Of a stretch of DNA of 63,207 nt, positions 1 through 63,207 are shown in pieces (the stretch's first letter is position 1; each line of letters begins with the position of its first letter). Made by a program: the position numbers and the translations under genes. The notes beneath the pieces were generated by a model. That model was not told where the DNA came from, searched no databases, and saw nothing but the letters and a program-made list of their open reading frames with translations. Origin of the DNA: a virus; IMG/VR virus record IMGVR_UViG_3300019458_000036, positions 1 to 63,207 of that record. One strand, written 5' to 3'.

Positions 1-249
1 CGCCGCAGTCCCGGTGGAGTCCGCCGATGTATCTTGCCACGTGCCGGACTTCGCCTTGCTACCCGAGCTCGCGGCCGCCATCCAATCGGACGGCAAGTTG
101 AAGGTCGCGAGCACCGTGCCAGAATCGGCCGCGGCACAGTCAGCCGGCTGCGCGCCCGTACGGATCTTGAGGATAGCCGAGGTTCCCGCGTCCGTCTCGA
201 TCGCATCGAGCCGCGCGTTGCGAGTTGATGTAGCCAATTGAATTGCCAT
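1..249 (-). CDS. virion-type protein, N-terminal part (runs off left edge)
   Basis: 83 codons from ATG at 249-247, with AGGAGATAG at 252-260 as ribosome site; open to base 1. It begins MAIQLATSTRNARLDAIE, a beginning I recognise from small proteins in many phage structural operons whose exact role is not known, followed by SGTVLATF and LPSDWMAA stretches typical of that group. If the window ends are joined, the frame continues into 62968-63207 and gives a protein of 162 residues. Family assignment is from memory of similar sequences; function is unknown. Confidence 0.75.
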   Translation of the reverse strand, partial: MAIQLATSTRNARLDAIETDAGTSAILKIRTGAQPADCAAADSGTVLATFNLPSDWMAAASSGSKAKSGTWQDTSADSTGTAA

Positions 250-258
250 TTCTATCTC

Positions 259-753
259 CTATTGAAAATTTGTCCTGCTATCTGTAATCCTCGTGAGCAG
301 TTTACTGTCGGAATCTTCTGCGTGAAGTTTCGAGTCCAGCCGCGAGTTAGAAGAGGCCGATCCTGGGCGAAATGCTGCAAAAGGCTGTAATTGAAAGTTA
401 GGCGCTGTCCCGTTAATTACGATACCGCCGATCCCGATGTACTCGTCAACATCGGCGTACATCGGCGAGCCGTCCATGACAATTCCACCCGACATGGTAA
501 CGACAGAGAGCTTGCTGACGGCAGCGGTGCCCGCGGTGACGGCACCGTTTGCTCCGGTGACGACAGAGAGCTTGCTAACGGTAGCGGCTCCCGCGGTGAC
601 GGCCCCGCCCGCTCCGGTGACCTCAACAACCCCGGCGGGGTCTTCGAGAGTAATAACGTCCGAGGGATCGTGGCTAGTGAGAGTAGGGGCCCACTGAAAA
701 TCCGCGTGCCAGTTCGTGCGGATGAAAGAGCCGAGAGAGCCTAGGAAGGACAT
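259..753 (-). CDS. small Gly/Ala-rich phage protein with internal repeat
   Basis: 164 residues; its ATG (753-751) overlaps the TAA of the preceding gene (TAATG). Residues about 46-85 are two 20-residue copies of the pattern G-A-x-GAVTAG-x-A-x-VSKLSVVT, matching a 60-bp direct repeat in the DNA. The N-terminus reads MSFLGSLGSFIRTNWHADF. No known domain is recognised. Its place between the triplicated virion-type genes and the gene at 1-249 suggests a structural or assembly role, which is inference. Confidence 0.7.
   Translation of the reverse strand: MSFLGSLGSFIRTNWHADFQWAPTLTSHDPSDVITLEDPAGVVEVTGAGGAVTAGAATVSKLSVVTGANGAVTAGTAAVSKLSVVTMSGGIVMDGSPMYADVDEYIGIGGIVINGTAPNFQLQPFAAFRPGSASSNSRLDSKLHAEDSDSKLLTRITDSRTNFQ
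497..616. repeat. 60-bp tandem direct repeat inside a gene
   Basis: Two adjacent 60-bp copies (497-556 and 557-616) differing at several positions; the length is a multiple of three, so the repeat is read as two 20-residue units in the 164-residue protein. Confidence 0.8.
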
Positions 754-1862
754 TAACCAGACACCGTGTCGAGATCAATAAAGACATTCGACGCGTTAGC
801 GTTTGACGCAAACTCCAGAAAAGCTAAGCACGCTCCGTCAAAGATTCGCGTCATGCCGAAAGCCGTGTTGACTAGACCGAGCTCCATGGACATGAACGAA
901 GACGGAAAGGGCAGCCAGCTCAGCGGGTGTCCAATGACGAAGCTGATCACGCCCGTGGCCACGGAAGCGGAGCAACGCATCTGAGCGAGATCCATTACCC
1001 CAACGTCACCCGATGCCAGCGGACAGAACCATTGCATCAGCGGCATATCGAGACGATAGGCAATGGCCGCCGCGTTACCAGTCACCACCGGGAGAACCGA
1101 GTTGTCCGTCCCGGCCTGATTACGATAGAGAACTTCGTTTGAACTGCCGGCCACACCCCAGTCATGGGCCGTGCTGGCCAACGCCGTTCCGCCGACTTCG
1201 ATAAATAGGAAATTTCCGCCGGCGTAGTCGGGGTCACTCACTGTCGAGGACTGATAGCGCGTCGGAGCTCCGGTGACTGACTCATTCGTTGACGAGTTCA
1301 TGGTCTTGTCGACCTGAAAGAGGCGGTCATACAGAAGCAGCGTTCGGCCAGCGCTTTCTAGGGCACGCCACCCGATGATGTGTCTGGTGTCCGTGGACAC
1401 GCTCGGAACTATGTAGGCGCCGGTCGTGGAGACAGCCGGAGTCTCCCCGCCGGGGGCCGCGGCCGCTGCCCCGCCTTGCGGCGGAGAGCCGCTGTAGCCC
1501 CAAGAGGTCATAACTGCGCCGGTAGCCGCGGCCACTCCCAGCTTATGCAAGATGATCGTCTCGTTCTTACCCTGCGCAATCTCGGACAGCAGGTCGGCTA
1601 CACCGGAAAATCCCGCATTACAGGTGGAGAGCTGACGTTTAAGTGCTCGTTTTAAGCGATTGAGATACCACTCTGCGCCGCTGCAAAATTGCCCGGCCTT
1701 GATGGATCCAATAAAGTCCCCGTCACCCGTGGCCCAGACGCTACCCGGGGTGTTGCCGACGGCGATCGGCGGGCCGTACCAGCCGCGCATCGATGCCGAT
1801 AGCTCCGCCACTTTCTCCGCGCCCAGCCAGCGCTCGAGCCTATCGGAGTGCGTTGAGCTCAT
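753..1862 (-). CDS. large virion-type protein, paralogue 3 of 3
   Basis: 369 residues, ATG at 1862 overlapping the stop of the preceding paralogue (ATGA). Shares with the next two genes an N-terminal block (THSDRLERW, MRGWYGPPIA), a central block (YDRLFQV-KTMNS, ESVTG-PTRYQSST, GGNF) and a C-terminal block (QWF-PLASGD-GVMDLA, FVIGHPL-W, RIFDGACLAFLE). This is the most C-proximally diverged copy (tail NASNVFIDLDTVSG). I do not recognise a named family; position after the portal and a small virion protein suggests a particle component such as a fibre, decoration or adsorption protein. Confidence 0.85.
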   Translation of the reverse strand: MSSTHSDRLERWLGAEKVAELSASMRGWYGPPIAVGNTPGSVWATGDGDFIGSIKAGQFCSGAEWYLNRLKRALKRQLSTCNAGFSGVADLLSEIAQGKNETIILHKLGVAAATGAVMTSWGYSGSPPQGGAAAAAPGGETPAVSTTGAYIVPSVSTDTRHIIGWRALESAGRTLLLYDRLFQVDKTMNSSTNESVTGAPTRYQSSTVSDPDYAGGNFLFIEVGGTALASTAHDWGVAGSSNEVLYRNQAGTDNSVLPVVTGNAAAIAYRLDMPLMQWFCPLASGDVGVMDLAQMRCSASVATGVISFVIGHPLSWLPFPSSFMSMELGLVNTAFGMTRIFDGACLAFLEFASNANASNVFIDLDTVSG

Positions 1863-2974
1863 CCCGCCACCGTGTTAACCGTGATGTTCATGTTGTAATT
1901 GCCCGTGCCCGAGAAAAGAACATCCAGGATCGCCAGCGCGGCGTCGTCAAAAACCCTAGGCCGGCCGAAAGGGCGATTGAGATGATCGTGGAATGCAAGC
2001 AGCGTCGCTGTGTGAATGGGCATCCAACACAGCGGATGGCCAATCACGAAATGGATGAGACCGGTAGCTACTTGTGCGCTGCACTGAATGTTAGTCCAAG
2101 CTTTAATGCCGCGGTCCCCGCTAGCCAGCGGAGCGTACCACTGGCCCACTGGGTGATCCAGCCTGCGGGCAGTGCTCGACGCGTTCCCGACCAAGTCCGG
2201 CAACGTGGAAGCATTACCGTCCTGATCCTTGTAAGTGCAAGCTGTCCAAGTGTGCGCCGTTGCCGCTAAAGCCGTTGTTCCTGTCTCGACAAAGCCGAAG
2301 TTACCGCCTATGTAGTCAGCGTCGCCCGGTGTCGTTGACTGATAGCGCGTCGGAACACCAGTGACGGACTCCGCCGCGGCAGAGTTCATGGTCTTACTAA
2401 CCTGAAACAGACGGTCATAGAGCAGAAAAGTCTTACCTAACAAACTACAAGTTCCCCATGAAGAGACAACGTGCCGAGTGTCGGGCGACACGTTGTCCAT
2501 GGCCGGCGCACCTACGCTCGCGTCCGTGGTGGCGTCCCCTCCGGGAGCCGCTGATGGTGTAGGAGCGATGGTAGGATAAGAGTTAGTCTGCCAGTGGCTA
2601 GCAGTTCCACCGGCGGGAGCCGACATGGTTAAAATCTCTTTCTCCCACTGAAACAAGCGCTGCTTTCCGCCCGAAGTGGCCTCGCTGATGATGTCCGAGA
2701 GCGAGCTAAACCCGGCGTTTGCCCGGCTCAGCTGACGCCTCGAGGCGTTACGAAAGATTCTTCCGAGTCGCATCAGCGACCAATCAAGGCCGCTCAGGAA
2801 CTGCCCGCCTTCGATAACGCCGACGAAGTCGCCGTCGCTCGCTGCATAAACGTTCCCCGGAACTCCGCTCAAGATGATGGGCGGGCCGTACCAACCACGC
2901 ATCGCTGTAGAGATGCGCTGAACTGCCTCGGCGCCGCACCAGCGCTCGAGCCTGTCAGAGTGCGTGTTGCTCAT
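1859..2974 (-). CDS. large virion-type protein, paralogue 2 of 3
   Basis: 371 residues from MSNTHSDRLERW. The frame is open further upstream, but the ATG at 2974 overlaps the TGA of the preceding paralogue as ATGA, as for its neighbour, so this start is preferred. Same three conserved blocks as its paralogues, but with CTYKDQDGNASTLPDLVG where the others have LYRNQAGTD. The C-terminal third differs most (HTATLLAFHDHLNRPFGRPR), as expected for copies that kept a scaffold and changed a binding surface. Function unknown. Confidence 0.85.
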   Translation of the reverse strand: MSNTHSDRLERWCGAEAVQRISTAMRGWYGPPIILSGVPGNVYAASDGDFVGVIEGGQFLSGLDWSLMRLGRIFRNASRRQLSRANAGFSSLSDIISEATSGGKQRLFQWEKEILTMSAPAGGTASHWQTNSYPTIAPTPSAAPGGDATTDASVGAPAMDNVSPDTRHVVSSWGTCSLLGKTFLLYDRLFQVSKTMNSAAAESVTGVPTRYQSTTPGDADYIGGNFGFVETGTTALAATAHTWTACTYKDQDGNASTLPDLVGNASSTARRLDHPVGQWYAPLASGDRGIKAWTNIQCSAQVATGLIHFVIGHPLCWMPIHTATLLAFHDHLNRPFGRPRVFDDAALAILDVLFSGTGNYNMNITVNTVAG

Positions 2975-4110
2975 CCCGCCACCAGATGAACGGCCATCGT
3001 CGGAGTCGTAGCTCCGCCCACTTTGCGCCTGAGCCACGCCAGCGCCGCCCCGTCAAAAACACGAGTCAAATTAAAAGCCGTGTTGATGTTATCTGTAAGC
3101 CCCGCCGCGTAGGCCACAGGTTGCACTGCCCAAGCTAGCGGGTGACCGATCACGAAGTTGATCACGCCCGTGGCCACGGCGGCCGAGCACCGCATTCTCG
3201 CCAAGTCCATTACCCCGGTGTCTCCACTGGCAAGCGGCATGAACCACTGCTCGCCGGGGTTGTCTAAGCGGCGCACGGCAGCGTTTGCGTTGCCTGTAAC
3301 CACCGGCAATGTCTGGCTGTCCGTTCCCGCCTGGTTGCGATAGAGGCACTCGTTACCGCCTGCTACTCCCCAGTTGTGCGCGGTGTTGGCGAGGGCCGTA
3401 CCGCCTACCTCGGGAAACATGAAGTTCCCGCCGGCATAGTCCCAGTCAGCGGGTGTCGAGGACTGGTAGCGTGTCGGAACTCCGGTAACCGACTCGTTGG
3501 CAGTGGAGTTCATGGTCTTGTCGACCTGAAAGAGACGGTCATAACAGAGCCACGGTGAGTTAATCCCGCTGTCTAAAACCATGGCCGTAACGATGAAACG
3601 AAAGTCCGGGCTACAGTCGGCCATCGCAGGTGCGCCGATCGTTGCCTGAGTCGGGGCTTCGCCTCCCGGGGCCGCGGCCGCGTTAGCCCCGGCCGTGGGA
3701 TGCGGGCCGATGCCCCACAGGCTAAACCAGACCCCCGCAGTTCCGCTTGTCTCGACTTTTTCCCAGTAGAGATTCAAGGACTTGTTACCCTGCGTGGCCT
3801 CAGAAATTAGATCGGAGAGCGAGGTGAAGCCCGCGTTAGCGACACCGAATTGTCGCCGGGCTGCACGGCGCGCAACTCTCGTGACCCAGTTCCACGCCCA
3901 TTCGGTGGCCGAGAGAAACTGCCCTCCGTTGATCCGGCCGTGAAAGTCACCGCCAGCATCCGCCCAGACCGCTCCGTGAACATCGCCTAGCGCGATAGGC
4001 GGCCCGTACCAGTCGCGCATCGCCGCAGAGATAGCCTCAACCCCTGGCGTGCCCAACCACCGCTCCAGCCGATCACTGTGAGTGGAGCGGTGAAACCCGA
4101 TGTTCGACAC
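2971..4110 (-). CDS. large virion-type protein, paralogue 1 of 3
   Basis: 379 residues. I take the GTG at 4110 (VSNIGFHRSTHSDRLERW), directly after the TAA of the gene upstream (TAAAGTG); a longer open frame to 4149 would overlap that gene. Carries the shared blocks WYGPPIA, NAGF-SLSDLISEATQG, YDRLFQVDKTMNS, LYRNQAGTDS and FVIGHPLAW. Three such copies in a row imply two tandem duplications. A structural role is inferred from position only. Confidence 0.85.
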   Translation of the reverse strand: MSNIGFHRSTHSDRLERWLGTPGVEAISAAMRDWYGPPIALGDVHGAVWADAGGDFHGRINGGQFLSATEWAWNWVTRVARRAARRQFGVANAGFTSLSDLISEATQGNKSLNLYWEKVETSGTAGVWFSLWGIGPHPTAGANAAAAPGGEAPTQATIGAPAMADCSPDFRFIVTAMVLDSGINSPWLCYDRLFQVDKTMNSTANESVTGVPTRYQSSTPADWDYAGGNFMFPEVGGTALANTAHNWGVAGGNECLYRNQAGTDSQTLPVVTGNANAAVRRLDNPGEQWFMPLASGDTGVMDLARMRCSAAVATGVINFVIGHPLAWAVQPVAYAAGLTDNINTAFNLTRVFDGAALAWLRRKVGGATTPTMAVHLVAG

Positions 4111-4111
4111 T

Positions 4112-4516
4112 TTAAGCCAGCTCGATGTACGGCGTGACCTTGATCGCATCGTCGTTGTTTACGATGGCGTAAGGCGCACCCGCGAAACGTTCCGCCCAGA
4201 GCAAAATCCCGCTCGACGCCTGGACTACGAAGTAGCCGTAAATGGTTTGACTCTGCCCGCCCGCGGTCGACGTGAAAGACTGCTGGGCGTAACTCGCGTA
4301 ACTAGGATCGCCAGTCGTGAACGACCAAGAAGCACCGGTCAGCGTCAAACTCGCATAGCCCGTGAAATCCGCCACCGTGTAATCGGAAGCGACGTCACCC
4401 TCGGCGGGAGTCACGTTGTTCTTATAGAGCTTCAGGATCACATCTTCTTGCGAGACGTTGTTGAGGATGAGCTTCAGCATCCTCGCTTCGCCTACGTTCG
4501 GTACTAAGAGAGTCAC
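4112..4516 (-). CDS. small phage virion protein (MTLLVPNVGE family)
   Basis: 134 residues; the start ATG overlaps the stop of the portal gene. The N-terminus MTLLVPNVGEARMLKLIL is one I recognise from small conserved proteins next to portal or structural genes in many phages. The rest is beta-rich (YASLTLTGASWSFT, TIYGYFVVQASSGILLWAERF). Probably a minor particle component; no precise function can be given. Confidence 0.75.
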   Translation of the reverse strand: MTLLVPNVGEARMLKLILNNVSQEDVILKLYKNNVTPAEGDVASDYTVADFTGYASLTLTGASWSFTTGDPSYASYAQQSFTSTAGGQSQTIYGYFVVQASSGILLWAERFAGAPYAIVNNDDAIKVTPYIELA

Positions 4517-6219
4517 TTCTTTTTCTCCTTTGAGTGCATCTGGAGCGCCGCGAGGTAGCGTTTCGCCTCCTCGAGCGTTCCGTGCTTTGTCTTACCCACC
4601 TGCGTGCCGGTGTCGGCTTTGATCACCAGAAACTTTTCGTCCCGCTTTATGATCTTGTAGGGGCCTTCATCGTAGGCCACGACGTCGCCCATCCCGACTC
4701 CCGGACCGCCCGCTCCGGGTTGATCACCTAGGGCCGGAGGACCGCCAGCTGGCGGCGAGGGCTCCGCCGGGGCCTCGATGGAGATCTGCTTTTTCTCATC
4801 CTCACTGGTGACGCCCGCGCGAGTCCACCCGCCAACCGTGATGTTGTGGTAGAAAGTCTCGTAGCTGATCGCCTCTGCCTGGAGCAATTGCAGCTGTGTC
4901 TGCAACTCCTGTGGGTTCATCTTGACGGCGAAAAACTCGCGGTTGAGCTGAAAGCTGCACTCGAGGTCCTCGGGCAGCTCAGCGGGTTGCCCCGGAAGCC
5001 ACCACTCGTGCAGGCGAAGAACGCGAGTCAGCGCCTCGCTCACGGTAGCGACCAGAGACCGGAGCGTAGCTCCCTCGCTGGCGTGCCGCATCATGATGGC
5101 GGTAGCTGTCTCAGCCCCAACCGAGGGTTGCTCCTCGAGGAGCCGCGCGCCGAGGATGGCCATCATCTTCCGCTTATCCTGCTCGGCGGTCACGAGGGCG
5201 CCGAGGCCCGCACCGCTGAACTCGAGCATCCCGGCCGAGCCTCCCTTTTCCAAGTCCCAGGCCACGCCACTCCCGATGGTCAGCGGCTCCCCGCTGTCTT
5301 GCCCACGCGCCCCCGATGTCCAAGGAGTGGGTAGGGCCGTAAAGTGGCGTCCGTGCTCGAGGTCCGCCATCGTGCGGTAGTGCGAGATGTTCAGGTCAAC
5401 GAGGTCAACCAGCGGCCCCTTTTGCACGTCGGGCGTGAGTGACGAGACATTGACGAACTGAAACGGAATGCGAGTGAGCACGTGACCGTGCCTCTCAGGA
5501 ACGACTGTCTCGACCTGCACCCACTTGTCGCCCTCGCTCTTTGACTTTCGCCAGCGGTTTTGAGTGTAGACGGGCTTGTTCTCATGGTCAAGCAACTCGA
5601 GCACCAAGTACTCCTCGCCCATCTCGAACTCAAAGGTGTCCTTCTCGCTCTCCTCTTCATACTCCTCACGAAGCACGACTCGCGTCAAGACCTGAGGGTC
5701 ACCGCCGACTCGTTTTACGCTCCACGAGATGATATCCTCCGCACGGTAGCCCGCCCAGTATGGGCGCTGGTCCTCGGGCGGCACCGTCTTTCCGTCCTGA
5801 CCCGCGAGGACGTCGACGAGCACGCCGTAACGCCCCGTCAACAGCAACTCTTGAAAAACACGAAAAGCAAAGACACTCGCGTTGACCCCCGTTAGGGTAA
5901 TGTCAAGGAGTTGCTCCTCCATCGCCTCGGTGGACACCTCAACGGTGGGGTCCTTCTGAAACACGAAGCCCGCGAGCCCGTCCACCGTCCTCGCCGTGGC
6001 GTTGTAAAACAGCGCCCGCTCTACGTAGGCCTGATACTTCGCGTTGAAGAGGGCCGCCGAGGGATTGAAGGTGCCCGTCTGCCGCAGGTGGCTATCCAGC
6101 GGCAGCAGATACTTCGTGGTGGCGGCTTTCACCTTGTCGCTCCCGCCGTAACAGTCGCGGGCACGCTCCCACAGCTTGAGGTTGCGCTGATAGGCTTGCT
6201 TCCTAAAGGTAACGGCCAT
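4513..6219 (-). CDS. portal protein, DUF4055 type
   Basis: 568 residues. The N-terminus (LKLWERARDCYGGSDKVKAA, then YQAYVERALFYNATARTVDGL, GFVFQKDP) matches the DUF4055 phage family, which is regarded as portal-like: the dodecameric ring at the capsid vertex through which DNA is packaged and the tail attached. The C-terminus is Pro/Gly-rich and then has a small conserved domain (YDEGPYKIIKRDEKFLVIKA, TKHGTLEEAKRYLAAL). Downstream of TerL in the same transcript, though separated by several inserted genes. ATG at 6219 after GGGAGAGGTTTC. Confidence 0.9.
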   Translation of the reverse strand: MAVTFRKQAYQRNLKLWERARDCYGGSDKVKAATTKYLLPLDSHLRQTGTFNPSAALFNAKYQAYVERALFYNATARTVDGLAGFVFQKDPTVEVSTEAMEEQLLDITLTGVNASVFAFRVFQELLLTGRYGVLVDVLAGQDGKTVPPEDQRPYWAGYRAEDIISWSVKRVGGDPQVLTRVVLREEYEEESEKDTFEFEMGEEYLVLELLDHENKPVYTQNRWRKSKSEGDKWVQVETVVPERHGHVLTRIPFQFVNVSSLTPDVQKGPLVDLVDLNISHYRTMADLEHGRHFTALPTPWTSGARGQDSGEPLTIGSGVAWDLEKGGSAGMLEFSGAGLGALVTAEQDKRKMMAILGARLLEEQPSVGAETATAIMMRHASEGATLRSLVATVSEALTRVLRLHEWWLPGQPAELPEDLECSFQLNREFFAVKMNPQELQTQLQLLQAEAISYETFYHNITVGGWTRAGVTSEDEKKQISIEAPAEPSPPAGGPPALGDQPGAGGPGVGMGDVVAYDEGPYKIIKRDEKFLVIKADTGTQVGKTKHGTLEEAKRYLAALQMHSKEKKK

Positions 6220-6242
6220 GAAACCTCTCCCTAAATTATACC

Positions 6243-7523
6243 CTACTGCCGGTTTCTACCCGCACACCAGCCTTTTACCGAGTCCCAGTCCTTCCCCTCA
6301 CCTGGCTGGCCCTTGAAGTCCTCGCGGTACTTGTGGGCCTGCGCGAGGTGCGCGTCGAGCCGGCTTGAAAAGTTAGACCACTCAGCCTTCTTGACGTTGA
6401 CGCGGTCCGCGTACTTCGGATGTGGCTGCATGAGCTTCAGGAGGATCGGCGGTCCCTCCCCGTCGAGGTCGAATCCGACCGAGGCGAACTCCCGAATCTC
6501 GACGGCTGACGCCTTGAGCGGGTTCCCGTTGAAGCAGTCTCCGCAGTTCTGGAGCAGGTAAACCCAGTCCCGGGCGCCGGCCCAGATGTTCTCTTGAAGT
6601 TTGGCCATGGTATCGTAGATGAGCTTCCCCGGCGTATCCTGCGTGCCGGCCCTCGCCTTCGTAACCCAGAGCGCGGCGCCGGACGGCGGTGGCACATGCG
6701 GAATGTCCTGCGGTGGCGGCAACTCGGCGCGCCGGCTCCAGATAAGGTGGTGTGCCTGGCGTATCGCGAAGCTCAAAGACCGAGTTCCCGAGGGCCGTTC
6801 CCACGAGAACATCTTGATCGCCAAGAGCCGAGTCCCAAAGAGCTCGACGGCAACCTCGGCCCCGAGGAGTTGCACTTGTCGAAGCGTTCTCGTGTTGATC
6901 CACCCGCCATTGCGCGAGTATGCCTGGAGAATCACCACAAGCCTCTGCTCGGGTAGCGTGAGCCTCGCTGCCTGCTGCCGAAGTTGATCTACCAAGATGC
7001 GCCGCAGTGTCTCCGGCGATTCGTTCTGCCAGCGAACATCCACGTAGGCCTCGAGACCCACCCAGTCGAGCTCCGGCAACCGGGCCTCGTCCTTCAACTG
7101 ATAGGAGAAAGTTGCGCCGACGGGCGGCGCCGAGAGGTTCTCGCTCGCCAGATGCTCTTGCACCTGCAACGCGCATCGGCTGGCCAAGAAGGGCGAGGGC
7201 TCGTCGGCCACGTCGACGAGGGCCACGCTCCGCCACGGGTCCGCCAAGGGCATGGTAACGAAGCGGGCTGACGCCTTGTTTATCTGGCGCCGCCACGTGG
7301 CCGCGTAGCCCATGTCGAGATCAAGGGAGATCGCGCGACCGTGTTTCACGGACCACTTCACGGCGCGGCGCAGGTCACGCAGACCCCGGTCGATCGAGAC
7401 AGAGTCAAACTGCCGCCAGAGGTAGACATCGAGGTCAGTCCACTCCTTCACCTCGGCTTGTCGCGGCTCCTTGCACCAGCGGTCGCCTGCCGTCACGTAA
7501 TAGCCGAACAGAAACTTGCTCAA
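6243..7523 (-). CDS. TIM-barrel glycoside hydrolase-like protein
   Basis: 426 residues. Residues 1-270 follow the strand pattern of a glycosidase TIM barrel: FLFGYYVTAGDRW, AISLDLDMGY, VALVDVADEPSP (possible acid/base Glu), WVGLEAYVDV, VVILQAYSRNG and LLAIKMFSWERP. After a proline-rich linker (LPPPQDIPHVPPPSG) a second domain of about 125 residues has NCGDCFNGNP and ends KGWCAGRNRQ. No signal peptide. Could act on cell wall or surface sugars, as endolysin or as virion enzyme; catalytic residues are not certain. Lies between portal and packaging genes. Confidence 0.55.
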   Translation of the reverse strand: MSKFLFGYYVTAGDRWCKEPRQAEVKEWTDLDVYLWRQFDSVSIDRGLRDLRRAVKWSVKHGRAISLDLDMGYAATWRRQINKASARFVTMPLADPWRSVALVDVADEPSPFLASRCALQVQEHLASENLSAPPVGATFSYQLKDEARLPELDWVGLEAYVDVRWQNESPETLRRILVDQLRQQAARLTLPEQRLVVILQAYSRNGGWINTRTLRQVQLLGAEVAVELFGTRLLAIKMFSWERPSGTRSLSFAIRQAHHLIWSRRAELPPPQDIPHVPPPSGAALWVTKARAGTQDTPGKLIYDTMAKLQENIWAGARDWVYLLQNCGDCFNGNPLKASAVEIREFASVGFDLDGEGPPILLKLMQPHPKYADRVNVKKAEWSNFSSRLDAHLAQAHKYREDFKGQPGEGKDWDSVKGWCAGRNRQ

Positions 7524-7534
7524 ACCCGTCCTCC

Positions 7535-7771
7535 TCAGTCCCAGACCAGCCCCAAGCCGTCGACGAGCTCGCGCAACTTTGCCCTCGCCGCGTCTACCTG
7601 CACCGTGTCGATGTCCTCATACTTTTGCAGAGCGCGCAGCCAGTTGTCCATGTCTTGGTACGCGCTTCTCCACTTCCACGCCGAGATGGCTTCGATCGCG
7701 TCATCCGCCGTCTCAAACCCGATCCAGTAGTGGTATGGCCCGGGTCGCGGTGCCTTGTACACCTTGCTCAC
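7535..7771 (-). CDS. small hypothetical protein
   Basis: 78 residues from GTG at 7771 (VSKVYKAPRPGPYHYWIGFE); GGGGAG lies just upstream and the GTG overlaps the stop of the zinc-ribbon gene (GTGA). A longer open frame to 7843 exists but would run deep into that gene. Contains ETADDAIEAISAWKWRSAYQ, helical and Trp-rich, and ends LVDGLGLVWD. No domain recognised. Confidence 0.65.
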   Translation of the reverse strand: MSKVYKAPRPGPYHYWIGFETADDAIEAISAWKWRSAYQDMDNWLRALQKYEDIDTVQVDAARAKLRELVDGLGLVWD

Positions 7772-7983
7772 GGAAAAGCTCCCCGCCAAACGACGTTGAG
7801 CCAGTCCGGCAAGAGCGGGTCCCCTGTCCAAGTCGTGTTGCACGAGGTACAGACATGAGATGACTCAGGCGAGATGTACGGAAGTGGAGCTCCGCAAGTG
7901 CAGACAACGTCCCACGCGCGCTCCCGCTCCTCCTCGATGAGCTGCTCCTCGGTCCTCAGGCCATCGCGGGTTATCAGAACCAT
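7768..7983 (-). CDS. small zinc-ribbon protein
   Basis: 71 residues from MVLITRDGLRTEEQLIEEER; the frame is open upstream, but the ATG at 7983 falls right after the upstream gene and fits the spacing. Two cysteine pairs (CTCGAPLP and CTSCNTTW) spaced as a zinc ribbon. Acidic helix before the ribbon. A nucleic acid or protein contact role is typical of such folds; target unknown. Confidence 0.7.
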   Translation of the reverse strand: MVLITRDGLRTEEQLIEEERERAWDVVCTCGAPLPYISPESSHVCTSCNTTWTGDPLLPDWLNVVWRGAFP

Positions 7984-7999
7984 CCTTGCTCCATGTAGC

Positions 8000-9307
8000 T
8001 CACCGGTTCCAAGGAATATCGGTCCACCCGTCACCCGCCAGGCCGGCGATCGAGTGAAAGTTAGTGGCGCACTGCCCGGCACGCTGTCCGAGGCACGCGT
8101 CGAAGTGGGCCTGTATCCTGGCCGGGTCGCATGTCCGGAGCCCGGCGCAATTGTCCCCGAGCTCGTTGAAGGCAACCGTCTCGCCGAAGTACACGAAGCC
8201 GCCGTTGGCCCGGATGACGGCATCGAGAAAGCCGCCGTCGTTCACTCCGGGGTCAAACGGGCGGCCCTTGGTGTTGCGGCAATAATGAAAGTTAGCTGGC
8301 CAGGCGCTGATGTTCTTAAACCGGTACTCGTACGTAAAGTCGCCCGGGCAGATGCTGTCGTCGGTGGTCACGTAGCGGACGCCGTTTCCGCGAAACATGT
8401 CGACGTCGATTCGGACATCGTTCTTACCGTAGCAGTGAGGCCCCCAGCCCCGCCCTCGGCACTGATCCATCTCGTTGATCACCTCGACGGCCACGTTGCG
8501 ATACTCGCGAACCACTCCCGCAACCTTTGCCGCCCACTCGTGCTGCTGCGAGACCGGCACGGGACCCTTCAGCGTGCAGTTGGCCACGACGATCACCTGC
8601 GCTCCGGGAATCCTGGCGACGGTGTCGAGAACATGATTGAGCCTATCGAGGTCCCTTGGCACCCGAAGGTATGGCCAGTCGCCGCCCCAGAACTCGGTCT
8701 CCGCACACAGGCGCCGGGTGTTGATACCGCGCGAGAGCATCAGCTGCGTTGACTCGTAGATCTGCCGGTCATCGTGGCTCTCGTCGAGAGTAGCGAATGC
8801 CGAAAAGGACGCCAGCCGGTCCCAGCTGAAGTCCGCGTCTACCCGCGGCCCGAGCCACGGGTCTACGGGGATCGTGGTGGTCGTGGTTACAGGCGTCGGG
8901 CCGGTAGGCCCGGTGTTCTCGCCGCACGCCGCTGCAATCAACACGCAAAAAGGGACAATCAACGTAACTTTTCGCAAACGCACTGCTACTCCTCTCGTCC
9001 CATGACCAGAAACCGCCGAAGGGCCGCCGAGCTTGCTTTCCTCGCGGAGTCGATGTTGCCGATCCAATACAGCCTTGAACTCCCGACTCAGCGTCTCGGA
9101 AGGCTTCTCGAATCCGCGGCCCGCATCGAGAAGTTTCTGGTCGATTATGCGAGCCTGGTCGGCAAGCATGGCGCTTTCATCGTTGAACTCCTTTGGCGTC
9201 AAAGATCCGGGATCTTCCACGCTCACCTTGAAAGCCCGCGACTCGCGCGCGGATGCCTCCGACGCATGCCCACTCGCGATGCCCGATGGCTTGAATGCGC
9301 CGCCCAT
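8000..9307 (-). CDS. fused ORF: N-terminal unknown part plus lipoprotein-like TIM-barrel glycosidase
   Basis: 435 codons open from ATG 9307, which overlaps the upstream stop (TAATG). Residues 1-108 are polar (FKVSVEDPGSLTPKEFNDES). Residues 109-130 read like a bacterial lipoprotein signal (VRLRKVTLIVPFCVLIAAAC then a Gly/Thr/Pro linker). The rest resembles a glycoside hydrolase barrel: LCAETEFWGGDWPYLRVP, VAVEVINEMDQ (Asn-Glu typical of GH clan A acid/base) and FVYFGETVAFNE (possible nucleophile). A GTG at 8983 preceded by GAGGAG can start the lipoprotein alone, giving 327 residues, so two products from one frame are possible. Confidence 0.6.
   Translation of the reverse strand: MGGAFKPSGIASGHASEASARESRAFKVSVEDPGSLTPKEFNDESAMLADQARIIDQKLLDAGRGFEKPSETLSREFKAVLDRQHRLREESKLGGPSAVSGHGTRGVAVRLRKVTLIVPFCVLIAAACGENTGPTGPTPVTTTTTIPVDPWLGPRVDADFSWDRLASFSAFATLDESHDDRQIYESTQLMLSRGINTRRLCAETEFWGGDWPYLRVPRDLDRLNHVLDTVARIPGAQVIVVANCTLKGPVPVSQQHEWAAKVAGVVREYRNVAVEVINEMDQCRGRGWGPHCYGKNDVRIDVDMFRGNGVRYVTTDDSICPGDFTYEYRFKNISAWPANFHYCRNTKGRPFDPGVNDGGFLDAVIRANGGFVYFGETVAFNELGDNCAGLRTCDPARIQAHFDACLGQRAGQCATNFHSIAGLAGDGWTDIPWNR
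8981..8997 (-). promoter_or_regulatory. internal ribosome site and GTG start for the lipoprotein-glycosidase part
   Basis: On the minus strand AGAGGAG is followed by a GTG (8983-8981) at standard spacing. Translation from here would begin exactly with the signal-peptide segment VRLRKVTLIV, which argues that it is used. Confidence 0.5.
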
Positions 9308-9768
9308 TAACGAAACCTCCGAAAATATTTCACGTCCGTTTTAGGTACCGCAATTTTCACCGTCTTCTGACCCGAATCTCGCAATACTGCAAAACGATGC
9401 CTACCATCTGAGAATACCACTTGCTTGTTATCCCAGTGCGGGTGCACAGTCGGGGCCTCGATTTGTTCTCCCGGGTTTGATTTGAGCCAATCTATAAACT
9501 GCTCTCTACGATTGCCGATCTCGTTCTCACCGCTTGGGCTTACTCGATTGTCTTTCTCCCAAGCCGCATCCAATTTTCTCGGGTCTACTTCGACTAGCTC
9601 AAGATTCTCTGACTGCCGAGGTAGCTTGAATGAACGGCCTAGGCCGTAACGAACCTCGCTCGGTGTTTGGCCACCTCGGCTTCCGCGGCCGGTCGTCATG
9701 TCGGTAGGACGAGAAGCGCCCCCTAGGCTGCCGGTGTACTGATTCCCGTGGAACTGTCCATCGCCCAT
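9307..9768 (-). CDS. ParB/sulfiredoxin-fold-like protein with FHGNQY N-terminal motif
   Basis: 153 residues from ATG 9768 (MGDGQFHGNQYTGSLGG); the longer open frame to 10443 is only the shadow of TerL. The C-terminal half has SDGRHRFAVLRDSG, the signature loop of ParB/Srx-type nuclease-like domains, and ends DVKYFRRFR. The N-terminal FHGNQYT motif, also present in the small protein at 44851-45039, is one I recognise from the beginning of assorted phage proteins. Activity is not known; DNA cleavage or nucleotide-dependent modification are possible for this fold. Confidence 0.6.
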   Translation of the reverse strand: MGDGQFHGNQYTGSLGGASRPTDMTTGRGSRGGQTPSEVRYGLGRSFKLPRQSENLELVEVDPRKLDAAWEKDNRVSPSGENEIGNRREQFIDWLKSNPGEQIEAPTVHPHWDNKQVVFSDGRHRFAVLRDSGQKTVKIAVPKTDVKYFRRFR

Positions 9769-9772
9769 TGTG

Positions 9773-11269
9773 CTACCCCCACTCCACCTGACGCACCCGA
9801 GGTGGCCGCGGCGCCATGTCGGGCGGAATGAACGAGAGCACCACCGCGTCGAGCTCGTCGGGCGACGAGACACCTCGTCGAGCCATCTCGTCCTTACCCT
9901 CAATCTGGATCTTACCCGCGCTCGTACGCTTGTAACGAATCTCCACGAGCTGCGCAGCGAGGTCCTCGTCCTCGGGGTCAATGTCCACCTCACCGGCCTC
10001 GAGGCGCTCGCGGAGGCCCCAATACGCCTGCGCGCGGAGATTGGCGAAATGCTCCGGGTCCTTGCTCGGCATGCCGATGTTGATGCCGAGGACCGCGAGC
10101 CGCAGCTCCCGGGCCCGGTCAACGAGGCCCCGCCCGATGCCGATCTCGTCGGCCTTTGCGCACGTGGCTCCGGTTGCCTTGAGCTGGGCCGCGACCTCGC
10201 CGAGGACGGCCATGGTATCGGGGTTCTGGTTGCGGAGCACGATGCGCACCCACCCACCGCGCCGAAGCGCGATGATCGACTTGTTCCCCCCGCCGCCCAC
10301 GTCCACCCCGAGCTCCACCGGCAGCCCGGGCGGGATGCTCTTTTCCTGCGCCTGGCGGATGAGCTGGATCGGGAAGAGCCCGTCGGGCCGGAAGTCGGGG
10401 AATTCGGCCTCGACCTTCGCGAGCCAAAATGCGGACTTCTCACCCCACTCCTTGCGCTTGCGCTCGACCCACGACTTGGAGAGGAGCAACTGCTTGAGGT
10501 CCTCGCTCACCGCCTCGCCCGAGAAGTTCGGCGTGTCCCACGCGCGGATGCGAATGACCCGCCACCCGGAACCCGGCTTGCAGATCTTGGCGAAGTGGCT
10601 CGCCCCGTCCTCTGGGTTCCCGAAAGCCAGCACCCGCGAGGCGTCATTCGTGGCGAGGGCGTCCGCGGCCCGCCACAGGGCCTCGTGCACGCCGGCGGCC
10701 TCGTCGAGGAGGACCAGGACGTAGAAGGCGTGAATCCCCTGGAAGGCTGTCGTGTCGAGGTCGGCGGGCTTGCGGCCGAAAGCCACCAACTCCTCGCGGC
10801 CGTCGGGCATCGGGAGGTGCCACTCAGTTTGGTTGAGCCGCCCCGGGAGCTTGCCCTTCGCGTGCGCGCGCGCGAGCTCCCGCCACAGGATGGCGCGGAC
10901 CTGGCTCCAGCTCGATGCCGTCGTCACGACGAACGCCGTCCCCGGCGGGTGTGTGTCGACCCACCACGCGGCGATGCGGGCCGCGAGCCACGACTTCCCG
11001 GAGGCAAAGCAACTCGGCACTGCCAGCCGGGGCTCGAGGGTCAGGGCCTCGAGAATCTCCGCCTGCTTCGACCAGAGCTCCTCACCGAGGCGCTCGCGGA
11101 TCCAAGCCGCGGGTTGGCGTGACCACTGCCGGCGCTTGATCTTCGCGTGAACGCGCTCGAGCTCCTCGCGCAGGGCAGCGGCCTTCACCTCGGGCGGGGT
11201 CACGTTGGGATCGGGCGCACCCTGTGGCGGATGTGTCCGAACCCACTCGGTGAGCTCTGCAGGGGTCAA
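9773..11269 (-). CDS. terL: terminase large subunit
   Basis: 498 residues. ATPase domain: Walker A SCFASGKS (residues 86-93), Walker B VLVLLDEA (184-191), coupling region AFGNPEDG. Nuclease domain: LGVDVGGGG with Asp 323, then the C-terminal RNase H-like part (KADEIGIGRGLVDRA). It cuts concatemers and pumps DNA through the portal. The only in-frame start is a TTG at 11269 with a poor ribosome site, so coupling or a later start is possible. Follows the small terminase candidate with one small secreted-protein gene in between. Confidence 0.95.
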   Translation of the reverse strand: MTPAELTEWVRTHPPQGAPDPNVTPPEVKAAALREELERVHAKIKRRQWSRQPAAWIRERLGEELWSKQAEILEALTLEPRLAVPSCFASGKSWLAARIAAWWVDTHPPGTAFVVTTASSWSQVRAILWRELARAHAKGKLPGRLNQTEWHLPMPDGREELVAFGRKPADLDTTAFQGIHAFYVLVLLDEAAGVHEALWRAADALATNDASRVLAFGNPEDGASHFAKICKPGSGWRVIRIRAWDTPNFSGEAVSEDLKQLLLSKSWVERKRKEWGEKSAFWLAKVEAEFPDFRPDGLFPIQLIRQAQEKSIPPGLPVELGVDVGGGGNKSIIALRRGGWVRIVLRNQNPDTMAVLGEVAAQLKATGATCAKADEIGIGRGLVDRARELRLAVLGINIGMPSKDPEHFANLRAQAYWGLRERLEAGEVDIDPEDEDLAAQLVEIRYKRTSAGKIQIEGKDEMARRGVSSPDELDAVVLSFIPPDMAPRPPRVRQVEWG

Positions 11270-11317
11270 GGCTGATGTCCCATAAGAGATATTATGTTAA
11301 AAACAACTCAACCTCGC

Positions 11318-11845
11318 TCAACGGCTGCAGAGGCAGTTGAGCTGGCCCACGGTTTGACCTCGGGCGAGAATCTTCCGTCCGGAGCGCAGCTCGACGAAGA
11401 CCCGGAAACCGCCATCGAGCGAGGCATCGAGGCCCTCGATGGGCTCCATGGGATACCTCGGGTCATCTCGCCGAATGACCTCGATGTTTCGGTCGTCGAC
11501 GCCGATCCTCGAGTTGCCCGTGAGGTTGCGCCAGTAGTCGCGCGTGAGCACGATGTGCCACGCCACGGTGCGGCGGTCGAGGTTGCTGATGACGGAGCTC
11601 GAGAAGTAGTCGTCTTGCCCCGAGAGGCGAAGCCGAAACTCGACCTGCTCCGGCAAGAGCGCGAGGTTGCCGTCAACGTAGCAGGTGACCAGCCACGGCG
11701 TATCGGTCCAAGCAAAGATCGACTCGCCGCGGCAGAGGAGGCGAGGCGGACCCTGCGTCGGACCGAAGCGCTGGCGAGGACCTCCACAGTGGGCGAGGGC
11801 GAGCAGCAGGCTAAAGGCGGCGAGGTGAGCAACGTGCAGAGTCAC
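11318..11845 (-). CDS. small secreted protein, unknown
   Basis: 175 residues with a signal peptide (MTLHVAHLAAFSLLLALAHC). The Cys after LALAH looks like a lipobox, but His at -1 is atypical, so signal peptidase I cleavage is as likely. The mature part has FRLRLSGQDDYFSSS and VFVELRSGRKILARGQ, beta-rich. A second frame (11308-11832) over the same bases lacks such features and was rejected. Secreted phage proteins of this kind can act in the periplasm, for lysis or exclusion; nothing specific is shown. Confidence 0.65.
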   Translation of the reverse strand: MTLHVAHLAAFSLLLALAHCGGPRQRFGPTQGPPRLLCRGESIFAWTDTPWLVTCYVDGNLALLPEQVEFRLRLSGQDDYFSSSVISNLDRRTVAWHIVLTRDYWRNLTGNSRIGVDDRNIEVIRRDDPRYPMEPIEGLDASLDGGFRVFVELRSGRKILARGQTVGQLNCLCSR

Positions 11846-11854
11846 GCGAGCCTC

Positions 11855-12115
11855 CTAGTTTGGCTGCAGGGCCTGGAGCTCGGCGGCGAGCTGCAGGGCC
11901 GAGGCAGCGAGCTCCTCGTCGCTCATCGCGTCATACGGGTCGGAGACGAGGAGGTTCAAGGTCTCGGGCGGCTTTCCGTAGACGTAGTGCCAGATCATCC
12001 CCTCGATGCCCGCGGGCACGTCGCCCGAGATGAGGCGCACGCGCAACATCGCCCGGTACTCGGGGTCCTCGAGCAGCCCTCGAAGAAACTCGATCGGGAT
12101 GGCGGGTTGCTTCAC
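11855..12115 (-). CDS. small terminase subunit-like protein (candidate)
   Basis: 86 residues, ATG at 12115; first gene left of the non-coding control region and one gene before TerL. Helical, with GDVPAGIEGMIWHYVYGKPP, a YGKP-type motif I associate with small phage proteins found at the terminase position. No clear DNA-binding helix-turn-helix is visible, so the terminase call rests mostly on position. Confidence 0.5.
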   Translation of the reverse strand: MKQPAIPIEFLRGLLEDPEYRAMLRVRLISGDVPAGIEGMIWHYVYGKPPETLNLLVSDPYDAMSDEELAASALQLAAELQALQPN

Positions 12116-12264
12116 GAGGATATCTTATCACGGAATGAGGGTCCCGGGTCGCACTGAGCGACCCGCTGGTACGCCCGAGATTTACCCTGGAGGCGTTTGC
12201 GAGGAGAGGTCGAGGGATAACGCGGGTTGTAGAGCCGAGGGGTGAGGGTCATCGAAATTCCCTT

Positions 12265-12504
12265 GTAACAATGCGTGTTACTGGCATGTTACGCGAAAAA
12301 AGCTCTAAAGTCCTCATTCTATTATAGTTATATATTATATAACATAATAACATTATAACATATATAATAGAGAAGGAAAGGGCGTTGGGGGGGAGTCGCG
12401 TGAGCCCCGGACCGCCTCCTGGCAGCTCTAGGGGACGCATGTTACACAATTATGTGTTTAGAGAGGGCTTAAAATGTTGAGAGGATTAGGTTTAACGCGT
12501 AACA
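12265..12504. repeat. five TGTTAC boxes (iteron-like)
   Basis: TGTTAC or its complement at 12265-12270, 12276-12281, 12287-12292, 12440-12445 and 12499-12504. The first two form an inverted pair around AATGCG, and TGTTACGCG at 12287 recurs inverted at 12496. Possible binding sites for an initiator or repressor. Confidence 0.5.
12290..12331. repeat. left arm of 42-bp inverted repeat
   Basis: Its reverse complement matches 12591-12632 with one mismatch. Read leftwards the arm contains TATAAT and ends in GAGCTTTTTTCGCG. Confidence 0.9.
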
Positions 12505-12550
12505 GGTGCACCAAAAAGTCGTGTATATGTGTTATCACAGAGGTATAAGA

Positions 12551-12750
12551 GAGGTGTAAGTTAGCCCGAGGCCCGAATTCTATCCACCTAATAACTATAA
12601 TAAAATGAGGACTTTAGAGCTTTTTTCGCGTAGGTACACCCTCGGAGGTGTAAGTTAGCCCGAGGCCCGAAAACTATCACCTAAGGTACACCCTCGGAGG
12701 TGTAAGTTAGCCCGAGGCCCGAATTCTATCACCTAAGGTACACCCTCGGT
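12551..12750. repeat. direct repeats of about 52 bp
   Basis: The core GGAGGTGTAAGTTAGCCCGA starts near 12644 and 12696 (period 52), with a further copy of the GAGGTGTAAG core from 12551 and a partial end copy at 12734-12750 (AAGGTACACCCTCGG). ACACC and GGTGT inside the unit can form a hairpin. Confidence 0.85.
12591..12632. repeat. right arm of 42-bp inverted repeat
   Basis: Inverted partner of 12290-12331. It interrupts one copy of the 52-bp direct repeat: the repeat sequence before it (CTATCCACCTA) and after it (AGGTACACCCTCGG) is contiguous in the uninterrupted copies. Confidence 0.9.
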
Positions 12751-12788
12751 GCTCGGAACGGTGATTCCCGGAAGCCTAGAAGAATCAC

Positions 12789-14834
12789 TCAATACTCCTT
12801 TGGCTTTTCGACTAGGTCGGGGAACATCGTCCTCAGCTTGAACTCCTCAGCGGTGAGCTCTCGGCCGAAGCACCTCACCACGTGGCCTTCAACAAGCTTG
12901 GTGGTCCAACGCCAGCCCTGGAACTTTTTAAACATGATGTTGCGCAGTCGCTCCGTCTCTCGCTTTGTTTGGCGCTCAATGGGCACGCCTAGTAGCTCAA
13001 ACAACTCCTTGTAGGTGAAGGTTATCAAATTTTTTGGATTATCTGGAAATCTCATCGTTGTGCGAATCACGTCAACCCACGGGTCCTCCTCCTCGCGCTC
13101 TTCCTGGTGACTCACAGCCACTGGCCACAGCTCCTCCGGCAACACGAGCGGCTCCTCGCGGTGGGTGAAGGCTTCGGCCCAGAGCTGGTCGCGGTCACGA
13201 GCGATACCCTCGACGTTTTGCCGCGAGCCAACCGTCACTGGCCAAAACCTGCGGTTTCCGGTCGGGTCAGCGAGGTAGCGGTCGCGGTTTGTCGTGCCGA
13301 TGCAGATGAAGGACCTCTTGCGCAGCGAGACCTTCTTACCGTAAGCGGCCCGAGCCTCGTCCTTTTGGCGCGAGAGAAAGGCTTTCACGGCCTCGATCTG
13401 TTTGTCGCGTAGGCCATAGAGCTCGCTGATCTCCACAATCCACTTCTCGGCGGTCTGCTCGATCACCCGCTGAGGGTCGGCGCCCAGGGGCAGGTGGTCA
13501 GTGAACCAATCATACGAGGGACACAGGGCCGCGATGGCGCTTGACTTACCGGTGCCCTGCGGGGACTCGAGGACCAGGAGATTGTCGAACTTGATGCCGG
13601 GCTCCAGGACCCGCCTCACGGCCGCTATCAGCACCTTCCGGCCGACCGCCCTCGTGTACGCCGTGTCCTCTGCCCCGAGGTAGTGGCTCAGCCAGGTGTC
13701 AACGCGCTGAACAGCATCCCAGGGCGGGAGATCGTGAAGGTACATCTGCACCGGGTGGTAGGAGTTTGCGTAGGCGAGGTCCTTGAGGCAGCTCTCGAAG
13801 AGCTCGACGGACGGTAAGAAGCGGTGCTTCCGGTCAATCTCCAGACGCAGGTGGTTGAAGAGATAGTCGTCGACCACGATGGGCAACCCGGTGCCGTTGA
13901 TGAACTCCTCGCGGTTGCCAAAGAGGTTCAGCTGAAAGGTTGCCTCCTCCTTGGCTAGGGCCAACTCGATGTTTTTACGGCAGATGGTGGGTGTTCCGGA
14001 GTTGCCCATGTTGAAACCGTCACGAGTGAAGACACCGCCCAGGATCTTCTTGAGCCCGAGGGCCAGCTTCGGGCAGAGCTTGCGCAGTGCGCTGAACCCT
14101 TCCATGGCGGCTGACTCCTCGAGCCGGTAGGTCGTGTTGAGCTCTCCGAGACGCGTGCCCGTGTCTCCGTCCATGGCGTTGGACGCTGCCTCGATGATCC
14201 ACCTCGCCTCCTCGTGCTTCACGTCAAGCATGCGCAGCATCCCGCAGAGCGGCAGGCCAACTTGGTGGCGAGTTCCACCTTCTGGGTAGTGGCGCACGAG
14301 GTAGGCACACGCGGCTAACAAGATAGCGCGTCGTTTGATCGTCTCGAAAGAGAACTCGGTAAAGGTATCCAGCTGGTCACCGGTCCACTCCACTGGTTCA
14401 TCGGGTTTCTCTCCGATCTTGTCGTGCCACGTGGAGCCAGGCAACATGGTCTGGTGCTCGCGGTCAGTGCGAACCTCGACTAGTGCGTGGCCCGGTGCAT
14501 CTGGATCTTCTATCACGAGGGCCTTGCGCTGAACATCGGATGGGGCGAGCCTATAGAGCCAGTGACTTCTGGGTTTACTGGCGTGACCCCAGGTGCTCGT
14601 GGCCTCCAGGAACGTGTCGGCCACGACAATGGCCTCGTTACAGTCAAGGTCCACGTCAAGCCACTGTTCTCGAAGCTGTAGACCGATGTTGTCTGAGGGT
14701 CCAAAGTCCGAAGCCCGAAAGTCGCGCTCGGGCCATTGGTCATGGTAAGGAGCTTTGGTGTGCTCGCGCAGCGGAACTAGGTTCCAACCGCGCTCGAAGT
14801 AAAGGGTGAGAAGGGTGTCTCGATCGAGAGCCAT
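12789..14834 (-). CDS. primase-helicase: Prim-Pol N-terminus with VapE/SF3-like ATPase
   Basis: 681 residues. N-terminal bifunctional primase-polymerase features: WNLVPLREHTKAP, metal-binding WLDVDLDC (59-65), SHWLYRL and VEVRTDREHQTMLPGSTWHD. The middle part (160-260) is helical. The C-terminal ATPase is of the virulence-associated E type: Walker A ESPQGTGKS (423-431), VEISELYGLRDKQIEAVKAF, GTTNRDRYLADPTGNRRFW. Such proteins prime and unwind phage DNA at the origin. It sits next to the repeat-rich region and is the last gene of the early block. ATG at 14834. Confidence 0.9.
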   Translation of the reverse strand: MALDRDTLLTLYFERGWNLVPLREHTKAPYHDQWPERDFRASDFGPSDNIGLQLREQWLDVDLDCNEAIVVADTFLEATSTWGHASKPRSHWLYRLAPSDVQRKALVIEDPDAPGHALVEVRTDREHQTMLPGSTWHDKIGEKPDEPVEWTGDQLDTFTEFSFETIKRRAILLAACAYLVRHYPEGGTRHQVGLPLCGMLRMLDVKHEEARWIIEAASNAMDGDTGTRLGELNTTYRLEESAAMEGFSALRKLCPKLALGLKKILGGVFTRDGFNMGNSGTPTICRKNIELALAKEEATFQLNLFGNREEFINGTGLPIVVDDYLFNHLRLEIDRKHRFLPSVELFESCLKDLAYANSYHPVQMYLHDLPPWDAVQRVDTWLSHYLGAEDTAYTRAVGRKVLIAAVRRVLEPGIKFDNLLVLESPQGTGKSSAIAALCPSYDWFTDHLPLGADPQRVIEQTAEKWIVEISELYGLRDKQIEAVKAFLSRQKDEARAAYGKKVSLRKRSFICIGTTNRDRYLADPTGNRRFWPVTVGSRQNVEGIARDRDQLWAEAFTHREEPLVLPEELWPVAVSHQEEREEEDPWVDVIRTTMRFPDNPKNLITFTYKELFELLGVPIERQTKRETERLRNIMFKKFQGWRWTTKLVEGHVVRCFGRELTAEEFKLRTMFPDLVEKPKEY

Positions 14835-14852
14835 GTTGGGAAACCTCTAGAG

Positions 14853-14969
14853 CTAGCGCCGAAACATCCGGTCGCGCTCGGCGCGCTGATTTGCCTTGCG
14901 CAGTTCATTGCGAATCTCGGCGAGGACCAAGTATAAGAACCACGCTGAGAGGAGGATCGCCCAAATCAC
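14853..14969 (-). CDS. 38-residue single-helix membrane protein
   Basis: Starts at GTG 14969, which overlaps the TGA of the upstream gene (GTGA). Sequence: VIWAILLSAWFLYLVLAEI helix, then a basic, charged tail. Could be a small holin or membrane-remodelling peptide, but its place among early genes gives no support for lysis. Confidence 0.6.
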   Translation of the reverse strand: MIWAILLSAWFLYLVLAEIRNELRKANQRAERDRMFRR

Positions 14970-15610
14970 GAGAGCTCCGTGAACGCCTGGTGGGCGGTGG
15001 GCGTCACGAAGCACACCTTCACCTCGGGTCGTTCGGCCGCGAGGACCCGCGCGGCGTCGAGGAACCATGTTTCCCATGACCGAAACAGTGCCTCGGTGAC
15101 CGCGCGCGGCTTCTGCCCGAAGCCCGAGTCGTCGAAGAAGTGGCTCTTAGCGACGCCGTCGAATCCCGCCAGGCGGATGTCGGTGTAGCCCAGCCACACC
15201 GCAATCTCGAGGGCAAAGAGTCCGCAGAACGGCGCCCACGACCCCTCCTCGAGGTTCAGCTGAAACACCGGCCGCCGGCGCGGTAACACGAGGTGTGTTA
15301 TCGTGACAAGCTCCATGTTCGAGGCCCGCGGCCCGAGGTCCGGTACTTGCTGCGCTACCCTCGGCAGCGGCATCCACAGCCGCCACGGCGGCTGACAGCC
15401 TTGCCGGCCGTCGCGAATGTCGATGTAGTTGGCCGCGTCGACGATCACCCGATCCTCGCAATCAGGAAACCGGAGCCAGGAGCGATTGAGCCCGATGAGA
15501 TCTATGCCCGGTTTGGGCTCGAACTCGCCCAGACTGGGTCCGCAGCCGAGAAGATACACCGCGCCGTGGTTGCGGGTATTTTTCAGCAGGCTAACGTTGA
15601 CTGGAATCAC
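14966..15610 (-). CDS. DUF115/MptE-like or sugar transferase-like protein
   Basis: 214 residues from GTG 15610 (overlap GTGA with the HTH gene upstream). Motifs VYLLGCGPSLGEF, IDLIGLNRSW, RVIVDAANYIDI and IRLAGFDGV resemble Rossmann-like domains of the DUF115/MptE and glycosyltransferase-like group often carried by phages with surface or base sugar modification. Substrate unknown. The glycosyltransferase-like gene at 18109-18996 lies in the same operon. Confidence 0.5.
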   Translation of the reverse strand: MIPVNVSLLKNTRNHGAVYLLGCGPSLGEFEPKPGIDLIGLNRSWLRFPDCEDRVIVDAANYIDIRDGRQGCQPPWRLWMPLPRVAQQVPDLGPRASNMELVTITHLVLPRRRPVFQLNLEEGSWAPFCGLFALEIAVWLGYTDIRLAGFDGVAKSHFFDDSGFGQKPRAVTEALFRSWETWFLDAARVLAAERPEVKVCFVTPTAHQAFTELS

Positions 15611-16269
15611 AGCAGCTCCAGGGCGGCCGCGTACTTCAGACGTAGGTGCTCGTTGGACGGCTTCTGTCGCCCGCTCTCCCAGTGGGCGATGCACGCCGCC
15701 GTCACGCCGACCTTCTTTCCCACGGCGTACTGCGAGAGCCCGAGGGACACGCGGCGCCTCGAGAGCTCCGTGTCATTGCGGCCTACCCCGATCTGACCAC
15801 CGCCCTTGTGGCCGTTGGCCGCGGCGATATAGGGCCGGCGCCCGGCGCCGGGCTTCTTACCGCCGATCGACCTCTTCCTGAGCGTGTTGGGTAGAACCAA
15901 GGCAACCCGGGGCACGGCTGACATGCCTCGTTTGGTGAATGACGTGGCCGCGAATGAGCAGAAGGCCGCGCTCTCCAACAGGCGCTCCGTTGTCTGGAGC
16001 CACGCCCACAGGACGCCGTCGGCGCACTGAAAGCCCACGATGTCCTCGTTTCGGCCAAAGATGGTTAACGGAAAGTCAAGAGCCGACCACAGCCGCCGGA
16101 CGTTGTCGGTTGGCGAGAGACGCGTGGCCAGCCAGCGTACGACGTCCGGCGGGAGCTCGAGGACGTGGCGCTCTCGCAGCTCCATCGAGCGAACAAGGGC
16201 GTAGAAGCGAGTCGAGGCCTTGAGCCGCTCACGGCTTGCCTGCTGACGGGAAAGCGCGTTCAAGTTCAT
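15607..16269 (-). CDS. XRE-family DNA-binding protein
   Basis: 220 residues from ATG 16269 (MNLNALSRQQ), overlapping the upstream stop as ATGA. The C-terminus is a clear Cro/C1-type helix-turn-helix: LSRRRVSLGLSQYAVGKKVG, then TAACIAHWESGRQKPSNEH. The N-terminal 140 residues (LELPPDVVRWLATRLSPTDN, LTIFGRNEDIVGFQ) are of unknown type, perhaps a ligand or dimer domain. Likely an early transcription regulator. Unusual in having the HTH at the C-terminus. Confidence 0.8.
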   Translation of the reverse strand: MNLNALSRQQASRERLKASTRFYALVRSMELRERHVLELPPDVVRWLATRLSPTDNVRRLWSALDFPLTIFGRNEDIVGFQCADGVLWAWLQTTERLLESAAFCSFAATSFTKRGMSAVPRVALVLPNTLRKRSIGGKKPGAGRRPYIAAANGHKGGGQIGVGRNDTELSRRRVSLGLSQYAVGKKVGVTAACIAHWESGRQKPSNEHLRLKYAAALELL

Positions 16270-16487
16270 ATCAACTGTACCTCCGTAATGGCGTAGTGTG
16301 CGCCGGTGCCGAGAGCCTGCTCCGCCCAACTCCGAGCTAGCTCGGGTGTGTCGAAGGGGCCTTCAAAAAAGACGAGGTCGGTTCCGCTGAAGACAACGAA
16401 TACAACTCTTTGACTGGCGGGTCGTTCGCCTCCCGTATCTGCTCGTACTGCGCGGGCGTGCGTCTCCACCTCACTGTTTGAAGACAC
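16266..16487 (-). CDS. small protein of the FxxGPF type
   Basis: 73 residues if the GTG at 16487 is used; GGAGG lies just upstream, but the first 150 nt then overlap the YkgJ-like gene in another frame. The conserved part is VVFVVFSGTDLVFFEGPFDT then a helix (ARSWAEQAL), related in pattern to the two units of the protein at 20014-20313. Start uncertain; function unknown. Confidence 0.5.
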   Translation of the reverse strand: MSSNSEVETHARAVRADTGGERPASQRVVFVVFSGTDLVFFEGPFDTPELARSWAEQALGTGAHYAITEVQLI

Positions 16488-16708
16488 TGCTCACCTCCGG
16501 CCAGGTAATCTTGGCAAGTCAACGGGCGGGACTCGTAGATCGAGCACCGGCCCAGGCGGTCGAGCTTCTGACACGGCGCATCGAGCTCCACGCAGGCCCC
16601 GACAACTTCGCCGTGGTAGCTCATCCAGCGGCTCACGTCATCGTGGCCGGGGAGCAGGGGCACGAGGAGCGACTCGCAGCACGCTCCGCGGCACTCGTTG
16701 CACTTCAT
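16337..16708 (-). CDS. YkgJ-family cysteine cluster protein
   Basis: 123 residues. The cysteine pattern CNECRGACCE near the start and CQKLDRLGRCSIYESRPLTC later is that of the YkgJ/Fe-S-or-zinc cluster family (PF03692). Members bind a metal cluster; their cellular job is unclear. The C-terminal 40 residues overlap the next gene and look less conserved. ATG 16708 follows the upstream stop closely (TAAGATG). Confidence 0.75.
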   Translation of the reverse strand: MKCNECRGACCESLLVPLLPGHDDVSRWMSYHGEVVGACVELDAPCQKLDRLGRCSIYESRPLTCQDYLAGGEQCLQTVRWRRTPAQYEQIREANDPPVKELYSLSSAEPTSSFLKAPSTHPS

Positions 16709-16709
16709 C

Positions 16710-16907
16710 TTATTGCTTTGTAGTGACGACGATCGGAAGGCTATCTATGCCCACGCGCAGATTGCCTGATCGCGCAACCGCACTGAAGATCTCGTTGAAC
16801 ACTTCCAGTTGCTCGGCAATTTTCTCGAGCGCTGTCGCGCTCCGGTCTAAGAGAAGATACTCTTCGTAGTTCATACGTCGCCAGAGAAGATACTCTTCGT
16901 AATTCAT
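16710..16907 (-). CDS. small coiled-coil protein with duplicated N-terminus
   Basis: 65 residues from ATG 16907 (overlap ATGA with the upstream gene). Its first 22 residues are two copies of MNYEEYLL-xx, encoded by a 33-bp tandem duplication that also duplicates the start codon, so a second ATG at 16874 can serve. The rest is a helix (ATALEKIAEQLEVFNEIFSA) and a short strand. Unknown function. Confidence 0.65.
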   Translation of the reverse strand: MNYEEYLLWRRMNYEEYLLLDRSATALEKIAEQLEVFNEIFSAVARSGNLRVGIDSLPIVVTTKQ

Positions 16908-16915
16908 ACGTCGCC
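16850..16915. repeat. 33-bp tandem duplication at a start codon
   Basis: Copies 16850-16882 and 16883-16915 differ at one base. The unit holds the start codon, its upstream bases and ten codons, so it looks like a recent slippage event. Confidence 0.95.
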
Positions 16916-17188
16916 CACCTTTAGCAGCACGCCGCGCCAGGCCCGCACGGCGGCATGGTTTTCGGCCTCCCAATCAGCCGCGGTAACGATAATTCTCTTG
17001 AGGTATTCGCTTGAAATCAAGATATCGCCGATCGGCGTGTCCATGGCAGCCATTTCTAGCGGACAAGCCGGAAGATTGAGCATGTTTTTTAACCCGCGAG
17101 AGCGGATTTTGTTGGCTCTACTTGATGACACCCCGCCGCTTTGCTCGGCGGCCTCAGCATACTTGATGAGAAATTCTTTGACGGTCAC
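16904..17188 (-). CDS. small protein, paralogue of the next gene upstream
   Basis: 94 residues from GTG 17188 (VTVKEFLIKYAEAAEQSGGV); GAGG lies a few bases upstream. Aligns end to end with 17154-17504: EFLIKYA-AAE, ACPLEMA, AVRAWRGVLLKVGDV. Tandem duplicates of unknown role; the LTVKEFVANYAARG stretch of the protein at 39070-39615 is a weaker echo. Confidence 0.65.
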   Translation of the reverse strand: MTVKEFLIKYAEAAEQSGGVSSSRANKIRSRGLKNMLNLPACPLEMAAMDTPIGDILISSEYLKRIIVTAADWEAENHAAVRAWRGVLLKVGDV

Positions 17189-17504
17189 GCCCAACCTCGC
17201 CAACCTTCAGCAGTATGCCGCGCCAGGCGCGAACGGTAGAACCAAGATCCACTGCGTGGTCGGCCGCATTCATGATGGCATGCTTCAGGATGTTGTCTTC
17301 GTCGTCATCGAGGTAGATGTCTTCGATACCCTGCTCACGACTGGCCATCTCTAGCGGGCAAGCTAAAAAATTCTCGTCGTTCAAGAGGGTGCAGGAGCGA
17401 ATACGCCCAAGAGAGGTGACGTAGACTCCTTTGCTGGTTTCAGCCGCAGCGGCGTACTTGATGAGAAACTCACTGAGAGTTATGGTTGCTACTTGCTCAA
17501 TCAT
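17154..17504 (-). CDS. small protein, upstream member of a tandem pair
   Basis: 116 residues; ATG 17504 overlaps the HAD-like gene's stop. Pattern ITLSEFLIKYAAAAETSKGV, FLACPLEMA, acidic DIYLDDDED, TVRAWRGILLKVGEV as in its paralogue. The last 16 residues (GRDRQRISHQVC) overlap the paralogue's start region in another frame, which suggests that the duplication fused the old ends. Confidence 0.65.
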   Translation of the reverse strand: MIEQVATITLSEFLIKYAAAAETSKGVYVTSLGRIRSCTLLNDENFLACPLEMASREQGIEDIYLDDDEDNILKHAIMNAADHAVDLGSTVRAWRGILLKVGEVGRDRQRISHQVC

Positions 17505-18112
17505 TTATAAGCACCTGACAAGTGAGTGGACCGTGCGTCGTTTAGAACTTCAGTCAAAATTTGGTCGAGGTTTAGGACCCTGTGATAGTTACCGAGGTCG
17601 AGGCATCTCAGGTTGTAGGGTCTCGTGAGGAGATAGGTTTTCGCCTGCGGTACGACGTAGGCCATGTCGGCTGCGTGAACCGGATGGTCATCGATGTACC
17701 AAGTTAATCCTCGAGAAGCTACTACTCCGACAAACTCGTGCTTCTCCTCTGGCTCATCTACATAGCGCAGCTTGTCAAAGGGCACAGCTTCCAGGTCTCG
17801 CCTTGAGGCCTCTCGTCCCGCCTCACAGCGGTAGGACAAACCGATCACCTTGATGCCGGCAGCCCTGAGTTTCACCACGAACTCGAGCGCGTCCGGGTAG
17901 AGCTTGGTGGGGGTCGCGTAGATGTCCCGCCAGGTCTCCGAGTGCGGCGAGGGTTTTCCCAGGGCAGCGGTGGGAATGCCGTAAGCCTCCTCGAAGGTGA
18001 AACAGTGGGGCATTTCCAGCCAACCGCCGTATCGTCTCTCGAGGACCTTATGAATCGTGTGCTCAAGGTTGAGCAGCACGCCGTCAATGTCCGTGACTAG
18101 TGTTCGGGTCAT
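17501..18112 (-). CDS. HAD-superfamily phosphatase (deoxynucleotidase-like)
   Basis: 203 residues. Motif I TLVTDIDGVLLNL with nucleophile Asp 8 and Asp 10; motif II region KVIGLSYR; later TWYIDDHPVHAADM as motif IV. The cap-like insertion and size fit the 5'(3')-deoxyribonucleotidase-like branch. Likely removes phosphate from a nucleotide or sugar phosphate. Together with MazG, dUTPase-like and ThyX-like genes it fits nucleotide-pool control. ATG 18112 overlaps the glycosyltransferase-like gene's stop. Confidence 0.75.
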   Translation of the reverse strand: MTRTLVTDIDGVLLNLEHTIHKVLERRYGGWLEMPHCFTFEEAYGIPTAALGKPSPHSETWRDIYATPTKLYPDALEFVVKLRAAGIKVIGLSYRCEAGREASRRDLEAVPFDKLRYVDEPEEKHEFVGVVASRGLTWYIDDHPVHAADMAYVVPQAKTYLLTRPYNLRCLDLGNYHRVLNLDQILTEVLNDARSTHLSGAYK

Positions 18113-18996
18113 CTCTTTACCTCTCTGAACTTCAGCTCCAGCTGATCTAGCAGCCGGGTGCCGAACTTCTGATAGTCACCGTGCAGGCCCTCAAACTTCT
18201 CGAGGTTGAAAGCCCTTGAGGTGCGCGCGATAAACCGCGGGATAGGCCGCTTGCTGGCGGTGTTGCGGCTTACTATCCCGGGGTAGCGGCCCTCGAGGTA
18301 GCGAACTGTCGCGTCCCAAGCGGCGTAGTCCCGATAACTGGTGCACCCTCCCGGATTTTCGCCGGCCGTGGCCGTCATGAGCTGGTTGAACATCACCACC
18401 TGGTAACCCGAGGTGAGGAGACTTAGCGCGAGGTTGTAGTCGCAGCCCGCCACGATGTCGGGGTGCTGGTAGAACCGGTGCTCGGGATGGAGCCTGAAGT
18501 GCGGAATGTAGAACGCGTAGGCCCAGACCAGCGGCTGGCTCCACAGCACCAGGGCTGCGGGGTCAACGGAGCGGCGTTGGATGGGCGTCAGCGCGGCTGC
18601 CGGAACCTGAGGCCCTAGGAGCGAGGTCCAGCACTCGAGCAGGTCTGACAGCTGGTTGCCCTGACACCTCGGGTACTCCACCTCCACGGTGGAAAAGCGG
18701 GTTCGGAAGGCGAGGTCATCGTCGAGGATGAGCAGTCGCTCTACTTCCTCGGTAACGGCGTGCTCGATTGCCTGGTCATAGACACCGGCAATGCCGCGAG
18801 GGTCACTTGGGCCCAGCACCCGTAGGTCGGCGCCGAACTCGCTGGTGAGATCTCGATAAGCCTCGAGCTGCGGGTCATCGGCGTTGACGATGAAGGTGGG
18901 CTCGTGCTCGTAGACCCACTTGAGAGTTGATCGCGTGGGGTAGCGCCGCAGCCAGTTCGCGCGGTTGCGTGAGGGGATCACGATCTTGAAGCTCAC
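18109..18996 (-). CDS. GT-A fold glycosyltransferase-like protein
   Basis: 295 residues from GTG 18996 (VSFKIVIPSRNRANWL), overlapping the TGA upstream. The start is that of GT-A glycosyltransferases, and LLILDDDLAF supplies the DxD metal/nucleotide-sugar motif. Later AGCDYNLALSLLTSGYQVVM and SYRDYAAWDATVRYLEGRYP resemble phage TET-associated type glycosyltransferases, a group linked to glycosylation of modified bases. Substrate (DNA base or host surface) is not shown. Confidence 0.7.
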   Translation of the reverse strand: MSFKIVIPSRNRANWLRRYPTRSTLKWVYEHEPTFIVNADDPQLEAYRDLTSEFGADLRVLGPSDPRGIAGVYDQAIEHAVTEEVERLLILDDDLAFRTRFSTVEVEYPRCQGNQLSDLLECWTSLLGPQVPAAALTPIQRRSVDPAALVLWSQPLVWAYAFYIPHFRLHPEHRFYQHPDIVAGCDYNLALSLLTSGYQVVMFNQLMTATAGENPGGCTSYRDYAAWDATVRYLEGRYPGIVSRNTASKRPIPRFIARTSRAFNLEKFEGLHGDYQKFGTRLLDQLELKFREVKR

Positions 18997-19106
18997 TGAA
19001 GCTCTTCCCGTTCGAATTGATTGCACGGACAATTAAACCGGCCGCACTCTCCCATTGGGCCGCGATGAGAAGATTCTGGATCACCGCACTTGCACAGCTC
19101 GCTCAT
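18993..19106 (-). CDS. 37-residue cysteine-rich zinc-binding peptide
   Basis: From ATG 19106: MSELCKCGDPESSHRG, then CGRFNCPCNQFEREELQ. Five cysteines and a histidine as C-x-C, H, C-x4-C-x-C, a compact metal-binding knuckle. The longer frame up to 19418 is a shadow of the MazG-like gene. Confidence 0.6.
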   Translation of the reverse strand: MSELCKCGDPESSHRGPMGECGRFNCPCNQFEREELQ

Positions 19107-19120
19107 TGTGTTGAGACCTC

Positions 19121-19459
19121 CTAGAAGTTCTTCCCGTGCTTGAAGGGTCTGCGCTTGTTGTACTCCATCTTCGCGATGATGGCCCCGGAGAGATCGAGAT
19201 TCAGGATCCCAGCGAGGTCCAAGATCCGGATCACGGCATCCGCCAGCTCTTCCGTGACCGCGAGATAGTCCGGGATCTTCGAGCTTGATTTTCGGCCGTC
19301 GCCCTCGCGAAGGGCCTCGAGGGCCTCGGAAAGCTCCGAGTGAATTAGCGCGATCTTTTCGCTCGGCAGAATGCCGGTGGGGCCCTGGTGGAATCCGTGG
19401 TCCTCGCTGTTCCGCCACGCCTCGGCTTGAAGACGCCGCATTGCTAGATCGAAGCTCAT
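19121..19459 (-). CDS. MazG-like nucleotide pyrophosphohydrolase
   Basis: 112 residues from ATG 19459 (MSFDLAMRRLQAEAW). All-alpha NTP-PPase signature: KIALIHSELSEALEALREGD, then VTEELADAVIRILDLAG, with the paired acidic residues that bind magnesium, and C-terminal KMEYNKRRPFKHGKNF as in phage MazG proteins. Hydrolyses (d)NTPs to monophosphates; phage members remove unwanted dNTPs or lower alarmones. Confidence 0.85.
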   Translation of the reverse strand: MSFDLAMRRLQAEAWRNSEDHGFHQGPTGILPSEKIALIHSELSEALEALREGDGRKSSSKIPDYLAVTEELADAVIRILDLAGILNLDLSGAIIAKMEYNKRRPFKHGKNF

Positions 19460-19460
19460 G

Positions 19461-20021
19461 TTAGTCTCCCGTGATAAGTCGGTAGGTCTTTGCCTCGGTG
19501 CGCTCAATCCACTTGAAGTCATAGATGCGATAGCCATACTCGTTGAGCTCCTTCCGGGCGCGGTCGAGAATCTCTTGGCGTAGTCCCTTTTGCTCCTCGA
19601 CGCTCAGCAGGTCATCGAGCGGCCGGCGGATGATGGTTTCCGCTATGGCTGACCGAAGCGCGGCCGATACGGCGCGGTCCTCGTCGCCGAGAGTGGTTTG
19701 CCAGATGACGACCTTCTCAGGCAAGATGCTGAGCCGAAAGAAGCCCGTCACGCGGACTTTCTTCCCGTCGGCGGTCTGTAAATCTTGCGCCCAGAGCGTT
19801 ACCAGCTCGTGGCGTGTCGAGGTGTTGTCCTCGAGCTCAATCCACAGGGGCCACTTGAGGTGCAGGCCGGTCCTGAAGAAGCCCGGCTCTCCGGGCCTGA
19901 TGACCCTCGTGGCGTTGCCGAGAAGATACACGACGGTAAGGGTACCTTCGCGCACGGGGATAACCCAAAATCGGAAGAGGTCAACGAAGTTGATGAGGAG
20001 CTCTACGAGCTTGTCAAACAT
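19461..20021 (-). CDS. SPFH/band 7 domain membrane-associated protein
   Basis: 186 residues from MFDKLVELLINF (ATG 20021). A hydrophobic N-terminus (LINFVDLFRFWVIPV) is followed by the band 7 pattern: REGTLTVVYLLGNATRVIRP, GFFRTGLHLKWPLW, RVTGFFRLSIL, then ALRSAIAETIIRRPLDDLLS and a coiled helix to YGYRIYDFKWIERT. SPFH proteins oligomerise at membranes and scaffold proteases or channels. Rare in small phages; a host takeover or exclusion role is speculation. Confidence 0.75.
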   Translation of the reverse strand: MFDKLVELLINFVDLFRFWVIPVREGTLTVVYLLGNATRVIRPGEPGFFRTGLHLKWPLWIELEDNTSTRHELVTLWAQDLQTADGKKVRVTGFFRLSILPEKVVIWQTTLGDEDRAVSAALRSAIAETIIRRPLDDLLSVEEQKGLRQEILDRARKELNEYGYRIYDFKWIERTEAKTYRLITGD

Positions 20022-20313
20022 CGGGCAGCTCTTCCAAGATGAAGGAGCTTTCAAAGATTAGCCCCGATTGCGACTGCCGCACCTCTGCATTTTTCTTTGT
20101 TGCAAACGGGCCTTCTACGAAGTACTTGTCGCCCAGAGAGTAGTACAACATGAAGTTCATCGGAGGGTCGCGCAGCATCTCGCGATTTTTTCTTGCCGCG
20201 GAAGCTAGCCTTCTCGTGATATCCTTCCCTTGCGCCTCCGCCTCTTCCCGCGAGGCAAAAGGTCCCGCCTTGAAGTCCTCTTCATCTGTAGAGAAATACA
20301 ACATGAAACTCAT
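20014..20313 (-). CDS. small protein with two FMLYxS-GPF units
   Basis: 99 residues from ATG 20313 (AAAGGA upstream). Two units: MSFMLYFSTDEEDFKAGPFA and, about 45 residues later, MNFMLYYSLGDKYFVEGPFA, each followed by a helix rich in Glu/Ala. The same unit, more diverged, is in the 73-residue protein at 16266-16487. Possibly a small RNP-like or SPOR-like alpha-beta fold; function unknown. Confidence 0.65.
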   Translation of the reverse strand: MSFMLYFSTDEEDFKAGPFASREEAEAQGKDITRRLASAARKNREMLRDPPMNFMLYYSLGDKYFVEGPFATKKNAEVRQSQSGLIFESSFILEELPDV

Positions 20314-20450
20314 GGGTATCCTTTCGGACAATGATCACAGGTGCAGGCGGGCTTCTCGTTGAGCCTTGGGGCATCTGTGACGGCTATGCTTATCAAGATC
20401 ACGGCGAGGGCCGTGAAGCCCAGCAACATGACGAGCTCATGTGTTTTCAT
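20310..20450 (-). CDS. 46-residue membrane protein with Cys-rich tail
   Basis: ATG 20450; ends in an ATGA overlap with the next gene. One helix (MLLGFTALAVILISIAV), then a short tail with CTCDHCPKGYP. The CPKGY tail recurs in the protein at 22434-22790. Possibly membrane-anchored metal binding; unknown role. Confidence 0.6.
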   Translation of the reverse strand: MKTHELVMLLGFTALAVILISIAVTDAPRLNEKPACTCDHCPKGYP

Positions 20451-20583
20451 TTCTCAGCTCCATTTCCAGCTCAGCCCAACCACAAGCTTCACAGGAAGCC
20501 GGGCCGCATTGAATCCCGCCAACCCCGATGTCGATCTCCGGAAACTCGGCATCGGCTCCACAGCTCGGGCACTGCACGATCAC
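20437..20583 (-). CDS. 48-residue zinc-ribbon protein
   Basis: GTG 20583 overlaps the TGA of the gene upstream (GTGA). VIVQCPSCGADAEFPEID gives the first Cys pair; a C-x4-C-x2-C cluster (CGPASCEACGW) follows. Short, acidic C-terminus. Typical small phage zinc ribbon. Confidence 0.65.
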   Translation of the reverse strand: MIVQCPSCGADAEFPEIDIGVGGIQCGPASCEACGWAELEMELRNENT

Positions 20584-20804
20584 GTCTGCTCGAACTTTCC
20601 CAGTTTTGGGTTCCATTTGAGCTCCCCTTCATCGTAAGCACGTCGCTTGCGCCGGTGCACTTGGCCGCCCTCGATGATCAACGTGACGCTGTCGATGTTG
20701 CTCAGGTGGCCACCGGCCGCCTTAGGCGAGAAGCCCGGGATACGGGCAACGGCTAGCGTTTGTCGAGAGTATTCATCGAGCACCTCGCTATCTTGGTAGC
20801 CCAT
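20580..20804 (-). CDS. hypothetical protein
   Basis: 74 residues from ATG 20804 (MGYQDSEVLDEYSRQTLAVA), preceded by GAGGAGGACGAG. Basic patch VHRRKRRAYDEGE and ends LKWNPKLGKFEQT. No family recognised. Confidence 0.65.
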   Translation of the reverse strand: MGYQDSEVLDEYSRQTLAVARIPGFSPKAAGGHLSNIDSVTLIIEGGQVHRRKRRAYDEGELKWNPKLGKFEQT

Positions 20805-20861
20805 CTCGTCCTCCTCAAAGTTCGCGTGCTGGAGGTATGCGCGACCCACCTCGGTCCCGGC

Positions 20862-21617
20862 CTAGTACTCCTTGGTTTCCGAGAGCACCTCGGCGTCTTC
20901 CGACTCCTCGCGGTCGATGACCACCTGGCGGTCCCTCATCGACTCGTAGAAGGCCTGCGCCTGCTCGTAGAGGGTCTCATTGACCCAGCCCGGGAGGCCA
21001 CCCTTCAACGTGACACCCGCGTTCTTCACGATGTACACCGCATAGGTGAACCCCTTCTTGCTGGTCTCCATCCTCGAGGTGAGCTCATAGAGCCCGGCAA
21101 ATGAGGGACCACCGCGAAACTTCATGAGCGAGTTGAGGGCCTTGGCGACCGACACCGCCGACCCCTTGAGGGAGAGGGCAACGGGCTCGAAGGCCTCGGT
21201 TGCGGGGTCGACGCGCAGCGCGATGAAGTCGTAGAACTTGACCGCAGTGGGCTTCTCGCCACGGGGCCCGAACATCAGTCGAGGGTCATTCAGCGGCACG
21301 TTGAGGTCCTTGATGCCGCCTCCCTCCTCGAGCGGGAAGAACTCCACGCCCCGGGGCCTGTCGGCCCGCACCACCGTAAAGTAGATAGGTCCCTTGCCGT
21401 AGTTTTGCCCGGTCAGCGAGTTGAACATCTCGCCCTGCTTGAGGCCCGCGATGTACTTCGAGCTCGACTCCACCATCTGCGGAGATAGCGGTTGGGCGAG
21501 CCCGATGCGCGGCATTTGAAGGTCATCTTTGGTAATGTGCTCCGTGCCGCGAGCGTCGTTAGCCTTGAGAAATGAGGGAACCAGTGCTTCGCTGGAAACT
21601 ACTAGGTCATTCGCCAT
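20862..21617 (-). CDS. conserved phage protein of replication block, unknown
   Basis: 251 residues, soluble, beta-rich centre: PRIGLAQPLSPQMVESSSKY, GEMFNSLTGQNYGKGPIYFT, VVRADRPRGVEFFPL, and an acidic C-terminus (DREESEDAEVLSETKEY) like that of single-stranded DNA-binding proteins. I recall similar proteins in other phages without a firm function; an ssDNA-binding or recombination accessory role is a guess from context and the acidic tail. Confidence 0.65.
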   Translation of the reverse strand: MANDLVVSSEALVPSFLKANDARGTEHITKDDLQMPRIGLAQPLSPQMVESSSKYIAGLKQGEMFNSLTGQNYGKGPIYFTVVRADRPRGVEFFPLEEGGGIKDLNVPLNDPRLMFGPRGEKPTAVKFYDFIALRVDPATEAFEPVALSLKGSAVSVAKALNSLMKFRGGPSFAGLYELTSRMETSKKGFTYAVYIVKNAGVTLKGGLPGWVNETLYEQAQAFYESMRDRQVVIDREESEDAEVLSETKEY

Positions 21618-21638
21618 GTTGCTTCCTTTCTTTTGTTT

Positions 21639-21926
21639 TTAACAGCCGCCCTTGATGAAGGCGGTTTTCATGACCCGGTAAGCGTCACCCCACGATGATC
21701 GTGAGGCAGCCGCTATGAGGTCAAGCTGACAGCGCAACTTGATGAGCTCCTGCTCGCGACCTTCAAGTCGTTGCTGAAGCTGCGCAATGATCACGGATTG
21801 GGCGTGCAGCGAGTCATTTGTCCGGCGCTCATTCTCGACCAGCTGCTCATTGAGGCTCTGTTGCTCCCGGGCAACGAGGGTGAGCACGAAGGTGAGAACA
21901 ACGAGGAGACCGGTAACGGCTCTCAT
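21639..21926 (-). CDS. membrane-anchored coiled-coil protein
   Basis: 95 residues: N-terminal helix MRAVTGLLVVLTFVLTLVA, then a coiled coil (EQQSLNEQLVENERRTNDSL to LQQRLEGREQELIKLRCQL), and a short C-terminus. This is the shape of an inner-membrane spanin, but it lies in the early block far from other lysis candidates. ATG overlaps the upstream stop. Confidence 0.6.
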   Translation of the reverse strand: MRAVTGLLVVLTFVLTLVAREQQSLNEQLVENERRTNDSLHAQSVIIAQLQQRLEGREQELIKLRCQLDLIAAASRSSWGDAYRVMKTAFIKGGC

Positions 21927-22420
21927 TGGCTCCTCAGCACGAGCTTAGCCCTGACGTAGGCCTCGACACCCTCGGGAAGGGGCTTACCGTCAAGAAGCAA
22001 CTCCTTCACAAGGGAGGCCAGGGTCCCGGAATGCGGCGCCAAGGCCTCCTCCATACCGTTGGCGACAAACCAGCGCCGCAGAGCCTCGCGGTCCTTGACC
22101 TGCGGAATGGGGAGCAGCTCAACGGAGACTGACTGCCCGGTTTCCGCGACGCGAACCTTCGTGATTCCGGCCTCTTCATATGCCTCGATGAGGAGCTCCG
22201 TGACAGCCAGCAGCTCCTCGTTGATCGGCTTCAGCAGCTCTTCGACGGCGTCCTTCTGCTCGCGTACCTGCACGTAGCGCCGAGAGAGGGTAGCTGGGGT
22301 AGCTTCACCCGCGTTGGCGAGCTTTGACTTCAGCGCGTCGACGCGCTGACGCCCCTCGGAGCGGTCTTCGGTTTGCGGCTCTCGCTGCAAGCCTCTGTTC
22401 ACCTCGTCATATTTACCCAT
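21923..22420 (-). CDS. helical phage protein, unknown
   Basis: 165 residues. Coiled-coil core (YVQVREQKDAVEELLKPINE), then a conserved-looking beta/alpha part (KVRVAETGQSVSVELLPIPQ, DREALRRWFVANGM, LPEGVEAYVRAKLVLRSQ). I have seen such proteins next to ssDNA-binding and recombination genes in phages, but cannot name a function. Confidence 0.65.
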   Translation of the reverse strand: MGKYDEVNRGLQREPQTEDRSEGRQRVDALKSKLANAGEATPATLSRRYVQVREQKDAVEELLKPINEELLAVTELLIEAYEEAGITKVRVAETGQSVSVELLPIPQVKDREALRRWFVANGMEEALAPHSGTLASLVKELLLDGKPLPEGVEAYVRAKLVLRSQ

Positions 22421-22433
22421 CGTGTTCTCCTTT

Positions 22434-22790
22434 TTATAGGCAGACGGCTAGGCAGGTGCAGCAGGGCTTGGCGCACCACTTCGTGCATTTCGCTTGTGTG
22501 CCGTGCTCGTCACACGGGTTCTCCTCGCCCTCTTCAGCGGCCTTCGCACAGTGATCCCCTTGGCACTGGTAGCCGGGGATGCCCTCGGGCGTTCCCTTGG
22601 GCCGCGCGCCCTCATAGCCTTTCGGGTAACAGTAGCTCTTGCACTCGGCCGGGTTGTTGGTGTGCTCGTTCTCGTTTTCCTGAGTGAGACCATTTTTCCC
22701 AATCGCGAAGAGAGCTATGACGATCGTCACTACCCCAAAGGCCCGGATAAATTCCCAAACAAGTTCGGTGATTGTTGCGCTGAACTTCAT
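22434..22790 (-). CDS. membrane protein with 11-cysteine C-terminal domain
   Basis: 118 residues. Helix at 13-30 (FIRAFGVVTIVIALFAIG), then a soluble tail with 11 cysteines in about 70 residues: CKSYCYPKGYEG, YQCQGDHC, CTKWCAKPCCTCLAVCL. A likely disulfide or metal-rich domain outside the membrane. Shares the C-PKGY motif with the protein at 20310-20450. ATG 22790 overlaps the stop of the 24-codon gene upstream. Confidence 0.65.
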   Translation of the reverse strand: MKFSATITELVWEFIRAFGVVTIVIALFAIGKNGLTQENENEHTNNPAECKSYCYPKGYEGARPKGTPEGIPGYQCQGDHCAKAAEEGEENPCDEHGTQAKCTKWCAKPCCTCLAVCL

Positions 22791-22861
22791 GGTTGCTGCT
22801 CCTTTTCTCGGAGGTCAGGGTGGTAGCTGGAATCGCGCGTGACTGCGTCATACATTCCCAC
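22787..22861 (-). CDS. 24-residue micro-protein (candidate)
   Basis: GTG 22861 preceded by AGGAGACGACA; reads VGMYDAVTRDSSYHPDLREK and stops in an ATGA overlap with the next start. Good ribosome site and coupling support translation. No function known. Confidence 0.45.
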   Translation of the reverse strand: MGMYDAVTRDSSYHPDLREKEQQP

Positions 22862-22871
22862 TGTCGTCTCC

Positions 22872-23187
22872 TTACGATTTCGGATTGGGGATCTTGTGAT
22901 CCATGCGGTGGTTCTTCACGGCGCGTGCGGACAGCGTGAAGAGACGATTGCGGACTCGCGGTCACGATCTCCGCCACGTCGTCCGGTTCGCATCCGGACG
23001 ATCCGATCGTGGGCGATTCGACTACTACATCATCGCGCTCGAGCAGAGCCGACAGGATCAACCGGAACTCGTCGCGGGGCGTCTTACCGCCCGGGACGCG
23101 GGGGAGCTGAAGGGAGCTTTTCGAGATCGGCCCATCGGGGCCGAAGATGGCGAGTGCTGCTCCAGTACCGAAGTCGATGGCGATCAT
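22872..23187 (-). CDS. RuvC-like nuclease, apparently frameshifted
   Basis: ATG 23187: MIAIDFGTGAALAIFGPDGP and DVVVESPTIGSSG are strands 1 and 4 of the RuvC/RNase H-like fold used by phage Holliday junction resolvases. The annotated frame then runs on without sense across two other genes. A +1 shift near 22947 restores a natural end, RLFTLSARAVKNHRMDHKIP, stopping at 22872, just before the next ribosome site. The product would be about 104 residues, short for a resolvase. Either programmed frameshifting or a sequence error. First gene after the 21-bp repeat leader. Confidence 0.55.
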
Positions 23188-23221
23188 GGGTGCGTTCCTT
23201 TCTTTTAGGGCCGGGCGAGTC

Positions 23222-23347
23222 TGTCGTGGCCTTTTCGGCGTGCTATGTGTCCTTTTCGGAGTTAGGCGTGGCCTTTGCGGCGTATACAGTGTCCTTTTCG
23301 GAGTTCATAGTGGCCTTTGCGGCGTACCGAGTGTCCTTTTCGGAGTC
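23222..23347. repeat. six tandem 21-bp repeats in a 5' leader
   Basis: Units start at 23222, 23243, 23264, 23285, 23306 and 23327, each exactly 21 bp. Two types alternate: with core GTGGCCTTT-GCGGCGT and with core GTGTCCTTTTCGGAGT (plus strand). They begin just behind the promoter at 23356-23384 and end 35 bp before the RuvC-like start. Confidence 0.95.
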
Positions 23348-23355
23348 ACGAATCT

Positions 23356-23384
23356 ATTGTATCTCAAGTTAAAATTTTTGTCAA
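23356..23384 (-). promoter_or_regulatory. consensus sigma70-type promoter
   Basis: Minus strand TTGACA (23384-23379), 17-bp spacer, TACAAT (23361-23356). Start expected near 23349, so the transcript begins at the edge of the 21-bp repeats and runs into the RuvC-like gene. Confidence 0.85.
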
Positions 23385-23393
23385 GAGAAATTT

Positions 23394-24428
23394 TTAATGG
23401 CGCGCGGCTTCGTCGACGTACACGGGCGTCGTCCACGTGCGGCCCCTGTGCTCGTCGATCACGGTGAAGGTTTGCCGAGGCGGTTCCGGTGACGCCTTGA
23501 TGGAAAGGGCGTACGCGTTGTACCCGATTAGCGATCCATTCGCCATGAACTTGCCGCCGTCCAAGTACTGGTGGAAGTGCCCGAAGAAATCGACATCAGC
23601 GCGACGCCCTTTGTCCCATTCGGCGATGGCCTTGTTGACGGGAATGGTGATACCGCCAATCCCTCCGTGGTACATTACGGCGTGCCCATGATGAAAACGC
23701 ACCGACACACCGAAGACGTTGAGGTATGAGTGGTAGGACTTCGGTGTGATGAACGTGACGCGGTCATCCTTGCTGAAGGCCCGGGCGAGTGAACGGTACA
23801 TCAGATACTCCAGCGAATGGCCGTGCTCTTGAGCGAAATGGATGCGCCTGGTGACCCGCCCGTGGTTGCCAGAGTGGCAGATCACGGTGAGCTTTCGTTC
23901 CTCGCCGCGATCGAGAAGGTGTGCGATGCCCGAGGCTAGAAGATCCTGCGCGAACTCGGCGGCCTCCATCGGCCGGAGAGCGCAGTTCTCGGCGCTATCC
24001 TCGTGAAGGTTGTTCGTGATGAAGTCGCCGCCGAGGAAGAGCACTGTCTGCTGAAAGTCAAGGGTCGGCTCCAGGATCTTAATGAGCCGCGCTTGCGTGG
24101 CGAAAAAATTCTTCCCTCGCCGCTCCGCGACATCGGGGTTGAACACGTTCAACCCGGAGACCGATTCCGGCGTAACGATCTCCTCGACGTGCCAATCGCT
24201 TGCCACGAGGATAGCCACTCCCCGCGTCTTATTGGTCCTGGGCTCCTGAGGCTCGATGTCCTCGGCCACGGGACGCCCGAGAGTGTCGATGGCGTCTAAC
24301 TGAGTTTTGAGCTCAGCTGCTTCGCGTTGAGCTTCGTCCCGTTGTCGCCGCAGGTCACGGCTTTCTTTCTGAAGCAACTCCCTCTCGCTAGGCTTCAGCG
24401 TTTGTCGGGCTAACTCTCTTGGGTCCAC
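23394..24428 (-). CDS. calcineurin-like metallophosphoesterase
   Basis: 344 residues. A coiled N-terminus (ERELLQKESRDLRRQRDEAQ) precedes the catalytic domain: ILVASDWHVEE (D-x-H), VLFLGGDFITNN (GD), ICHSGNHGRVTRR (GNH), VRFHHGHAVMYHGG (GH) and DFFGHFHQYLDGG (GHFH), the five metal-binding motifs of the family. SbcD-like nuclease or phosphodiesterase activity is usual; with the SNF2 helicase, ligase and RuvC-like gene nearby, a role in DNA processing is likely. Confidence 0.85.
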   Translation of the reverse strand: MDPRELARQTLKPSERELLQKESRDLRRQRDEAQREAAELKTQLDAIDTLGRPVAEDIEPQEPRTNKTRGVAILVASDWHVEEIVTPESVSGLNVFNPDVAERRGKNFFATQARLIKILEPTLDFQQTVLFLGGDFITNNLHEDSAENCALRPMEAAEFAQDLLASGIAHLLDRGEERKLTVICHSGNHGRVTRRIHFAQEHGHSLEYLMYRSLARAFSKDDRVTFITPKSYHSYLNVFGVSVRFHHGHAVMYHGGIGGITIPVNKAIAEWDKGRRADVDFFGHFHQYLDGGKFMANGSLIGYNAYALSIKASPEPPRQTFTVIDEHRGRTWTTPVYVDEAARH

Positions 24429-24688
24429 GGCTCCACTCCTTCAGCTGCTCTTGCTTTGCAGCCGGCGCACTCGTCTCTGAGATGGATTCGGATCACGTCA
24501 AGCGAAACGGCAACCCCCATACCTTGCATCTTTTCCTTGACCCTTGTCCCCACGACCTCGTGACCGGCTTGCCGATACTCGTTGAGGGCTTTCCAGAACT
24601 CGAGGGCATCTCCACTCAATCGAGCCACGAAACACTTCTTGTTGCTGTGCATCACGGTGCACTCCTCTAGCAGCGCTTTGATGTTCAC
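24410..24688 (-). CDS. hypothetical protein
   Basis: 92 residues; GTG 24688 overlaps the upstream TGA. Pattern KKCFVARLSGDALEFWKALN, YRQAGHEVVGTRV, and a C-terminal DECAGCKAR that could join other cysteines in metal binding. Overlaps the next gene by 19 bases. No family recognised. Confidence 0.6.
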   Translation of the reverse strand: MNIKALLEECTVMHSNKKCFVARLSGDALEFWKALNEYRQAGHEVVGTRVKEKMQGMGVAVSLDVIRIHLRDECAGCKARAAEGVEPWTQES

Positions 24689-25101
24689 GGGGCTTTCCCT
24701 TCTACTTTGGCGGAAAAATACTCCAGGAGCAAAGCCGCTGAGCCCTCAGTTGGCCGGTCATCGAGGATGTTTCCCTTTTCGATGGCGTCAAGAAGAATCG
24801 CTGCATCTGCGATGACGTGGCCGAGGTGATGCACACCAGAGTCTTTGGCGATGTTCTCGCCATCGATGAGAGCATAGACATGCCGCAGCAGCGCATGGAG
24901 ATAGACCATGTAAGAAACTTCAGCGGACTCGCGGAAGTTGAACTCTCCATACTTCTCGGCCCCGTAGGCCATGGCCCGGGCACCGTGGATGACGCCGGCA
25001 GCAGGGACGAGGGCAAGCGGAACTCGCTTGTGCCCGATAGCGTGCTTGGCGTTTGCTGTCGTCACTTTTTCTTTCATGTCCGCGGTTTTATCGAAGGTCA
25101 T
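24685..25101 (-). CDS. dATP/dGTP diphosphohydrolase-like protein
   Basis: 138 residues. Pattern KRVPLALVPAAGVIHGARAM, AYGAEKYGEFNFRE, YLHALLRHVYALIDGENIA and HHLGHVIADAAILLDAIEKG fits the dATP/dGTP diphosphohydrolase N-terminal domain family of phages (MazG-like all-alpha hydrolases; MazZ of 2-aminoadenine phages is related). Converts purine dNTPs to monophosphates. No PurZ-type gene is seen, so a Z-genome is not supported by this alone. Confidence 0.75.
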   Translation of the reverse strand: MTFDKTADMKEKVTTANAKHAIGHKRVPLALVPAAGVIHGARAMAYGAEKYGEFNFRESAEVSYMVYLHALLRHVYALIDGENIAKDSGVHHLGHVIADAAILLDAIEKGNILDDRPTEGSAALLLEYFSAKVEGKAP

Positions 25102-25351
25102 TACCCTTTTGTTCCCTCCACCAGCAGATGAGCGCGAGAGCCGCCACTTTCAACCAAGGGATTGCAATTCGACTCTGGTCATAGTCGCGCCAGTAGGTTG
25201 TGTAGCACGCCCATGTCTTGTCCTCCTGGCCATCTCGAGGGCGACTTTTCCATTCGCTGCCCTCCTCCTCGAGCACATCTTTGAGGCAGGCAACGAACTC
25301 CGGCAGTGCCTCGGTAACGAGTGTGTTGGTTTTGACGGTCTTTTTCTTCAC
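25088..25351 (-). CDS. small conserved phage protein
   Basis: 87 residues from GTG 25351 (overlap GTGA). Contains LPEFVACLKDVLEEEGSEW and DKTWACYTTYWRDYDQSRI, then a short hydrophobic helix (IPWLKVAALALICWWREQ). Often such proteins neighbour dNTP hydrolase genes in phages. Function unknown. Confidence 0.6.
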   Translation of the reverse strand: MKKKTVKTNTLVTEALPEFVACLKDVLEEEGSEWKSRPRDGQEDKTWACYTTYWRDYDQSRIAIPWLKVAALALICWWREQKGNDLR

Positions 25352-25626
25352 GAGCAACCCCCTAGGTGGTCAAAGTGGTGACGCTGCAAGTGCCACTTGG
25401 CTCGCGAGTGGTTGAAATTCAGCGAGGAGAGAACGGGCGGTGGCCCGAAGCCCGGCCCTCGAGGGTCAAACTCCGCGTGACAGATGGTCACGAGCTCCTC
25501 GGGCCGGTACCAGCCAATCGGGTCGCCCGGTACCCGTGCTCCGCAACCGATCGTCAGCAGAGTCATTCCCGCCAAGAAGGCCATCAGAGCGAGTATCCAC
25601 AGGAGCGCGTACAGGCATCCCTTCAC
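25348..25626 (-). CDS. small membrane protein or lipoprotein
   Basis: 92 residues from GTG 25626 (overlap GTGA). Helix LYALLWILALMAFLAGMTLL followed by TIGCGARVPG, which may be a lipobox-like site, then a soluble tail with YRPEELVTICHAEFD. Third of three consecutive tiny membrane-protein genes. Confidence 0.6.
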   Translation of the reverse strand: MKGCLYALLWILALMAFLAGMTLLTIGCGARVPGDPIGWYRPEELVTICHAEFDPRGPGFGPPPVLSSLNFNHSRAKWHLQRHHFDHLGGCS

Positions 25627-25748
25627 TTTTTCAGCTCCTTCACAAAGCAAGACATGAGACGATCGTAGGCGCGCCGGCCATGGACCATTAGCAGGGTTAG
25701 CCCCGCCAGTAAGACCGTCGAGGCAAGGATCCATAAAAATTCTCTCAC
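25623..25748 (-). CDS. 41-residue membrane protein
   Basis: GTG 25748 overlaps the upstream TGA. One helix (FLWILASTVLLAGLTLLMV), then a basic tail ending CFVKELKK. Resembles the next gene's helix (LWILALMAFLAGMTLL), so the two may be duplicates. Confidence 0.6.
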   Translation of the reverse strand: MREFLWILASTVLLAGLTLLMVHGRRAYDRLMSCFVKELKK

Positions 25749-25894
25749 TGCTTCAGCTCCTCGCAAGTTGGACACGGCCCAATTTCTGAATCCATGAGCC
25801 ATGCGGCGATATGGAGCAATCGATGGCATGCGCGAGTCGCGACTCCGGCGGCTAGCGCCAAGATGAACCCGAGCACCCACCTCACGCTATTCAT
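25745..25894 (-). CDS. 49-residue membrane protein with Cys pair
   Basis: ATG 25894, overlapping the helicase stop. Helix VRWVLGFILALAAGVATRAC and a tail with IGPCPTCEELKQ. First of three tiny membrane-protein genes in tandem. Confidence 0.6.
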   Translation of the reverse strand: MNSVRWVLGFILALAAGVATRACHRLLHIAAWLMDSEIGPCPTCEELKQ

Positions 25895-27371
25895 CGAGGG
25901 CCGCCCGCCACGCCGAGATGGTGAAGTTCGCCAGTGACTCCTTGGCTCGCAGGGCTTGCACCACCGCGTGGTCAATTGTTTTCTGTCCGTCGGGACCGGT
26001 GGCGACCACGTCGAAGTAAGAGACGTGCTTGACTTGGCCGGGCCGGTGAACCCGATCCTCTGACTGAAGCCGAGTTTTCAGGGAGTAGTCATTGGAGATG
26101 TAGACCACGGTGCTGGCAGCCGTGAGGTTGAGCCCCATGGAGCCTGAGGCCGGCGTCCCCACTACCGCCACGGGCTGCTGGGGTGAAGTTCGCGGATCCA
26201 GCAGTCGGAGAGCGTGTTCTCTATCCTCACGTAGTTGACCTCCCCATATTATACCACGGGCGAAACCTGGGGGTAAGGCGGCGTGGATGTCGGCCACCTC
26301 GTGTCTGAATCGAGCCCAAATTAACACTTTGAAAAGCGAGTCTTCCTCAAGACGCTCCTTGAGCCAGCCCGTTAACAGGCCGAGCTTCTCGGTTGAGACT
26401 CGCTCGGCGCCACGCTCCTGCAGATACTGCCGGGTACCGTTACAGCGCAGGCAGTCAGCGGGTCGCTCACAGTCACAAGCAAGCTGCTCGACGATGCCCC
26501 CGAGGAAGCCCGAGGTCAACTGCGAGAGCCGCAAGGCCCTGACCGCGGCCTGCGCGGCCGCCGACATCTTTTGCTCATCCAGCCAAACAATCATCTCCTC
26601 GCGCATCTCGCGATAGTGAGCCCATGTCTTAGGACTCAGTGGTATCGTGAGGGTCACGGGTGGAAGCTTGTCGGGAAGGTCAAGGCAGTCCTTTTTCTCC
26701 ACCCGCATTACGTGCGGGGCAATGCGTGCCTGGAGGTCCTCGAGGTTTCGCCACGCCACCACCTGACGCCCCTCAAAGCCACCCAGCACCCCGTAGCGCA
26801 GCTTGAACATGTAGAAGTTGCGTAGGTCTAAGATGCCCGGGTTGAGGACCTTCATCTGAGAAAAGAGGTCACCGGGATTGTTGGAGATGGGCGTCCCGTT
26901 GAGGATGACCACCCGCCCACAGCACCCTCGAAGTTTCAGCACGGCCTTTGTCTGCTTTGCTTTCTCGTTTTTCATGGCCGAGGACTCGTCGCAGACCAGC
27001 AGTGTTTTCGAGCTAGCGAGGTCTCGAAACTCGTCCACGTGGCTCCTCAGGTAGTCGTAGTTCGTGATGACCCACTTGAGCCCGGGACCCGTGGCCCACT
27101 TTCGCTTTCGCACATGGTGCTCCTCTACCGCAACGGCCTGGCCGTCGTAGTGCTTCGAGAGCTCTCCCAGGTGTTGGTCAAACCAGACCGCGCGCACCGA
27201 GGCCGGGCAGACAACGATCACCTGGTCAATCAAGCCATCTCGGTAGAGCAGCTGGGCAGCTGCGATAACCGTCAAGCTCTTACCCGTGCCCATCTCCATG
27301 AAGAGCCCGAACCACGGGTGGTCAAGTAACTTGTTGACCCCGAGCTTCTGATGGGCAAAGAGCTGGGTCAA
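25887..27371 (-). CDS. SNF2-family DNA helicase/ATPase
   Basis: 494 residues, TTG start at 27371 behind AAGGAGGTAAAG. Motif I GLFMEMGTGKSLT, Ia VIVVCPASV, II LLVCDESSAMKN (DESS variant of DEAH), III VILNGTPISN, and C-terminal VAVVGTPASGSMGLNLTAAS and SEDRVHRPGQVKHV (motifs V, VI). A Cys pair region (CDCERPADCLRC) lies in the insertion. Phage SNF2 proteins remodel DNA in replication and recombination. Confidence 0.9.
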   Translation of the reverse strand: MTQLFAHQKLGVNKLLDHPWFGLFMEMGTGKSLTVIAAAQLLYRDGLIDQVIVVCPASVRAVWFDQHLGELSKHYDGQAVAVEEHHVRKRKWATGPGLKWVITNYDYLRSHVDEFRDLASSKTLLVCDESSAMKNEKAKQTKAVLKLRGCCGRVVILNGTPISNNPGDLFSQMKVLNPGILDLRNFYMFKLRYGVLGGFEGRQVVAWRNLEDLQARIAPHVMRVEKKDCLDLPDKLPPVTLTIPLSPKTWAHYREMREEMIVWLDEQKMSAAAQAAVRALRLSQLTSGFLGGIVEQLACDCERPADCLRCNGTRQYLQERGAERVSTEKLGLLTGWLKERLEEDSLFKVLIWARFRHEVADIHAALPPGFARGIIWGGQLREDREHALRLLDPRTSPQQPVAVVGTPASGSMGLNLTAASTVVYISNDYSLKTRLQSEDRVHRPGQVKHVSYFDVVATGPDGQKTIDHAVVQALRAKESLANFTISAWRAALDE

Positions 27372-27373
27372 CT

Positions 27374-28138
27374 TTACCTCCTTCGTTTCAGCTCGGCCTC
27401 GACCAACTTCTTGACCCCAGGCGTGAAGTCCGCCGACATGATCCAGCTGAGGTAGTCAACGGGAACCTCGCTCAGCAGCTTCCCCTTGTGGCCCTTCGGG
27501 CCGCCAAACAACAGTCGCCCTTCTTTGTCGATCTTCGTGTCCATCTCTTGGTCTTTGAAGAACCGCGAGAGCCCCTCAACGTTGCGAGGGAGGTCAGGGT
27601 AGGTCAAGAGCTGAGCATGGAGCACGCGAACCGTGGCGCGGATGTCGAAGATGGCGTCGTGCGCGTTAGTCATCGTCTCGCCCAGGTAGAACTTCACTGC
27701 GTCGGAGAGGGTGCGCGTCTCCTTGAAGGCAAAGATGCGATAGGGATCGATGATCTCACCCGGCACCCACCTCACCTTGGCTCGGATGAACTCCTCGGCG
27801 AGCATCGCGCAGTCAAATTTGGCGTTGTAACCGCAGATGTCCCCGTCGAGGAGGGTCGCTAGCTCCGGGGCTAGGGCCTCGAACGGCAGGGCCGCTTCGA
27901 CATCGAGGGTGTAGAGCCCGTGAATCTTCGAGGCTTCCACCGGGATGGGGCACCCGGGGTTGAACACGGTGTTCACCTCGATGACGTGGCCGTCGGGCCA
28001 AATCTTGACGGCCGCCAGTTGCACGACGCGGTCAACGGCCGGTGACTTACCCGTCGTCTCGACGTCGACTGCTGTCAGTGGGCGCTGAAGCTGGAGCAGC
28101 GAGGCTAAGGCCGGTCCGGGGGTTAGCGGCTCCCTCAC
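27374..28138 (-). CDS. DnaQ-like 3'-5' exonuclease
   Basis: 254 residues. ExoI TAVDVETTGKSP (D-x-E), ExoII CGYNAKFDCAML, ExoIII NAHDAIFDIRATV (DEDDh type, His before Asp). A C-terminal domain after residue 190 has DTKIDKEGRLLFGGPKGHKG and YLSWIMSADF, as in proteins with a DUF3820-like tail. The family A polymerase at 33581 carries its own exonuclease domain, so this enzyme probably has a separate repair or degradation task. Confidence 0.85.
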   Translation of the reverse strand: MREPLTPGPALASLLQLQRPLTAVDVETTGKSPAVDRVVQLAAVKIWPDGHVIEVNTVFNPGCPIPVEASKIHGLYTLDVEAALPFEALAPELATLLDGDICGYNAKFDCAMLAEEFIRAKVRWVPGEIIDPYRIFAFKETRTLSDAVKFYLGETMTNAHDAIFDIRATVRVLHAQLLTYPDLPRNVEGLSRFFKDQEMDTKIDKEGRLLFGGPKGHKGKLLSEVPVDYLSWIMSADFTPGVKKLVEAELKRRR

Positions 28139-28308
28139 CTGACCTCCTCTTCGACCTCCTTGAAGTGCCTCTTGAGGTACTTCAACAGCAGCCCGTAGAC
28201 CAAGCGAGACACCGTGGTGTCCTCCTCCTTGGCGCGCTGCTTGAGCTGCTTGGACATCCCTTGCGTAATGTGCGCGTTGACGAACTTATCGCGATTCGTG
28301 GTGATCAT
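28135..28308 (-). CDS. ribbon-helix-helix regulator
   Basis: 57 residues from ATG 28308, ending in a GTGA overlap with the exonuclease. FVNAHITQGMSKQLKQRAKE (strand and first helix) and TTVSRLVYGLLLKYLKRH (second helix) follow the CopG/Arc pattern. A probable dimeric DNA-binding repressor. Confidence 0.7.
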   Translation of the reverse strand: MITTNRDKFVNAHITQGMSKQLKQRAKEEDTTVSRLVYGLLLKYLKRHFKEVEEEVR

Positions 28309-28738
28309 TTAGGCCTCCCTGCTTGGCTAAGGACTCGGGCCACCTCAGCCTTCTCCATAAAAACTCTCGCACCGCGGCGTGACCGTCGCCTGTTTGAACA
28401 AGTGTCCAACTTCCCTGGTGCACGTAAATCGAAAATGGCCTCGAACCCCTGGTGCCCGTATCCCAGTAGACGAGGAGGCAACCGTTGAGTCGCGCCAGTG
28501 TCTCAAGCTGTAGCCCCGTTGCCTTGATGCGCCAGGAGCAGCGCGCGCCCACGCCGCTGTCCTTGACGACCTTCACCTCGACCCACGCGCAGCGAGTGGG
28601 CCACAGGTCACCCAACGTGAGTGAGAGGTCAGGGATGCCGGCAGTAAAGCGGTCCTCGTGCCGCAGCACCGTCCAAAACTGCTGTGCCCGAAGCTCCTTG
28701 ACAAGCTCCGACTTGGCCTGCTTCTCACTCAAGGTCAC
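28286..28738 (-). CDS. PD-(D/E)XK nuclease-like (VRR-NUC type) protein
   Basis: 150 residues. N-terminal helix KQAKSELVKELRAQQF, then GIPDLSLTL (Asp) and WVEVKVVKD (E-x-K), the core of the PD-(D/E)XK fold, and GLQLETLARLNGCLLVYWD as in VRR-NUC proteins. Likely a structure-specific nuclease used in recombination. The last residues overlap the RHH gene. Confidence 0.7.
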   Translation of the reverse strand: MTLSEKQAKSELVKELRAQQFWTVLRHEDRFTAGIPDLSLTLGDLWPTRCAWVEVKVVKDSGVGARCSWRIKATGLQLETLARLNGCLLVYWDTGTRGSRPFSIYVHQGSWTLVQTGDGHAAVREFLWRRLRWPESLAKQGGLNDHHESR

Positions 28739-28740
28739 GG

Positions 28741-29235
28741 TTACCCTGCCTCCGCGGTAATGCGGGACCGGTATGCCTCGGATCTTGTATAGTCATGTCG
28801 CTCAAAGTGTAGAGGTAGGTGATAGAGCACCTCCTCGAAGCGCGCGTAGCTTCGCCTGAATAGATCCTCTGTGTTAACTTGGTCACCTGACTTGAGCTTC
28901 TCTCGCCAATTTTCTTGACACACGTCGAATGGCGGCAGGCAGATGATCCACTTGGGCATTGCCCACAAGGTGAAATCCACGAAGGTTTGAATATCGCCAA
29001 GAGAAACTTGAAAGTGATCTCTCAGTAGCGGCCCATAGACATACTCACTCACGATAAAGCGGTCGAAGATGGCGCTCGAGTTACGATAGAAGAGGTCGGC
29101 AAAAAAACTCATCGCGACAACTCCAGGCGGCACCCCTAACACATGGTAAACGGGTATGCAGAGCGCTGTTCGCGCATACTCTTTAGCGAGGGTGCTCTTT
29201 CCGGCCCCGTCAGGTCCGTCAAGCACGTAGATCAT
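28741..29235 (-). CDS. P-loop nucleotide kinase
   Basis: 164 residues from ATG 29235 (MIYVLDGPDGAGKSTLAKEY): Walker A GPDGAGKS. FDRFIVSEYVYGPLLR is the DR-type motif of deoxynucleoside/thymidylate kinases, and a lid-like REKLKSGDQVN follows. Phosphorylates a nucleotide, probably dNMP, or modified bases; a second kinase lies at 35566. Confidence 0.75.
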   Translation of the reverse strand: MIYVLDGPDGAGKSTLAKEYARTALCIPVYHVLGVPPGVVAMSFFADLFYRNSSAIFDRFIVSEYVYGPLLRDHFQVSLGDIQTFVDFTLWAMPKWIICLPPFDVCQENWREKLKSGDQVNTEDLFRRSYARFEEVLYHLPLHFERHDYTRSEAYRSRITAEAG

Positions 29236-29292
29236 GAAACCCCCAGAAAATTGCGTGCGCGTATCTAGGAGTCGCGCCCCTCCCTGGGCCAA

Positions 29293-29586
29293 CTACTTGG
29301 CGCTGAGCTGAGCCTGGAGCTTGGCGATCTTCTCTGCGATGCGAGCTCGCTTTGCGGCGATCGGGTCACCCTTCCGCTTCTTCAGCGCCTCGCGAAACTG
29401 GGTCGAGAGGGGCGCGAAAGCTTCCCGCAGGTGACCAGCTGGAACCTCGGTGGTGGTTCCCAGCTTGTCGATGACGAGCTTCAAGGCGGCCTTGAAGCCC
29501 TCGTACTGCGCGGCCCCGGCTCCGGATAGCGGGTTGAGGGGCTTCTTTGCCTTCGGCTCTTTCTTGGTGCTCTTTTCTTCGCTCAT
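29293..29586 (-). CDS. small charged protein
   Basis: 97 residues, Lys/Glu-rich start (MSEEKSTKKEPKAKKP), a helix-loop-helix (YEGFKAALKLVIDKL), and a basic C-terminal coil (RARIAEKIAKLQAQLSAK). Has its own promoter at 29616-29644 and a GAAGGAG ribosome site. May be a nucleic acid-binding or structural peptide. Confidence 0.65.
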   Translation of the reverse strand: MSEEKSTKKEPKAKKPLNPLSGAGAAQYEGFKAALKLVIDKLGTTTEVPAGHLREAFAPLSTQFREALKKRKGDPIAAKRARIAEKIAKLQAQLSAK

Positions 29587-29615
29587 TCGTCAGCTCTCCT
29601 TCAAGCTGTAGGTCG

Positions 29616-29644
29616 ATTTTAACCCAACGCCCACCGGTTGTCAA
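29616..29644 (-). promoter_or_regulatory. sigma70-type promoter
   Basis: TTGACA (29644-29639), 17 bp, TAAAAT (29621-29616); about 30 bp before the start codon at 29586. Confidence 0.75.
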
Positions 29645-29653
29645 CAGTCATCT

Positions 29654-30499
29654 TTACTTTTCCTTGGGCGGATTCTCAAACACCGTTGAACCCTTGTCCT
29701 CCTCAAATCGGTCAAACATCGGGTGACGGTAACCGCCGTCCGGCGTCCGCTCCTGGTAGTCGATGCGGAGCTTCCGGCCCATGAAGATATCGGGCCCAAA
29801 ACTCTCAAACATCGCCCGGGTGGCGTCATCCTTGGCCTTCACCCGGGTCTCGTTGCCCTCGTCATCGACAAGGAGCACCACGGAGTGAGGGCCGCTCTTA
29901 CCTTTGGCGAAGCCCACAACCGTCAAGACCGCCGTGCGCTCCTGCTTGACTTTGAGCTGGTCCTTGGAGCGCTTGCCTGGCTGATAGGGCGCAGCGAGCC
30001 GCTTGAGGATGAGCCCCTCGCCGTCGAGGCTCCAGACCTCGCGGGCGAGGACGGCAATCTCGGGGCGGCCAAGAAAGATGGTCGTGGTCTTGGCTAGGCA
30101 CACCGGGCCGCGGTCATGTCGAAAGATCTCGACGAGAAAGGAGCGGCGCTCGCTGTAGGGTCTCGAGGTGATAGCGTGGCCCAAGACTTCGAGGAGGTCG
30201 AAGACTACGTACACCAGCTCATCTTGGTTGAGCTTCTCGGTCACGCCATATGACCGCTTACCGGGCACGAAGAGCTCGCCATCGTAGACACCGACAGGCA
30301 GGCGCTTCAACTCCTCGATGAGGTGAGCCGGTAGCTCTCGCCGTAGGCCGCCCCGTGAGGTAGCGCAAATCCACGGGCAGCTGTCGGTCACCTTGACCAT
30401 GAGGCGGTGGCCGTCGTACTTTTCCTCGGCCACCCAGGTCCCGGGAGCCGGGTTGAAGTCCTCTGGCATCGGGTGGGCCAGCATCGGTTCGTAGCTCAT
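29654..30499 (-). CDS. ATP-dependent DNA ligase
   Basis: 281 residues. Motif I VAEEKYDGHRL with adenylated Lys 27; motif III VYDGELFV; motif IV GEGLILKRL; motif V SKDQLKVKQ; followed by an OB-type domain (AVLTVVGFAKGKSG). Compact, catalytic core only, as usual for phage ligases. Seals nicks in replication and recombination. Confidence 0.95.
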   Translation of the reverse strand: MSYEPMLAHPMPEDFNPAPGTWVAEEKYDGHRLMVKVTDSCPWICATSRGGLRRELPAHLIEELKRLPVGVYDGELFVPGKRSYGVTEKLNQDELVYVVFDLLEVLGHAITSRPYSERRSFLVEIFRHDRGPVCLAKTTTIFLGRPEIAVLAREVWSLDGEGLILKRLAAPYQPGKRSKDQLKVKQERTAVLTVVGFAKGKSGPHSVVLLVDDEGNETRVKAKDDATRAMFESFGPDIFMGRKLRIDYQERTPDGGYRHPMFDRFEEDKGSTVFENPPKEK

Positions 30500-30503
30500 C
30501 GTC

Positions 30504-30716
30504 TCAGCTCCACGATGCGGGGTTCAGGCGGTCGCCTGCCTCCCACGCAAAGTCGGGCGCCTCTCGTTGCATTACCTTGATAAATTCGTTGACGATGACC
30601 AGCCGCAAGACTATCCAGCAGGGGTAAGGCGGTAGCGACTGGATGGTGACGTAGGGCTCATTTTTCTCGTTGGCGTTCTTTCGAGCCTCGTCATAGGCTT
30701 CCCCGCGGGTGTTCAT
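30504..30716 (-). CDS. hypothetical protein
   Basis: 70 residues: charged start (GEAYDEARKNANEKNEPYV), hydrophobic middle (PCWIVLRLVIVNEFIKV), end PDFAWEAGDRLNPASWS. Start overlaps the upstream stop. No family seen. Confidence 0.6.
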   Translation of the reverse strand: MNTRGEAYDEARKNANEKNEPYVTIQSLPPYPCWIVLRLVIVNEFIKVMQREAPDFAWEAGDRLNPASWS

Positions 30717-30859
30717 GACTCGGGCTCCACGAGGTCGAAGTCAGTCGTCAGCACCGTTACGGAGTCACGGATGAGCTTCGAGAGCCGGGCCGCGGCCTGG
30801 TTGGACCGCAGCCGGGCCTCGTAGCGCTCGGCCAGCACCTCGAACTCCTCGTAGGTCAT
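30713..30859 (-). CDS. 48-residue helical protein
   Basis: ATG 30859 and TGA both overlap neighbours (ATGA). MTYEEFEVLAERYEARLRSN and a second helix rich in Ala/Leu. Coding is supported by tight coupling on both sides. Unknown role. Confidence 0.55.
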   Translation of the reverse strand: MTYEEFEVLAERYEARLRSNQAAARLSKLIRDSVTVLTTDFDLVEPES

Positions 30860-30999
30860 CGGTATCCCTCGTCATAAGTGGTCAAAAGCAGAAAACCCAT
30901 GCCAAGCGCGAACGCGAGCCAAGGTTGGCCGGCGGCCATGCTTTTTGAGAAGAGGAGTCCCGTCACGAATCCAAGGACACCTAAAAGTTGGTGATTCAT
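30856..30999 (-). CDS. 47-residue two-helix membrane protein
   Basis: ATG 30999. LLGVLGFVTGLLFSKS and WLAFALGMGFLLLTTY are two membrane helices with a short turn, a holin-like shape. Embedded in early genes, so not necessarily lytic. Confidence 0.6.
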   Translation of the reverse strand: MNHQLLGVLGFVTGLLFSKSMAAGQPWLAFALGMGFLLLTTYDEGYR

Positions 31000-31217
31000 C
31001 GGCGCACCGCCGCGGGTTTCATCGCGTGGTAGATCACCTGCTTCGTGGCGCGCAGGTTGCTGACCACGGTTCGCAGGTGCTGTGAGACGGCGGCCATCTC
31101 TTGCATTCGCGGAAGGGCTAGCGCTCTGGCGATCTCGTCGCACTGCCGGTCGATCACCGCCATCGCGTAGATCAGCTGGCCGCGGTCAACCTCGGGCTCG
31201 TCTTTTGGCATGGTCAT
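30996..31217 (-). CDS. small helical protein
   Basis: 73 residues from ATG 31217 (overlap ATGA). MTMPKDEPEVDRGQLIYAMA, then LALPRMQEMAAVSQHLRTVV, all helix. Frame upstream to 31604 is a shadow. Confidence 0.6.
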   Translation of the reverse strand: MTMPKDEPEVDRGQLIYAMAVIDRQCDEIARALALPRMQEMAAVSQHLRTVVSNLRATKQVIYHAMKPAAVRR

Positions 31218-31639
31218 TGTCTTGTCCTCCGCTCGACGCAGTCGTGACAATCCTCGATGCCGCAGAGCGAGCCGCGGTTGTGGATGAAGGCCGCGATGAG
31301 CTCCTTGAGCTCGTTGAAGGGGATGGTTACCGAGTCGCGGACGCCGTCGCGCCCGTAGGTGCCGCCGGCGTACTTCAGCTCGGCTCCCGACACCTCGCGG
31401 AGCTCGGTGAGGAGCTTCTTGGCAGTGGCGGTAATGCGCTCGTTGGCCCGCCCCTCGGCGGCCCACTTGGCGTCGCGGCTGGCTTGTCTCTTGTTGAAGC
31501 CCTCCGTGGAGTGAGCTTTGCAGAGCCAGTGACCGTTCTCCTGAACGGTGCCGGGCTTCGTGCAGAGGCGGCTGCTGAAGTTGGAGTGGATTCGACAGCT
31601 GCATCGTGGTTTCGTTTCCGTTGTCATTGTCATTGTCAT
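31214..31639 (-). CDS. Cys-rich N-terminus protein, unknown
   Basis: 141 residues. The N-terminus has C-x-C (KPRCSCRIH), C and C-x2-H (WLCKAH) in a zinc-finger-like spacing; the middle is basic helix (FNKRQASRDAKWAAEGRANE). C-terminus CGIEDCHDCVERR. Starts with repeated MTMTM codons after AGGAGAAATG. Possibly a nucleic acid-binding protein. Confidence 0.6.
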   Translation of the reverse strand: MTMTMTTETKPRCSCRIHSNFSSRLCTKPGTVQENGHWLCKAHSTEGFNKRQASRDAKWAAEGRANERITATAKKLLTELREVSGAELKYAGGTYGRDGVRDSVTIPFNELKELIAAFIHNRGSLCGIEDCHDCVERRTRQ

Positions 31640-31679
31640 TTCTCCTTTTCGGTTCTACTTCTCAAGTTGACCACCAGCC

Positions 31680-31922
31680 TCAACCTCTCGGTGACTCAAC
31701 GGTATCGCACTCGCTTCCACCACCGGCATGGCGTGCGCGAAGCCGTCCGCACGAGCAGGTGTTCTCGACCGTGACCTCTGTCGCGGGGCGTCGCCGCGTC
31801 ACGGGAACATGACGGCACCCGTCAATCCTGTCGGCGCCACAATCGGGGCACTGCTCATCCCCGGCCAGGAATGCCTTGCGCATCTCCTTATACTCCGCCG
31901 CGATCCGCTCTCTGTTCGTCAT
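31680..31922 (-). CDS. zinc-ribbon protein, possibly leaderless
   Basis: 80 residues from ATG 31922 (MTNRERIAAEYKEMRKAFLA). CPDCGADRIDGC and CSCGRLRARH give two metal-binding knuckles. The ATG lies seven bases downstream of the -10 box of the promoter at 31929-31957, so the message may begin at the start codon. Confidence 0.65.
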   Translation of the reverse strand: MTNRERIAAEYKEMRKAFLAGDEQCPDCGADRIDGCRHVPVTRRRPATEVTVENTCSCGRLRARHAGGGSECDTVESPRG

Positions 31923-31928
31923 AGGTAG

Positions 31929-31957
31929 ATGATAACACGGGTTTTTAACCTTGTCCA
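31929..31957 (-). promoter_or_regulatory. sigma70-type promoter of duplicated module
   Basis: TGGACA (31957-31952), 17 bp containing GGTTAAAAACC, TATCAT (31934-31929). Similar over a longer stretch to the promoter at 44151-44179. Confidence 0.75.
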
Positions 31958-31959
31958 CA

Positions 31960-32003
31960 ACTATTTTAGCCCGTTAAGTGTTTTGTTTTTAACTACTTAG
32001 GGC
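31960..32003 (-). terminator. possible terminator upstream of the promoter
   Basis: The end of the upstream gene reads GGCCCTAAGTAGTTAAAAAC on the minus strand, then CACTTAACGGGC; GCCCTAAGT can pair with ACTTAACGGGC with a small bulge. The loop is long and there is no clean T-tract, so this is tentative. Confidence 0.35.
31981..32000. repeat. 20-bp repeat shared with 44205-44224
   Basis: TTTTGTTTTTAACTACTTAG here versus CTTTGTTTTTAACTACTTAG at 44205-44224 (19 of 20). It covers a stop codon in both places. Confidence 0.9.
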
Positions 32004-32234
32004 CTCGTCAACTTGCGCCAGGGTGAGGTCCTCGTCCCGAAGGAGATCGCGAAGCTTCTCGCCTGGGGCCGGGGGCGTGACATTCGGGGAGAGCTCGCGG
32101 TACTCCCTCTCGCCCATCCTCACGAAGAACCTCGTCACCGGACCGAGGGCGGTCTGCTTGTCGACGCGCACCACGGACCGGAACTGGCCGACGTCGAGCT
32201 TAAGCCCTCGTTGGCCCTTGACCTTTGCCCTCAT
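31989..32234 (-). CDS. small protein, unknown
   Basis: 81 residues from ATG 32234 (MRAKVKGQRGLKLDVGQFRS), which overlaps the stop of the 41-residue gene (ATGA); the frame is open nine codons further up. Beta-rich centre (VVRVDKQTALGPVTRFFVRM) and acidic helix at the end (EKLRDLLRDEDLTLAQVDEA). Confidence 0.6.
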   Translation of the reverse strand: MRAKVKGQRGLKLDVGQFRSVVRVDKQTALGPVTRFFVRMGEREYRELSPNVTPPAPGEKLRDLLRDEDLTLAQVDEALSS

Positions 32235-32356
32235 AGGTGGAGTCTTCGCATGTAGAACCATTGGCCACCGTTATTGGGGCGAATCAGTCGCGCGAGGATC
32301 ACTCCGCCTTTGCGCACCCATTCCCACTCGACGACGATCGTCAGCTTACCGGGCAC
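32231..32356 (-). CDS. 41-residue protein
   Basis: GTG 32356 inside the end of the upstream gene; ends in ATGA overlap. VPGKLTIVVEWEWVRKGGVI, a small beta-rich peptide ending WFYMRRLHL. Supported by coupling only. Confidence 0.5.
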   Translation of the reverse strand: MPGKLTIVVEWEWVRKGGVILARLIRPNNGGQWFYMRRLHL

Positions 32357-32633
32357 GGTGCTCTCCGCAATACCAGTTGCTTAGCACGCTGGGAAAAGTC
32401 GAGTAGCCGGCGCTCATGATCTTCCAGACCGGAGGCCCGGGTGTCGGGTCAAGCGCCGAGGTTACCGGGCCAAACACCGCGAGGCGAGGCTCCGTGATCG
32501 ACACGGGCGGAAAGCGCCGACAGTGCCCGCCACTTATAATCACCTCGCCATCCGTATCGAGGGCGGTCTCTTGGGGTAGGGCCTCAGGTTTCACGTCGGG
32601 AGCGACATACCAACAACAGCTTTTGCACTTCAT
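32346..32633 (-). CDS. cysteine-containing small protein
   Basis: 95 residues from ATG 32633 (MKCKSCCWYVAPDVKPEALP; overlap ATGA). Cys at the start (CKSCCW), HCRRFPPVS in the middle and WYCGEH at the end: four spaced Cys groups, a likely metal centre. I recognise this KCKSCxxW-to-CGxH layout from small phage proteins of unknown role. Confidence 0.6.
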   Translation of the reverse strand: MKCKSCCWYVAPDVKPEALPQETALDTDGEVIISGGHCRRFPPVSITEPRLAVFGPVTSALDPTPGPPVWKIMSAGYSTFPSVLSNWYCGEHRAR

Positions 32634-32842
32634 CTTATCTTGACTCCTCGTTCGGTCATGACGGTCTTGATCGAGTCCTGGATTGTCTTGTTGTGCTCTC
32701 CAACCTCGTCGATTCGTAGGTAACTCCAGACGAAGCACGCGGGACAAAAGAAGTAGAGCCGGGGTACCGGAGCTCGGCAGACAACGCAACGCGCTAGCTT
32801 GCCGTCGGGCTCAGCTCCGATGAGCTCAGGATGTAGGCTCAA
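32630..32842 (-). CDS. zinc-ribbon protein
   Basis: 70 residues from a TTG at 32842, which overlaps the upstream TGA (TTGA). ARCVVCRAPVPRLYFFCPAC gives two Cys pairs; C-terminal helix NKTIQDSIKTVMTER. Start codon type is inferred from the overlap pattern common in this genome. Confidence 0.55.
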   Translation of the reverse strand: MSLHPELIGAEPDGKLARCVVCRAPVPRLYFFCPACFVWSYLRIDEVGEHNKTIQDSIKTVMTERGVKIR

Positions 32843-32991
32843 TGGCTCAGCGCCCTGACGTAGCGCCGTACCAGCCGTCCGAAGCGGATGGCGGCCTTGG
32901 CGTGACTGGCCCACCTCAAGCACTCCTCGCACGTCCACTCGCGCGGGGCCATGCGACACTTCTGCTTGCCGCAGACATCACACCGTATCAT
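32839..32991 (-). CDS. 50-residue zinc-finger protein
   Basis: ATG 32991: MIRCDVCGKQKCRMAPREWT, then CEECLRWASHAKAAIRFGRL. C-x2-C-x4-C and C-x2-C pairs. Basic C-terminus suggests nucleic acid contact. Confidence 0.6.
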   Translation of the reverse strand: MIRCDVCGKQKCRMAPREWTCEECLRWASHAKAAIRFGRLVRRYVRALSH

Positions 32992-32999
32992 CCGAGCTT

Positions 33000-33257
33000 T
33001 CAATTGCCCCTTTGTGTGAGTTCCGCCGAGGTGGCGGCCCGCGGAACCGGACCGAGCAGGCCCTCTTGACGAGCTTCCAGTAAGAGCTCCAGTAGTAGCT
33101 TCAGACTCTCAAAGTCTAGGAGGTCGAGCTTCTCACTCCAGCCGATCGAGCTTCCAGTAAGTTTTCGGTAGATGGTGCTGAACCCGGAGCTCGAGATCTC
33201 GAGGCGAAGCCTGTCACCCTCGAGAGTGGTCTCGGTCTTGATGATCTTTTTGGTCAT
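33000..33257 (-). CDS. hypothetical protein
   Basis: 85 residues: MTKKIIKTETTLEGDRLRLE, then FSTIYRKLTGSSIGWSEKLD and a Leu-rich helix (LKLLLELLLEARQEGLLG). ATG 33257 touches the upstream stop. No family recognised. Confidence 0.65.
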   Translation of the reverse strand: MTKKIIKTETTLEGDRLRLEISSSGFSTIYRKLTGSSIGWSEKLDLLDFESLKLLLELLLEARQEGLLGPVPRAATSAELTQRGN

Positions 33258-33571
33258 TATTCACCTCTCAGTTGTTCGTTAAACTCTCGATCCCGTCGAA
33301 TCTTTTCGGAGCCGTACCACTGGCCGCCAGCCTCAGGTGTCCAATGGTAAATCAAGATCCCGCCGCTGAAAACCGTGAACTCGGAGCTCTTCGGCACCCT
33401 GAAGATGCGCGACTGTAAGCTACCCTCGTTGTCCATCCAGGTGTCGATGAGCTCACCGCGCGTGGCGCTGTGCTCGAGCTTGCCAAAGGGGCCGATCTCA
33501 AAGATGCCGAGCGGGTCGGTGTCGTCGCCGTCTTGCGGCGATTGCTCAGTGGGCCAATCAAAGATAACCAT
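33257..33571 (-). CDS. small acidic protein, possibly leaderless
   Basis: 104 residues, MVIFDWPTEQSPQDGDDTDP, beta-rich middle (FRVPKSSEFTVFSGGILIYH). The ATG (33571) lies seven bases after the TAAAAT of the promoter at 33578-33606, and there is no upstream ribosome site, so the transcript may be leaderless. Function unknown. Confidence 0.65.
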   Translation of the reverse strand: MVIFDWPTEQSPQDGDDTDPLGIFEIGPFGKLEHSATRGELIDTWMDNEGSLQSRIFRVPKSSEFTVFSGGILIYHWTPEAGGQWYGSEKIRRDREFNEQLRGE

Positions 33572-33577
33572 GATTTG

Positions 33578-33606
33578 ATTTTATCTTACCGGTTCGACTT
33601 TGTCAA
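33578..33606 (-). promoter_or_regulatory. sigma70-type promoter
   Basis: TTGACA (33606-33601), 17 bp, TAAAAT (33583-33578). Lies over the 3' end of the DNA polymerase gene. Confidence 0.75.
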
Positions 33607-35569
33607 TCAATCTCCTCTTGGCCCACATGGCCTCCACGCGAGCTTTCTGCTCGTCAGTGAGCGTCGCCTCTGGCTTGGCACCCTTCTTTGCGTCATTCCA
33701 GTTAGGACCGGTGGCCGCGTCCCAGAGAATGGGGACACGAAATGGAATTGCCTGCTCATTGAGCACCTTTTCCAGCTCGATGGCCATGTGCTCGTCAGGG
33801 ATGTCCCCGCAGAGCTCATCGTGTACCGTCAGTCGCATGGTGAAACCGAGCTCCTTGCGCACGGCATAGGCGTCGCACATCTTGAGTTTCATTACGTCAG
33901 CTGCCGTTGGCTGAATGATTGAGTTGAGCGCCTTGTGAAACTTCACGGCCTTTGCCGCTACGGCATTGGCCGGAAAGCGAGCACGACGCCCGAGGATTGA
34001 CTTGATGTACCCGCGCACGCGTGCCGTGTTTTGAGCCTCGGTCATCAGTCGCCCCGGTGCCGGAAACCGCTGGTGATAGAGCTTGTAGAGTGACTTCACG
34101 TCGGCTACCGGCAACCGTAGCATCTCCGCTACCTTGTCTGGCCCGGCCCCATAGATGATAGAGAAGTTCACCGTTTTAAGGTTATCGTAGGCGATGTCTG
34201 GTTGCACCTCTTGCACCATCTTCATGACGAGCTTGTGATAGGAGAGGTGGGGGTCCTTGGCGTAGGCCTCGAGGATCTCCTGGTCAGCTGCGTAGTGCGA
34301 GAGGATACGATACTCGATCTGTGCGGCGTCGGCGGCAAACCACAAGTTACCAGGATCGGGGATGAAGAGCTTCTTCACCATGTAGAGGTCACCGACGATG
34401 TTCGAAAACTTGTAGTTGCGGTGAGTCCCCGTGAAGACCTGCTGGAGGTTGGCTCCGATGCTCTCCCCGTCAATCCTGTAACCCGAGGAAGAGTAGCGGC
34501 CCGTAATGGTGCCGCCCTCGTCACCCAGCAGCTGGTGGAAGGAGGTGCGAAGCCGAAGCCCGTCAAGACCCTCGATGTACTTCACGATGAACTTCGAGCG
34601 CATTGACTCGAGACCCTTGATCTTGGTCGCGAGGGCCACTATCGGGTGGTCGAGGTAGGCCTCGAGGGCATTGGAGGTAAAGCCGACTCGCTTGAACTTC
34701 TTACCGTGCTTATCGGTCACCGTGATCTCGGGGTAGGGTATCTGGAGCTTGTCAAAGAGGGTACGCCAGCCCTTTGGCGAGTCCTTGAACTGCAGACCTA
34801 TCTCTCGCTTGATTGACTGCTCGTAGTCATAGAGCTTCTCTTTCGTGTCCTTCTCCCAAGCCAGGAGGAGCTCGACATCGAGGAGGGTAGGGTTGCGCTC
34901 CAGCTCACAGGTCGGGTAGATGCAGCGGCTCTCGAGGCTGAGGACTCGCTCAAGGTCTTGGTCAACGATGCTCGGCATCATTGCCTCATGGAGCATTCCC
35001 GTGAGCAAGGCATCTTGTCGAGCATATGAGGCCACGAGAGCTGCGTGTACCTCAGTCAACTTTCGGATGTCGGTGCCGAGCTTGACTTTCTGGTGCTCCT
35101 CACCCAGATAGTCGCGGGCAATCGCGTTCAACGAGAAACCTTGAGGCGGGTGACCGGCCCAGGGCTTCGCCCGTAGGTCATCGAGGAGGGCCGCGAGGTG
35201 GCCCGTGTCTACCCAGGCGCAGTCCTGAGCCTCGAGGTCGATGCCCCACTCGTAGAGCATGTGATTGTCGAACTTCGCGTTGTGGCCCACGAGCAACTTA
35301 CTTCGGAGCTCGCGGCGTGCCCACTCCTTGACCGCCGCCTCATCGAGGTTGCCCCCGGCGTGACCGAAGCCCAGATAACGAGTCTCCCACCGTTGCCCAT
35401 CTTTCCACGCGACGGCAATGCCGAGGGGCCGGTGACCGGTCCACCACTTGAGGCCCGTTGTCTCGGTGTCGATTACCACCGTGTGCGCGTCAGTGAGCCG
35501 GGGTGGCTGGTCAGGAATATAACCCGAGGTTGAGGGTGAGCTACGAGGCAGCGGGAGCTGGAAGGTCAC
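33581..35569 (-). CDS. family A DNA polymerase with 3'-5' exonuclease
   Basis: 662 residues, GTG start at 35569. Exonuclease: TVVIDTETTGLKWW (D-x-E), GHNAKFDNHMLYE and YARQDALLT. Polymerase: GRYSSSGYRIDGESIGANLQ, motif A WFAADAAQIEYRIL, finger helix DNLKTVNFSIIYGAG, motif C LTVHDELCG. In motif A the usual DYSQIELR is ADAAQIEYR, so the first Asp position is kept and others vary. This is the replicative polymerase. Confidence 0.95.
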   Translation of the reverse strand: MTFQLPLPRSSPSTSGYIPDQPPRLTDAHTVVIDTETTGLKWWTGHRPLGIAVAWKDGQRWETRYLGFGHAGGNLDEAAVKEWARRELRSKLLVGHNAKFDNHMLYEWGIDLEAQDCAWVDTGHLAALLDDLRAKPWAGHPPQGFSLNAIARDYLGEEHQKVKLGTDIRKLTEVHAALVASYARQDALLTGMLHEAMMPSIVDQDLERVLSLESRCIYPTCELERNPTLLDVELLLAWEKDTKEKLYDYEQSIKREIGLQFKDSPKGWRTLFDKLQIPYPEITVTDKHGKKFKRVGFTSNALEAYLDHPIVALATKIKGLESMRSKFIVKYIEGLDGLRLRTSFHQLLGDEGGTITGRYSSSGYRIDGESIGANLQQVFTGTHRNYKFSNIVGDLYMVKKLFIPDPGNLWFAADAAQIEYRILSHYAADQEILEAYAKDPHLSYHKLVMKMVQEVQPDIAYDNLKTVNFSIIYGAGPDKVAEMLRLPVADVKSLYKLYHQRFPAPGRLMTEAQNTARVRGYIKSILGRRARFPANAVAAKAVKFHKALNSIIQPTAADVMKLKMCDAYAVRKELGFTMRLTVHDELCGDIPDEHMAIELEKVLNEQAIPFRVPILWDAATGPNWNDAKKGAKPEATLTDEQKARVEAMWAKRRLIDKVEPVR

Positions 35570-35979
35570 GGGTAGAGCCGCTCTCTCAGCTCAGTTACAC
35601 ACTCTTCGGGAGCTTTGACTCCCGTGTCGAGGGTGTAGACTTGCCCAAAGCTGGTTTCCGTGTGAAAGTACCAGTCAAAGAATTCGCTAGCGGCCTCGAG
35701 GTCCTCGGTAAGCGGGTCGCCCTTGGCTCTCTGACGCTCGTAGGCCAGCTCAGGTGCACAGCGCAACCAGATGACCCACACGTCGGCGATGAGCTGCAGC
35801 TTACGGTTCATGGGTTCGTAGTCCACCCGTGGGCGGTTGTAGAGTAGGTTGTAGACCCAACACGAGGGTGTCCACCGGTGCATGATGGGGTCAGCGAAGT
35901 TGGAGAGGGCCGAGATGGGGTGCACGAGGGTCGACTTGCCGGCTCCGGAGATTCCCTCGAGGATGATGATGCGCCGCAT
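35566..35979 (-). CDS. P-loop kinase, nucleotide or 5-hydroxymethyl-base type
   Basis: 137 residues. Walker A LEGISGAGKSTLVHP; LQLIADVWVIWLRCAPELAY holds the later strand; lid-like ERQRAKGDPLTEDLE. Resembles small deoxynucleotide kinases. It lies between the polymerase and the ThyX-like gene, where a thymidine-type or modified-base kinase would make sense. Start ATG 35979 overlaps the upstream stop (TGATG). Confidence 0.7.
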   Translation of the reverse strand: MRRIIILEGISGAGKSTLVHPISALSNFADPIMHRWTPSCWVYNLLYNRPRVDYEPMNRKLQLIADVWVIWLRCAPELAYERQRAKGDPLTEDLEAASEFFDWYFHTETSFGQVYTLDTGVKAPEECVTELRERLYP

Positions 35980-36941
35980 CAGCGAGCTCCAAAAGCTTGC
36001 AGGTCAGAGTAGCACAAGTTGTCCAGACCCTCTTGGCCAGTGGGTAAGCCTTCCTCGCCCTTAGGAAGGTAGATTCCGAGGTCCGACATCAGGCGCTCAC
36101 GTGAGGTGCACGCCTCGTTGAACGTGAAGTCCTCTCGCACCTGAGCCCGGTCACAGGGCCAACGACCCGAGCACCGAAAGAGGTTGCCATATTCCTCACC
36201 CTCGTGTTCCGTGCATCGGCGGGCCCAGTCAGCTCCGGGGCGGAGGTAGCTCCCGAGGAGCGGAAAGATCTCGAGGACCCTCTCCCTCATGAGCCACGCG
36301 GTGGCCACCGTGTCCTCCTGCTCGTTGAACATCAGGCGCTTGCTGCAGAAATTTTGCAGGGCCATGTAGGAGAAGGCAATGGTGAAACGATGGCAGGCCG
36401 AGATAGGAAGAGCAGCCCTCGCGTCCTGCCACGAGCCGTTGTTCGCGAGCATCGACATGAAGTCCTGCTTATCGCGATGTCGTCCCGCCTTAAAGATGTC
36501 GAGCTTCACGGGATCATTGGCGATAGAGGAAGGCACGCGAAAGTCAATGTCGTCATGACAATTGTCGCGCCAGCCCATCGACCCAATCACTACCCCGATG
36601 CGAGCCCGGGCGATCTGGTCAAACGCCGACCTCGAGAGGCCCGCCACCTCAAACACGAAGGTCATCGCCTCAAGGGCATTTGGAAGTGTCTTGCGCCGCA
36701 GGCAAGAGGTTACGACGTGAAGCCGCGACGCGGGTGAGAGCTTGTCCCAGCGACCCGTGGCCCAGGCATTACCCCACGTGGCGGTGACCATCGCCACGAT
36801 GGCTCGATAGGGATTGACTGGGTGGTCGACGAGGCGCACTTGAATACCTCGAACCCCGAGATAGAAGTGTGTGGTCTGAAAGTCCAGCTGAGCCTTGGGT
36901 AAGGTGCCGATCTCTTGTCGAAGTTCGAGGTTAGACATCAT
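35979..36941 (-). CDS. ThyX-like flavin-dependent thymidylate synthase homologue with altered motif
   Basis: 320 residues. ThyX fold marks: FVFEVAGLSRSAFDQIARAR, then ARAALPISACHRFTIAFSYM, LQNFCSKRLMFNEQEDTVAT and a C-terminal Cys-rich end (RCSGRWPCDRAQ). The canonical nucleotide-binding RHRxxSxxxxSxRY stretch reads RARIGVVIGSMGWRDN here, and a long insert (about 150-185) is present. It may still methylate dUMP, or have changed substrate, such as pyrimidine hydroxymethylation for base modification. Part of a nucleotide gene cluster. Confidence 0.65.
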   Translation of the reverse strand: MMSNLELRQEIGTLPKAQLDFQTTHFYLGVRGIQVRLVDHPVNPYRAIVAMVTATWGNAWATGRWDKLSPASRLHVVTSCLRRKTLPNALEAMTFVFEVAGLSRSAFDQIARARIGVVIGSMGWRDNCHDDIDFRVPSSIANDPVKLDIFKAGRHRDKQDFMSMLANNGSWQDARAALPISACHRFTIAFSYMALQNFCSKRLMFNEQEDTVATAWLMRERVLEIFPLLGSYLRPGADWARRCTEHEGEEYGNLFRCSGRWPCDRAQVREDFTFNEACTSRERLMSDLGIYLPKGEEGLPTGQEGLDNLCYSDLQAFGAR

Positions 36942-37839
36942 CTTCCTTTCTGTACTCGTGCTGATAGAGCTCGTTAAGCGATCTCACGGGAGTGACTCGA
37001 GGGTTGGGTGAAGAAGCTTCCTCGGTGAGCCAATAGGCCTTGCGGCCTACGGCCGCCACCGAGGCACAGGTGGCGAAGTCGTCATCGACGAACGCCGTGC
37101 AATTCTTGAGCAGCTGGTCAAAGAAGAGGGCCTTGGAGCTCTCGGCCCAGTAGATCTTGTCGAAGGGCACCTCGTTGTCCACCAACCACCGCAAGGTGTC
37201 GTGCTCGAGGGAGGGGTAAAGCTTTCGAGGGCGATAGGTAATGAGCGCGATTGACCAGCCAACGGCCCTGAGCCTCTGGAGAGTTCGAATGTTGGCGACG
37301 TCAGGAACTCCGTGGACCTTGGCTCCCGAGGCCCGGTACTCGTGCTTCGCTTGCTCCCACTCAAGGGGATTGCGACCCTTGCTCACAACCAGGAGTTCGG
37401 GGTGGCGTTGCTTGAGCCACTGGTTGAAGGACACCGTGTACTTAAAGATCACGTTGTCGATGTCGCAGGCGAGTCCCGGAATCATGACCACGCCTTGCTC
37501 ACAGCGCCACCGCTCCTCAACGACGAAGGACTTGCGGTCATAGGCTCCACAGATATCGGAGTAACTGAATCCCAGAAGTTGAGCCAGTGCCCAGAGGTAC
37601 TTCTGCACGTCAACTATCTCGTCAAGGGCTCCCGACTCCTTGACGATGTAGTCTCTTGACCGGTGCTTCTTCCAGTCCAAGGCGTCGAGGAGCTCGTCAA
37701 GCTCCCGGTGGAGGCACAAGATGTACTCCTTGGCCCACGTGACTCGCTGGAGCTCCGTGGGGTTGTCGAGCTCCACCCCGTTGACTCTCAGGAAAGTCTT
37801 GGTGAACTCTCGCTGGCGAGTGAACCGGGCATCGGTCAT
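36931..37839 (-). CDS. fusion of MazG/dUTPase-like and HAD phosphatase domains
   Basis: 302 residues from ATG 37839. Residues 1-110 match all-alpha dUTPase/MazG-like proteins: TWAKEYILCLHRELDELLDA, LDEIVDVQKYLWALAQLLGF. Residues 120-290 are HAD-like: GLACDIDNVIFKYTVSFNQW (D-x-D), WSIALITYRPRKLY, KNCTAFVDDDFATCASVAAV. Together these could take dUTP (or another dNTP) to dNMP and then to nucleoside, feeding or protecting a modified-base pathway. ATGA overlap upstream. Confidence 0.75.
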   Translation of the reverse strand: MTDARFTRQREFTKTFLRVNGVELDNPTELQRVTWAKEYILCLHRELDELLDALDWKKHRSRDYIVKESGALDEIVDVQKYLWALAQLLGFSYSDICGAYDRKSFVVEERWRCEQGVVMIPGLACDIDNVIFKYTVSFNQWLKQRHPELLVVSKGRNPLEWEQAKHEYRASGAKVHGVPDVANIRTLQRLRAVGWSIALITYRPRKLYPSLEHDTLRWLVDNEVPFDKIYWAESSKALFFDQLLKNCTAFVDDDFATCASVAAVGRKAYWLTEEASSPNPRVTPVRSLNELYQHEYRKEDDV

Positions 37840-38612
37840 CTCAACCTCCCGAGGATGTCGGTGTACACGGTGTGAGTCAACATGCTCTTGTCCCAGGCGC
37901 CGTAGCGGCCTGTCCACAACACCTGTTCCGGTACCCCTTCCCACAACTTTCGGTCAGCGGTGATAACCTTGTGAACCTGCACGTAGCCCTGGCTCTTGAA
38001 GAATCTCCACAAGCTGACCTCGGGCGGCACGAGCTTCTCGGTTGCCTGAGTTTCGAAGACTTGGGACACCCGGGTCCAGTCCTGCTCACCGGCGTTATAC
38101 CACACGTAGCCGAAGTTGCTCATCGGCACGGGGCGGTGTCGAACCAGGATGGGCCTTGACTGAAAGTCACCCTTCAGCAGGACCCGAGCCGGGATGGTCA
38201 CGATGACCCTGTCGTAAAAGGCTCCGAGGTCGAGCACCTTGCCCAGCTCCGTGAACTCCCGCTCGCAGATGTTTTCTCGAAATAGGGTCTTGAGCTGGGT
38301 CACTGCGTCGCCGGCGTGATAGACACGCTCGAGACCACGGTGGAAAGACACCGGTTGCTCTGGGTTGCCGTAGACCTTTTCCGCGTAGGTAACCCTGGCC
38401 CGAGCCTCGCTCCAGTGTCGAGGGAGATGACTGGTGAAGGTCTGCTGCTCCCTCACGTTGAGCCCGCAGTCCTCGTGAAGGTAGAACACCCCGTGGTTCT
38501 TGGTGGCCACCTCGGGGTTCTTGTCGAAGAGCGTCACGCTGTGGCCCAGGTTCACGGTGGCCCAGGCCGCCATGAGTCCCGAGGGACCAGCGCCGATGAT
38601 CGCAACCTTCAT
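37836..38612 (-). CDS. FAD-dependent oxidoreductase
   Basis: 258 residues. Dinucleotide fold at the start: MKVAIIGAGPSGLMAAWATV and SVTLFDKNPEV. C-terminal EQVLWTGRYGAWDKSMLTHT is the second FAD-contact region, as in UDP-galactopyranose mutase and amine-oxidase-like proteins; the protein is shorter than these. FAD enzymes of this sort occur in phage base-hypermodification clusters. Substrate not known. Confidence 0.75.
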   Translation of the reverse strand: MKVAIIGAGPSGLMAAWATVNLGHSVTLFDKNPEVATKNHGVFYLHEDCGLNVREQQTFTSHLPRHWSEARARVTYAEKVYGNPEQPVSFHRGLERVYHAGDAVTQLKTLFRENICEREFTELGKVLDLGAFYDRVIVTIPARVLLKGDFQSRPILVRHRPVPMSNFGYVWYNAGEQDWTRVSQVFETQATEKLVPPEVSLWRFFKSQGYVQVHKVITADRKLWEGVPEQVLWTGRYGAWDKSMLTHTVYTDILGRLR

Positions 38613-39049
38613 GTGATTCGGTACCTCTTGAACAACCGCGAGTACTCCTCGAGCCTCGCGTAGCGGAAACGCTTCCAGAAAGCCGGGTGAGGGACGGGCA
38701 CGGCCCCGGGATGCAGTCTCTGGGCCACCTTCCCGAGAGCGAAAATGACCGCCCAGGAACGGTTCAGCGCGTTTGTCTGGGGGAGCCCCCGTGGGTTACC
38801 CAGGAGGTCTAGGGAGTTCGCCCAGGCCAGCGTTTTCTCGCGGAAACCGGCGAGGTGTAGGGCCCGGGTGAGGTAGGGTCCGCAGCCACCCGGCCCGCAA
38901 AAGGGGATCTCCCGGGTCACGGTCTCCGGGTTGCCCATCTGCTCCCCGACGATGAGGTAGCGGGCCGCTGGCGAGCCCACCATCCACTCGGGATAGTGGC
39001 CGGCGGCCCAGGCAACCCGTCTCGTCACGATGTCTCTGTACTCTATCAC
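38609..39049 (-). CDS. uracil-DNA glycosylase superfamily-like protein
   Basis: 146 residues. ARYLIVGEQMGNPETV and IPFCGPGGCGPYLTRALHLA follow the family 4/5 UDG motif 1 and loop, then LAWANSLDLL, WAVIFALGKVAQRLHPGA and VPVPHPAFWKRF (HP motif 2). No four-cysteine Fe-S set is visible. Could remove uracil or act on a modified base. The GTG at 39049 overlaps the -10 box of a promoter at 39040-39069, so a downstream GTG at 39028 is an alternative start. Confidence 0.65.
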   Translation of the reverse strand: MIEYRDIVTRRVAWAAGHYPEWMVGSPAARYLIVGEQMGNPETVTREIPFCGPGGCGPYLTRALHLAGFREKTLAWANSLDLLGNPRGLPQTNALNRSWAVIFALGKVAQRLHPGAVPVPHPAFWKRFRYARLEEYSRLFKRYRIT

Positions 39050-39069
39050 CGGTTATTATCTCTTGTCAA
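39040..39069 (-). promoter_or_regulatory. sigma70-type promoter (18-bp spacer)
   Basis: TTGACA (39069-39064), 18 bp, TAGAGT (39045-39040) with GTGATA overlap as in related promoters. Confidence 0.6.
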
Positions 39070-39615
39070 TCACAAGTCGCACAGCGTGTGTCGCACATGT
39101 CGCTCCTCGAGGCCCAGCTCTTCGGCGATGGCCTTCGGTTTGACCCCGGTCATGAAGAGCTCCAACACCCGCAGGGTGAGCTCCGGGTCCTCGGGGTCAC
39201 CCGCACCTCGAAGCTGGCGAACCGGCTTGTCGTAGTTGACCTTCTTCGGCTTGTCGTAGACCTTCACCTCGAAGCCGCGTGCCGCGTAGTTGGCCACGAA
39301 CTCTTTGACGGTGAGCCTGGTTCCGCTCAGAGAGAGGTTCCAAGTGGACGATGCATAGCCACCCTTGGTGTCGGCTCGCTCGGTGTCCCAGCGAAACGTC
39401 ATGCCCTGTCTCACGAAGCCGTTTGACGCCAGGGAGTAGTGGCTAACGCCGTTGACGTAACCCACGCCCACGGGAAGGAGCTTGCTGGGTCTCGTTGCCC
39501 GAGCCACCTCCATGATGGTCATGAACTTCGCGCGCCGGGCCTCCCGGTGAGCCGCCTCCTTGCGGGCCCGCTTTTCTCTCTTCGCTATCAGCTCTGAGCT
39601 CACTAGTCCTTTCAT
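39070..39615 (-). CDS. helix-turn-helix regulator-like protein
   Basis: 181 residues. Basic start (IAKREKRARKEAAHREARRA), beta-rich middle (LLPVGVGYVNGVSHYSLASN), and a C-terminal HTH (KAIAEELGLEERHVRHTLCD). Promoter and AGGAGG ribosome site directly upstream. Likely a DNA-binding regulator of the middle genes. Confidence 0.65.
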   Translation of the reverse strand: MKGLVSSELIAKREKRARKEAAHREARRAKFMTIMEVARATRPSKLLPVGVGYVNGVSHYSLASNGFVRQGMTFRWDTERADTKGGYASSTWNLSLSGTRLTVKEFVANYAARGFEVKVYDKPKKVNYDKPVRQLRGAGDPEDPELTLRVLELFMTGVKPKAIAEELGLEERHVRHTLCDL

Positions 39616-39636
39616 GATCGCTAACCTCCTGGCTCT

Positions 39637-39665
39637 AGTGTATCGCGGTTTTTATCTTTTGTCAA
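39637..39665 (-). promoter_or_regulatory. sigma70-type promoter
   Basis: TTGACA (39665-39660), 17 bp (AAAGATAAAAACCGCGA), TACACT (39642-39637). Confidence 0.8.
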
Positions 39666-40387
39666 CGCCCAAACTCGTCCTCCGCGTCACTGATGGCCTC
39701 CTGGACAGCCTTCCTCAGCGAGACCTTGGCGGTCATGTCACCCGTGTTCCATGCGTGGTGATATGCTTTGATGGAGGTCATGCTGACCTTCTTTGCATAG
39801 GTAGCGCGAAGCAGGAGCTTGAAGTTTTGCCGAAAGGTTCGGCTGTCCTTCGGCTCGAGCTTCTCGTAGATCTTTAGCAGCTCCTGAGGGTAAAGTGTTC
39901 CGAGACGAGAGGCCACCATCGAGTGCAGCAAGGCGGCTCCACCGTAACTTTGAGCCACAGTCCAAGCCAGGCGCTCGGTCGTGGTGAGCCTGGGTATCTC
40001 GCCAAAGTTGATGGAGCGCACGTTGGCGTAACGGGATAAAACCCACTCTAGCTTCTGGTTTGAGGTGACCCGCTTTGCCGGGCGCTCACTCAGATAGAGT
40101 TGCTCTGCCGTGAGCTCGTCATTGATGGTGAACCAGCCGGTCTTGAGACCGAGGTTACGAGCAGCTTGAACGCGCCGGTGCCCTCGACCTAAGACATAGT
40201 CGCAGCCGAGCTCGCCGGGCTGGCCGGGGTTCCACTTGGGAACTCCATGACCGTACTCCCTGAAGCCGTCCTCGACATCTCGCACTGACTCAACTCTCGA
40301 CTCCGGGTTGTGCTTGTACAACACGATGTCGTCCAACTGAAACTCACAAACTGACCTCTCGGTTTTGCTCTTTAGCTTTGCAGTCAC
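39662..40387 (-). CDS. ParB-like nuclease-domain protein
   Basis: 241 residues, GTG start at 40387 behind AGAAAGAAGG. VCEFQLDDIVLYKHNP begins the domain, and CDYVLGRGHRRVQAARNLGL is the ParB-type GxGHRR box. A long helical C-terminus follows (LLKIYEKLEPKDSRTFRQNF). ParB-fold proteins in phages act as DNA-binding factors, nucleases or, in base-modification clusters, kinases. Preceded by a structured 5' leader. Confidence 0.75.
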   Translation of the reverse strand: MTAKLKSKTERSVCEFQLDDIVLYKHNPESRVESVRDVEDGFREYGHGVPKWNPGQPGELGCDYVLGRGHRRVQAARNLGLKTGWFTINDELTAEQLYLSERPAKRVTSNQKLEWVLSRYANVRSINFGEIPRLTTTERLAWTVAQSYGGAALLHSMVASRLGTLYPQELLKIYEKLEPKDSRTFRQNFKLLLRATYAKKVSMTSIKAYHHAWNTGDMTAKVSLRKAVQEAISDAEDEFGR

Positions 40388-40471
40388 GTGTTGCCTTCTT
40401 TCTGGAGCGTCAGCTCCGGGACGGGGAGAGCATCGTGGCTCTCCCTCACCCGCAGCCGCTACGCTGCCTCG
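40388..40471 (-). promoter_or_regulatory. structured 5' leader L1 (three hairpins)
   Basis: On the minus strand: GCAGC-loop-GCTGC, then GGGTGAGGG with stem GGGAGAGC/GCTCTCCC (40424-40445), then GGAGC-loop-GCTCC, then the ribosome site of the ParB-like gene. 75 of 78 bases match leader L2 (41161-41238). Confidence 0.8.
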
Positions 40472-40551
40472 GCAATCTTCTGCCAGTCGTTGCGCGGGAG
40501 CTCGATGATCTCGCCACCGGCGCGCTCGAGGGCGGTTGCCTCCTCATACAC
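40459..40551 (-). CDS. 30-residue upstream ORF ending inside leader L1
   Basis: GTG 40551 to TAG 40459: VYEEATALERAGGEIIELPR and ends IAEAA, with the stop codon in the first hairpin of L1. Follows the promoter at 40561-40589. Could be a regulatory leader peptide. Confidence 0.45.
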   Translation of the reverse strand: MYEEATALERAGGEIIELPRNDWQKIAEAA

Positions 40552-40560
40552 GAGCCACCC

Positions 40561-40589
40561 ACTCTATCACTTGATTTTAACCTTGTCAA
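40561..40589 (-). promoter_or_regulatory. sigma70-type promoter
   Basis: TTGACA (40589-40584), 17 bp (AGGTTAAAATCAAGTGA), TAGAGT (40566-40561). Drives the leader L1/ParB-like unit. Confidence 0.8.
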
Positions 40590-40766
40590 CTACCTTTCCT
40601 TACCCCGGTGGCCGAGGTGCCAGCAATGGCAGAAGGGGCACCGGTAAGAGCGGAGCTCGCCGCGGTTCGCCCCGCGATGTTTCACCGCTCGGCCAATCTT
40701 TCGCTCGGCCTCGTCGCGGGACGAGTACTCCTGCTTGCCGTAGCACTCACGAGCCTCGCGGTCCAC
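40590..40766 (-). CDS. 58-residue zinc-finger protein
   Basis: GTG 40766 behind GGGGAGG; stop TAG at 40590 abuts the next promoter. CYGKQEYSSRDEAERKIGRA then YRCPFCHCWHLGHRGKER: C, C-x2-C and W-H-x3-H, a layout known from small phage zinc fingers. Confidence 0.65.
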   Translation of the reverse strand: MDREARECYGKQEYSSRDEAERKIGRAVKHRGANRGELRSYRCPFCHCWHLGHRGKER

Positions 40767-40769
40767 GGC

Positions 40770-40973
40770 TCACCTCCCCTCTCTCAGGATATCCACGCAT
40801 AGCTCAAAGAGATCGCGGTGGGGCAAGTCGGACGCGTCGGCATAACCAAACCGGGTGCCTACCCAACAACGAGCCTCGATGACTAACTCATCTCGATCGT
40901 AAAACCAGACGTCGCGCGACGACGACAGGAGGTCGATGAGCGTCGTGAGAAGCGTCGTTTCGCTCAGTTGCAT
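40770..40973 (-). CDS. small acidic helical protein
   Basis: 67 residues: MQLSETTLLTTLIDLLSSSR, WFYDRDELVIEARCWVGTRF and DLPHRDLFELCVDILREGR. ATG 40973 touches the upstream stop. No family recognised. Confidence 0.6.
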   Translation of the reverse strand: MQLSETTLLTTLIDLLSSSRDVWFYDRDELVIEARCWVGTRFGYADASDLPHRDLFELCVDILREGR

Positions 40974-41155
40974 TACCGGTCTAGCCTTTCTTCGCTGTCC
41001 ATCAGTGACTGCACGAGGTTAGAAAGATCTCGTCGCTGGCGCTTCAGCAACTGGATCTCATATTCTAACTCAGTGACTCGTCGCGCAGCTTTCCAAAGCT
41101 TTCGGCTCATGTCACTCAACTCTATGGGCTGTGTCATGTTGTGCTGGGGGTTCAT
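40973..41155 (-). CDS. 60-residue coiled-coil protein
   Basis: MNPQHNMTQPIELSDMSRKL, then AARRVTELEYEIQLLKRQRR: one heptad-like helix. Preceded by leader L2 and AAGAAGG. Unknown role. Confidence 0.6.
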   Translation of the reverse strand: MNPQHNMTQPIELSDMSRKLWKAARRVTELEYEIQLLKRQRRDLSNLVQSLMDSEERLDR

Positions 41156-41241
41156 GGTAACCTTCTTTCTGGAGCGTCAGCTCCGGGACGGGGAGAGTCT
41201 CGTGGCTCTCCCTCACCCGCAGCCGTTACGCTGCCTCGAGC
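41156..41241 (-). promoter_or_regulatory. structured 5' leader L2 (three hairpins)
   Basis: Near copy of L1: stem GGGAGAG/CTCTCCC at 41191-41212, GCAGC/GCTGC and GGAGC/GCTCC hairpins at either side, then ribosome site and ATG. Confidence 0.8.
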
Positions 41242-41255
41242 CAGAAGCTTTTCAC
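41226..41255 (-). CDS. 9-residue upstream ORF ending inside leader L2
   Basis: GTG 41255 overlaps the stop of the gene upstream (GTGA); reads VKSFWLEAA and stops within the first hairpin, as the upstream ORF of L1 does (also ends EAA). Confidence 0.35.
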   Translation of the reverse strand: MKSFWLEAA

Positions 41256-41650
41256 CTGAACCTCTTGTCGTGGATTTCCCACGTGGGATCTCTGAGCTTC
41301 CAGAGCAGGGCATGAGTCCACTCATGAATCAGCACTTTGTGAACCTGGCGGCCCGTCATCGAACCGATTCGCGCGTAGGCCATGACGCCGTATTCCCGAA
41401 CGCCCTTACCTACCGGTACGTCGTAAACTGCGAAGCAACCTAGGGCCAATTGGCCCGAGCAAGGCATTCGACCCGGCATCTCCAGAAGTTGCACGCCGGA
41501 CACGTCGGCTGTCGCTGCTTCTGGATAGCCCAGGGCCACGAGCCTTGCCCGAGCATCGCGGAGGGCGATATCCATCAGTCGCTCCCTGCCGCGAGCATCG
41601 GCGGAAAGGCTCATCAAGAGGAGAATTGTCACGAGGGCCGCCAGCCTCAC
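41252..41650 (-). CDS. secreted HExxH metalloprotease-like protein
   Basis: 132 residues. Signal peptide MRLAALVTILLLMSLSADA, then a mature part with QVHKVLIHEWTHALLWKLRD: HEWTH is a zincin HExxH motif, followed 13 residues later by EIHDKRF, which could give the third ligand. Two cysteines (PCSGQLALGC) may form a disulfide. A periplasmic protease or peptidase, role unknown; lysis help is possible. Confidence 0.6.
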   Translation of the reverse strand: MRLAALVTILLLMSLSADARGRERLMDIALRDARARLVALGYPEAATADVSGVQLLEMPGRMPCSGQLALGCFAVYDVPVGKGVREYGVMAYARIGSMTGRQVHKVLIHEWTHALLWKLRDPTWEIHDKRFR

Positions 41651-41883
41651 AGGTTAACCTCTTCATCCCAGTAGTGGCGCTGGAAGTTTTCCTCGTGGTT
41701 CATCGCGATGGGCTCCTCGGCGTACCCCATGATGATCCTGGTCAGGCAGCTCGGACATCTCCAGACGTCGGCAGCGATCTTGTAGTAGGGTCCGAAGCTC
41801 GAGTTGACTTGGACCGTCACGTCGTTCTTGTGGGCCTTCAGCGGAATCTTGCAAGCGAAGCACGTCACCTTTGGAATGAACAT
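41647..41883 (-). CDS. zinc-ribbon protein
   Basis: 78 residues from ATG 41883 (MFIPKVTCFACKIPLKAHKN). CFAC and CPSC pairs, 45 residues apart. AGGAGGT lies just before the start. C-terminal HEENFQRHYWDEEVNL is acidic. Confidence 0.65.
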   Translation of the reverse strand: MFIPKVTCFACKIPLKAHKNDVTVQVNSSFGPYYKIAADVWRCPSCLTRIIMGYAEEPIAMNHEENFQRHYWDEEVNL

Positions 41884-41884
41884 C

Positions 41885-42055
41885 TCATACCTCCTGTTCG
41901 TCGCGGTAGTTCTCGAGCATGCCCTCATGCCACTGCTTTTCGATCTCAGTCCAACCGCGGGGAAATGTGTCGCGAGCACACCAGCACTCCCAGTCCGCCT
42001 CCGTGAAGTCGAGGCCAGCCTCTCGGAAGATGGCCGCGAGCTCTTGCCTGCTCAT
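41885..42055 (-). CDS. 56-residue protein
   Basis: ATG 42055 overlaps the upstream stop (ATGA). MSRQELAAIFREAGLDFTEA, then WECWCARDTFPRGWTEIEKQ, acidic end. Tight coupling on both sides supports it. Unknown function. Confidence 0.55.
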   Translation of the reverse strand: MSRQELAAIFREAGLDFTEADWECWCARDTFPRGWTEIEKQWHEGMLENYRDEQEV

Positions 42056-42276
42056 CGGTCTCCGTCGTGCTCGGCCCAGGTGTCGTCACCGTGCCACTCT
42101 TCGTCGGCGGCCTCCTCGTTGAGCTGCTCCTCGTGGGAGAGGGCCGCTTGGGCCTCCTCGAGGAGGCAGGGCTCGTGGTCGTCCTCCGTCTCGAAGGCCT
42201 CGGCTCCGCACCAGATGCACTGAGTACCCAGTCGCTCTTCCTCGGCCCCCAGCTCCAACCATCTCTCGAAAGTCAT
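42052..42276 (-). CDS. acidic zinc-binding protein
   Basis: 74 residues from ATG 42276 (MTFERWLELGAEEERLGTQC). CIWCGAEAFET and EPC give three Cys, with His nearby; the C-terminus is very acidic (EWHGDDTWAEHDGDR). Promoter at 42302-42330 and AAAGGAG precede it. Confidence 0.65.
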   Translation of the reverse strand: MTFERWLELGAEEERLGTQCIWCGAEAFETEDDHEPCLLEEAQAALSHEEQLNEEAADEEWHGDDTWAEHDGDR

Positions 42277-42301
42277 TGGCGTTCTCCTTTGTTCTAAGGC
42301 T

Positions 42302-42330
42302 AGTGTATCACGGTTAAAATCCTCTGTCAA
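42302..42330 (-). promoter_or_regulatory. sigma70-type promoter
   Basis: TTGACA (42330-42325), 17 bp (GAGGATTTTAACCGTGA), TACACT (42307-42302). Confidence 0.8.
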
Positions 42331-42581
42331 CTCGGGATTTGGCCCGCTTCCGGTCTCCGGGCTTTCTTGCAGCAACTGCAAGCGCAAGCCTGAACGCTGC
42401 GGTAGACCTGCAGTAGATCGCGTACGGTTTTCTCGTGGCCGTCGTGGGCATCGAGAGAGTCGCACGTCCAGCCCGAGGCGAGGCATAGCCAAAGGCCGTC
42501 CTCGTCCTCGAAAACTTCGCTTACGCGAGGGTCGCCGTTGACTATGTCAAGCGACTGATATCGCGTCCTGTTTTTCTTCAT
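42327..42581 (-). CDS. small conserved phage protein
   Basis: 84 residues: MKKNRTRYQSLDIVNGDPRV, FEDEDGLWLCLASGWTCDSL, HEKTVRDLLQVYRSVQACAC. I recognise this small family (LASGW, then HE-TVRDLL) from other phages, without a known function. C-terminal CACSCCKK may bind metal. Behind leader L3. Confidence 0.65.
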   Translation of the reverse strand: MKKNRTRYQSLDIVNGDPRVSEVFEDEDGLWLCLASGWTCDSLDAHDGHEKTVRDLLQVYRSVQACACSCCKKARRPEAGQIPS

Positions 42582-42650
42582 AGCCTTCCTTTGGTTCGAG
42601 CATCTCGGGATCGGGGCGAACGGTCCGCGCCCCTCACCCGCGAGGCTCGA
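42582..42650 (-). promoter_or_regulatory. structured 5' leader L3
   Basis: Minus strand GCGGGTGAGG then stem GGGGCG/CGCCCC (42613-42633), CCGATCCCG, CGAG-ATG-CTCG hairpin, then AAAGGAAGG and ATG. Same order as L1 and L2 but different stem bases. Confidence 0.7.
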
Positions 42651-43025
42651 CTACTTCTGAATCACCGAGACCCGGTTGTCCTCGATGTAGACATAGACGA
42701 GCGGAAGCTCGAAGTGCGGGCCCGGTCCAAAAGAGGGCGAAGGGCATGATATTCCACTTCGGAGACGTCCGTTTGCGCTCAAAACGTACACCCACTGAAG
42801 ACTGAGACTGTCCGCGGTTTCGGTGGAGTACCCACGGCACGGCTTGCCGACTGCGGCGATCACGTCCTCCCACCACTGCCCGACGAAGACGTCATGGTTC
42901 TTGATGCGCGCGTTGTAGAACGCGGCGGTCTCCGGAGTCGCGTTCGGATCCTTGGTTGTCTTGTCTTTCGCGAACACGGAAACCGAAACCAGCACCATCA
43001 TCAGGGTTGCGATTGTCTTTTTCAC
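42651..43025 (-). CDS. secreted protein, SmpA/BamE-like fold possible
   Basis: 124 residues from GTG 43025 with signal peptide VKKTIATLMMVLVSVSVFA. Mature part: FVGQWWEDVIAAVGKPCRGY, SLQWVYVLSANGRLR, LVYVYIEDNRVSVIQK: helix then strands ending with a GKP and VY-F-N-V pattern like the small SmpA/OmlA periplasmic domain. AAGGAG ribosome site. Confidence 0.6.
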   Translation of the reverse strand: MKKTIATLMMVLVSVSVFAKDKTTKDPNATPETAAFYNARIKNHDVFVGQWWEDVIAAVGKPCRGYSTETADSLSLQWVYVLSANGRLRSGISCPSPSFGPGPHFELPLVYVYIEDNRVSVIQK

Positions 43026-43110
43026 TTGCTTTCTCCTTGGTTTGAGTCGCCCGTTATGAGCGCCTCGGGATCGGGGCGAAGTGGTTCGCCCCTCACCCGC
43101 GGGGCTCAGC
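43026..43110 (-). promoter_or_regulatory. structured 5' leader L4
   Basis: Stem GGGGCGAA/TTCGCCCC (43073-43092) behind CGGGTGAGG, then CCGATCCCG, GAG-GCG-CTC hairpin and AAGGAG with GTG start. A CCGCGG/CCGCGG stem precedes it around the upstream stop codon. Confidence 0.7.
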
Positions 43111-43306
43111 CGCGGATCGGCTTCCAACTCTTCACGAGGCGGTCCACGCTGATAGTGATCACCCGTCGGAGGTTGCCGTCGAGGTCCTCGACCCTCACGA
43201 GGACCCAGCCCTCCTTGACGCTGACGACTCGCAGTCGCTCGCCGCTCATGGTTAGCTCAGTGGTGCCGCCCACCCAGAGGCTGCCCTTGTCGAGATTGGT
43301 CTTCAT
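43106..43306 (-). CDS. 66-residue beta-rich protein
   Basis: MKTNLDKGSLWVGGTTELTM, LRVVSVKEGWVLVRVEDLDG, LVKSWKPIRG. SH3-like or KOW-like strand pattern. ATGA overlap with the upstream gene. Unknown role. Confidence 0.6.
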   Translation of the reverse strand: MKTNLDKGSLWVGGTTELTMSGERLRVVSVKEGWVLVRVEDLDGNLRRVITISVDRLVKSWKPIRG

Positions 43307-43515
43307 CTTGTCCTCCTCAGCCTCGCAAGCTTCGTCGAGCCGAGGTAACGGACGGGTCCGTGATACGACCTACCGTTAACCCGGCGCTCTCCGCTCCACG
43401 ACCGGAAGATGAAGTAGGTAACCCTTCCCCACGTGGAGTTGATCTTGATCTCTAGCTTGAGGTGTCCGAACACCTCGCTGTCGTGATCGGAGTGCGCTAA
43501 CCTTTCGATCTTCAT
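43303..43515 (-). CDS. 70-residue basic protein
   Basis: MKIERLAHSDHDSEVFGHLK, strands (INSTWGRVTYFIFRSWSGER), basic end KLARLRRTR. AAGGAGAACGAAG before the ATG. No family recognised. Confidence 0.6.
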   Translation of the reverse strand: MKIERLAHSDHDSEVFGHLKLEIKINSTWGRVTYFIFRSWSGERRVNGRSYHGPVRYLGSTKLARLRRTR

Positions 43516-43528
43516 CTTCGTTCTCCTT

Positions 43529-43551
43529 GATCAGGGAGGGAGTCACCCTCC
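43529..43551 (-). promoter_or_regulatory. hairpin before a start codon
   Basis: GGAGGGTGACTCCCTCC on the minus strand can fold (stem GGAGGG/TCCCTCC); the related GAGGGTTGACTCCCTCCC lies at 43892-43910, upstream of the next gene. Possibly a further member of the leader family. Confidence 0.45.
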
Positions 43552-43857
43552 GTAGAACATGTCGAGGCCGCAGAGTGGGTCGCGGGTCTCTTCATCGTGT
43601 TGCTGGGGGTTTCCATTCGCGAGCTCTCGCCGAATCTCGGGGATGGTGAACACCTCGGCTTGGGCCCAGGCATCGCCGGCGATGTACACCGCGAGGATTT
43701 GCCTTGCGCCGTTTGAGGTGTGCCACGAGGAGCGACTCCACTCGAGGGCTCTCTCGAAAGCCCGGGTGACCGTCTCGAATCGACCAGAGATGGACCGGGC
43801 ATCGCTGAGAACCGCGACCACGTTGTAGGTCGTCGTCTTCTTCGTCGTCTTCTTCAT
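43543..43857 (-). CDS. small protein with C-terminal DPLCGL motif
   Basis: 104 residues from ATG 43857 (MKKTTKKTTTYNVVAVLSDA); AAAGGAG fits this ATG better than the one two codons upstream. AFERALEWSRSSWHTSNG and ILAVYIAGDAWAQAEVFTIP are a small alpha-beta domain. Ends with EETRDPLCGLDMFYGG, a motif shared with the next gene upstream. Confidence 0.6.
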   Translation of the reverse strand: MKKTTKKTTTYNVVAVLSDARSISGRFETVTRAFERALEWSRSSWHTSNGARQILAVYIAGDAWAQAEVFTIPEIRRELANGNPQQHDEETRDPLCGLDMFYGG

Positions 43858-43931
43858 CTTCATTCTCCTTTCACTGGGACCGTGAGTGGTCTGGGAGGGA
43901 GTCAACCCTCGAGGGTTAACCCCGACCCGCA

Positions 43932-44126
43932 CTACTCGGGCTCGGCGCAGTCGGGACAGGAAACACCCTCGAGGCCGCAGAGCGGGTCGTGAGCCACTTC
44001 CACTTCATCGTCATCCGGGCCCGCCTCGCGCCACTCCGTGTCTGACGGGCCGCAGACCAGCAACGTGCCCTCCTCGACGCGGTACCAGGTGTCTCCAACT
44101 CTCGTGTCTTTCATATTCATCGTCAT
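43932..44126 (-). CDS. 64-residue acidic protein with DPLCGL motif
   Basis: MTMNMKDTRVGDTWYRVEEG, DTEWREAGPDDDEVEVAHDP, then LCGLEGVSCPDCAEPE. Shares DPLCGL with the downstream gene; the added CPDC may complete a metal site. First gene behind the early promoter at 44151-44179. Confidence 0.65.
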   Translation of the reverse strand: MTMNMKDTRVGDTWYRVEEGTLLVCGPSDTEWREAGPDDDEVEVAHDPLCGLEGVSCPDCAEPE

Positions 44127-44150
44127 CGTCGTTTCTCCTTACCTATAGAT

Positions 44151-44179
44151 ATGATATCACTGGTTTTTAACTTTGTCAA
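44151..44179 (-). promoter_or_regulatory. strong sigma70-type promoter opening the early block
   Basis: TTGACA (44179-44174), 17 bp (AAGTTAAAAACCAGTGA), TATCAT (44156-44151), extended -10 TGA. AAGGAG and ATG follow. Confidence 0.85.
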
Positions 44180-44185
44180 CAAAAA

Positions 44186-44216
44186 TAGCAAAAAAATTTA
44201 AGCCCTTTGTTTTTAA
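44186..44216 (-). terminator. possible terminator at the end of the late block
   Basis: After the DUF5675 gene the minus strand reads AAAGGGCTTAAATTTTTTTG; a weak stem (CTAAG with CTTA) precedes the T-tract at 44189-44196. Position between late and early blocks supports it. Confidence 0.4.
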
Positions 44217-44224
44217 CTACTTAG
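44205..44224. repeat. 20-bp repeat shared with 31981-32000
   Basis: One mismatch in 20; both copies cover the stop codon of the gene upstream of a promoter. Confidence 0.9.
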
Positions 44225-44618
44225 AGGCCGCGTGAACCGTGTGAACTTCTAGGAAAAAGGAGTCCGCGCGGCCCGTGGCCAAGAGGAAGGCCGCGAAGCC
44301 AGCCGCGGAGCCGAGGACCGCCGGCCGGTCACCGAAAAAGCCGATCGTCGTCCCGCAGAGAATGCAGCCCAGCGAGTCCGTCTCGACGTTGCCGCGGTGG
44401 AACTTCACCTCGTCGTGGCCGTCCACGATGATCTCGTAGGTCTCGTAGGGGGGCTTACCGCGGTTGAAGGTCGATGGAATGCAGCGGTGGACGCCGTCGG
44501 GAATCACGACGCGCAGGTCCTCAAACGTGCGCTCAAGGGTGACGCAGATGGGGGAACCCGTGTCCGAGAGAAGGAGCCCGAAGGCTCCCTCCTCGGTCAC
44601 GGTGCGAAAGAGTTTCAC
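44217..44618 (-). CDS. DUF5675 family protein
   Basis: 133 residues. FGLLLSDTGSPICVTLERTF, GVHRCIPSTF, YEIIVDGHDEVKFHRGNVET, DSLGCILCGTTIG: the LEr, cIP-G, HxGN and GCI-G marks of DUF5675, found in phages and gut bacteria. The HxGN/GCI arrangement recalls an LD-peptidase or transpeptidase-like fold, so a wall-active role is possible. Last gene of the late block, next to holin-like genes. Confidence 0.75.
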   Translation of the reverse strand: MKLFRTVTEEGAFGLLLSDTGSPICVTLERTFEDLRVVIPDGVHRCIPSTFNRGKPPYETYEIIVDGHDEVKFHRGNVETDSLGCILCGTTIGFFGDRPAVLGSAAGFAAFLLATGRADSFFLEVHTVHAASK

Positions 44619-44869
44619 GCGTGCTTGTTGACGGCGTTAATCGCCTTGACGGCGCCTTCGATGACTTCGCTTACGCCCTCGGCGAATGCCTGGTCGTTGA
44701 CGAGGTCCTCGTGCTTGAGGCCCTCGATGCCCTTGACCGCGAGCAACACGATCTTAGTCACGAAGCCTTTCTTGAACTCCCCCTTCCCGCGGCCCGGGAT
44801 GAGCGACTCAACGAGCCCCACGATCGAGGGGATCTGCTGGATGATGGCGATCACTTCTGCGAGTCCCAT
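44615..44869 (-). CDS. small amphipathic protein
   Basis: 84 residues from ATG 44869 (MGLAEVIAIIQQIPSIVGLV), with GGAGG upstream. Hydrophobic first half, then FKKGFVTKIVLLAVKGIEGL and a helical end. Could be a membrane-active lysis protein; not a recognised holin. Confidence 0.55.
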   Translation of the reverse strand: MGLAEVIAIIQQIPSIVGLVESLIPGRGKGEFKKGFVTKIVLLAVKGIEGLKHEDLVNDQAFAEGVSEVIEGAVKAINAVNKHA

Positions 44870-45039
44870 GTCTCTGTACCTCCAGCCGAACTTTTGTTGG
44901 CGTCGGCTAGCCAAGTTGACTCCTCGACGTTGATTGTCGGAGCGACCTCGTGGGGGTGAGTGAGCTCCCGCAGGTGGCCCGCCACTTCGCCGCTCTTGTG
45001 CTGGTTACCGTGAAAAACGTGACCGGGTTTGTCGCCCAT
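44851..45039 (-). CDS. small protein with FHGNQ motif
   Basis: 62 residues: MGDKPGHVFHGNQHKSGEVA then polar sequence. The GxxFHGNQ start is shared with 9307-9768 (MGDGQFHGNQY). Here little follows the motif, so it may be the motif carrier itself. Unknown function. Confidence 0.6.
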   Translation of the reverse strand: MGDKPGHVFHGNQHKSGEVAGHLRELTHPHEVAPTINVEESTWLADANKSSAGGTETWDSQK

Positions 45040-45041
45040 GC

Positions 45042-45278
45042 TTATCCTCTCTTGTTAGTCCACGAGAGCAACAGGCCCTTGAGCTCCGAGAGCTCCTTGA
45101 GGATGGCCTTGAAGTCCGCTTCGTAAATCTCTTGTCGGCGCTCGATCTCCGCGATGTCTCGGCGCAGGTTGACCTCAACCGCGCGGGCGTGTCGGGCGCC
45201 GAGCATGTCGTCCCGCAGCAGCATCGCCCCGCCCGTCACCACGATCCCCACCAGCGTCGCGGTCGCAAGTTCCCACAT
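45042..45278 (-). CDS. membrane-anchored coiled-coil protein
   Basis: 78 residues. Helix LATATLVGIVVTGGAMLL, then coiled coil (NLRRDIAEIERRQEIYEADF, LKELSELKGLLLSW). Next to the holin-like gene, so an inner-membrane spanin or holin partner is plausible. Confidence 0.6.
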   Translation of the reverse strand: MWELATATLVGIVVTGGAMLLRDDMLGARHARAVEVNLRRDIAEIERRQEIYEADFKAILKELSELKGLLLSWTNKRG

Positions 45279-45281
45279 GAC

Positions 45282-45458
45282 TCACCTCGGAGGTTGCTTC
45301 AGGACGAGAATCGTGCCGGTCACCCCGCCCGCGATTAGCTGAGCGAGGTGCTCGCGCCAGTCGGCGGCGTGGATGCCGTGGTTGGAAAGTAGTACAAGAA
45401 CCTGTTGCAGTGCTCCGCAGGCGAAGCCGATAGCGAGAGCCTTGATGAGGCGCCTCAC
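45282..45458 (-). CDS. holin-like two-helix membrane protein
   Basis: 58 residues from GTG 45458 (overlap GTGA). VRRLIKALAIGFACGALQQV and LIAGGVTGTILVLKQ are two membrane segments with a short loop. Size, topology and place at the late-block end fit a holin. Confidence 0.6.
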   Translation of the reverse strand: MRRLIKALAIGFACGALQQVLVLLSNHGIHAADWREHLAQLIAGGVTGTILVLKQPPR

Positions 45459-46114
45459 GTCGCCCTCATCGCTGCCCGGATGGCCTCGAACTCGAGCGGG
45501 TGGGTCGGCCAGTGGCGCAAGGACCGCCGCGCGATCTTCGCGATCTCGAGGTTGCTGAGCCCGTGGCTCGCCGCCGCGAGCAGAGGCGGAAGCATCGCAC
45601 CGACCCAAAGCGCAAAGCCACCCGCGAACGGCGTGTAGGTTACCGTGAGGTTAAGGGTCGTGACCTGGATGGAGTTTGCCGAGTCGGTTGTTTCCTCGAC
45701 GCCTATCTCGGTAGTTGCCGAGGTGCCGTCGAAGTCGGCTGCCGTCCAGGTGCCGCCGCCTGGCCTCGTCCAGGCCGTTTCCGTGGTGTCGAGCCACGTC
45801 GTGCCAACGGGTGAGTTGGCGGTGCCATTCGTCGTGTTGCCGCCCAGGGTGAGATATGTTCGGCAGGCGATGGCCGAATCCGATCCGTTCTCCCGTGTGC
45901 GCCTGAACGTGGCGATGTCCGTGATGGTAGCGTTGTAGCCCCCTGCAAATGCATCGAGGGTAAAACTCTGCTTGGCGTTAATCGTCGAGATCGAGATCAT
46001 CGTGGTGGCGTCGTCGTCCGGTGCTCGGACAGCATCAGGTTTGGTGCCGCCGCCGACCAGATTCCACGAATCGCTAGCTCCGATGGCCAGGCACGCGAGC
46101 AGTTGAGTTGCCAT
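45455..46114 (-). CDS. virion or tail-associated protein
   Basis: 219 residues from ATG 46114. N-terminal three quarters are beta-rich and of tail-fibre type: TTMISISTINAKQSFTLDAF, TYLTLGGNTT, TEIGVEETTDSANSIQVTTL. The C-terminus is a different, helical segment (FALWVGAMLPPLLAAASHGL, EIAKIARRSLRHW) that may be membrane-active or a chaperone tag. Function inferred from position after the tail genes. Confidence 0.6.
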   Translation of the reverse strand: MATQLLACLAIGASDSWNLVGGGTKPDAVRAPDDDATTMISISTINAKQSFTLDAFAGGYNATITDIATFRRTRENGSDSAIACRTYLTLGGNTTNGTANSPVGTTWLDTTETAWTRPGGGTWTAADFDGTSATTEIGVEETTDSANSIQVTTLNLTVTYTPFAGGFALWVGAMLPPLLAAASHGLSNLEIAKIARRSLRHWPTHPLEFEAIRAAMRAT

Positions 46115-46115
46115 C

Positions 46116-47111
46116 TTAGAAAGCCTCGAGCCCGGAGAATGCCTTCGGGAAGGACAGCACACGGATCAGCACTTCGGCATCGGCGCCGACCGTGCCGGAG
46201 CCCACTTGATCGAAATCCACGTTGAGTTCCGCGTTTGTCTTAGAGCCGTTGTTTTTCTGCCCGGTAAAGCAGCGATACTGATAAGTGGAGTCGGGGTTCG
46301 CCCCGCCGAGGTTGGCCGAGGCCGCAACCTGAGGCCGCGTGGAGTACATCGATGTGTAGGCTGAGCCGTCCCACTGGTTGACGTCCACGATCCAGGCTTG
46401 CGTTGTCGGCGCCGTCTTCGTCTTGAGTGTGACGTTGCGAACGATGAAGGGACGGCCATTGATGAACCTGAACTTGTCCGTCCCCGTGGACAAGTTGCCC
46501 GATGTCGGGAAATAGAGAACCCCTTCGGACACGTCTGGTTGCAGGAAAAACTGGGGCGGCACCGGACCCAGGACCAAACAGATTCCCGAGAAGGTCGCGT
46601 TACCCGCGCCGCCGCCGATGTTCGTCTCGAGGATGAAGTCGAGCTTCGTGGCCGACGCATCGATGGTCATCGTCTTCGTGAGCCACTCGAAGGAGCCGCC
46701 GCCCGTGTGGTAGCTGGTGTAGGTCGGCGTTACGCCATCATCCACGCCCACGCGGGCAAGCGAAGCCGTCGCTGTGTAGACCCAGACGCCCCAAGAGATA
46801 ACGCGCCCCTTGAGCCCGGGGTCGATGGCGGTCATCAATACCTTGGTAAGTTTCGACGTGGCCGAGCCCATAGTGATCTTTGCCGCCATGCCCGCGAACT
46901 TGTAGTTAGTGATATCGCGTGAGCACGATGCGCCGGTCCCGGAGAGGGTCCAGTCGGCCGGGGCCGCCGACGATCCCGCCGGCCAAATGACCGGGTAGGG
47001 GTCGTCCATCAGGTTCTTCCAGGACAGCGAGTCCAAGGACTGGAAGTTTCCCCGGACGGGCGCCGATGCGAGTGCCGCCGAAGCGGCCGGTGCTGTTCTA
47101 TCCCATGCCAT
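46116..47111 (-). CDS. tail fibre-like protein
   Basis: 331 residues. Start MAWDRTAPAASAALASAPVR then NFQSLDSL, a beginning seen in many phage tail-fibre or appendage proteins. Middle resembles a carbohydrate-binding jelly roll (GVWVYTATASLARVGVDDGV, FEWLTKTMTIDASATKLDFI). End is beta-rich (AEVLIRVLSFPKAFSGLEAF). Likely adsorption apparatus. Confidence 0.65.
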   Translation of the reverse strand: MAWDRTAPAASAALASAPVRGNFQSLDSLSWKNLMDDPYPVIWPAGSSAAPADWTLSGTGASCSRDITNYKFAGMAAKITMGSATSKLTKVLMTAIDPGLKGRVISWGVWVYTATASLARVGVDDGVTPTYTSYHTGGGSFEWLTKTMTIDASATKLDFILETNIGGGAGNATFSGICLVLGPVPPQFFLQPDVSEGVLYFPTSGNLSTGTDKFRFINGRPFIVRNVTLKTKTAPTTQAWIVDVNQWDGSAYTSMYSTRPQVAASANLGGANPDSTYQYRCFTGQKNNGSKTNAELNVDFDQVGSGTVGADAEVLIRVLSFPKAFSGLEAF

Positions 47112-47128
47112 GATTCACTCCTTTGACA

Positions 47129-48328
47129 CTATACCCCAACTCGAAACTCCTGTCTCGCCTGATGTTCTACTTTAGGCCCGGGCTTTAACCCCACGTACCG
47201 CTCAATCATCGCCCCTTGAAGTAACCCGGTCATCGAGGATTGCATCGATTGGCAGTAGCCCGGGAGCACCCGGAAGCGGTTCGCCGGGTCCGTTCCGTCG
47301 CTCCCCACGTAGCGACAGTGGCAACCACCGAAAGAGACGGGGTTGGCGACACAGTTTGAACAGCTGAAACCGGGCGGCTGGATCATCTGGTCGTTTCGGA
47401 TTCCCGACACGTCAGCAAGCCGCTCGAGGTCTATCACGGGATCGCGGTTCACGTCCCCTACCCGGTAGTGCAGGTCCGTCCCCGGCGCCCGGCCCGGCTC
47501 CAGAGTGGTGAAGGCCATCTCTTGACTCGGGTAGAGCCACCCCTCGGGCGTGAGGGCGAGCATGTGAAGGCCCGTGCCGCACGGCTGGTCGGGTTTCACG
47601 AGCTTGAGGAAAGCCTCGTCGAGCTTCGAGATCATGTTGGAGCTGAAAGGCGGTCTCTCGCCCCGACGCGACTGGATGGAGAGGCGCGCCACGTGGCGCA
47701 TGAAGACCTCGAGGGCGATGCGCTGCTCGCCGTTCCACTCCTTAAGCCAGTTGAGGTTGAAGTTAATCCTCGAGAAGCCTCTCTGGATCATCCAGTCGAG
47801 GTGGGCCGCTGTCGGCACGCGGTCCGGGTCGAGCTGCCACGCGATCTCGATGCCAGGGCGCCAGGCGAGGATGTCGTCGACGGGGATGTCCTGCCAGCTC
47901 GGCTTGCCGCCGTAGTAGGGGCGCGCGAGGTTGTGCAGTTCCGGCGGCCCGTCAAGGGAGAGGAGGATAGCGACGCGGTGGCGGTCGAGGATTTCCCTCG
48001 CGCGGGCATCGAGCATCGTGCCGTTAGTGGTGACGGACCACTGGAGCTCCTTGCCGGCGCTCTTGAATGCCGCGTCCCAGGTCGGCATCGCGCGCTCCAT
48101 CAGGTCGAGGTTTAGCAGCGGTTCGCCCCCGTACCAGACGCACCAGAGGCCACTCGCGGCCCAAGTCGATGCCCAGGGTAGGGCTTTTTCGAGAAGGGCG
48201 TCATCCATCATCTTTAACAGGCCCTTCTCTTTTTGCCAGCCCCACGCGTGACTTCCTTGATAGCAGTACGAGCAATTCAAGTTGCAAGTTCGCGTATTCA
48301 CGATCCAGAGAGTTTCGGTGGTGGCCAT
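47129..48328 (-). CDS. radical SAM/SPASM peptide-maturase-like enzyme
   Basis: 399 residues from ATG 48328, which overlaps the TAA of the tail-tip gene (TAATG), so the two are translationally coupled. Radical SAM cluster motif RTCNLNCSYCYQG; GGE motif CVWYGGEPLL; WSVTTNGTML; ILLSLDGPPELHNLARP as in anSME and RiPP maturases. C-terminal SPASM-type cysteines: QPCGTGLHMLAL, FSCSNCVANP, FGGCHCRYVG, PGYCQSM. These enzymes oxidise or cross-link cysteine-containing peptides. The Cys-rich tail of the upstream protein is the obvious substrate (inference). The open frame upstream of ATG is a shadow of that tail. Confidence 0.9.
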   Translation of the reverse strand: MATTETLWIVNTRTCNLNCSYCYQGSHAWGWQKEKGLLKMMDDALLEKALPWASTWAASGLWCVWYGGEPLLNLDLMERAMPTWDAAFKSAGKELQWSVTTNGTMLDARAREILDRHRVAILLSLDGPPELHNLARPYYGGKPSWQDIPVDDILAWRPGIEIAWQLDPDRVPTAAHLDWMIQRGFSRINFNLNWLKEWNGEQRIALEVFMRHVARLSIQSRRGERPPFSSNMISKLDEAFLKLVKPDQPCGTGLHMLALTPEGWLYPSQEMAFTTLEPGRAPGTDLHYRVGDVNRDPVIDLERLADVSGIRNDQMIQPPGFSCSNCVANPVSFGGCHCRYVGSDGTDPANRFRVLPGYCQSMQSSMTGLLQGAMIERYVGLKPGPKVEHQARQEFRVGV

Positions 48329-51300
48329 TACACCCGCTCCGAGACAGTCTGACAGTTCGACTGACAGGTTGACTGACAAGTCGATTGACAGGTATCTTGA
48401 CAACTGAGCTGACACGTCGCCTGCTTGCACGCCGTTGCTTGGCACGAGGTCTGACACACGGCGTTGCAGTCTACTTGAGCACTCATCTGACAAGCCTGTT
48501 GACAAGCAAGCTGGCAGTTTCCCTGACAGCTGAGCTCGCAGGTTGACTGGCAGTTGATCTGACAAGTTGTCTGGCACGAGCTCTGACAAGTCGTCTGACA
48601 GCCCGCGCCCTGGCAAGTCTGGCACGTGCTCTGACAGGTTGTCTGACAGTTGATCTGGCAGGTCGTCTGACACCCGCGCTGACAAGTCGTCTGGCAGGAT
48701 TGCTCGCAGGTGATCTGACAGGCCGCCTCGCAGTTGCCTTGGCACGATGTTTGACAGGTGTTCTGACACACCGCCTCGCAGCCGACCTGACAGGATGTTT
48801 GGCAGAACTGCTGACACTCCACGATGCACGCCGCCGAAGCAACGGTCACGCGATCATCCGTTGCCTCTACCTCAACCGTACCGCCAAGAGGATTCTTGCT
48901 CAACGAGATGATGCGAAAGATGTCATTCGCTAGAACTCCTCCGCGCGCAAACCCTCGCTGCCTCGAGAGACGAAACTTGTCGCCCACCTCGAGCTTCATC
49001 AACTTCGCGCCGAGCACCGTGAGCTTGATCTTGCGGGCCGCGGTCTTCGCGAGCTCGAGGAGCCGCCCCGATGCGGTAATGGCGTTAGTCGCGTTCTTCA
49101 AGTAGGTCTCGAACTCCCGGATATCCGGTCGGCCGAGCCGCACCGTAACGGACTCGTCAGTTGACTCCCGGGCCTCGAAGATCCCCGTGTCCGGGTCCTG
49201 ATCGTGCTTCACGCGTACGGTGGTGAAGACCTCGGTGTTGGAGGCACCCGAGTCGAACTTCGCGATATCCGAGTCCCGAACATCGAGGATGTTGTCCGGC
49301 ACATCGCCAACGTAGACATGGTAGAAGACCTTGCCCTCGCCGTTGACGATGATGTTGGCGATGTTCGAGTACTCCAGCCGGTCGAAGATCTCCTTCGTCG
49401 TGGTTGACTCGTTCATGTAGATCGCCAATGACTCAGGAGCTCGCTCGCGGCTAAACTCAAAAGAGGTCTCGTCAATCACCTCTGGGCTCTTGTGCATGTA
49501 GCTCACGAGAAGTGTCCGGCAGATGTCGGCCCCGATCTCGATGAGCGAGTTGCTCGACCCCGTGAATGTGCCCGCATCGTCGTCCTTGAAACCTTGGGCA
49601 TCGACTCGCAAGATGTGATTCTTGTCCACGTCGGAAAAGGTCGCGTTGTCGCCCTCGTAGCTTAGGGCTCCGGTCTTATCAGCCGAGAGGTTGTAACCCA
49701 GTGTCTTATAGCCCGCGATGGCCGCATTGGTCCCAGTCTTGACGAGGAGCTGTAGGGTGCCGGAGATCTTGCTGATGGTGAATTTGTGAGTCGTGGTAGA
49801 TAGCGAGCACGCGATCGCGGCACCCGACGCTGCCGTCATCTTGTCCGCCACCTCGGCCGCGATGGCCGGGCCGGTGTAGACTCCGACCGTAAGGGTAGCC
49901 ACCAACGAGCTGGCGCCGATGTTGAAGTCCAAGCGACGGTTTGTCTCGTCAATCGTATAAGGCCCAACGTCGGTGACGACGGAGAATTGCCCGTTAGCTA
50001 GGTCTTGAGTAAAGTCACTAGACAAGAGGGTTGCCGCCAAGTCCGTTCGATTATTAGTCGCATCCTGATCCGAGGGGAACGCAAGAATCTGGTCGATCGC
50101 TAGAATGCCTGCCGGTGACTCGGTACAGTCGGCAATCTCATACGTCCCAAAACTCGTTGTATCACTGGCATCAATTCGCGTCGGATCGATATGCTCCTTC
50201 ACGCCGAAGAAGAGCGGGCGAACTCGGCCCTGTTTTCGGGTGTCGAGGTTCCCGAAGCTCACGTCATCGTAGACGCGCGTCGGAAGCTTGAGGTGAAAGT
50301 AGACCCGCTGATCTTGCAGGTCGAAGCGAGCTTCCTGATCCGTGAAGCCTATCGATTGAACCAGCCCGGTGAATCCGCGAAACCAGTCATCTAGAAGAAT
50401 CTCCTGCAGGTCTCCGCTGAACTGCCCGCCCACGTTAACCAACACCTCTTGGTTCATCCACTCGAGTTCTGCCGCCAACCGTTCAAGCAAGCCATCGTGG
50501 TTCAACAGACTCACGCTACCCGAGCCGATTGACTTGCCGCCAAAGAAAAGGTCATTGCTCCCAGTCTGGATGGCTGGCACCGAGGCCGCGGTGAGCCTGG
50601 GCTCGTACCAGTTGAATCGATAGATGCGCTGCATCTGGAGTCCATCAAAGATGGTGGAACCAATGGCACCCCCGGCGGCAATGGCCCCGAACTGAAACTC
50701 GTGCTCGGTATCGAAGGCAATAAAGTCGAAGACGAACCTGCGCCACTCTGAGCCAGTCCGGTCAAGATTAACCCAATCTGGCGTTGAAAGCAGCGTTCGC
50801 CCGCGAGTATATTCAATGGATACTGTCCTGGCAGTATTACCGACCCGGAATCTGGCATCAATGTCTCCAGATGTCTTATACCAGCCGCTGGCCCTGTACT
50901 TCTTACCGACGACGAGCCCGTCGATCGTCAGCGAGATATCCCTGGTCTGGCCAGAGAGGACATCGAGCTCGACGGCGGATGATCCGTCTCTGACATCCGA
51001 TGTATTCTGAATCACGGATTCGGTGAGCGGATCCCAGATAACTGGGCCGTCCCACAGGGTCGCGCTATCATCCCAAAATGGAATGCCGGACCCGCCCATG
51101 CCCCAGCCTTCGGGACCGAGCCCGTCATCGAGCCAATCCTCGAAGCTCCCAACACCGTCTAAAAGATCTCGGCCGAGTACAGGATGGACCTGCTGGTCGC
51201 CCAGAGATGTCCGGCCGGCCGCCGAGAAGTAGAATCCCAGCGCCGCCACCGAGGAGGTTTCGCCCGGGTCGGTTTCGTCATCCAAGTGGGCGATGAGCAC

Positions 51301-51684
51301 CGAGAACTGGTCCCAGTAGATTGTAGGGCTCGCATCCCAGAAGCCAAGCGGATCATCCCACGTAGTGACACCCTGACCAAACTCCTCATCAGGATCGTAG
51401 AAGAACGTACCGGGAGTTGAAACACACTCGGAGATGGACTGGGCACGCTCGAGCCCGGTGTCGAGGAGGGTCCGCACCGATACTACGTCCCGGCGAATTC
51501 CGTCAAAGACGAATTCGAAAGGAATGGAATAGGCGTTGCCGGAGTAAGATGCCCACTGATCAGCGTCAAGAGTAGAGACGGGCCTCAGCTCTACAAAGAC
51601 ATCTTTAAAACTGCCTGTTTGCTCGCAAAGCTCTGTAAAATCTCTGAGACCGGAGCGCAAGCCGAGGACACCGTGTCCGATCAA
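48328..51684 (-). CDS. tail tip/baseplate hub-like protein with C-terminal cysteine-tetrad domain
   Basis: 1118 residues from a TTG at 51684 that overlaps the upstream TGA (TTGA). N-terminal half has a beta domain (GKKYRASGWYKTSGDIDARF) and hub-like parts (KLPTRVYDDVSFGN, NRRLDFNIGASSLVATLTVG); a domain shared with the distal tail protein lies near residues 610-700. Near 850-945 is a hub-like segment (RLLELAKTAARKIKLTVLGA, LEVGDKFRLSRQRGF). From about residue 953 to 1111, 39 cysteines recur every four residues, mostly as C-Q-x-x. The end is CQTVSERV. Followed by the radical SAM gene. Tail-tip identity is inferred from order and size. Confidence 0.8.
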   Translation of the reverse strand: MIGHGVLGLRSGLRDFTELCEQTGSFKDVFVELRPVSTLDADQWASYSGNAYSIPFEFVFDGIRRDVVSVRTLLDTGLERAQSISECVSTPGTFFYDPDEEFGQGVTTWDDPLGFWDASPTIYWDQFSVLIAHLDDETDPGETSSVAALGFYFSAAGRTSLGDQQVHPVLGRDLLDGVGSFEDWLDDGLGPEGWGMGGSGIPFWDDSATLWDGPVIWDPLTESVIQNTSDVRDGSSAVELDVLSGQTRDISLTIDGLVVGKKYRASGWYKTSGDIDARFRVGNTARTVSIEYTRGRTLLSTPDWVNLDRTGSEWRRFVFDFIAFDTEHEFQFGAIAAGGAIGSTIFDGLQMQRIYRFNWYEPRLTAASVPAIQTGSNDLFFGGKSIGSGSVSLLNHDGLLERLAAELEWMNQEVLVNVGGQFSGDLQEILLDDWFRGFTGLVQSIGFTDQEARFDLQDQRVYFHLKLPTRVYDDVSFGNLDTRKQGRVRPLFFGVKEHIDPTRIDASDTTSFGTYEIADCTESPAGILAIDQILAFPSDQDATNNRTDLAATLLSSDFTQDLANGQFSVVTDVGPYTIDETNRRLDFNIGASSLVATLTVGVYTGPAIAAEVADKMTAASGAAIACSLSTTTHKFTISKISGTLQLLVKTGTNAAIAGYKTLGYNLSADKTGALSYEGDNATFSDVDKNHILRVDAQGFKDDDAGTFTGSSNSLIEIGADICRTLLVSYMHKSPEVIDETSFEFSRERAPESLAIYMNESTTTKEIFDRLEYSNIANIIVNGEGKVFYHVYVGDVPDNILDVRDSDIAKFDSGASNTEVFTTVRVKHDQDPDTGIFEARESTDESVTVRLGRPDIREFETYLKNATNAITASGRLLELAKTAARKIKLTVLGAKLMKLEVGDKFRLSRQRGFARGGVLANDIFRIISLSKNPLGGTVEVEATDDRVTVASAACIVECQQFCQTSCQVGCEAVCQNTCQTSCQGNCEAACQITCEQSCQTTCQRGCQTTCQINCQTTCQSTCQTCQGAGCQTTCQSSCQTTCQINCQSTCELSCQGNCQLACQQACQMSAQVDCNAVCQTSCQATACKQATCQLSCQDTCQSTCQSTCQSNCQTVSERV
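48331..48828 (-). repeat. tandem 12-bp codon repeats for C-(Q/E)-x-x tetrads
   Basis: About 40 imperfect 12-bp units; the encoded Cys spacing is 4 throughout, with a few slips (C-Q-T-C, C-Q-G-A-G-C, CQMSAQVDC). Because of the repeat, the other reading frames are also open here. Confidence 0.95.
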
Positions 51685-52790
51685 GCCAGCACCGTTTGAA
51701 AAGCAAGCCCCAGCTCCCAGTAGTTCGGCGGCACGCGGCTCCACTTGGGGTTTACTTTCAGGATGAGATAGCGCACGAACGAGGTATCGTCGTCGGGGTC
51801 AAAGGCAAAAAAGAACGGGCGTCCTCGATGCGTGAAGTCCAAGAACACGTCGAAGTCGATCTTCTCGGCAGGCGTGAGCGCTGGCCACTTCAGTCCCCAC
51901 TCCGTTCGGGTAGGCTTCTCGTTGTGGAAAGAGGCTCCGCGATCAGCGAGGCCGACCTCGGAGAGCTCTGCCCGGTCCTCGCTCCACTCGATGGCGAAGT
52001 CTATCCCCGGCTCGATAAACCCTGACACATGCAAGAGCCCGGCTTCGGTAAACCCGTCCGGGTTTTGCACGTCCGTGAAGACATGTCTCCAGAACGCGTA
52101 GGTTTGCATCGAGGTGAAAAAGTTGTAGCGCAGGGGCAGAGGACTCGTGACCGAGATGCTCTGAGTGTCCTCGAAGGGCGGCGCGGCCCAGGACGCGGAG
52201 GAGTTGGCCTGAGTCTTGACGGTGCCCGCCGCGAGTAAATTGTGGTTGAGGGCCAGTGAGACCTTGCCGTCGGCCGCGGACTGTAGCTCAACCTGGACCC
52301 ACTCCCGCGAGTGATAGGCAACGTTATCAGAAGTATAGGTGGTACTGCCTGACTTGTTGGTTTCCGTGAAACCGAGGTCAAGGGCCACTGACCTCGCGAG
52401 GTTGGCCCCGTCGAGGAACTTCAGCACCACCGCGGCGCTGCCGGTTGCCCGAGTGATCGTGAACTTGAAGTCATCGGGGTCATAGGTTACGGTGTAAGTG
52501 TTGGTGACACCTGAGGCCGCATTCATCTGCGCCTGCACGTGAGCGGCGAAGTCGGCGCCCGTCTCGTAGTTCCCGACCGTGAGCAACGCCACTCGAGCGT
52601 TGCCGTCTTCGGTGAAGTCGCATCTATCGTTAAAATTTGCGGAAACGTTCCATCCCAACTTGGAGCGCCATGTTGCAGACGGCGATGGATCTCTGAGCCG
52701 ACGAACGGGAAAGGAGAGATCTTGTGACGAGGCAGTCACCAGCGCCCCCGTGAATCCTGCGAAGGGCTGGTAAATTATGCGACCCGGCAT
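51681..52790 (-). CDS. distal tail-like protein
   Basis: 369 residues. MPGRIIYQPFAGFTGALVTA start; a domain near 65-160 (VALLTVGNYETGADFAAHVQ, TYDPDDF-FTITRATG) is shared with the tail-tip protein; the C-terminus (SEVGLADRGASFHNEKPTRT, FFFAFDPDDDTSFVRYLILK, NYWELGLAFQTVLA) has the look of a tail protein of the distal tail type. Between tape measure and tip, as in lambda-like order. Confidence 0.7.
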   Translation of the reverse strand: MPGRIIYQPFAGFTGALVTASSQDLSFPVRRLRDPSPSATWRSKLGWNVSANFNDRCDFTEDGNARVALLTVGNYETGADFAAHVQAQMNAASGVTNTYTVTYDPDDFKFTITRATGSAAVVLKFLDGANLARSVALDLGFTETNKSGSTTYTSDNVAYHSREWVQVELQSAADGKVSLALNHNLLAAGTVKTQANSSASWAAPPFEDTQSISVTSPLPLRYNFFTSMQTYAFWRHVFTDVQNPDGFTEAGLLHVSGFIEPGIDFAIEWSEDRAELSEVGLADRGASFHNEKPTRTEWGLKWPALTPAEKIDFDVFLDFTHRGRPFFFAFDPDDDTSFVRYLILKVNPKWSRVPPNYWELGLAFQTVLA

Positions 52791-53332
52791 GAAAGTCTCT
52801 CCAACTGTCGCGTGAGCCGCGCTATCTGCACTTCGGGACGAGCAAGGGCGGATTTCAGTGCAGCCCTATGTCTTTCTTTCACTTCGGGACGAGCAAGGGC
52901 GGCTTTTATTGCGGCCCTGTGTCTTTCCTTCACGTCGGGGCAAGCAAAGGCGGCTTTCACTGCGGCGTTGCGCTTTGCTCTCACCTCTGGTATCGGCGGG
53001 TCGCATCCTTCCCCGCCCAGAGTTCCGTTTGTGAGCCGGTGCCCCGCTTCTCGGTATGCCGCGATGGCACGTCGCTCCGTAGACGCGGTCATGCGGTCTT
53101 CAACAATAGCGAGCACTTTCAGCTCAGGCATGCAACCTTCGAGGATCACTTTGCGAAGCCAGTTGATTTTGTAAGAGTGTTCCGGACTGGTAGCGACCTC
53201 GCGAATGTGCCTGTCGAGGCGCCTTGTTGGGTTCTTTGCCTTGCCGATGTAGCGATAGTGCTTCGGTTCCGCAGGGTCAACGAGGGCATAGAGATAACTC
53301 CCTCGGGCGCAAGGAAAGTTTGAGAGAGTCAT
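52775..53332 (-). CDS. GIY-YIG homing endonuclease
   Basis: 185 residues from ATG 53332. GIY-YIG core: GSYLYALVDP, HYRYIGKAKNPTRRLDRHI, INWLRKVILEG, later Glu/Asn residues (STERRAIAAYREAGHRLTNG). C-terminal three near-identical 16-residue NUMOD3-like units (PEVKERHRAALKSALARPEV). A free-standing homing gene lodged between tape measure and distal tail genes; not needed for the virion. Confidence 0.85.
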   Translation of the reverse strand: MTLSNFPCARGSYLYALVDPAEPKHYRYIGKAKNPTRRLDRHIREVATSPEHSYKINWLRKVILEGCMPELKVLAIVEDRMTASTERRAIAAYREAGHRLTNGTLGGEGCDPPIPEVRAKRNAAVKAAFACPDVKERHRAAIKAALARPEVKERHRAALKSALARPEVQIARLTRQLERLSCRVA

Positions 53333-53333
53333 C

Positions 53334-55493
53334 TTAAAATTCTCGCAACGCGATGGTATGGGTTCGAATGGCGCCACGCTTACTTTCTCTTTCCATCCAC
53401 GTTGCCAATACGCGGCCATCGAGTACGATATTATTTTGCAATATCGGCTTAGATGAACCCTCGCCTGCTCCCGCGCTCATCCGAGCCTGAAGCTGAACGG
53501 CGATCTCGTTGGCGAGGAGGTGGCCCGAACCTTTAGGAATGACGGCCTCATTGCCGTGAAGCATTGCCGGTGACTCAGTTCCGAAATTCATAAAGTCCAA
53601 GCCCGGCGTGCCCGAAGCAAACTTCAGCGCCTTGATCTGGCTCACGACGCCCCAACCCATCGCAGCCACTTGAGCAAAGGCAACTATACTTGCTGGCCAA
53701 GGTGACGCTAGGGCATACGTTAAAGCTGTGAGAACGTTAATAGTCGATTGCGCAATGGCCGCTATTTGACCTATTTTGCCCATCGAAGAAATCGTCGAGA
53801 GGGTCGATGCGAGGATCTCCGTGTTGGACATCTTCTTCTGCAAAGCAGTCTGCTTGTCGGCTTCACGGACAGCGGCCTCGTATGCTTCCCATCTCGCTTG
53901 AAGTTGCTCTGCCGTTTCTGTACCCTTTTCCTGCGCAGACTCGAACTCAGCCCTCAACCTATCGGCCGTGATCTGCGACTCGGTGCGGGTAAACGTGCCC
54001 CAGCGTCTAAAGCTCTCAGTCATCAGCTTATTTTGCTCGTAGACTAGCGAGCCGACGCCCGTATATTCGGTTTTCCACGGCTCCAGCCCCTCGGTCTTTA
54101 CCCGGTTAAAGTCGTCAATGAATTCCTGCGCCCAGATCTCCTGCGCCGCGGCGCTGGCCTGGGCTTTCGAGATGCCGAGAACTGTCTCGTCGTTCAGGGA
54201 CTTGAGGTTGTCCTTTGCTTTCTTGATCCTTTCCGCGTGTAGAGCAGCACCAGCCGCCTTCTGGAAGCCGATGTCCATCTCCTTAAACTTGGCCAGCGAC
54301 ATCTCCATGAAGTTCGCGAGCTCTTGTTCCTTCCTTGAAGCTTCATTTGTGGCGAGGGTCATCCTGACCCGTGCTGCGGCACTCGGCCCCGCAGCTAAGG
54401 TAAGCGCCGCGGTCTTCTCTGCCACTTTAGCTTGTGCTTCACCATAGGAGCGCATTTCAGCGGCCGACACCGCCACGGCGTCCGCGACCTCTTTTTCCTT
54501 CTGAGTGACTTTTTCAGTGGCCCTAGCCATGGCCTCAGAGTGTGAAACTCCGAGCATCATGAGCTCAGATGCTTCTCTCTTGATCTTCAGCTCACGCTCT
54601 AACTGAGAACCGGCTTCCTTGCTCGCGGCAACGAAGTTCACCAGTTGCCCCGTTGCTTCCGCCAGCCTACCGACAAAGGGGCCAAGTGCCTCGGCCAGTA
54701 AGCTCTTGCCCGATGCTTTCAGCGCATCCCAGTTGTCACCCAGCTCGTCGCCGGCTTTCAAGGTCTTTTCGGAAATTATAATGCCAAGGGCTTCGGCTTT
54801 TTCGGCGAGCGCCGCAAAGTCATTACGAATGAGCGGCAGCATCTGCATGCCGCCGCGACCAAACAACTGGATGGCGATAGCTGACTGCTTTGCCGGATCC
54901 TCGATGCGATTAAGAGCAGTTACGATTGCCGTGAACTGGTCTTCCGGCTTCATTGCCCGGAGATCGCTGAAGCTAAACCCGAGTTGCGCGATGGCTGCCT
55001 GAGTTGCCTTACTTGACTTACCGAGGCTAACCTCGAACCGGTTAACCGCCATAGTGGTACTCTCGAACGGAGCACCGGTCTGGTCGGCGGCAAACTTCAG
55101 CTTCTGAAGAAAATCAGTCGAGAGTCCCGTACGGTCACGCAGGCGAATCATCTCGTCGCCCATGCGAACCACCGAGGCTACCCCCGAGCCAATGGCAACG
55201 CTGGCTACGCCCGCGGCGATGCCAAGCGGCCCCAAGCCGCTCATCAAAGTAGACGCCGAGCTAGCCATCGAGTTCATGGCGGCCCCCGCTTGGGCTACCG
55301 GGCCACCCATGGCGCCTAAAACTCCTGAGACCTCGCCAACTTTACCTTTAAAGTCCCCGAGGGGCGCAGCACCCGCCTCGGCAGCCTGGCCGACCTGTCT
55401 TACCGCGCCAGCAGCCCGGTCAGCTCCGGCCTCGAGGTCCGCCGTGTCCGCGGTAAACCTGACTAAAACTTCGCCTAAGTCGAGGGCCGCCAT
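53334..55493 (-). CDS. tail tape measure protein
   Basis: 719 residues. Begins LGEVLVRFTADTADLEAGAD as tape measures do; hydrophobic Gly/Ala segment (LMSGLGPLGIAAGVASVAIG), long helical region (KAGDELGDNWDALKASGKSL, ELKIKREASELMMLGVSHSE), membrane-like stretch (IAQSTINVLTALTYALASPW) and C-terminal GLDFMNFGTESPAMLHGNEA. Sets tail length, roughly 100 nm for a siphovirus of this size by family rule. Confidence 0.9.
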   Translation of the reverse strand: MAALDLGEVLVRFTADTADLEAGADRAAGAVRQVGQAAEAGAAPLGDFKGKVGEVSGVLGAMGGPVAQAGAAMNSMASSASTLMSGLGPLGIAAGVASVAIGSGVASVVRMGDEMIRLRDRTGLSTDFLQKLKFAADQTGAPFESTTMAVNRFEVSLGKSSKATQAAIAQLGFSFSDLRAMKPEDQFTAIVTALNRIEDPAKQSAIAIQLFGRGGMQMLPLIRNDFAALAEKAEALGIIISEKTLKAGDELGDNWDALKASGKSLLAEALGPFVGRLAEATGQLVNFVAASKEAGSQLERELKIKREASELMMLGVSHSEAMARATEKVTQKEKEVADAVAVSAAEMRSYGEAQAKVAEKTAALTLAAGPSAAARVRMTLATNEASRKEQELANFMEMSLAKFKEMDIGFQKAAGAALHAERIKKAKDNLKSLNDETVLGISKAQASAAAQEIWAQEFIDDFNRVKTEGLEPWKTEYTGVGSLVYEQNKLMTESFRRWGTFTRTESQITADRLRAEFESAQEKGTETAEQLQARWEAYEAAVREADKQTALQKKMSNTEILASTLSTISSMGKIGQIAAIAQSTINVLTALTYALASPWPASIVAFAQVAAMGWGVVSQIKALKFASGTPGLDFMNFGTESPAMLHGNEAVIPKGSGHLLANEIAVQLQARMSAGAGEGSSKPILQNNIVLDGRVLATWMERESKRGAIRTHTIALREF

Positions 55494-55494
55494 G

Positions 55495-55803
55495 TTAGTG
55501 CTTTTTCCTCAAGTCGACGCCGCCAAGTAACTCATTCAGCCGCGCCACAAAAGCAATGGACTCTTTCACTGTGCTGACTTTATCCTGCTTAGCCTCGGAC
55601 CGCTGCCAAAAACTGAACTCTTTCGGATTGATGATCTGCTGATCGGCGTCAACTCCGTGGCAAGCAAGGGTGATCGTACACAAGCGGTCAAAAGAGTTGA
55701 CCAAGGCTGCTGCCAGCTCAGCGTGGTGAGCATCTAACAGAGCATCGCCCCAGGGCTCGATCTCCGTGTAGGCTTTCCACTCGGTCAACTCTTGCATAGT
55801 CAA
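55495..55803 (-). CDS. tail assembly chaperone, T-like frame
   Basis: 102 residues with a TTG start at 55803, but probably read mainly by -1 frameshifting from the gene upstream. MQELTEWKAYTEIEPWGDAL is the typical beginning of lambda gpT-like frames. Downstream of it lies the tape measure gene, which these chaperones protect. Confidence 0.75.
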   Translation of the reverse strand: MTMQELTEWKAYTEIEPWGDALLDAHHAELAAALVNSFDRLCTITLACHGVDADQQIINPKEFSFWQRSEAKQDKVSTVKESIAFVARLNELLGGVDLRKKH

Positions 55804-55811
55804 TTCACGCT

Positions 55812-56270
55812 CTAACTGCCTGACGGTTTTTCCGAGGGCGAGGGCGAGACGGAAGAGGAAGCGGCGATATCCGTCTGCCCTGAGTCTTCCCCCAGCTTTT
55901 TGGTCTCCTCTTCACCCAGCTTGTTCAGGGCGAAGACCGCGCTAACGATTCGATCGATCGCTGCTGAAGACTTTTGCCCGAGCTTCGAGATTTGGTTGTA
56001 GTCAAACAACCTCTCGTGAGTTTCCGGGTCGATGATGGAGAGAGCGGCAAGTTTGATGCGGAAGTTGGCCAGGTCCCAGGCCGCGTCACCTTTGCCCACC
56101 CGGACAACTCCGGCACCCTCGTCCGTAACTAGGGTAGCTTGCAACCAGTCACGGTCCGCGGCCACGAGCTCCCGGATGCGCACCGTGCCGCCCCACTCCG
56201 GAACATCGACATCAGTCTCTTTGACGTCATCGGCCCCTAGAATCTCGTCAGCTTTCAGATACTTGATCAC
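55812..56270 (-). CDS. tail assembly chaperone, G-like
   Basis: 152 residues. MIKYLKADEILGADDVKETD, WGGTVRIRELVAADRDWLQA, KLAALSIIDPETHERLFDYN fits the lambda gpG-like family. Ser/Pro-rich end where the putative slip site lies (55827-55833). Confidence 0.8.
   Translation of the reverse strand: MIKYLKADEILGADDVKETDVDVPEWGGTVRIRELVAADRDWLQATLVTDEGAGVVRVGKGDAAWDLANFRIKLAALSIIDPETHERLFDYNQISKLGQKSSAAIDRIVSAVFALNKLGEEETKKLGEDSGQTDIAASSSVSPSPSEKPSGS
55827..55833 (-). other. putative -1 frameshift site joining G and GT frames
   Basis: GGAAAAA on the minus strand, zero frame GAA AAA CCG. A -1 slip gives ACC GTC AGG and an open frame into MQELTEWKAY. Glu-tRNA would re-pair on GGA with a G-U pair. 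Not a textbook heptamer. Confidence 0.5.
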
Positions 56271-56285
56271 GGTTTGTCCTTTCCT

Positions 56286-56672
56286 TTAGTTTTCTTTCCG
56301 AAGATCGACGGTAAAAGAAACCAGTCGGCGTTTTGAGGCATCGGTGCCGACATCCGCCGGGTTGTTCAGCGGCTCGATCATCAAGTATCGGTTGCCCCCG
56401 ATCACGAGGTTGTACAAGAAGAGATTGCCCCAAGCCGCGCGAGCCCGGGCCATCGCATCCTCGTAGTCTGTCGAGCGAAACATTAGGCTGACTGACTGTC
56501 GCTCAAACACAACACCGTCAAGAGTTAAGTCGGGCGCCCGGCCGCCTTGAGTCCTCACCACTATCAACTCGTCTGGAGTAGCAGTCATCTGGCCGATCGA
56601 AAGCTCGATGCCCTCGAGCTCCGGAAGCACCTCCAATAAAGACACTATGTCCTCGGCCACCGGGTCGCTCAT
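56286..56672 (-). CDS. tail terminator/completion-like protein
   Basis: 128 residues. VAEDIVSLLEVLPELEGIEL, LTLDGVVFERQSVSLMFRST, DYEDAMARARAAWGNLF, RLVSFTVDLRKEN: the pattern of minor tail/capsid proteins that cap the tail tube (gpU-like). Between the head-tail connectors and the chaperones. Confidence 0.7.
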   Translation of the reverse strand: MSDPVAEDIVSLLEVLPELEGIELSIGQMTATPDELIVVRTQGGRAPDLTLDGVVFERQSVSLMFRSTDYEDAMARARAAWGNLFLYNLVIGGNRYLMIEPLNNPADVGTDASKRRLVSFTVDLRKEN

Positions 56673-57058
56673 TTTAACCCCGTCGATTCTTGTACCGCTG
56701 CCTTCAGCTCATCGAGAATCAAGTCGCCGGCCTCAAAGGCCGGAATCTCCAAAAACTTATCCTGGCCAACTTCATGTCGCGCCGGGCGCTCGTGAACAAA
56801 TAGAGCGTAGTCACGTGACGGGCCTTCCTTACCGAAACCCAGCTCAACGACGATGGATTGCTCTTGGTCTTCGAGTGGTTCGGTGTAACCAGATGCTCTC
56901 AACCAGCCGTAACGGACCGGAACGTAGCCCTCTTTAGCGGTGGTGATGACCTTCTCTGCCGCCTCGAGGAGTCCCTTGCGTATCCCTTCTCTGAGATTTT
57001 CTCTAAGGAGGTCGAGGGCGAGGATTGTCTGTTCGTCTCCACTGACTTGTGCAGTCAT
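56669..57058 (-). CDS. HK97 gp10-like head-tail protein
   Basis: 129 residues. LRENLREGIRKGLLEAAEKV, TTAKEGYVPVRYGWLRASGY and VVELGFGKEGPSRDYALFVH: the typical VPVRTGxLRxS and YAxxVE-type motifs of HK97 gp10 proteins. Confidence 0.8.
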   Translation of the reverse strand: MTAQVSGDEQTILALDLLRENLREGIRKGLLEAAEKVITTAKEGYVPVRYGWLRASGYTEPLEDQEQSIVVELGFGKEGPSRDYALFVHERPARHEVGQDKFLEIPAFEAGDLILDELKAAVQESTGLK

Positions 57059-57456
57059 TAGTTGCTCCCCAATGCGATCTCGTACAGATAAGGCTTGCCG
57101 GTTGCCGGGTCAAGAAGGCCGCTTATGTCGAGGATGGGGCCGGTTGAGCCGTCAGGCATGACGAGAAAGTCACGAAGGTCAAAGGGCTCTGAGCGGTTAT
57201 CCACTCCGTCGAGGGCCACGATGGGCCCGATGAAGGTAACGGTTGTGCGGTAGATGATCTCTGACCCGTCGGCGCGTTTGCGCATCCCGGGCTTGTGCTC
57301 GACAAGGGCATAGCGGTCGACCAGGATGTCGTCATAGACATCTTGGCCAAATCTATCTTGGCCAACCCAGCGCTTGTGTTGCACAACAACCTGTAGATCA
57401 GCCGTGATCCGGTTGGCGAGCCTGACCCCGTTTCTAACTATAGCAGAGAGCCCCAT
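57058..57456 (-). CDS. head-tail joining protein
   Basis: 132 residues. VVVQHKRWVGQDRFGQDVYD, ALVEHKPGMRKRADGSEIIY, FDLRDFLVMPDGSTGPILDI are marks of small connector proteins (stopper type). Order between adaptor and gp10-like gene fits. Confidence 0.75.
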   Translation of the reverse strand: MGLSAIVRNGVRLANRITADLQVVVQHKRWVGQDRFGQDVYDDILVDRYALVEHKPGMRKRADGSEIIYRTTVTFIGPIVALDGVDNRSEPFDLRDFLVMPDGSTGPILDISGLLDPATGKPYLYEIALGSN

Positions 57457-57981
57457 TTACGCCCTCTCGAGCTCCCGGACTCTGCTCTGTCGAGACTTGA
57501 CGTAGCCCCACCCGCTGGGGATCAAGTAATAGACGGAGTCAGTGATCACCTTAGCAATCACGGCACTTGCGTCAAAGGACAGCGAGATCGGGCCCGCGCG
57601 CAACGAGGTGATCTGCTTCACCTGAATATCTGAATCGAGAGTGAGGTCTTCGATGATGAGCTGCGCCGCTAGCTCAGACGTGGCGAACTTGAGCTCCTCG
57701 GGGATGGTGGTGTCGTCCACGTTAGAAAGCCGGTTCTTGGCCAGGATGCCTACGCGCGGCCACAGTAACCGCTGGGTAACGGTCGTGACCGCGCCGCTCC
57801 ACTCGTAGAGGTTGTCGAGGATGCGAGTGGCCATGATGAGGGCGACGATCTTAGTTGCGTCGCTCGCCGTGTTCCAGTCAGCTGAGTTCAGATGCGTAGC
57901 GTGATAGGCCTCGGCCTCGGCAAGAGTCGCGTAACTATTTGCATCTGCCGCGCCGGCAGTGGCGATCAGTGTGACGGTCAT
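57457..57981 (-). CDS. DnaT-like head-tail adaptor
   Basis: 174 residues. ADANSYATLAEAEAYHATHL, ALIMATRILDNLYEWSGAVT, QRLLWPRVGI, IPEELKFATSELAAQLI match the phage group annotated DnaT-like, which is a head-tail connector adaptor. Start ATG lies one base behind a strong hairpin that contains its GGGAG. Confidence 0.85.
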   Translation of the reverse strand: MTVTLIATAGAADANSYATLAEAEAYHATHLNSADWNTASDATKIVALIMATRILDNLYEWSGAVTTVTQRLLWPRVGILAKNRLSNVDDTTIPEELKFATSELAAQLIIEDLTLDSDIQVKQITSLRAGPISLSFDASAVIAKVITDSVYYLIPSGWGYVKSRQSRVRELERA

Positions 57982-57982
57982 A

Positions 57983-58012
57983 GGGAAGCTCCCGCGCTAA
58001 GCGAGAGCTCCC
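57983..58012 (-). promoter_or_regulatory. hairpin covering the adaptor ribosome site
   Basis: GGGAGCTCTCGC-TTA-GCGCGGGAGCTTCCC on the minus strand; the 3' arm holds the likely GGGAG and ends one base before ATG. May limit translation or mark a processing site. Confidence 0.5.
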
Positions 58013-58052
58013 CTTTCTCGGAAGCAGATCGGCTTGCCCCCGCCCTCGTGAT

Positions 58053-58382
58053 CTAGTACCCGTAGACCGCGTAGCTGATGGTTGCTGTGCCCGCCGAAGC
58101 TGCCGGCACGTCGACTCCCAGCACCGACCCGGTCGTAATGTCGCCCCACGCGTAGAAGTTGACCGTCGAGTAGCCGCTCCCTCGAGCCCCGGCAGAGATG
58201 CCGTAGGTCACGAGAATGGCCTCGGTTGGGGCCGCTGAACCCGCGAGGGTGACGACCACTGCAACCACGTTCTCGAAGGGGACCGTGATGGGAGTGGGGT
58301 TGGACCCATCGAGGGCCACTTCGCCAACGACGTGCTGAACCTTGGTGGACTCCAGCTCGGGATTGACGTCGAATTGACTCAT
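58053..58382 (-). CDS. virion protein, unknown
   Basis: 109 residues: MSQFDVNPELESTKVQHVVG, PITVPFENVVAVVVTLAGSA, STVNFYAWGDITTGSVLGVD. Beta-sandwich-like with many Ala/Gly, possibly a decoration or tail-tube related protein. Next to the tail tube gene. Confidence 0.65.
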   Translation of the reverse strand: MSQFDVNPELESTKVQHVVGEVALDGSNPTPITVPFENVVAVVVTLAGSAAPTEAILVTYGISAGARGSGYSTVNFYAWGDITTGSVLGVDVPAASAGTATISYAVYGY

Positions 58383-58406
58383 GTTCTTGTACCTTTCCTT
58401 CCCGCC

Positions 58407-58838
58407 CTACACGAGGGTCGGCTTGCCTGTGATCTGGATGGAGATGGCTGCCTTGAGCTCACCCTTGACGGGAGCCGCTACGTCGAATCCCGTAACGAGC
58501 CCGTTGAATTGCCACGTGGTCGCACCCGTATCCGAGAAGATGAGAGCAAAGGACTGGATAGTCCTATTGGCGAGTAGGTAGAGGAGACCGCCCGAGCTAT
58601 TCTTGTGCGTGCTCTCGAGCGGCTCATAGTTAACGTCAAAGGTGACCGTTCCGCCGTCGAGAAGGCCGCCGATGTGCTCCATCCAGCCCTCGGTTGAAGA
58701 CTGGTTAGTGACATCGATCAGCTTCTGGCTGACCTTGGGACCTTTGATGTCGTTGACCTGAAAGATCGTGGTTGCGCCGGAGACATCTCCGAGGGCCGCC
58801 GTGATCTTCAGCAACGTCCCTTGTGCGAATAATGCCAT
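58407..58838 (-). CDS. major tail tube protein
   Basis: 143 residues. FQVNDIKGPKVSQKLIDVTN, EHIGGLLDGGTVTFDVNYEP, ALIFSDTGATTWQFNGLVTG, AAISIQITGKPTLV: the lambda gpV-like tube signature (G-DGGxVTFxxNY and TGKP end). Builds the hexameric tail tube. Confidence 0.9.
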   Translation of the reverse strand: MALFAQGTLLKITAALGDVSGATTIFQVNDIKGPKVSQKLIDVTNQSSTEGWMEHIGGLLDGGTVTFDVNYEPLESTHKNSSGGLLYLLANRTIQSFALIFSDTGATTWQFNGLVTGFDVAAPVKGELKAAISIQITGKPTLV

Positions 58839-58857
58839 GGTTTGTTTCTCCCAGTTA

Positions 58858-58883
58858 GCCGAGGCCCGACTTAGGGCCTCGGC
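58858..58883 (-). terminator. strong hairpin between tail tube and coat genes
   Basis: GCCGAGGCCC, 6-base loop, GGGCCTCGGC: a perfect 10-bp stem just after the coat stop codon, without a T-tract. More likely an mRNA-stabilising or processing element than a full terminator. Confidence 0.55.
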
Positions 58884-58895
58884 TCTTCAGGTTGG

Positions 58896-60047
58896 CTACC
58901 CGGCGATCCTGCACGCGAGCTCGGGACGCACCGTCTTGACGCCGTAGAGCACGTCATATGAGAAGCGCGTTCGCTTGAACTCGCGGGTAACTTCCAGCCT
59001 GAGGACGAGTCCCGAGACGGGATCGACCGCGGACTGGAAGAGCCCGATCCCCAGCGGGTCGGCGCCGGCGAAGGGCCGCATCGCGAGAGCGAACGCATCC
59101 CGATGGAACGCGAGGTTCACGACGTGGCTGCCCTTGACCGTGATGTCCAGGTTGTCGGCGTCGCCTGTCGCAAACGCTGCCGGCAGACCCGGTTCGAATG
59201 TGAGCACGGTCGTGGTAGCCGCGGTGATCACGAAGGTTCGCAGGGTCACGCCGTCGGCCTCGAAGATCGACTCAACCGTGAAGATGTCTCCCACGTTCGG
59301 GGCCACGGAGAACCCGTCGACCGTGAGAGTCTTCGATCCTGCCGCGATGGCACCCGCGTCGTTGATCTCTCCGTCGAGGTCGGAACCGGCCGTGTGACGA
59401 GGGATGTTTTGATCCATCGCCCACAGCGCGCCGAGCTTGTTGCCGATTTGACCGTTGATGATTCCAGCGGTATCGCCGCGGAAGCTCGCGTCCTGGAAGG
59501 CGCGGAGCGACAGCGCGTTTGCCTCAGCCGCGGGGTCGAGGACGACGAATCGGGGGTCCATCGGCGCGAGCCGCAGGGCCAACACCTTGCGGGCCGCGAG
59601 GTACGCATCGAGGTTGGAGCCGAAGGGCGTGCTCGAGGGCGTTCCGACGAAGGAGTAGACCTGCTTGTACAGGGCGAGGATGTCGGAGTCGATCTGGTTG
59701 GCGATGGCCTTGACCGCCTCCGCTGCCTGCATCGGGATGGTGCCGACCATTACCTCCTGCATGTCCTTGTCCGAGAGATAGAAAGCCGCTTCCTTCCAGT
59801 TCGAGAGAGTGATGGCCGCCTTCGTGGGAACGGAGTCGGTCGTGGTCGCCGCTGCCGAGGTGGCCGCGGGAGTCACGTCGCTGACCGCCACCGCGGACGG
59901 AATCGGAACGTCGATGGTGCTCCCCTTCTCGCCGGCGAGCGTGTCGTAGGCGCGGTTGACGAGACGGGGCATGATCGCCTGCTGCCGGAGGGCGAGAAGC
60001 CCCTGGGCGAGCAACTTCGGGATGACTTCGGTGAAAGTATTGGACAT
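58896..60047 (-). CDS. major capsid protein, P22 coat type
   Basis: 383 residues. MSNTFTEVIPKLLAQGLLAL, MPRLVNRAYDTLAGEKGSTI and VPIPSAVAV, KEAAFYLSDKDMQEV are typical of P22-like coat proteins (HK97 fold). RPFAGADPLGIGLFQSAVDP and KRTRFSYDVLYGVKTVRPEL close the domain. Confidence 0.9.
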   Translation of the reverse strand: MSNTFTEVIPKLLAQGLLALRQQAIMPRLVNRAYDTLAGEKGSTIDVPIPSAVAVSDVTPAATSAAATTTDSVPTKAAITLSNWKEAAFYLSDKDMQEVMVGTIPMQAAEAVKAIANQIDSDILALYKQVYSFVGTPSSTPFGSNLDAYLAARKVLALRLAPMDPRFVVLDPAAEANALSLRAFQDASFRGDTAGIINGQIGNKLGALWAMDQNIPRHTAGSDLDGEINDAGAIAAGSKTLTVDGFSVAPNVGDIFTVESIFEADGVTLRTFVITAATTTVLTFEPGLPAAFATGDADNLDITVKGSHVVNLAFHRDAFALAMRPFAGADPLGIGLFQSAVDPVSGLVLRLEVTREFKRTRFSYDVLYGVKTVRPELACRIAG

Positions 60048-60243
60048 GATGACGAAACTCCTTTAGAGTCAGTAAGTTAACCGACCCACCGGGTCTCGCC
60101 ACTTGTCCCCGCCGGGGATGGCGTTGGGCAATTACCGCGGCTGCTCCTCACCGCCAGGTTGCCCGGGGGTTGCGCCAAATCAGTCGAAACACCCCGGGCT
60201 TCCTTGCCACCAACTAAACAAAGCTACTATATCACAAAACCCG
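60048..60243. other. intergenic region before the coat gene
   Basis: Contains TCCCCGCCGGGGA, CCCGCTAGCGGG (60240-60251, over the scaffold stop) and, on the minus strand, TGATATAGT (TATAGT at 60231-60226) as a possible extended -10 element for coat gene transcription. No ORF of note. Confidence 0.4.
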
Positions 60244-60981
60244 CTAGCGGGAAACTGTAACTTTGCCCTTCGCGATGTCCTCGAGGTTATAGCCAAACTC
60301 CAGGGGATCTACCCCAGAGATAGACTTTCCGCCTCCGCTGCCTCGCTCACCGCTACCCGCTGCCCCGCCGCCCTTGTTTGACTTGAACAGGTGTGGTGCC
60401 TCGGTGGCGAGCTGCTGTGCCCACTCCTCCATGCTGAGCGCGGCGCCGCCCTTACCGTAGAGGGTTTGGCCGCCTTTCTTCGGCGTGCCGTCGAGGTCGA
60501 AGACCTGTGAGCCCCGGAACACGAAGTCCGGAACCGCCGTGTCGGCCACTCCGGCCTTGGACGCGATGTCTCGAAGCCGTCCCTCGCGCTCTTTGGACGC
60601 GAGCTGCTGCTTCGCCTCGGCCTCTCGCTGCCGGAAGCCCGCGATCTCCTGCTGGAGAGGCTCCGTGGCTGCCTTGATCCGCGCGTCGATGTCCGACGGG
60701 TCCTTGACTCCGCCATCCTTCTCGAACTTCGTCACGCGCTCGCGAAGCGACTTATACTCCGCCGGGTCCACCCCGTCAAACTTCCGCAGCGAGGCGTCGA
60801 GCTCGTCGCGCTTCTTCATGACCGCGATGTTGGTCTCACGAAACTCCGAGATCTTGGAGTTCAACCCCGCGATCGTCGGGTGCTCGCCCTCGATCTTCAA
60901 CACCCACTTGCCGTTGACTTGCTCGTACTCTCCCCGGAGTGCCTCCGGTAGCTTTGAAACATCCTCTATAGTTGCCTGCAT
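60244..60981 (-). CDS. scaffold protein
   Basis: 245 residues from ATG 60981 (MQATIEDVSKLPEALRGEYE). Helical, charged centre (LNSKISEFRETNIAVMKKRD, FRQREAEAKQQLASKEREGR), Gly-rich linker (GGGAAGSGERGSGGGKS) and basic end. Directly before the coat gene, as scaffolds are. Confidence 0.8.
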   Translation of the reverse strand: MQATIEDVSKLPEALRGEYEQVNGKWVLKIEGEHPTIAGLNSKISEFRETNIAVMKKRDELDASLRKFDGVDPAEYKSLRERVTKFEKDGGVKDPSDIDARIKAATEPLQQEIAGFRQREAEAKQQLASKEREGRLRDIASKAGVADTAVPDFVFRGSQVFDLDGTPKKGGQTLYGKGGAALSMEEWAQQLATEAPHLFKSNKGGGAAGSGERGSGGGKSISGVDPLEFGYNLEDIAKGKVTVSR

Positions 60982-61053
60982 GACTCCTTTACTCCTCACT
61001 GAAAGAGCTGCCGAAAAATTCGACTGCCCACCGCCGAGCACCGCTCGGTGGAT

Positions 61054-61686
61054 TTACTCTCGTTCCACAAGCCCGACAGTGCACCGACAATTCGGGTGCC
61101 GTGGTGGACCCTCTTCTGAAAAGTCCTCGCCGATCTCGGCCGTCTCGCCTTCCAGCGCCTCACAAAGAGGACAGAGGCGATCATCCGGCGTCACGATCCA
61201 CTCCATTACCAAGCTATCGTCAATCTCCCCGCGGTCCTTGCGATCCTCCCACTCCTCGCGAACACCGTCATTCAGGGCTTCCATGACCTCGGTCCTCGAG
61301 AGACCCTCGGCTCGGCCCAGCAGCGCACGGTTGGTGTATCGGTTGACGAGGTTGTCGATCGAGTCCTCGTTAGTCCCCAGCTCCTCGAGACCGGCGCGAT
61401 ACGTAACCACGGCCTGCGCCAGAGGCTTCGTGAGGCCGAACGTATCCTCTACGTTATCCGCGATCTCCTCGGCATCCTTCCCCTCGCGCCAGCCCCGCAA
61501 GATGACGGCGGCTAGCGCGGCCATCGAAACACCGACCAAGTTACCGACGCGCTCTCCGATGAACTCGGCCTCCTCGAGAATCTCCTCGGCCTCCTCCTCG
61601 GTTAGCCCTTCCTCCTCGATGAGCTCTAAGATCTCTTCATCGAGGTCCTCGTCGAGCTCTTCTAGTTCTTCGGTCTCTTCAGCCAT
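61054..61686 (-). CDS. MuF-like head morphogenesis protein, C-terminal part
   Basis: 210 residues. Very acidic N-terminus (EELEELDEDLDEEILELIEE), then RYTNRALLGRAEGLSRTEVM, EWIVTPDDRLCPLCEALEGE and RHPNCRCTVGLV: the C-x2-C and H-x2-C-x-C marks of the Mu F/SPP1 gp7 C-terminal domain. Shorter than typical MuF proteins; the missing N-terminal region may be the gene at 62295-62555. Confidence 0.85.
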   Translation of the reverse strand: MAEETEELEELDEDLDEEILELIEEEGLTEEEAEEILEEAEFIGERVGNLVGVSMAALAAVILRGWREGKDAEEIADNVEDTFGLTKPLAQAVVTYRAGLEELGTNEDSIDNLVNRYTNRALLGRAEGLSRTEVMEALNDGVREEWEDRKDRGEIDDSLVMEWIVTPDDRLCPLCEALEGETAEIGEDFSEEGPPRHPNCRCTVGLVERE

Positions 61687-62298
61687 TTAAGGTAAAGAGA
61701 CCTCCGGCTCGTGGGTAACCCAAAAGCCCACCACGTTGACCGCGACCCCTATGTGACCGTTGGCCAGCTCATCGCCAGCGATCACCACACCCACCACCTG
61801 GCTGCGCGAGTTAAAGAGACAGCCGCCCGAGGCCCCGAGATGAACCTCACCAGCGAAAAAGATGTGCCCGCCCACGAGGGTAACCACCTCAGCGTCGCGC
61901 ATGACTGGCTGCCAGGCGCGGTCCACGTCCTCAAAGTTGAACTCCGTCCAATATACATGCTCACCAACCTTAAGTTCGGTCGCTATCTGAAAGCTCTCGA
62001 CAGGCACACCCACAGCGAGGACTCCGATGTCTACCCTCTGGTCCATCGCGATCCCACTGGCGGGGCCCGTAAAGCCGTTTGCCTCGATGATGTAGTGCTC
62101 GAAGCCCGTCTCATCCTCGTTGGACACTACGTGAGCCGCCGTAACCACGATGCCCGCCACCGGACACGCATGGGCGGATCCGGTTTTCCCCAGAAGCGCC
62201 GGTGAAAAGGGAGCACGAACATCGGGTCGCGCAAAATAATAGTAACCAGCGATGCCAAACCAAGGTAGCGTCAGAGCGAGTCCCAGCTTCTTTTTCAC
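61687..62298 (-). CDS. trypsin-like serine protease with membrane anchor
   Basis: 203 residues. Start MKKKLGLALTLPWFGIAGYY is a signal anchor. GIVVTAAHVVSN (His 56), QRVDIGVLAVG (Asp 90), VHLGASGGCLFNSRSQVVGV (Ser 158) form a trypsin/HtrA-like triad. A prohead protease is one idea, but those are usually S14/S49/U35/U9 type, and a signal anchor points to the host envelope. Lies between two MuF-like pieces. Confidence 0.8.
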   Translation of the reverse strand: MKKKLGLALTLPWFGIAGYYYFARPDVRAPFSPALLGKTGSAHACPVAGIVVTAAHVVSNEDETGFEHYIIEANGFTGPASGIAMDQRVDIGVLAVGVPVESFQIATELKVGEHVYWTEFNFEDVDRAWQPVMRDAEVVTLVGGHIFFAGEVHLGASGGCLFNSRSQVVGVVIAGDELANGHIGVAVNVVGFWVTHEPEVSLP

Positions 62299-62555
62299 GG
62301 TAACCCCCTCCTGGCTAACCTGCGACCTTTTTGCCGAGCGTCGCGCAAGATAGCGCCCATCGGCGCTTCGAGCCTCGGGATTCTGAACAGCACTTGTGCC
62401 GCCTTTATGTTTCGGCGCCTGATAGCCTTTACCAACTCCCGCCGGTTAACTCCGGCCTTTACGGTTCTGGCCCACTTCAAAAACGCGCGGGCGAAGCGCG
62501 GGCGAATCTGATCTTCCGCCTTGTGGACAGCCGTAAACCTCGGGTTGCGGGCCAC
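62295..62555 (-). CDS. small basic protein, MuF N-terminal-like (candidate)
   Basis: 86 residues: RFTAVHKAEDQIRPRFARAF, RRELVKAIRRRNIKAAQVLF, RIPRLEAPMGAILRDARQKG. This helix pattern, with RIPRLEAPMGAIL, resembles the N-terminal region of phage MuF-like proteins. Overlaps the protease start. Confidence 0.6.
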   Translation of the reverse strand: MARNPRFTAVHKAEDQIRPRFARAFLKWARTVKAGVNRRELVKAIRRRNIKAAQVLFRIPRLEAPMGAILRDARQKGRRLARRGLP

Positions 62556-62947
62556 TAGGCGCTCCCCAGCTCTTCAGTGATAATCAACGTGTCGTAGCCG
62601 TCGTTCGGAAACGTGACAACCTTACTGTCGGAAGTAGTGACCTCGTACTCCATGCGGTGAGCGTGACGCTTCGAGTTAAGTTCGCTGACTCCCAAAGCTG
62701 ATCCAAGGATCAAGAAACCCGCAGTGTTGGTGTCGTCCCAGTCAGCAGTTGTCCACTGGTATCGCACCACACCTCCAGTTGCCAGGCCATAGATAGTCAT
62801 GGCCCGAGAGAACACCGAACCGTCGTTTAAGCCCACGATCAGTTCGATAGTGCAACCGGTGAGGTCGTAAGGTGTGTCGTCCGCGTTAGCAAGCGCAGCC
62901 TCTAAAACTGGCCTCGTGTCATTTTGCTTTAAGTAGAAAATGCTCAT
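62555..62947 (-). CDS. beta-rich virion protein
   Basis: 130 residues. FYLKQNDTRPVLEAALANAD, YDLTGCTIELIVGLNDG, DSKVVTFPNDGYDTLIITEE: the start is that of small Ig-like/BppU N-terminal-like virion proteins of many phages. Next to the gene that spans the window ends. Confidence 0.7.
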   Translation of the reverse strand: MSIFYLKQNDTRPVLEAALANADDTPYDLTGCTIELIVGLNDGSVFSRAMTIYGLATGGVVRYQWTTADWDDTNTAGFLILGSALGVSELNSKRHAHRMEYEVTTSDSKVVTFPNDGYDTLIITEELGSA

Positions 62948-62967
62948 GTTGTAGTGGTCCTCGTCTT

Positions 62968-63207
62968 TTAAGGCCAGCGGGACTTAGTTTTACTTTGACT
63001 GATCCTGCTTCTCTGTCTTGACCTACCAGATCTCACAGCGGCGGATGGCGGCAGTAAGTTGGTCAACACTATTATAGCGGAACCCTGAGAAACAACTTGA
63101 CCCGCACCAGATAGGGATAAATCAACAAGCGTACTGTGTAGGTCGCCCGTGGATGGTGGAACACCTCCACCTCCGGTTACTGAGCCGTCTCCCACGAGGG
63201 TCAGTGC
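62968..63207 (-). CDS. virion-type protein, C-terminal part (runs off right edge)
   Basis: 79 codons and a stop; open to the last base. ALTLVGDGSVTGGGGVPPST, then GAGQVVSQGSAIIVLTNLLP as in the C-terminal part of the family whose N-terminus is at 1-249. A strongly basic, Ser/Arg-rich tail ends SKTKSRWP. Joined to 1-249 it stays in frame. Confidence 0.7.
   Translation of the reverse strand, partial: ALTLVGDGSVTGGGGVPPSTGDLHSTLVDLSLSGAGQVVSQGSAIIVLTNLLPPSAAVRSGRSRQRSRISQSKTKSRWP

Follow-up and report, generated by a model that had tools for sequence, protein, structure and literature searches.

The virus record IMGVR_UViG_3300019458_000036 was analysed over its whole length of 63,207 bases (the window). 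It belongs to a tailed phage, because it holds genes for a terminase, a portal, a major head protein, an adaptor and a tail tape-measure protein. The tail genes considered here lie on the minus strand. The tape-measure gene (53334..55493) was recognized by PHROG tape-measure families (best match 57 bits) and is followed, with two more genes between, by the gene of a 1138-residue protein with a GTG start (48328..51744) that carries an unusual cysteine array. Immediately ahead of this carrier is a 369-residue tail-module protein (51681..52790) that matches phrog_8610 (52 bits), a family with no assigned function. The array is C-terminal (residues 973-1131; 48352..48828) and its 39 cysteines, mostly in the pattern C-[QE]-x-x, fall within the last 166 residues of the carrier. 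The stop codon of the carrier gene overlaps the start codon of the next gene in the sequence TAATG (48326..48330), and that gene encodes a 399-residue protein, P0001, resembling radical SAM/SPASM peptide maturases (47129..48328). A longer open reading frame of 566 residues is the same frame extended through the array DNA, and the ATG of TAATG is the likely start. Immediately past the enzyme gene lies the gene of a 331-residue protein (46116..47111), for which Pfam, NCBIfam and PHROG searches gave no match. Both observations from which the work began, a first-pass annotation of cysteines at nearly every fourth position in a C-Q-x-x pattern and of a stop/start overlap with a radical SAM/SPASM gene, were confirmed, as detailed below.

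The cysteine array is conserved

Among the 38 spacings between neighbouring cysteines, 33 are exactly four residues, three are five, one is three and one is eight. The residue following cysteine is glutamine in 32 of the 39 cases and glutamate in four (36/39 together). When the residues of the array were shuffled 2000 times, the mean number of C-x-x-x-C pairs was 8.3 and the maximum was 17, versus the 33 observed. No other residue of the array is nearly as conserved as cysteine in alignments of homologues: it is present at 95-100% of array columns in carriers whose N-terminal parts are just 45-69% identical, and the size of the array is nearly constant (39-44 cysteines) among this record and its close relatives. 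At the DNA level, 31-50% of the conserved array cysteine codons differ synonymously between homologues. Conservation of cysteine together with synonymous codon differences argues for selection on cysteine rather than recent expansion of a repeat and, as judged from these alignments, the array is old and selected for cysteine. Note that the array contains only three Lys/Arg residues in 168 residues and hence gives almost no tryptic peptides.

The same gene pair was found in two other viral records (L269 and L270), in which the enzymes are 69% and 55% identical to P0001, the carriers are 57% and 47% identical to the carrier of the window, and the arrays have 40 and 44 cysteines with Q or E following cysteine in 97-98% of cases. 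The TAATG junction is identical in all three phages. A break in the register of the array, C-Q-G-A-G-C (CxxxxC; residues 1044-1049; 48598..48615, minus strand), is also conserved, reading CQGAGC, CQGAGC and CEGGGC across the three-carrier alignment. A fourth carrier (L289) likewise ends in an array just before the end of its contig. A scan with P0001 as a single sequence returned nothing; a two-row enzyme alignment did recover relatives.

Carriers of arrays in tail loci

The carrier gave no Pfam, PHROG or PDB match, and as a tblastn query it matched nothing in phage records. An AlphaFold prediction of its N-terminal 961 residues with three homologues had a pLDDT of 31 and supports no claim. 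The carrier had been described in the first-pass annotation as tail-tip-like, a view favoured by its position downstream of the tape-measure gene and by its relatives, but on which the protein itself, having no family match, is silent. By gene position and by analogy with the carriers of relatives it is probably a tail-locus protein. A recognized tail family was found among those carriers: L228 and L230 match the phrog_48 tail protein and their genes sit after baseplate wedge genes. More generally, arrays occur in predicted tail, baseplate or tail-fibre loci.

The carriers are varied and include proteins of the type found in the window, phrog_48 tail proteins, small proteins of jumbo phages and large proteins encoded in Clostridia genomes. 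Some of the Clostridia array loci have lysozyme or fibre genes nearby. In another locus (L107) the array protein and the adjoining fibre-like protein have a common N-terminus, as though a fibre could end in either an array or an adhesin.

P0001 is related to thioether-forming peptide maturases

P0001 has the motifs CNLNCSYC, GGEP and LSLDGP, with cysteine clusters at its C-terminus, and scored 45.3 bits against Pfam PF04055 (Radical_SAM; cut-off 29.5). In an alignment of 16 sequences the CX3CX2C cysteines (C15, C19 and C22 of P0001) and the SPASM cysteines C250, C323, C326, C336 and C359 are invariant, and C338 is an extra cysteine of P0001. The position of the cysteine of the usual Y-P-C motif is occupied by S268 in P0001, and by serine in two close relatives, and is cysteine in most relatives. 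The best NCBIfam model was PapB (NF047865), with a score of 122 bits that is below the cut-off of 340; models of other peptide maturases, nif11 and quinohemoprotein among them, ranked next. With TIGR04115, the family associated with CXXX-repeat targets, the score was 65 bits, likewise below the cut-off (350).

The AF2 model of P0001 (pLDDT 81.4, pTM 0.83) was closest among solved folds to CteB (5wgg; Z 32.3 over 336 residues, 3.0 A, 20% identity), followed by anSME, ChlB, TigE, SuiB and SkfB. A profile search likewise ranked CteB first among solved structures (61 bits). As modelled, P0001 shares the overall fold of CteB, a thioether former, although the fold alone does not fix the reaction.

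Arrays and enzymes occur together

In the first-pass annotation a lack of co-occurrence in relatives had been named as a result that would refute the idea; instead, coupling was found in two independent designs and also in complete genomes of isolates. In the first design viral contigs were scanned for CXXX patterns. The hits were mostly low-complexity noise, plus about 15 records with real arrays, and the noise-hit records (n=50) were kept solely as controls. Radical SAM genes (PF04055) were present in 13 of the 15 array records versus 2 of the 50 control records (Fisher p = 6e-10), a contrast that is somewhat inflated because the 15 records were chosen by eye as non-repetitive, some having an enzyme-like open reading frame already known in the stretch inspected. 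The two array records that lack a radical SAM gene are fragments of about 9 kb, and in most of the 13 others about 1.5 kb or less separates the enzyme gene from the array.

The enzyme-side and complete-genome tests are free of this by-eye selection bias. When viral loci were found by enzyme alignment alone, an array was present within 6 kb at 13 of 20 loci, one of which (L284) has six array genes in a row. All scored arrays are on the same strand as the enzyme. Among the matches listed in a pattern scan of genome contigs most were noise, but at least six array loci were apparently real and five of these adjoin an enzyme gene. The pair is also found in many other viruses, laboratory phages of Salmonella and Erwinia among them. 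Other phage radical SAM loci have no array (L272, L281, L282 and L285-L288), nor was a CXXX array found in Campylobacter phage CP220, which is rich in radical SAM genes; thus radical SAM genes in phages do not by themselves imply an array system. Judged from these genome comparisons, the coupling of array and enzyme is real and widespread.

Arrays in cultured jumbo phages

Phages of the Cronobacter phage CR5/Salmonella phage SPN3US group have two tandem array genes encoding proteins of 130-155 residues, some with a short third, after which come two radical SAM genes (SPN3US_0164 and SPN3US_0163). The array genes of this type are mostly unannotated; in SPN3US they are SPN3US_0166 plus one unannotated open reading frame, at 3085-3483 of L264. 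Next to the arrays and enzymes are the gene for gp167, a virion protein, and those for gp168-gp170, which are candidates for baseplate or tail-fibre components (PMC5694885, PMC10052503). Among complete SPN3US/phiKZ-like genomes that share one tail-fibre gene, the homologue of gp167, a TIGR04115-like enzyme (101-117 bits) was present in all seven that have arrays and in none of the eight that lack them (Fisher p = 1.6e-4, uncorrected for kinship). The genomes lacking both include phiKZ and 201phi2-1. Burkholderia phage SURPRISE13, also array-less, gave only 19 bits, from a different radical SAM gene. In some of the array-less relatives the slot is filled by tail-fibre assembly genes.

The main text of the SPN3US papers contains no gp163 or gp164 mutants that we could find, no mention of gp166 in virions, and no report of array proteins from virion mass spectrometry. 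The absence of arrays from the virion spectra is uninformative because the searches assumed fixed alkylation of cysteine and because tryptic sites are few, to judge from the array of the window.

Array class follows enzyme lineage

The arrays fall into two classes, C[QE]xx and C[GST]xx, that differ in the residue at +1; the array of L271 is mixed and was counted as C[GST]xx. On a tree of 27 enzymes the array class changes once, on a branch with support 93/94. Shuffling the classes over the tree gave a mean of 9.3 changes and none of 500 shuffles was as low as one, shuffles that leave kinship in; L247, L257 and L386 are long branches of unsure placement. Because the class changes only once on the enzyme tree, it is the enzyme and not the carrier protein that the array follows. 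For an enzyme and its substrate one would expect just this, an array that stays with the enzyme while the carriers are unrelated.

Discussion

We consider the best explanation of these data to be that the maturase links the cysteines of the tail-protein array by thioethers into a stiff structure, a reading to which we give a probability of about two in three. The enzyme would modify the array of the tail protein encoded just upstream, post-translationally, in the host cytoplasm during virion assembly. Many intramolecular thioethers would be formed, joining cysteine sulphurs to carbons of nearby residues at a cost of 2 Da each, and in the C[QE] class the leading acceptor candidate would be the Q or E that follows nearly every cysteine. 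The product would be a stiff C-terminal rod or fibre, resistant to protease and reductant, at the tail tip, the baseplate or the tail fibre. The parts of this proposal differ in strength. The sequences themselves show the array, the family and fold of the enzyme, the gene overlap, the co-occurrence and the agreement of array class with enzyme lineage. In our judgement it is likely, from the comparative evidence, that the array is the substrate of the enzyme and, given this, thioether chemistry is more probable than not, whereas a role in adhesion or in stiffening or stabilizing the tail tip is put forward tentatively. The original suggestion that the maturase acts on a phage structural array is strengthened by the co-occurrence data and by the array class following the enzyme lineage, but its proposals of cross-linking, hardening and metal loading keep the standing of inferences.

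The pairing is not wholly unprecedented, because bacterial TIGR04115/TIGR04117 CXXX systems, in which a SPASM enzyme is likewise encoded beside a protein with cysteine at every fourth position, have been defined computationally. This qualifies the remark in the first-pass annotation that it knew of no described phage system of this kind, which in the literature searched held for phage tails. Two phage enzymes exceed the TIGR04115 cut-off of 350 (L248, 473 bits; L250, 385 bits), and L409, from a faecal contig, resembles the bacterial form in having a signal-like N-terminus ahead of the array and an adjoining enzyme. In contrast, P0001 scores only 65 bits with TIGR04115, its array belongs to the C[QE]xx and not the C[GST]xx class, and in place of a small precursor such as that of L409 a large tail-locus protein would be the target, at its C-terminus. 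RiPP precursors in general are short and consist of a leader and a core, unlike the C-terminal array of a 1138-residue protein. For P0001, as for the majority of enzymes in the C[QE] class, PapB is the best model, but P0001 scores far below its cut-off (122 versus 340 bits) and the target here is mainly C-Q-x-x, not C-x3-D, within a structural protein. PapB installs six thioethers between Cys and Asp/Glu in a single peptide, with 0-6 residues allowed between the partners; glutamine as an acceptor is absent from the available part of that account (PMC9413430). A reach of 0-6 residues would make bonds feasible within a C[QE]xx array. In the C[GST] class no carboxylate is available at +1 and the acceptor would have to differ; the two classes suggest more than one acceptor chemistry. 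CteB, the SCIFF peptide maturase (5wgg, 5why), is the nearest solved structure by both profile and fold, but P0001 lacks the CteB N-terminal region (the alignment begins at CteB residue 92) and one of the common SPASM cysteines.

The principal alternative is that the enzyme modifies the array by chemistry other than thioether formation, such as epimerization, cross-links of the C-C or C-O type, or some other radical reaction on the residues between the cysteines. The SPASM fold is common to many chemistries (anSME; SuiB, C-C bonds; EpeE, an epimerase; ChlB) and acceptor chemistry may differ between array classes as does the +1 residue. However, cysteine is the most conserved residue and the nearest family and fold matches, PapB and CteB, are thioether formers, and we regard this alternative as unlikely. 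Dense cysteines would also fit a disulphide-bonded repeat or one that binds metal or Fe-S clusters, with the radical SAM gene serving some other purpose. Indeed, several genes of the radical SAM type are present in phages CP220/CPt10 and 332-Vera, in the latter among structural genes, and were interpreted as metabolic or left unexplained in the reports on them (PMC2853527, PMC12390700); CP220 lacks an array. The presence of the enzyme in 7/7 array-bearing and 0/8 array-less relatives, the agreement of array class with enzyme lineage and the gene overlap in three phages make such a repeat quite improbable.

It is very improbable that the array is a RiPP core cut from the tail protein by a protease to give a free peptide with the role of toxin, exclusion factor or signal. 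Bacterial CXXX systems do have small precursors, of which L409 is an example, and the jumbo-phage array proteins have just 130-155 residues, but no peptidase or exporter was recognized adjoining the pair in the window, and arrays are fused to recognized tail proteins (phrog_48) and lie in tail-fibre/baseplate loci. Raw pattern matches in the collection scans were mostly low-complexity noise, as would be expected were the array such sequence and the enzyme a neighbour by coincidence; with selection on cysteine accompanied by synonymous codon change, a steady 39-44 cysteines and all of the co-occurrence tests pointing the other way, this is scarcely credible.

To return to thioether linkage of tail-protein arrays, the class of chemistry was already foreseen, and the apparent novelty lies in having virion tail proteins as the target. 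Our literature search, a weak negative in that subscription journals were mostly uncovered, found no earlier account of such arrays in phages or on tails. On balance we lean toward the broader view that several unrelated groups of tailed phages acquired RiPP-type radical SAM maturases that staple tail-tip, baseplate and tail-fibre arrays covalently, and, with the same modest inclination, toward covalent stapling of virion arrays being a class of viral post-translational modification without description in the literature searched. The array proteins would have been overlooked because the SPN3US-type genes are mostly unannotated, because tryptic peptides are few (as in the array of the window) and because searches assumed alkylated cysteines. 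The system is accessible in culturable phages, and would also account for some of the radical SAM genes whose presence in phages has been puzzling. Enzymes with forty cysteines to cross-link in a single protein would be of interest to peptide chemists. If the proposal is true, radical SAM cross-linking of virion proteins would represent a novel form of virus maturation, and the RiPP concept, so far one of small secreted peptides, would come to include components of a large molecular machine.

Arrays in other phages and in bacterial genomes

CXXX genes are present at two to three per genome in the Salmonella, Erwinia, and Cronobacter jumbo phages (loci L264, L241, L265-L267, L431, and L432), where most lack annotation and are flanked by tail-fibre genes on one side and two radical SAM genes on the other. 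In SPN3US (NC_027402) they lie at about 143.4-144.2 kb (L264 3085-3898). In Burkholderia phage SURPRISE13 (L425 5160-6762), the tail-fibre position occupied by the arrays in SPN3US relatives carries a cupin gene together with a radical SAM gene of another kind. Campylobacter phage CP220 (L433) is reported to encode 11 radical SAM proteins (PMC2853527), and no CXXX array was found across its whole genome.

In four Clostridia MAGs (L304, L314, L385, and L398) a radical SAM gene immediately precedes the gene for a protein of 580-780 aa that bears a C[QE]xx array at its N-terminus; phrog_5107 (amidase) was also matched in L304 and L385. In a planctomycete MAG, an open frame of 1239 aa (L307 3-3719) contains C[QE]xx arrays totalling 94 Cys, and no related radical SAM gene accompanied it within the 8 kb stretch examined.

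Inteins and repeats

Inteins interrupt the array-associated radical SAM enzymes of three loci: L273 (4846-7218), where the insertion is close to the cluster motif, L243 (1-2310), and L284 (5404-7569), where the enzyme gene follows a run of six adjacent genes each having a CXXX array (2-4679).

In the window, a tandem repeat (52829-52966; 51-base unit, 2.7 copies) falls within a 214-aa gene (52775-53419) having a weak GIY-YIG match. At locus L107 the array protein (3130-3975) and a repetitive fibre-like protein (7591-9525; repeat SHAEGxxTTASG) have a common N-terminus, MS[MI]TQGSYITAADFT.
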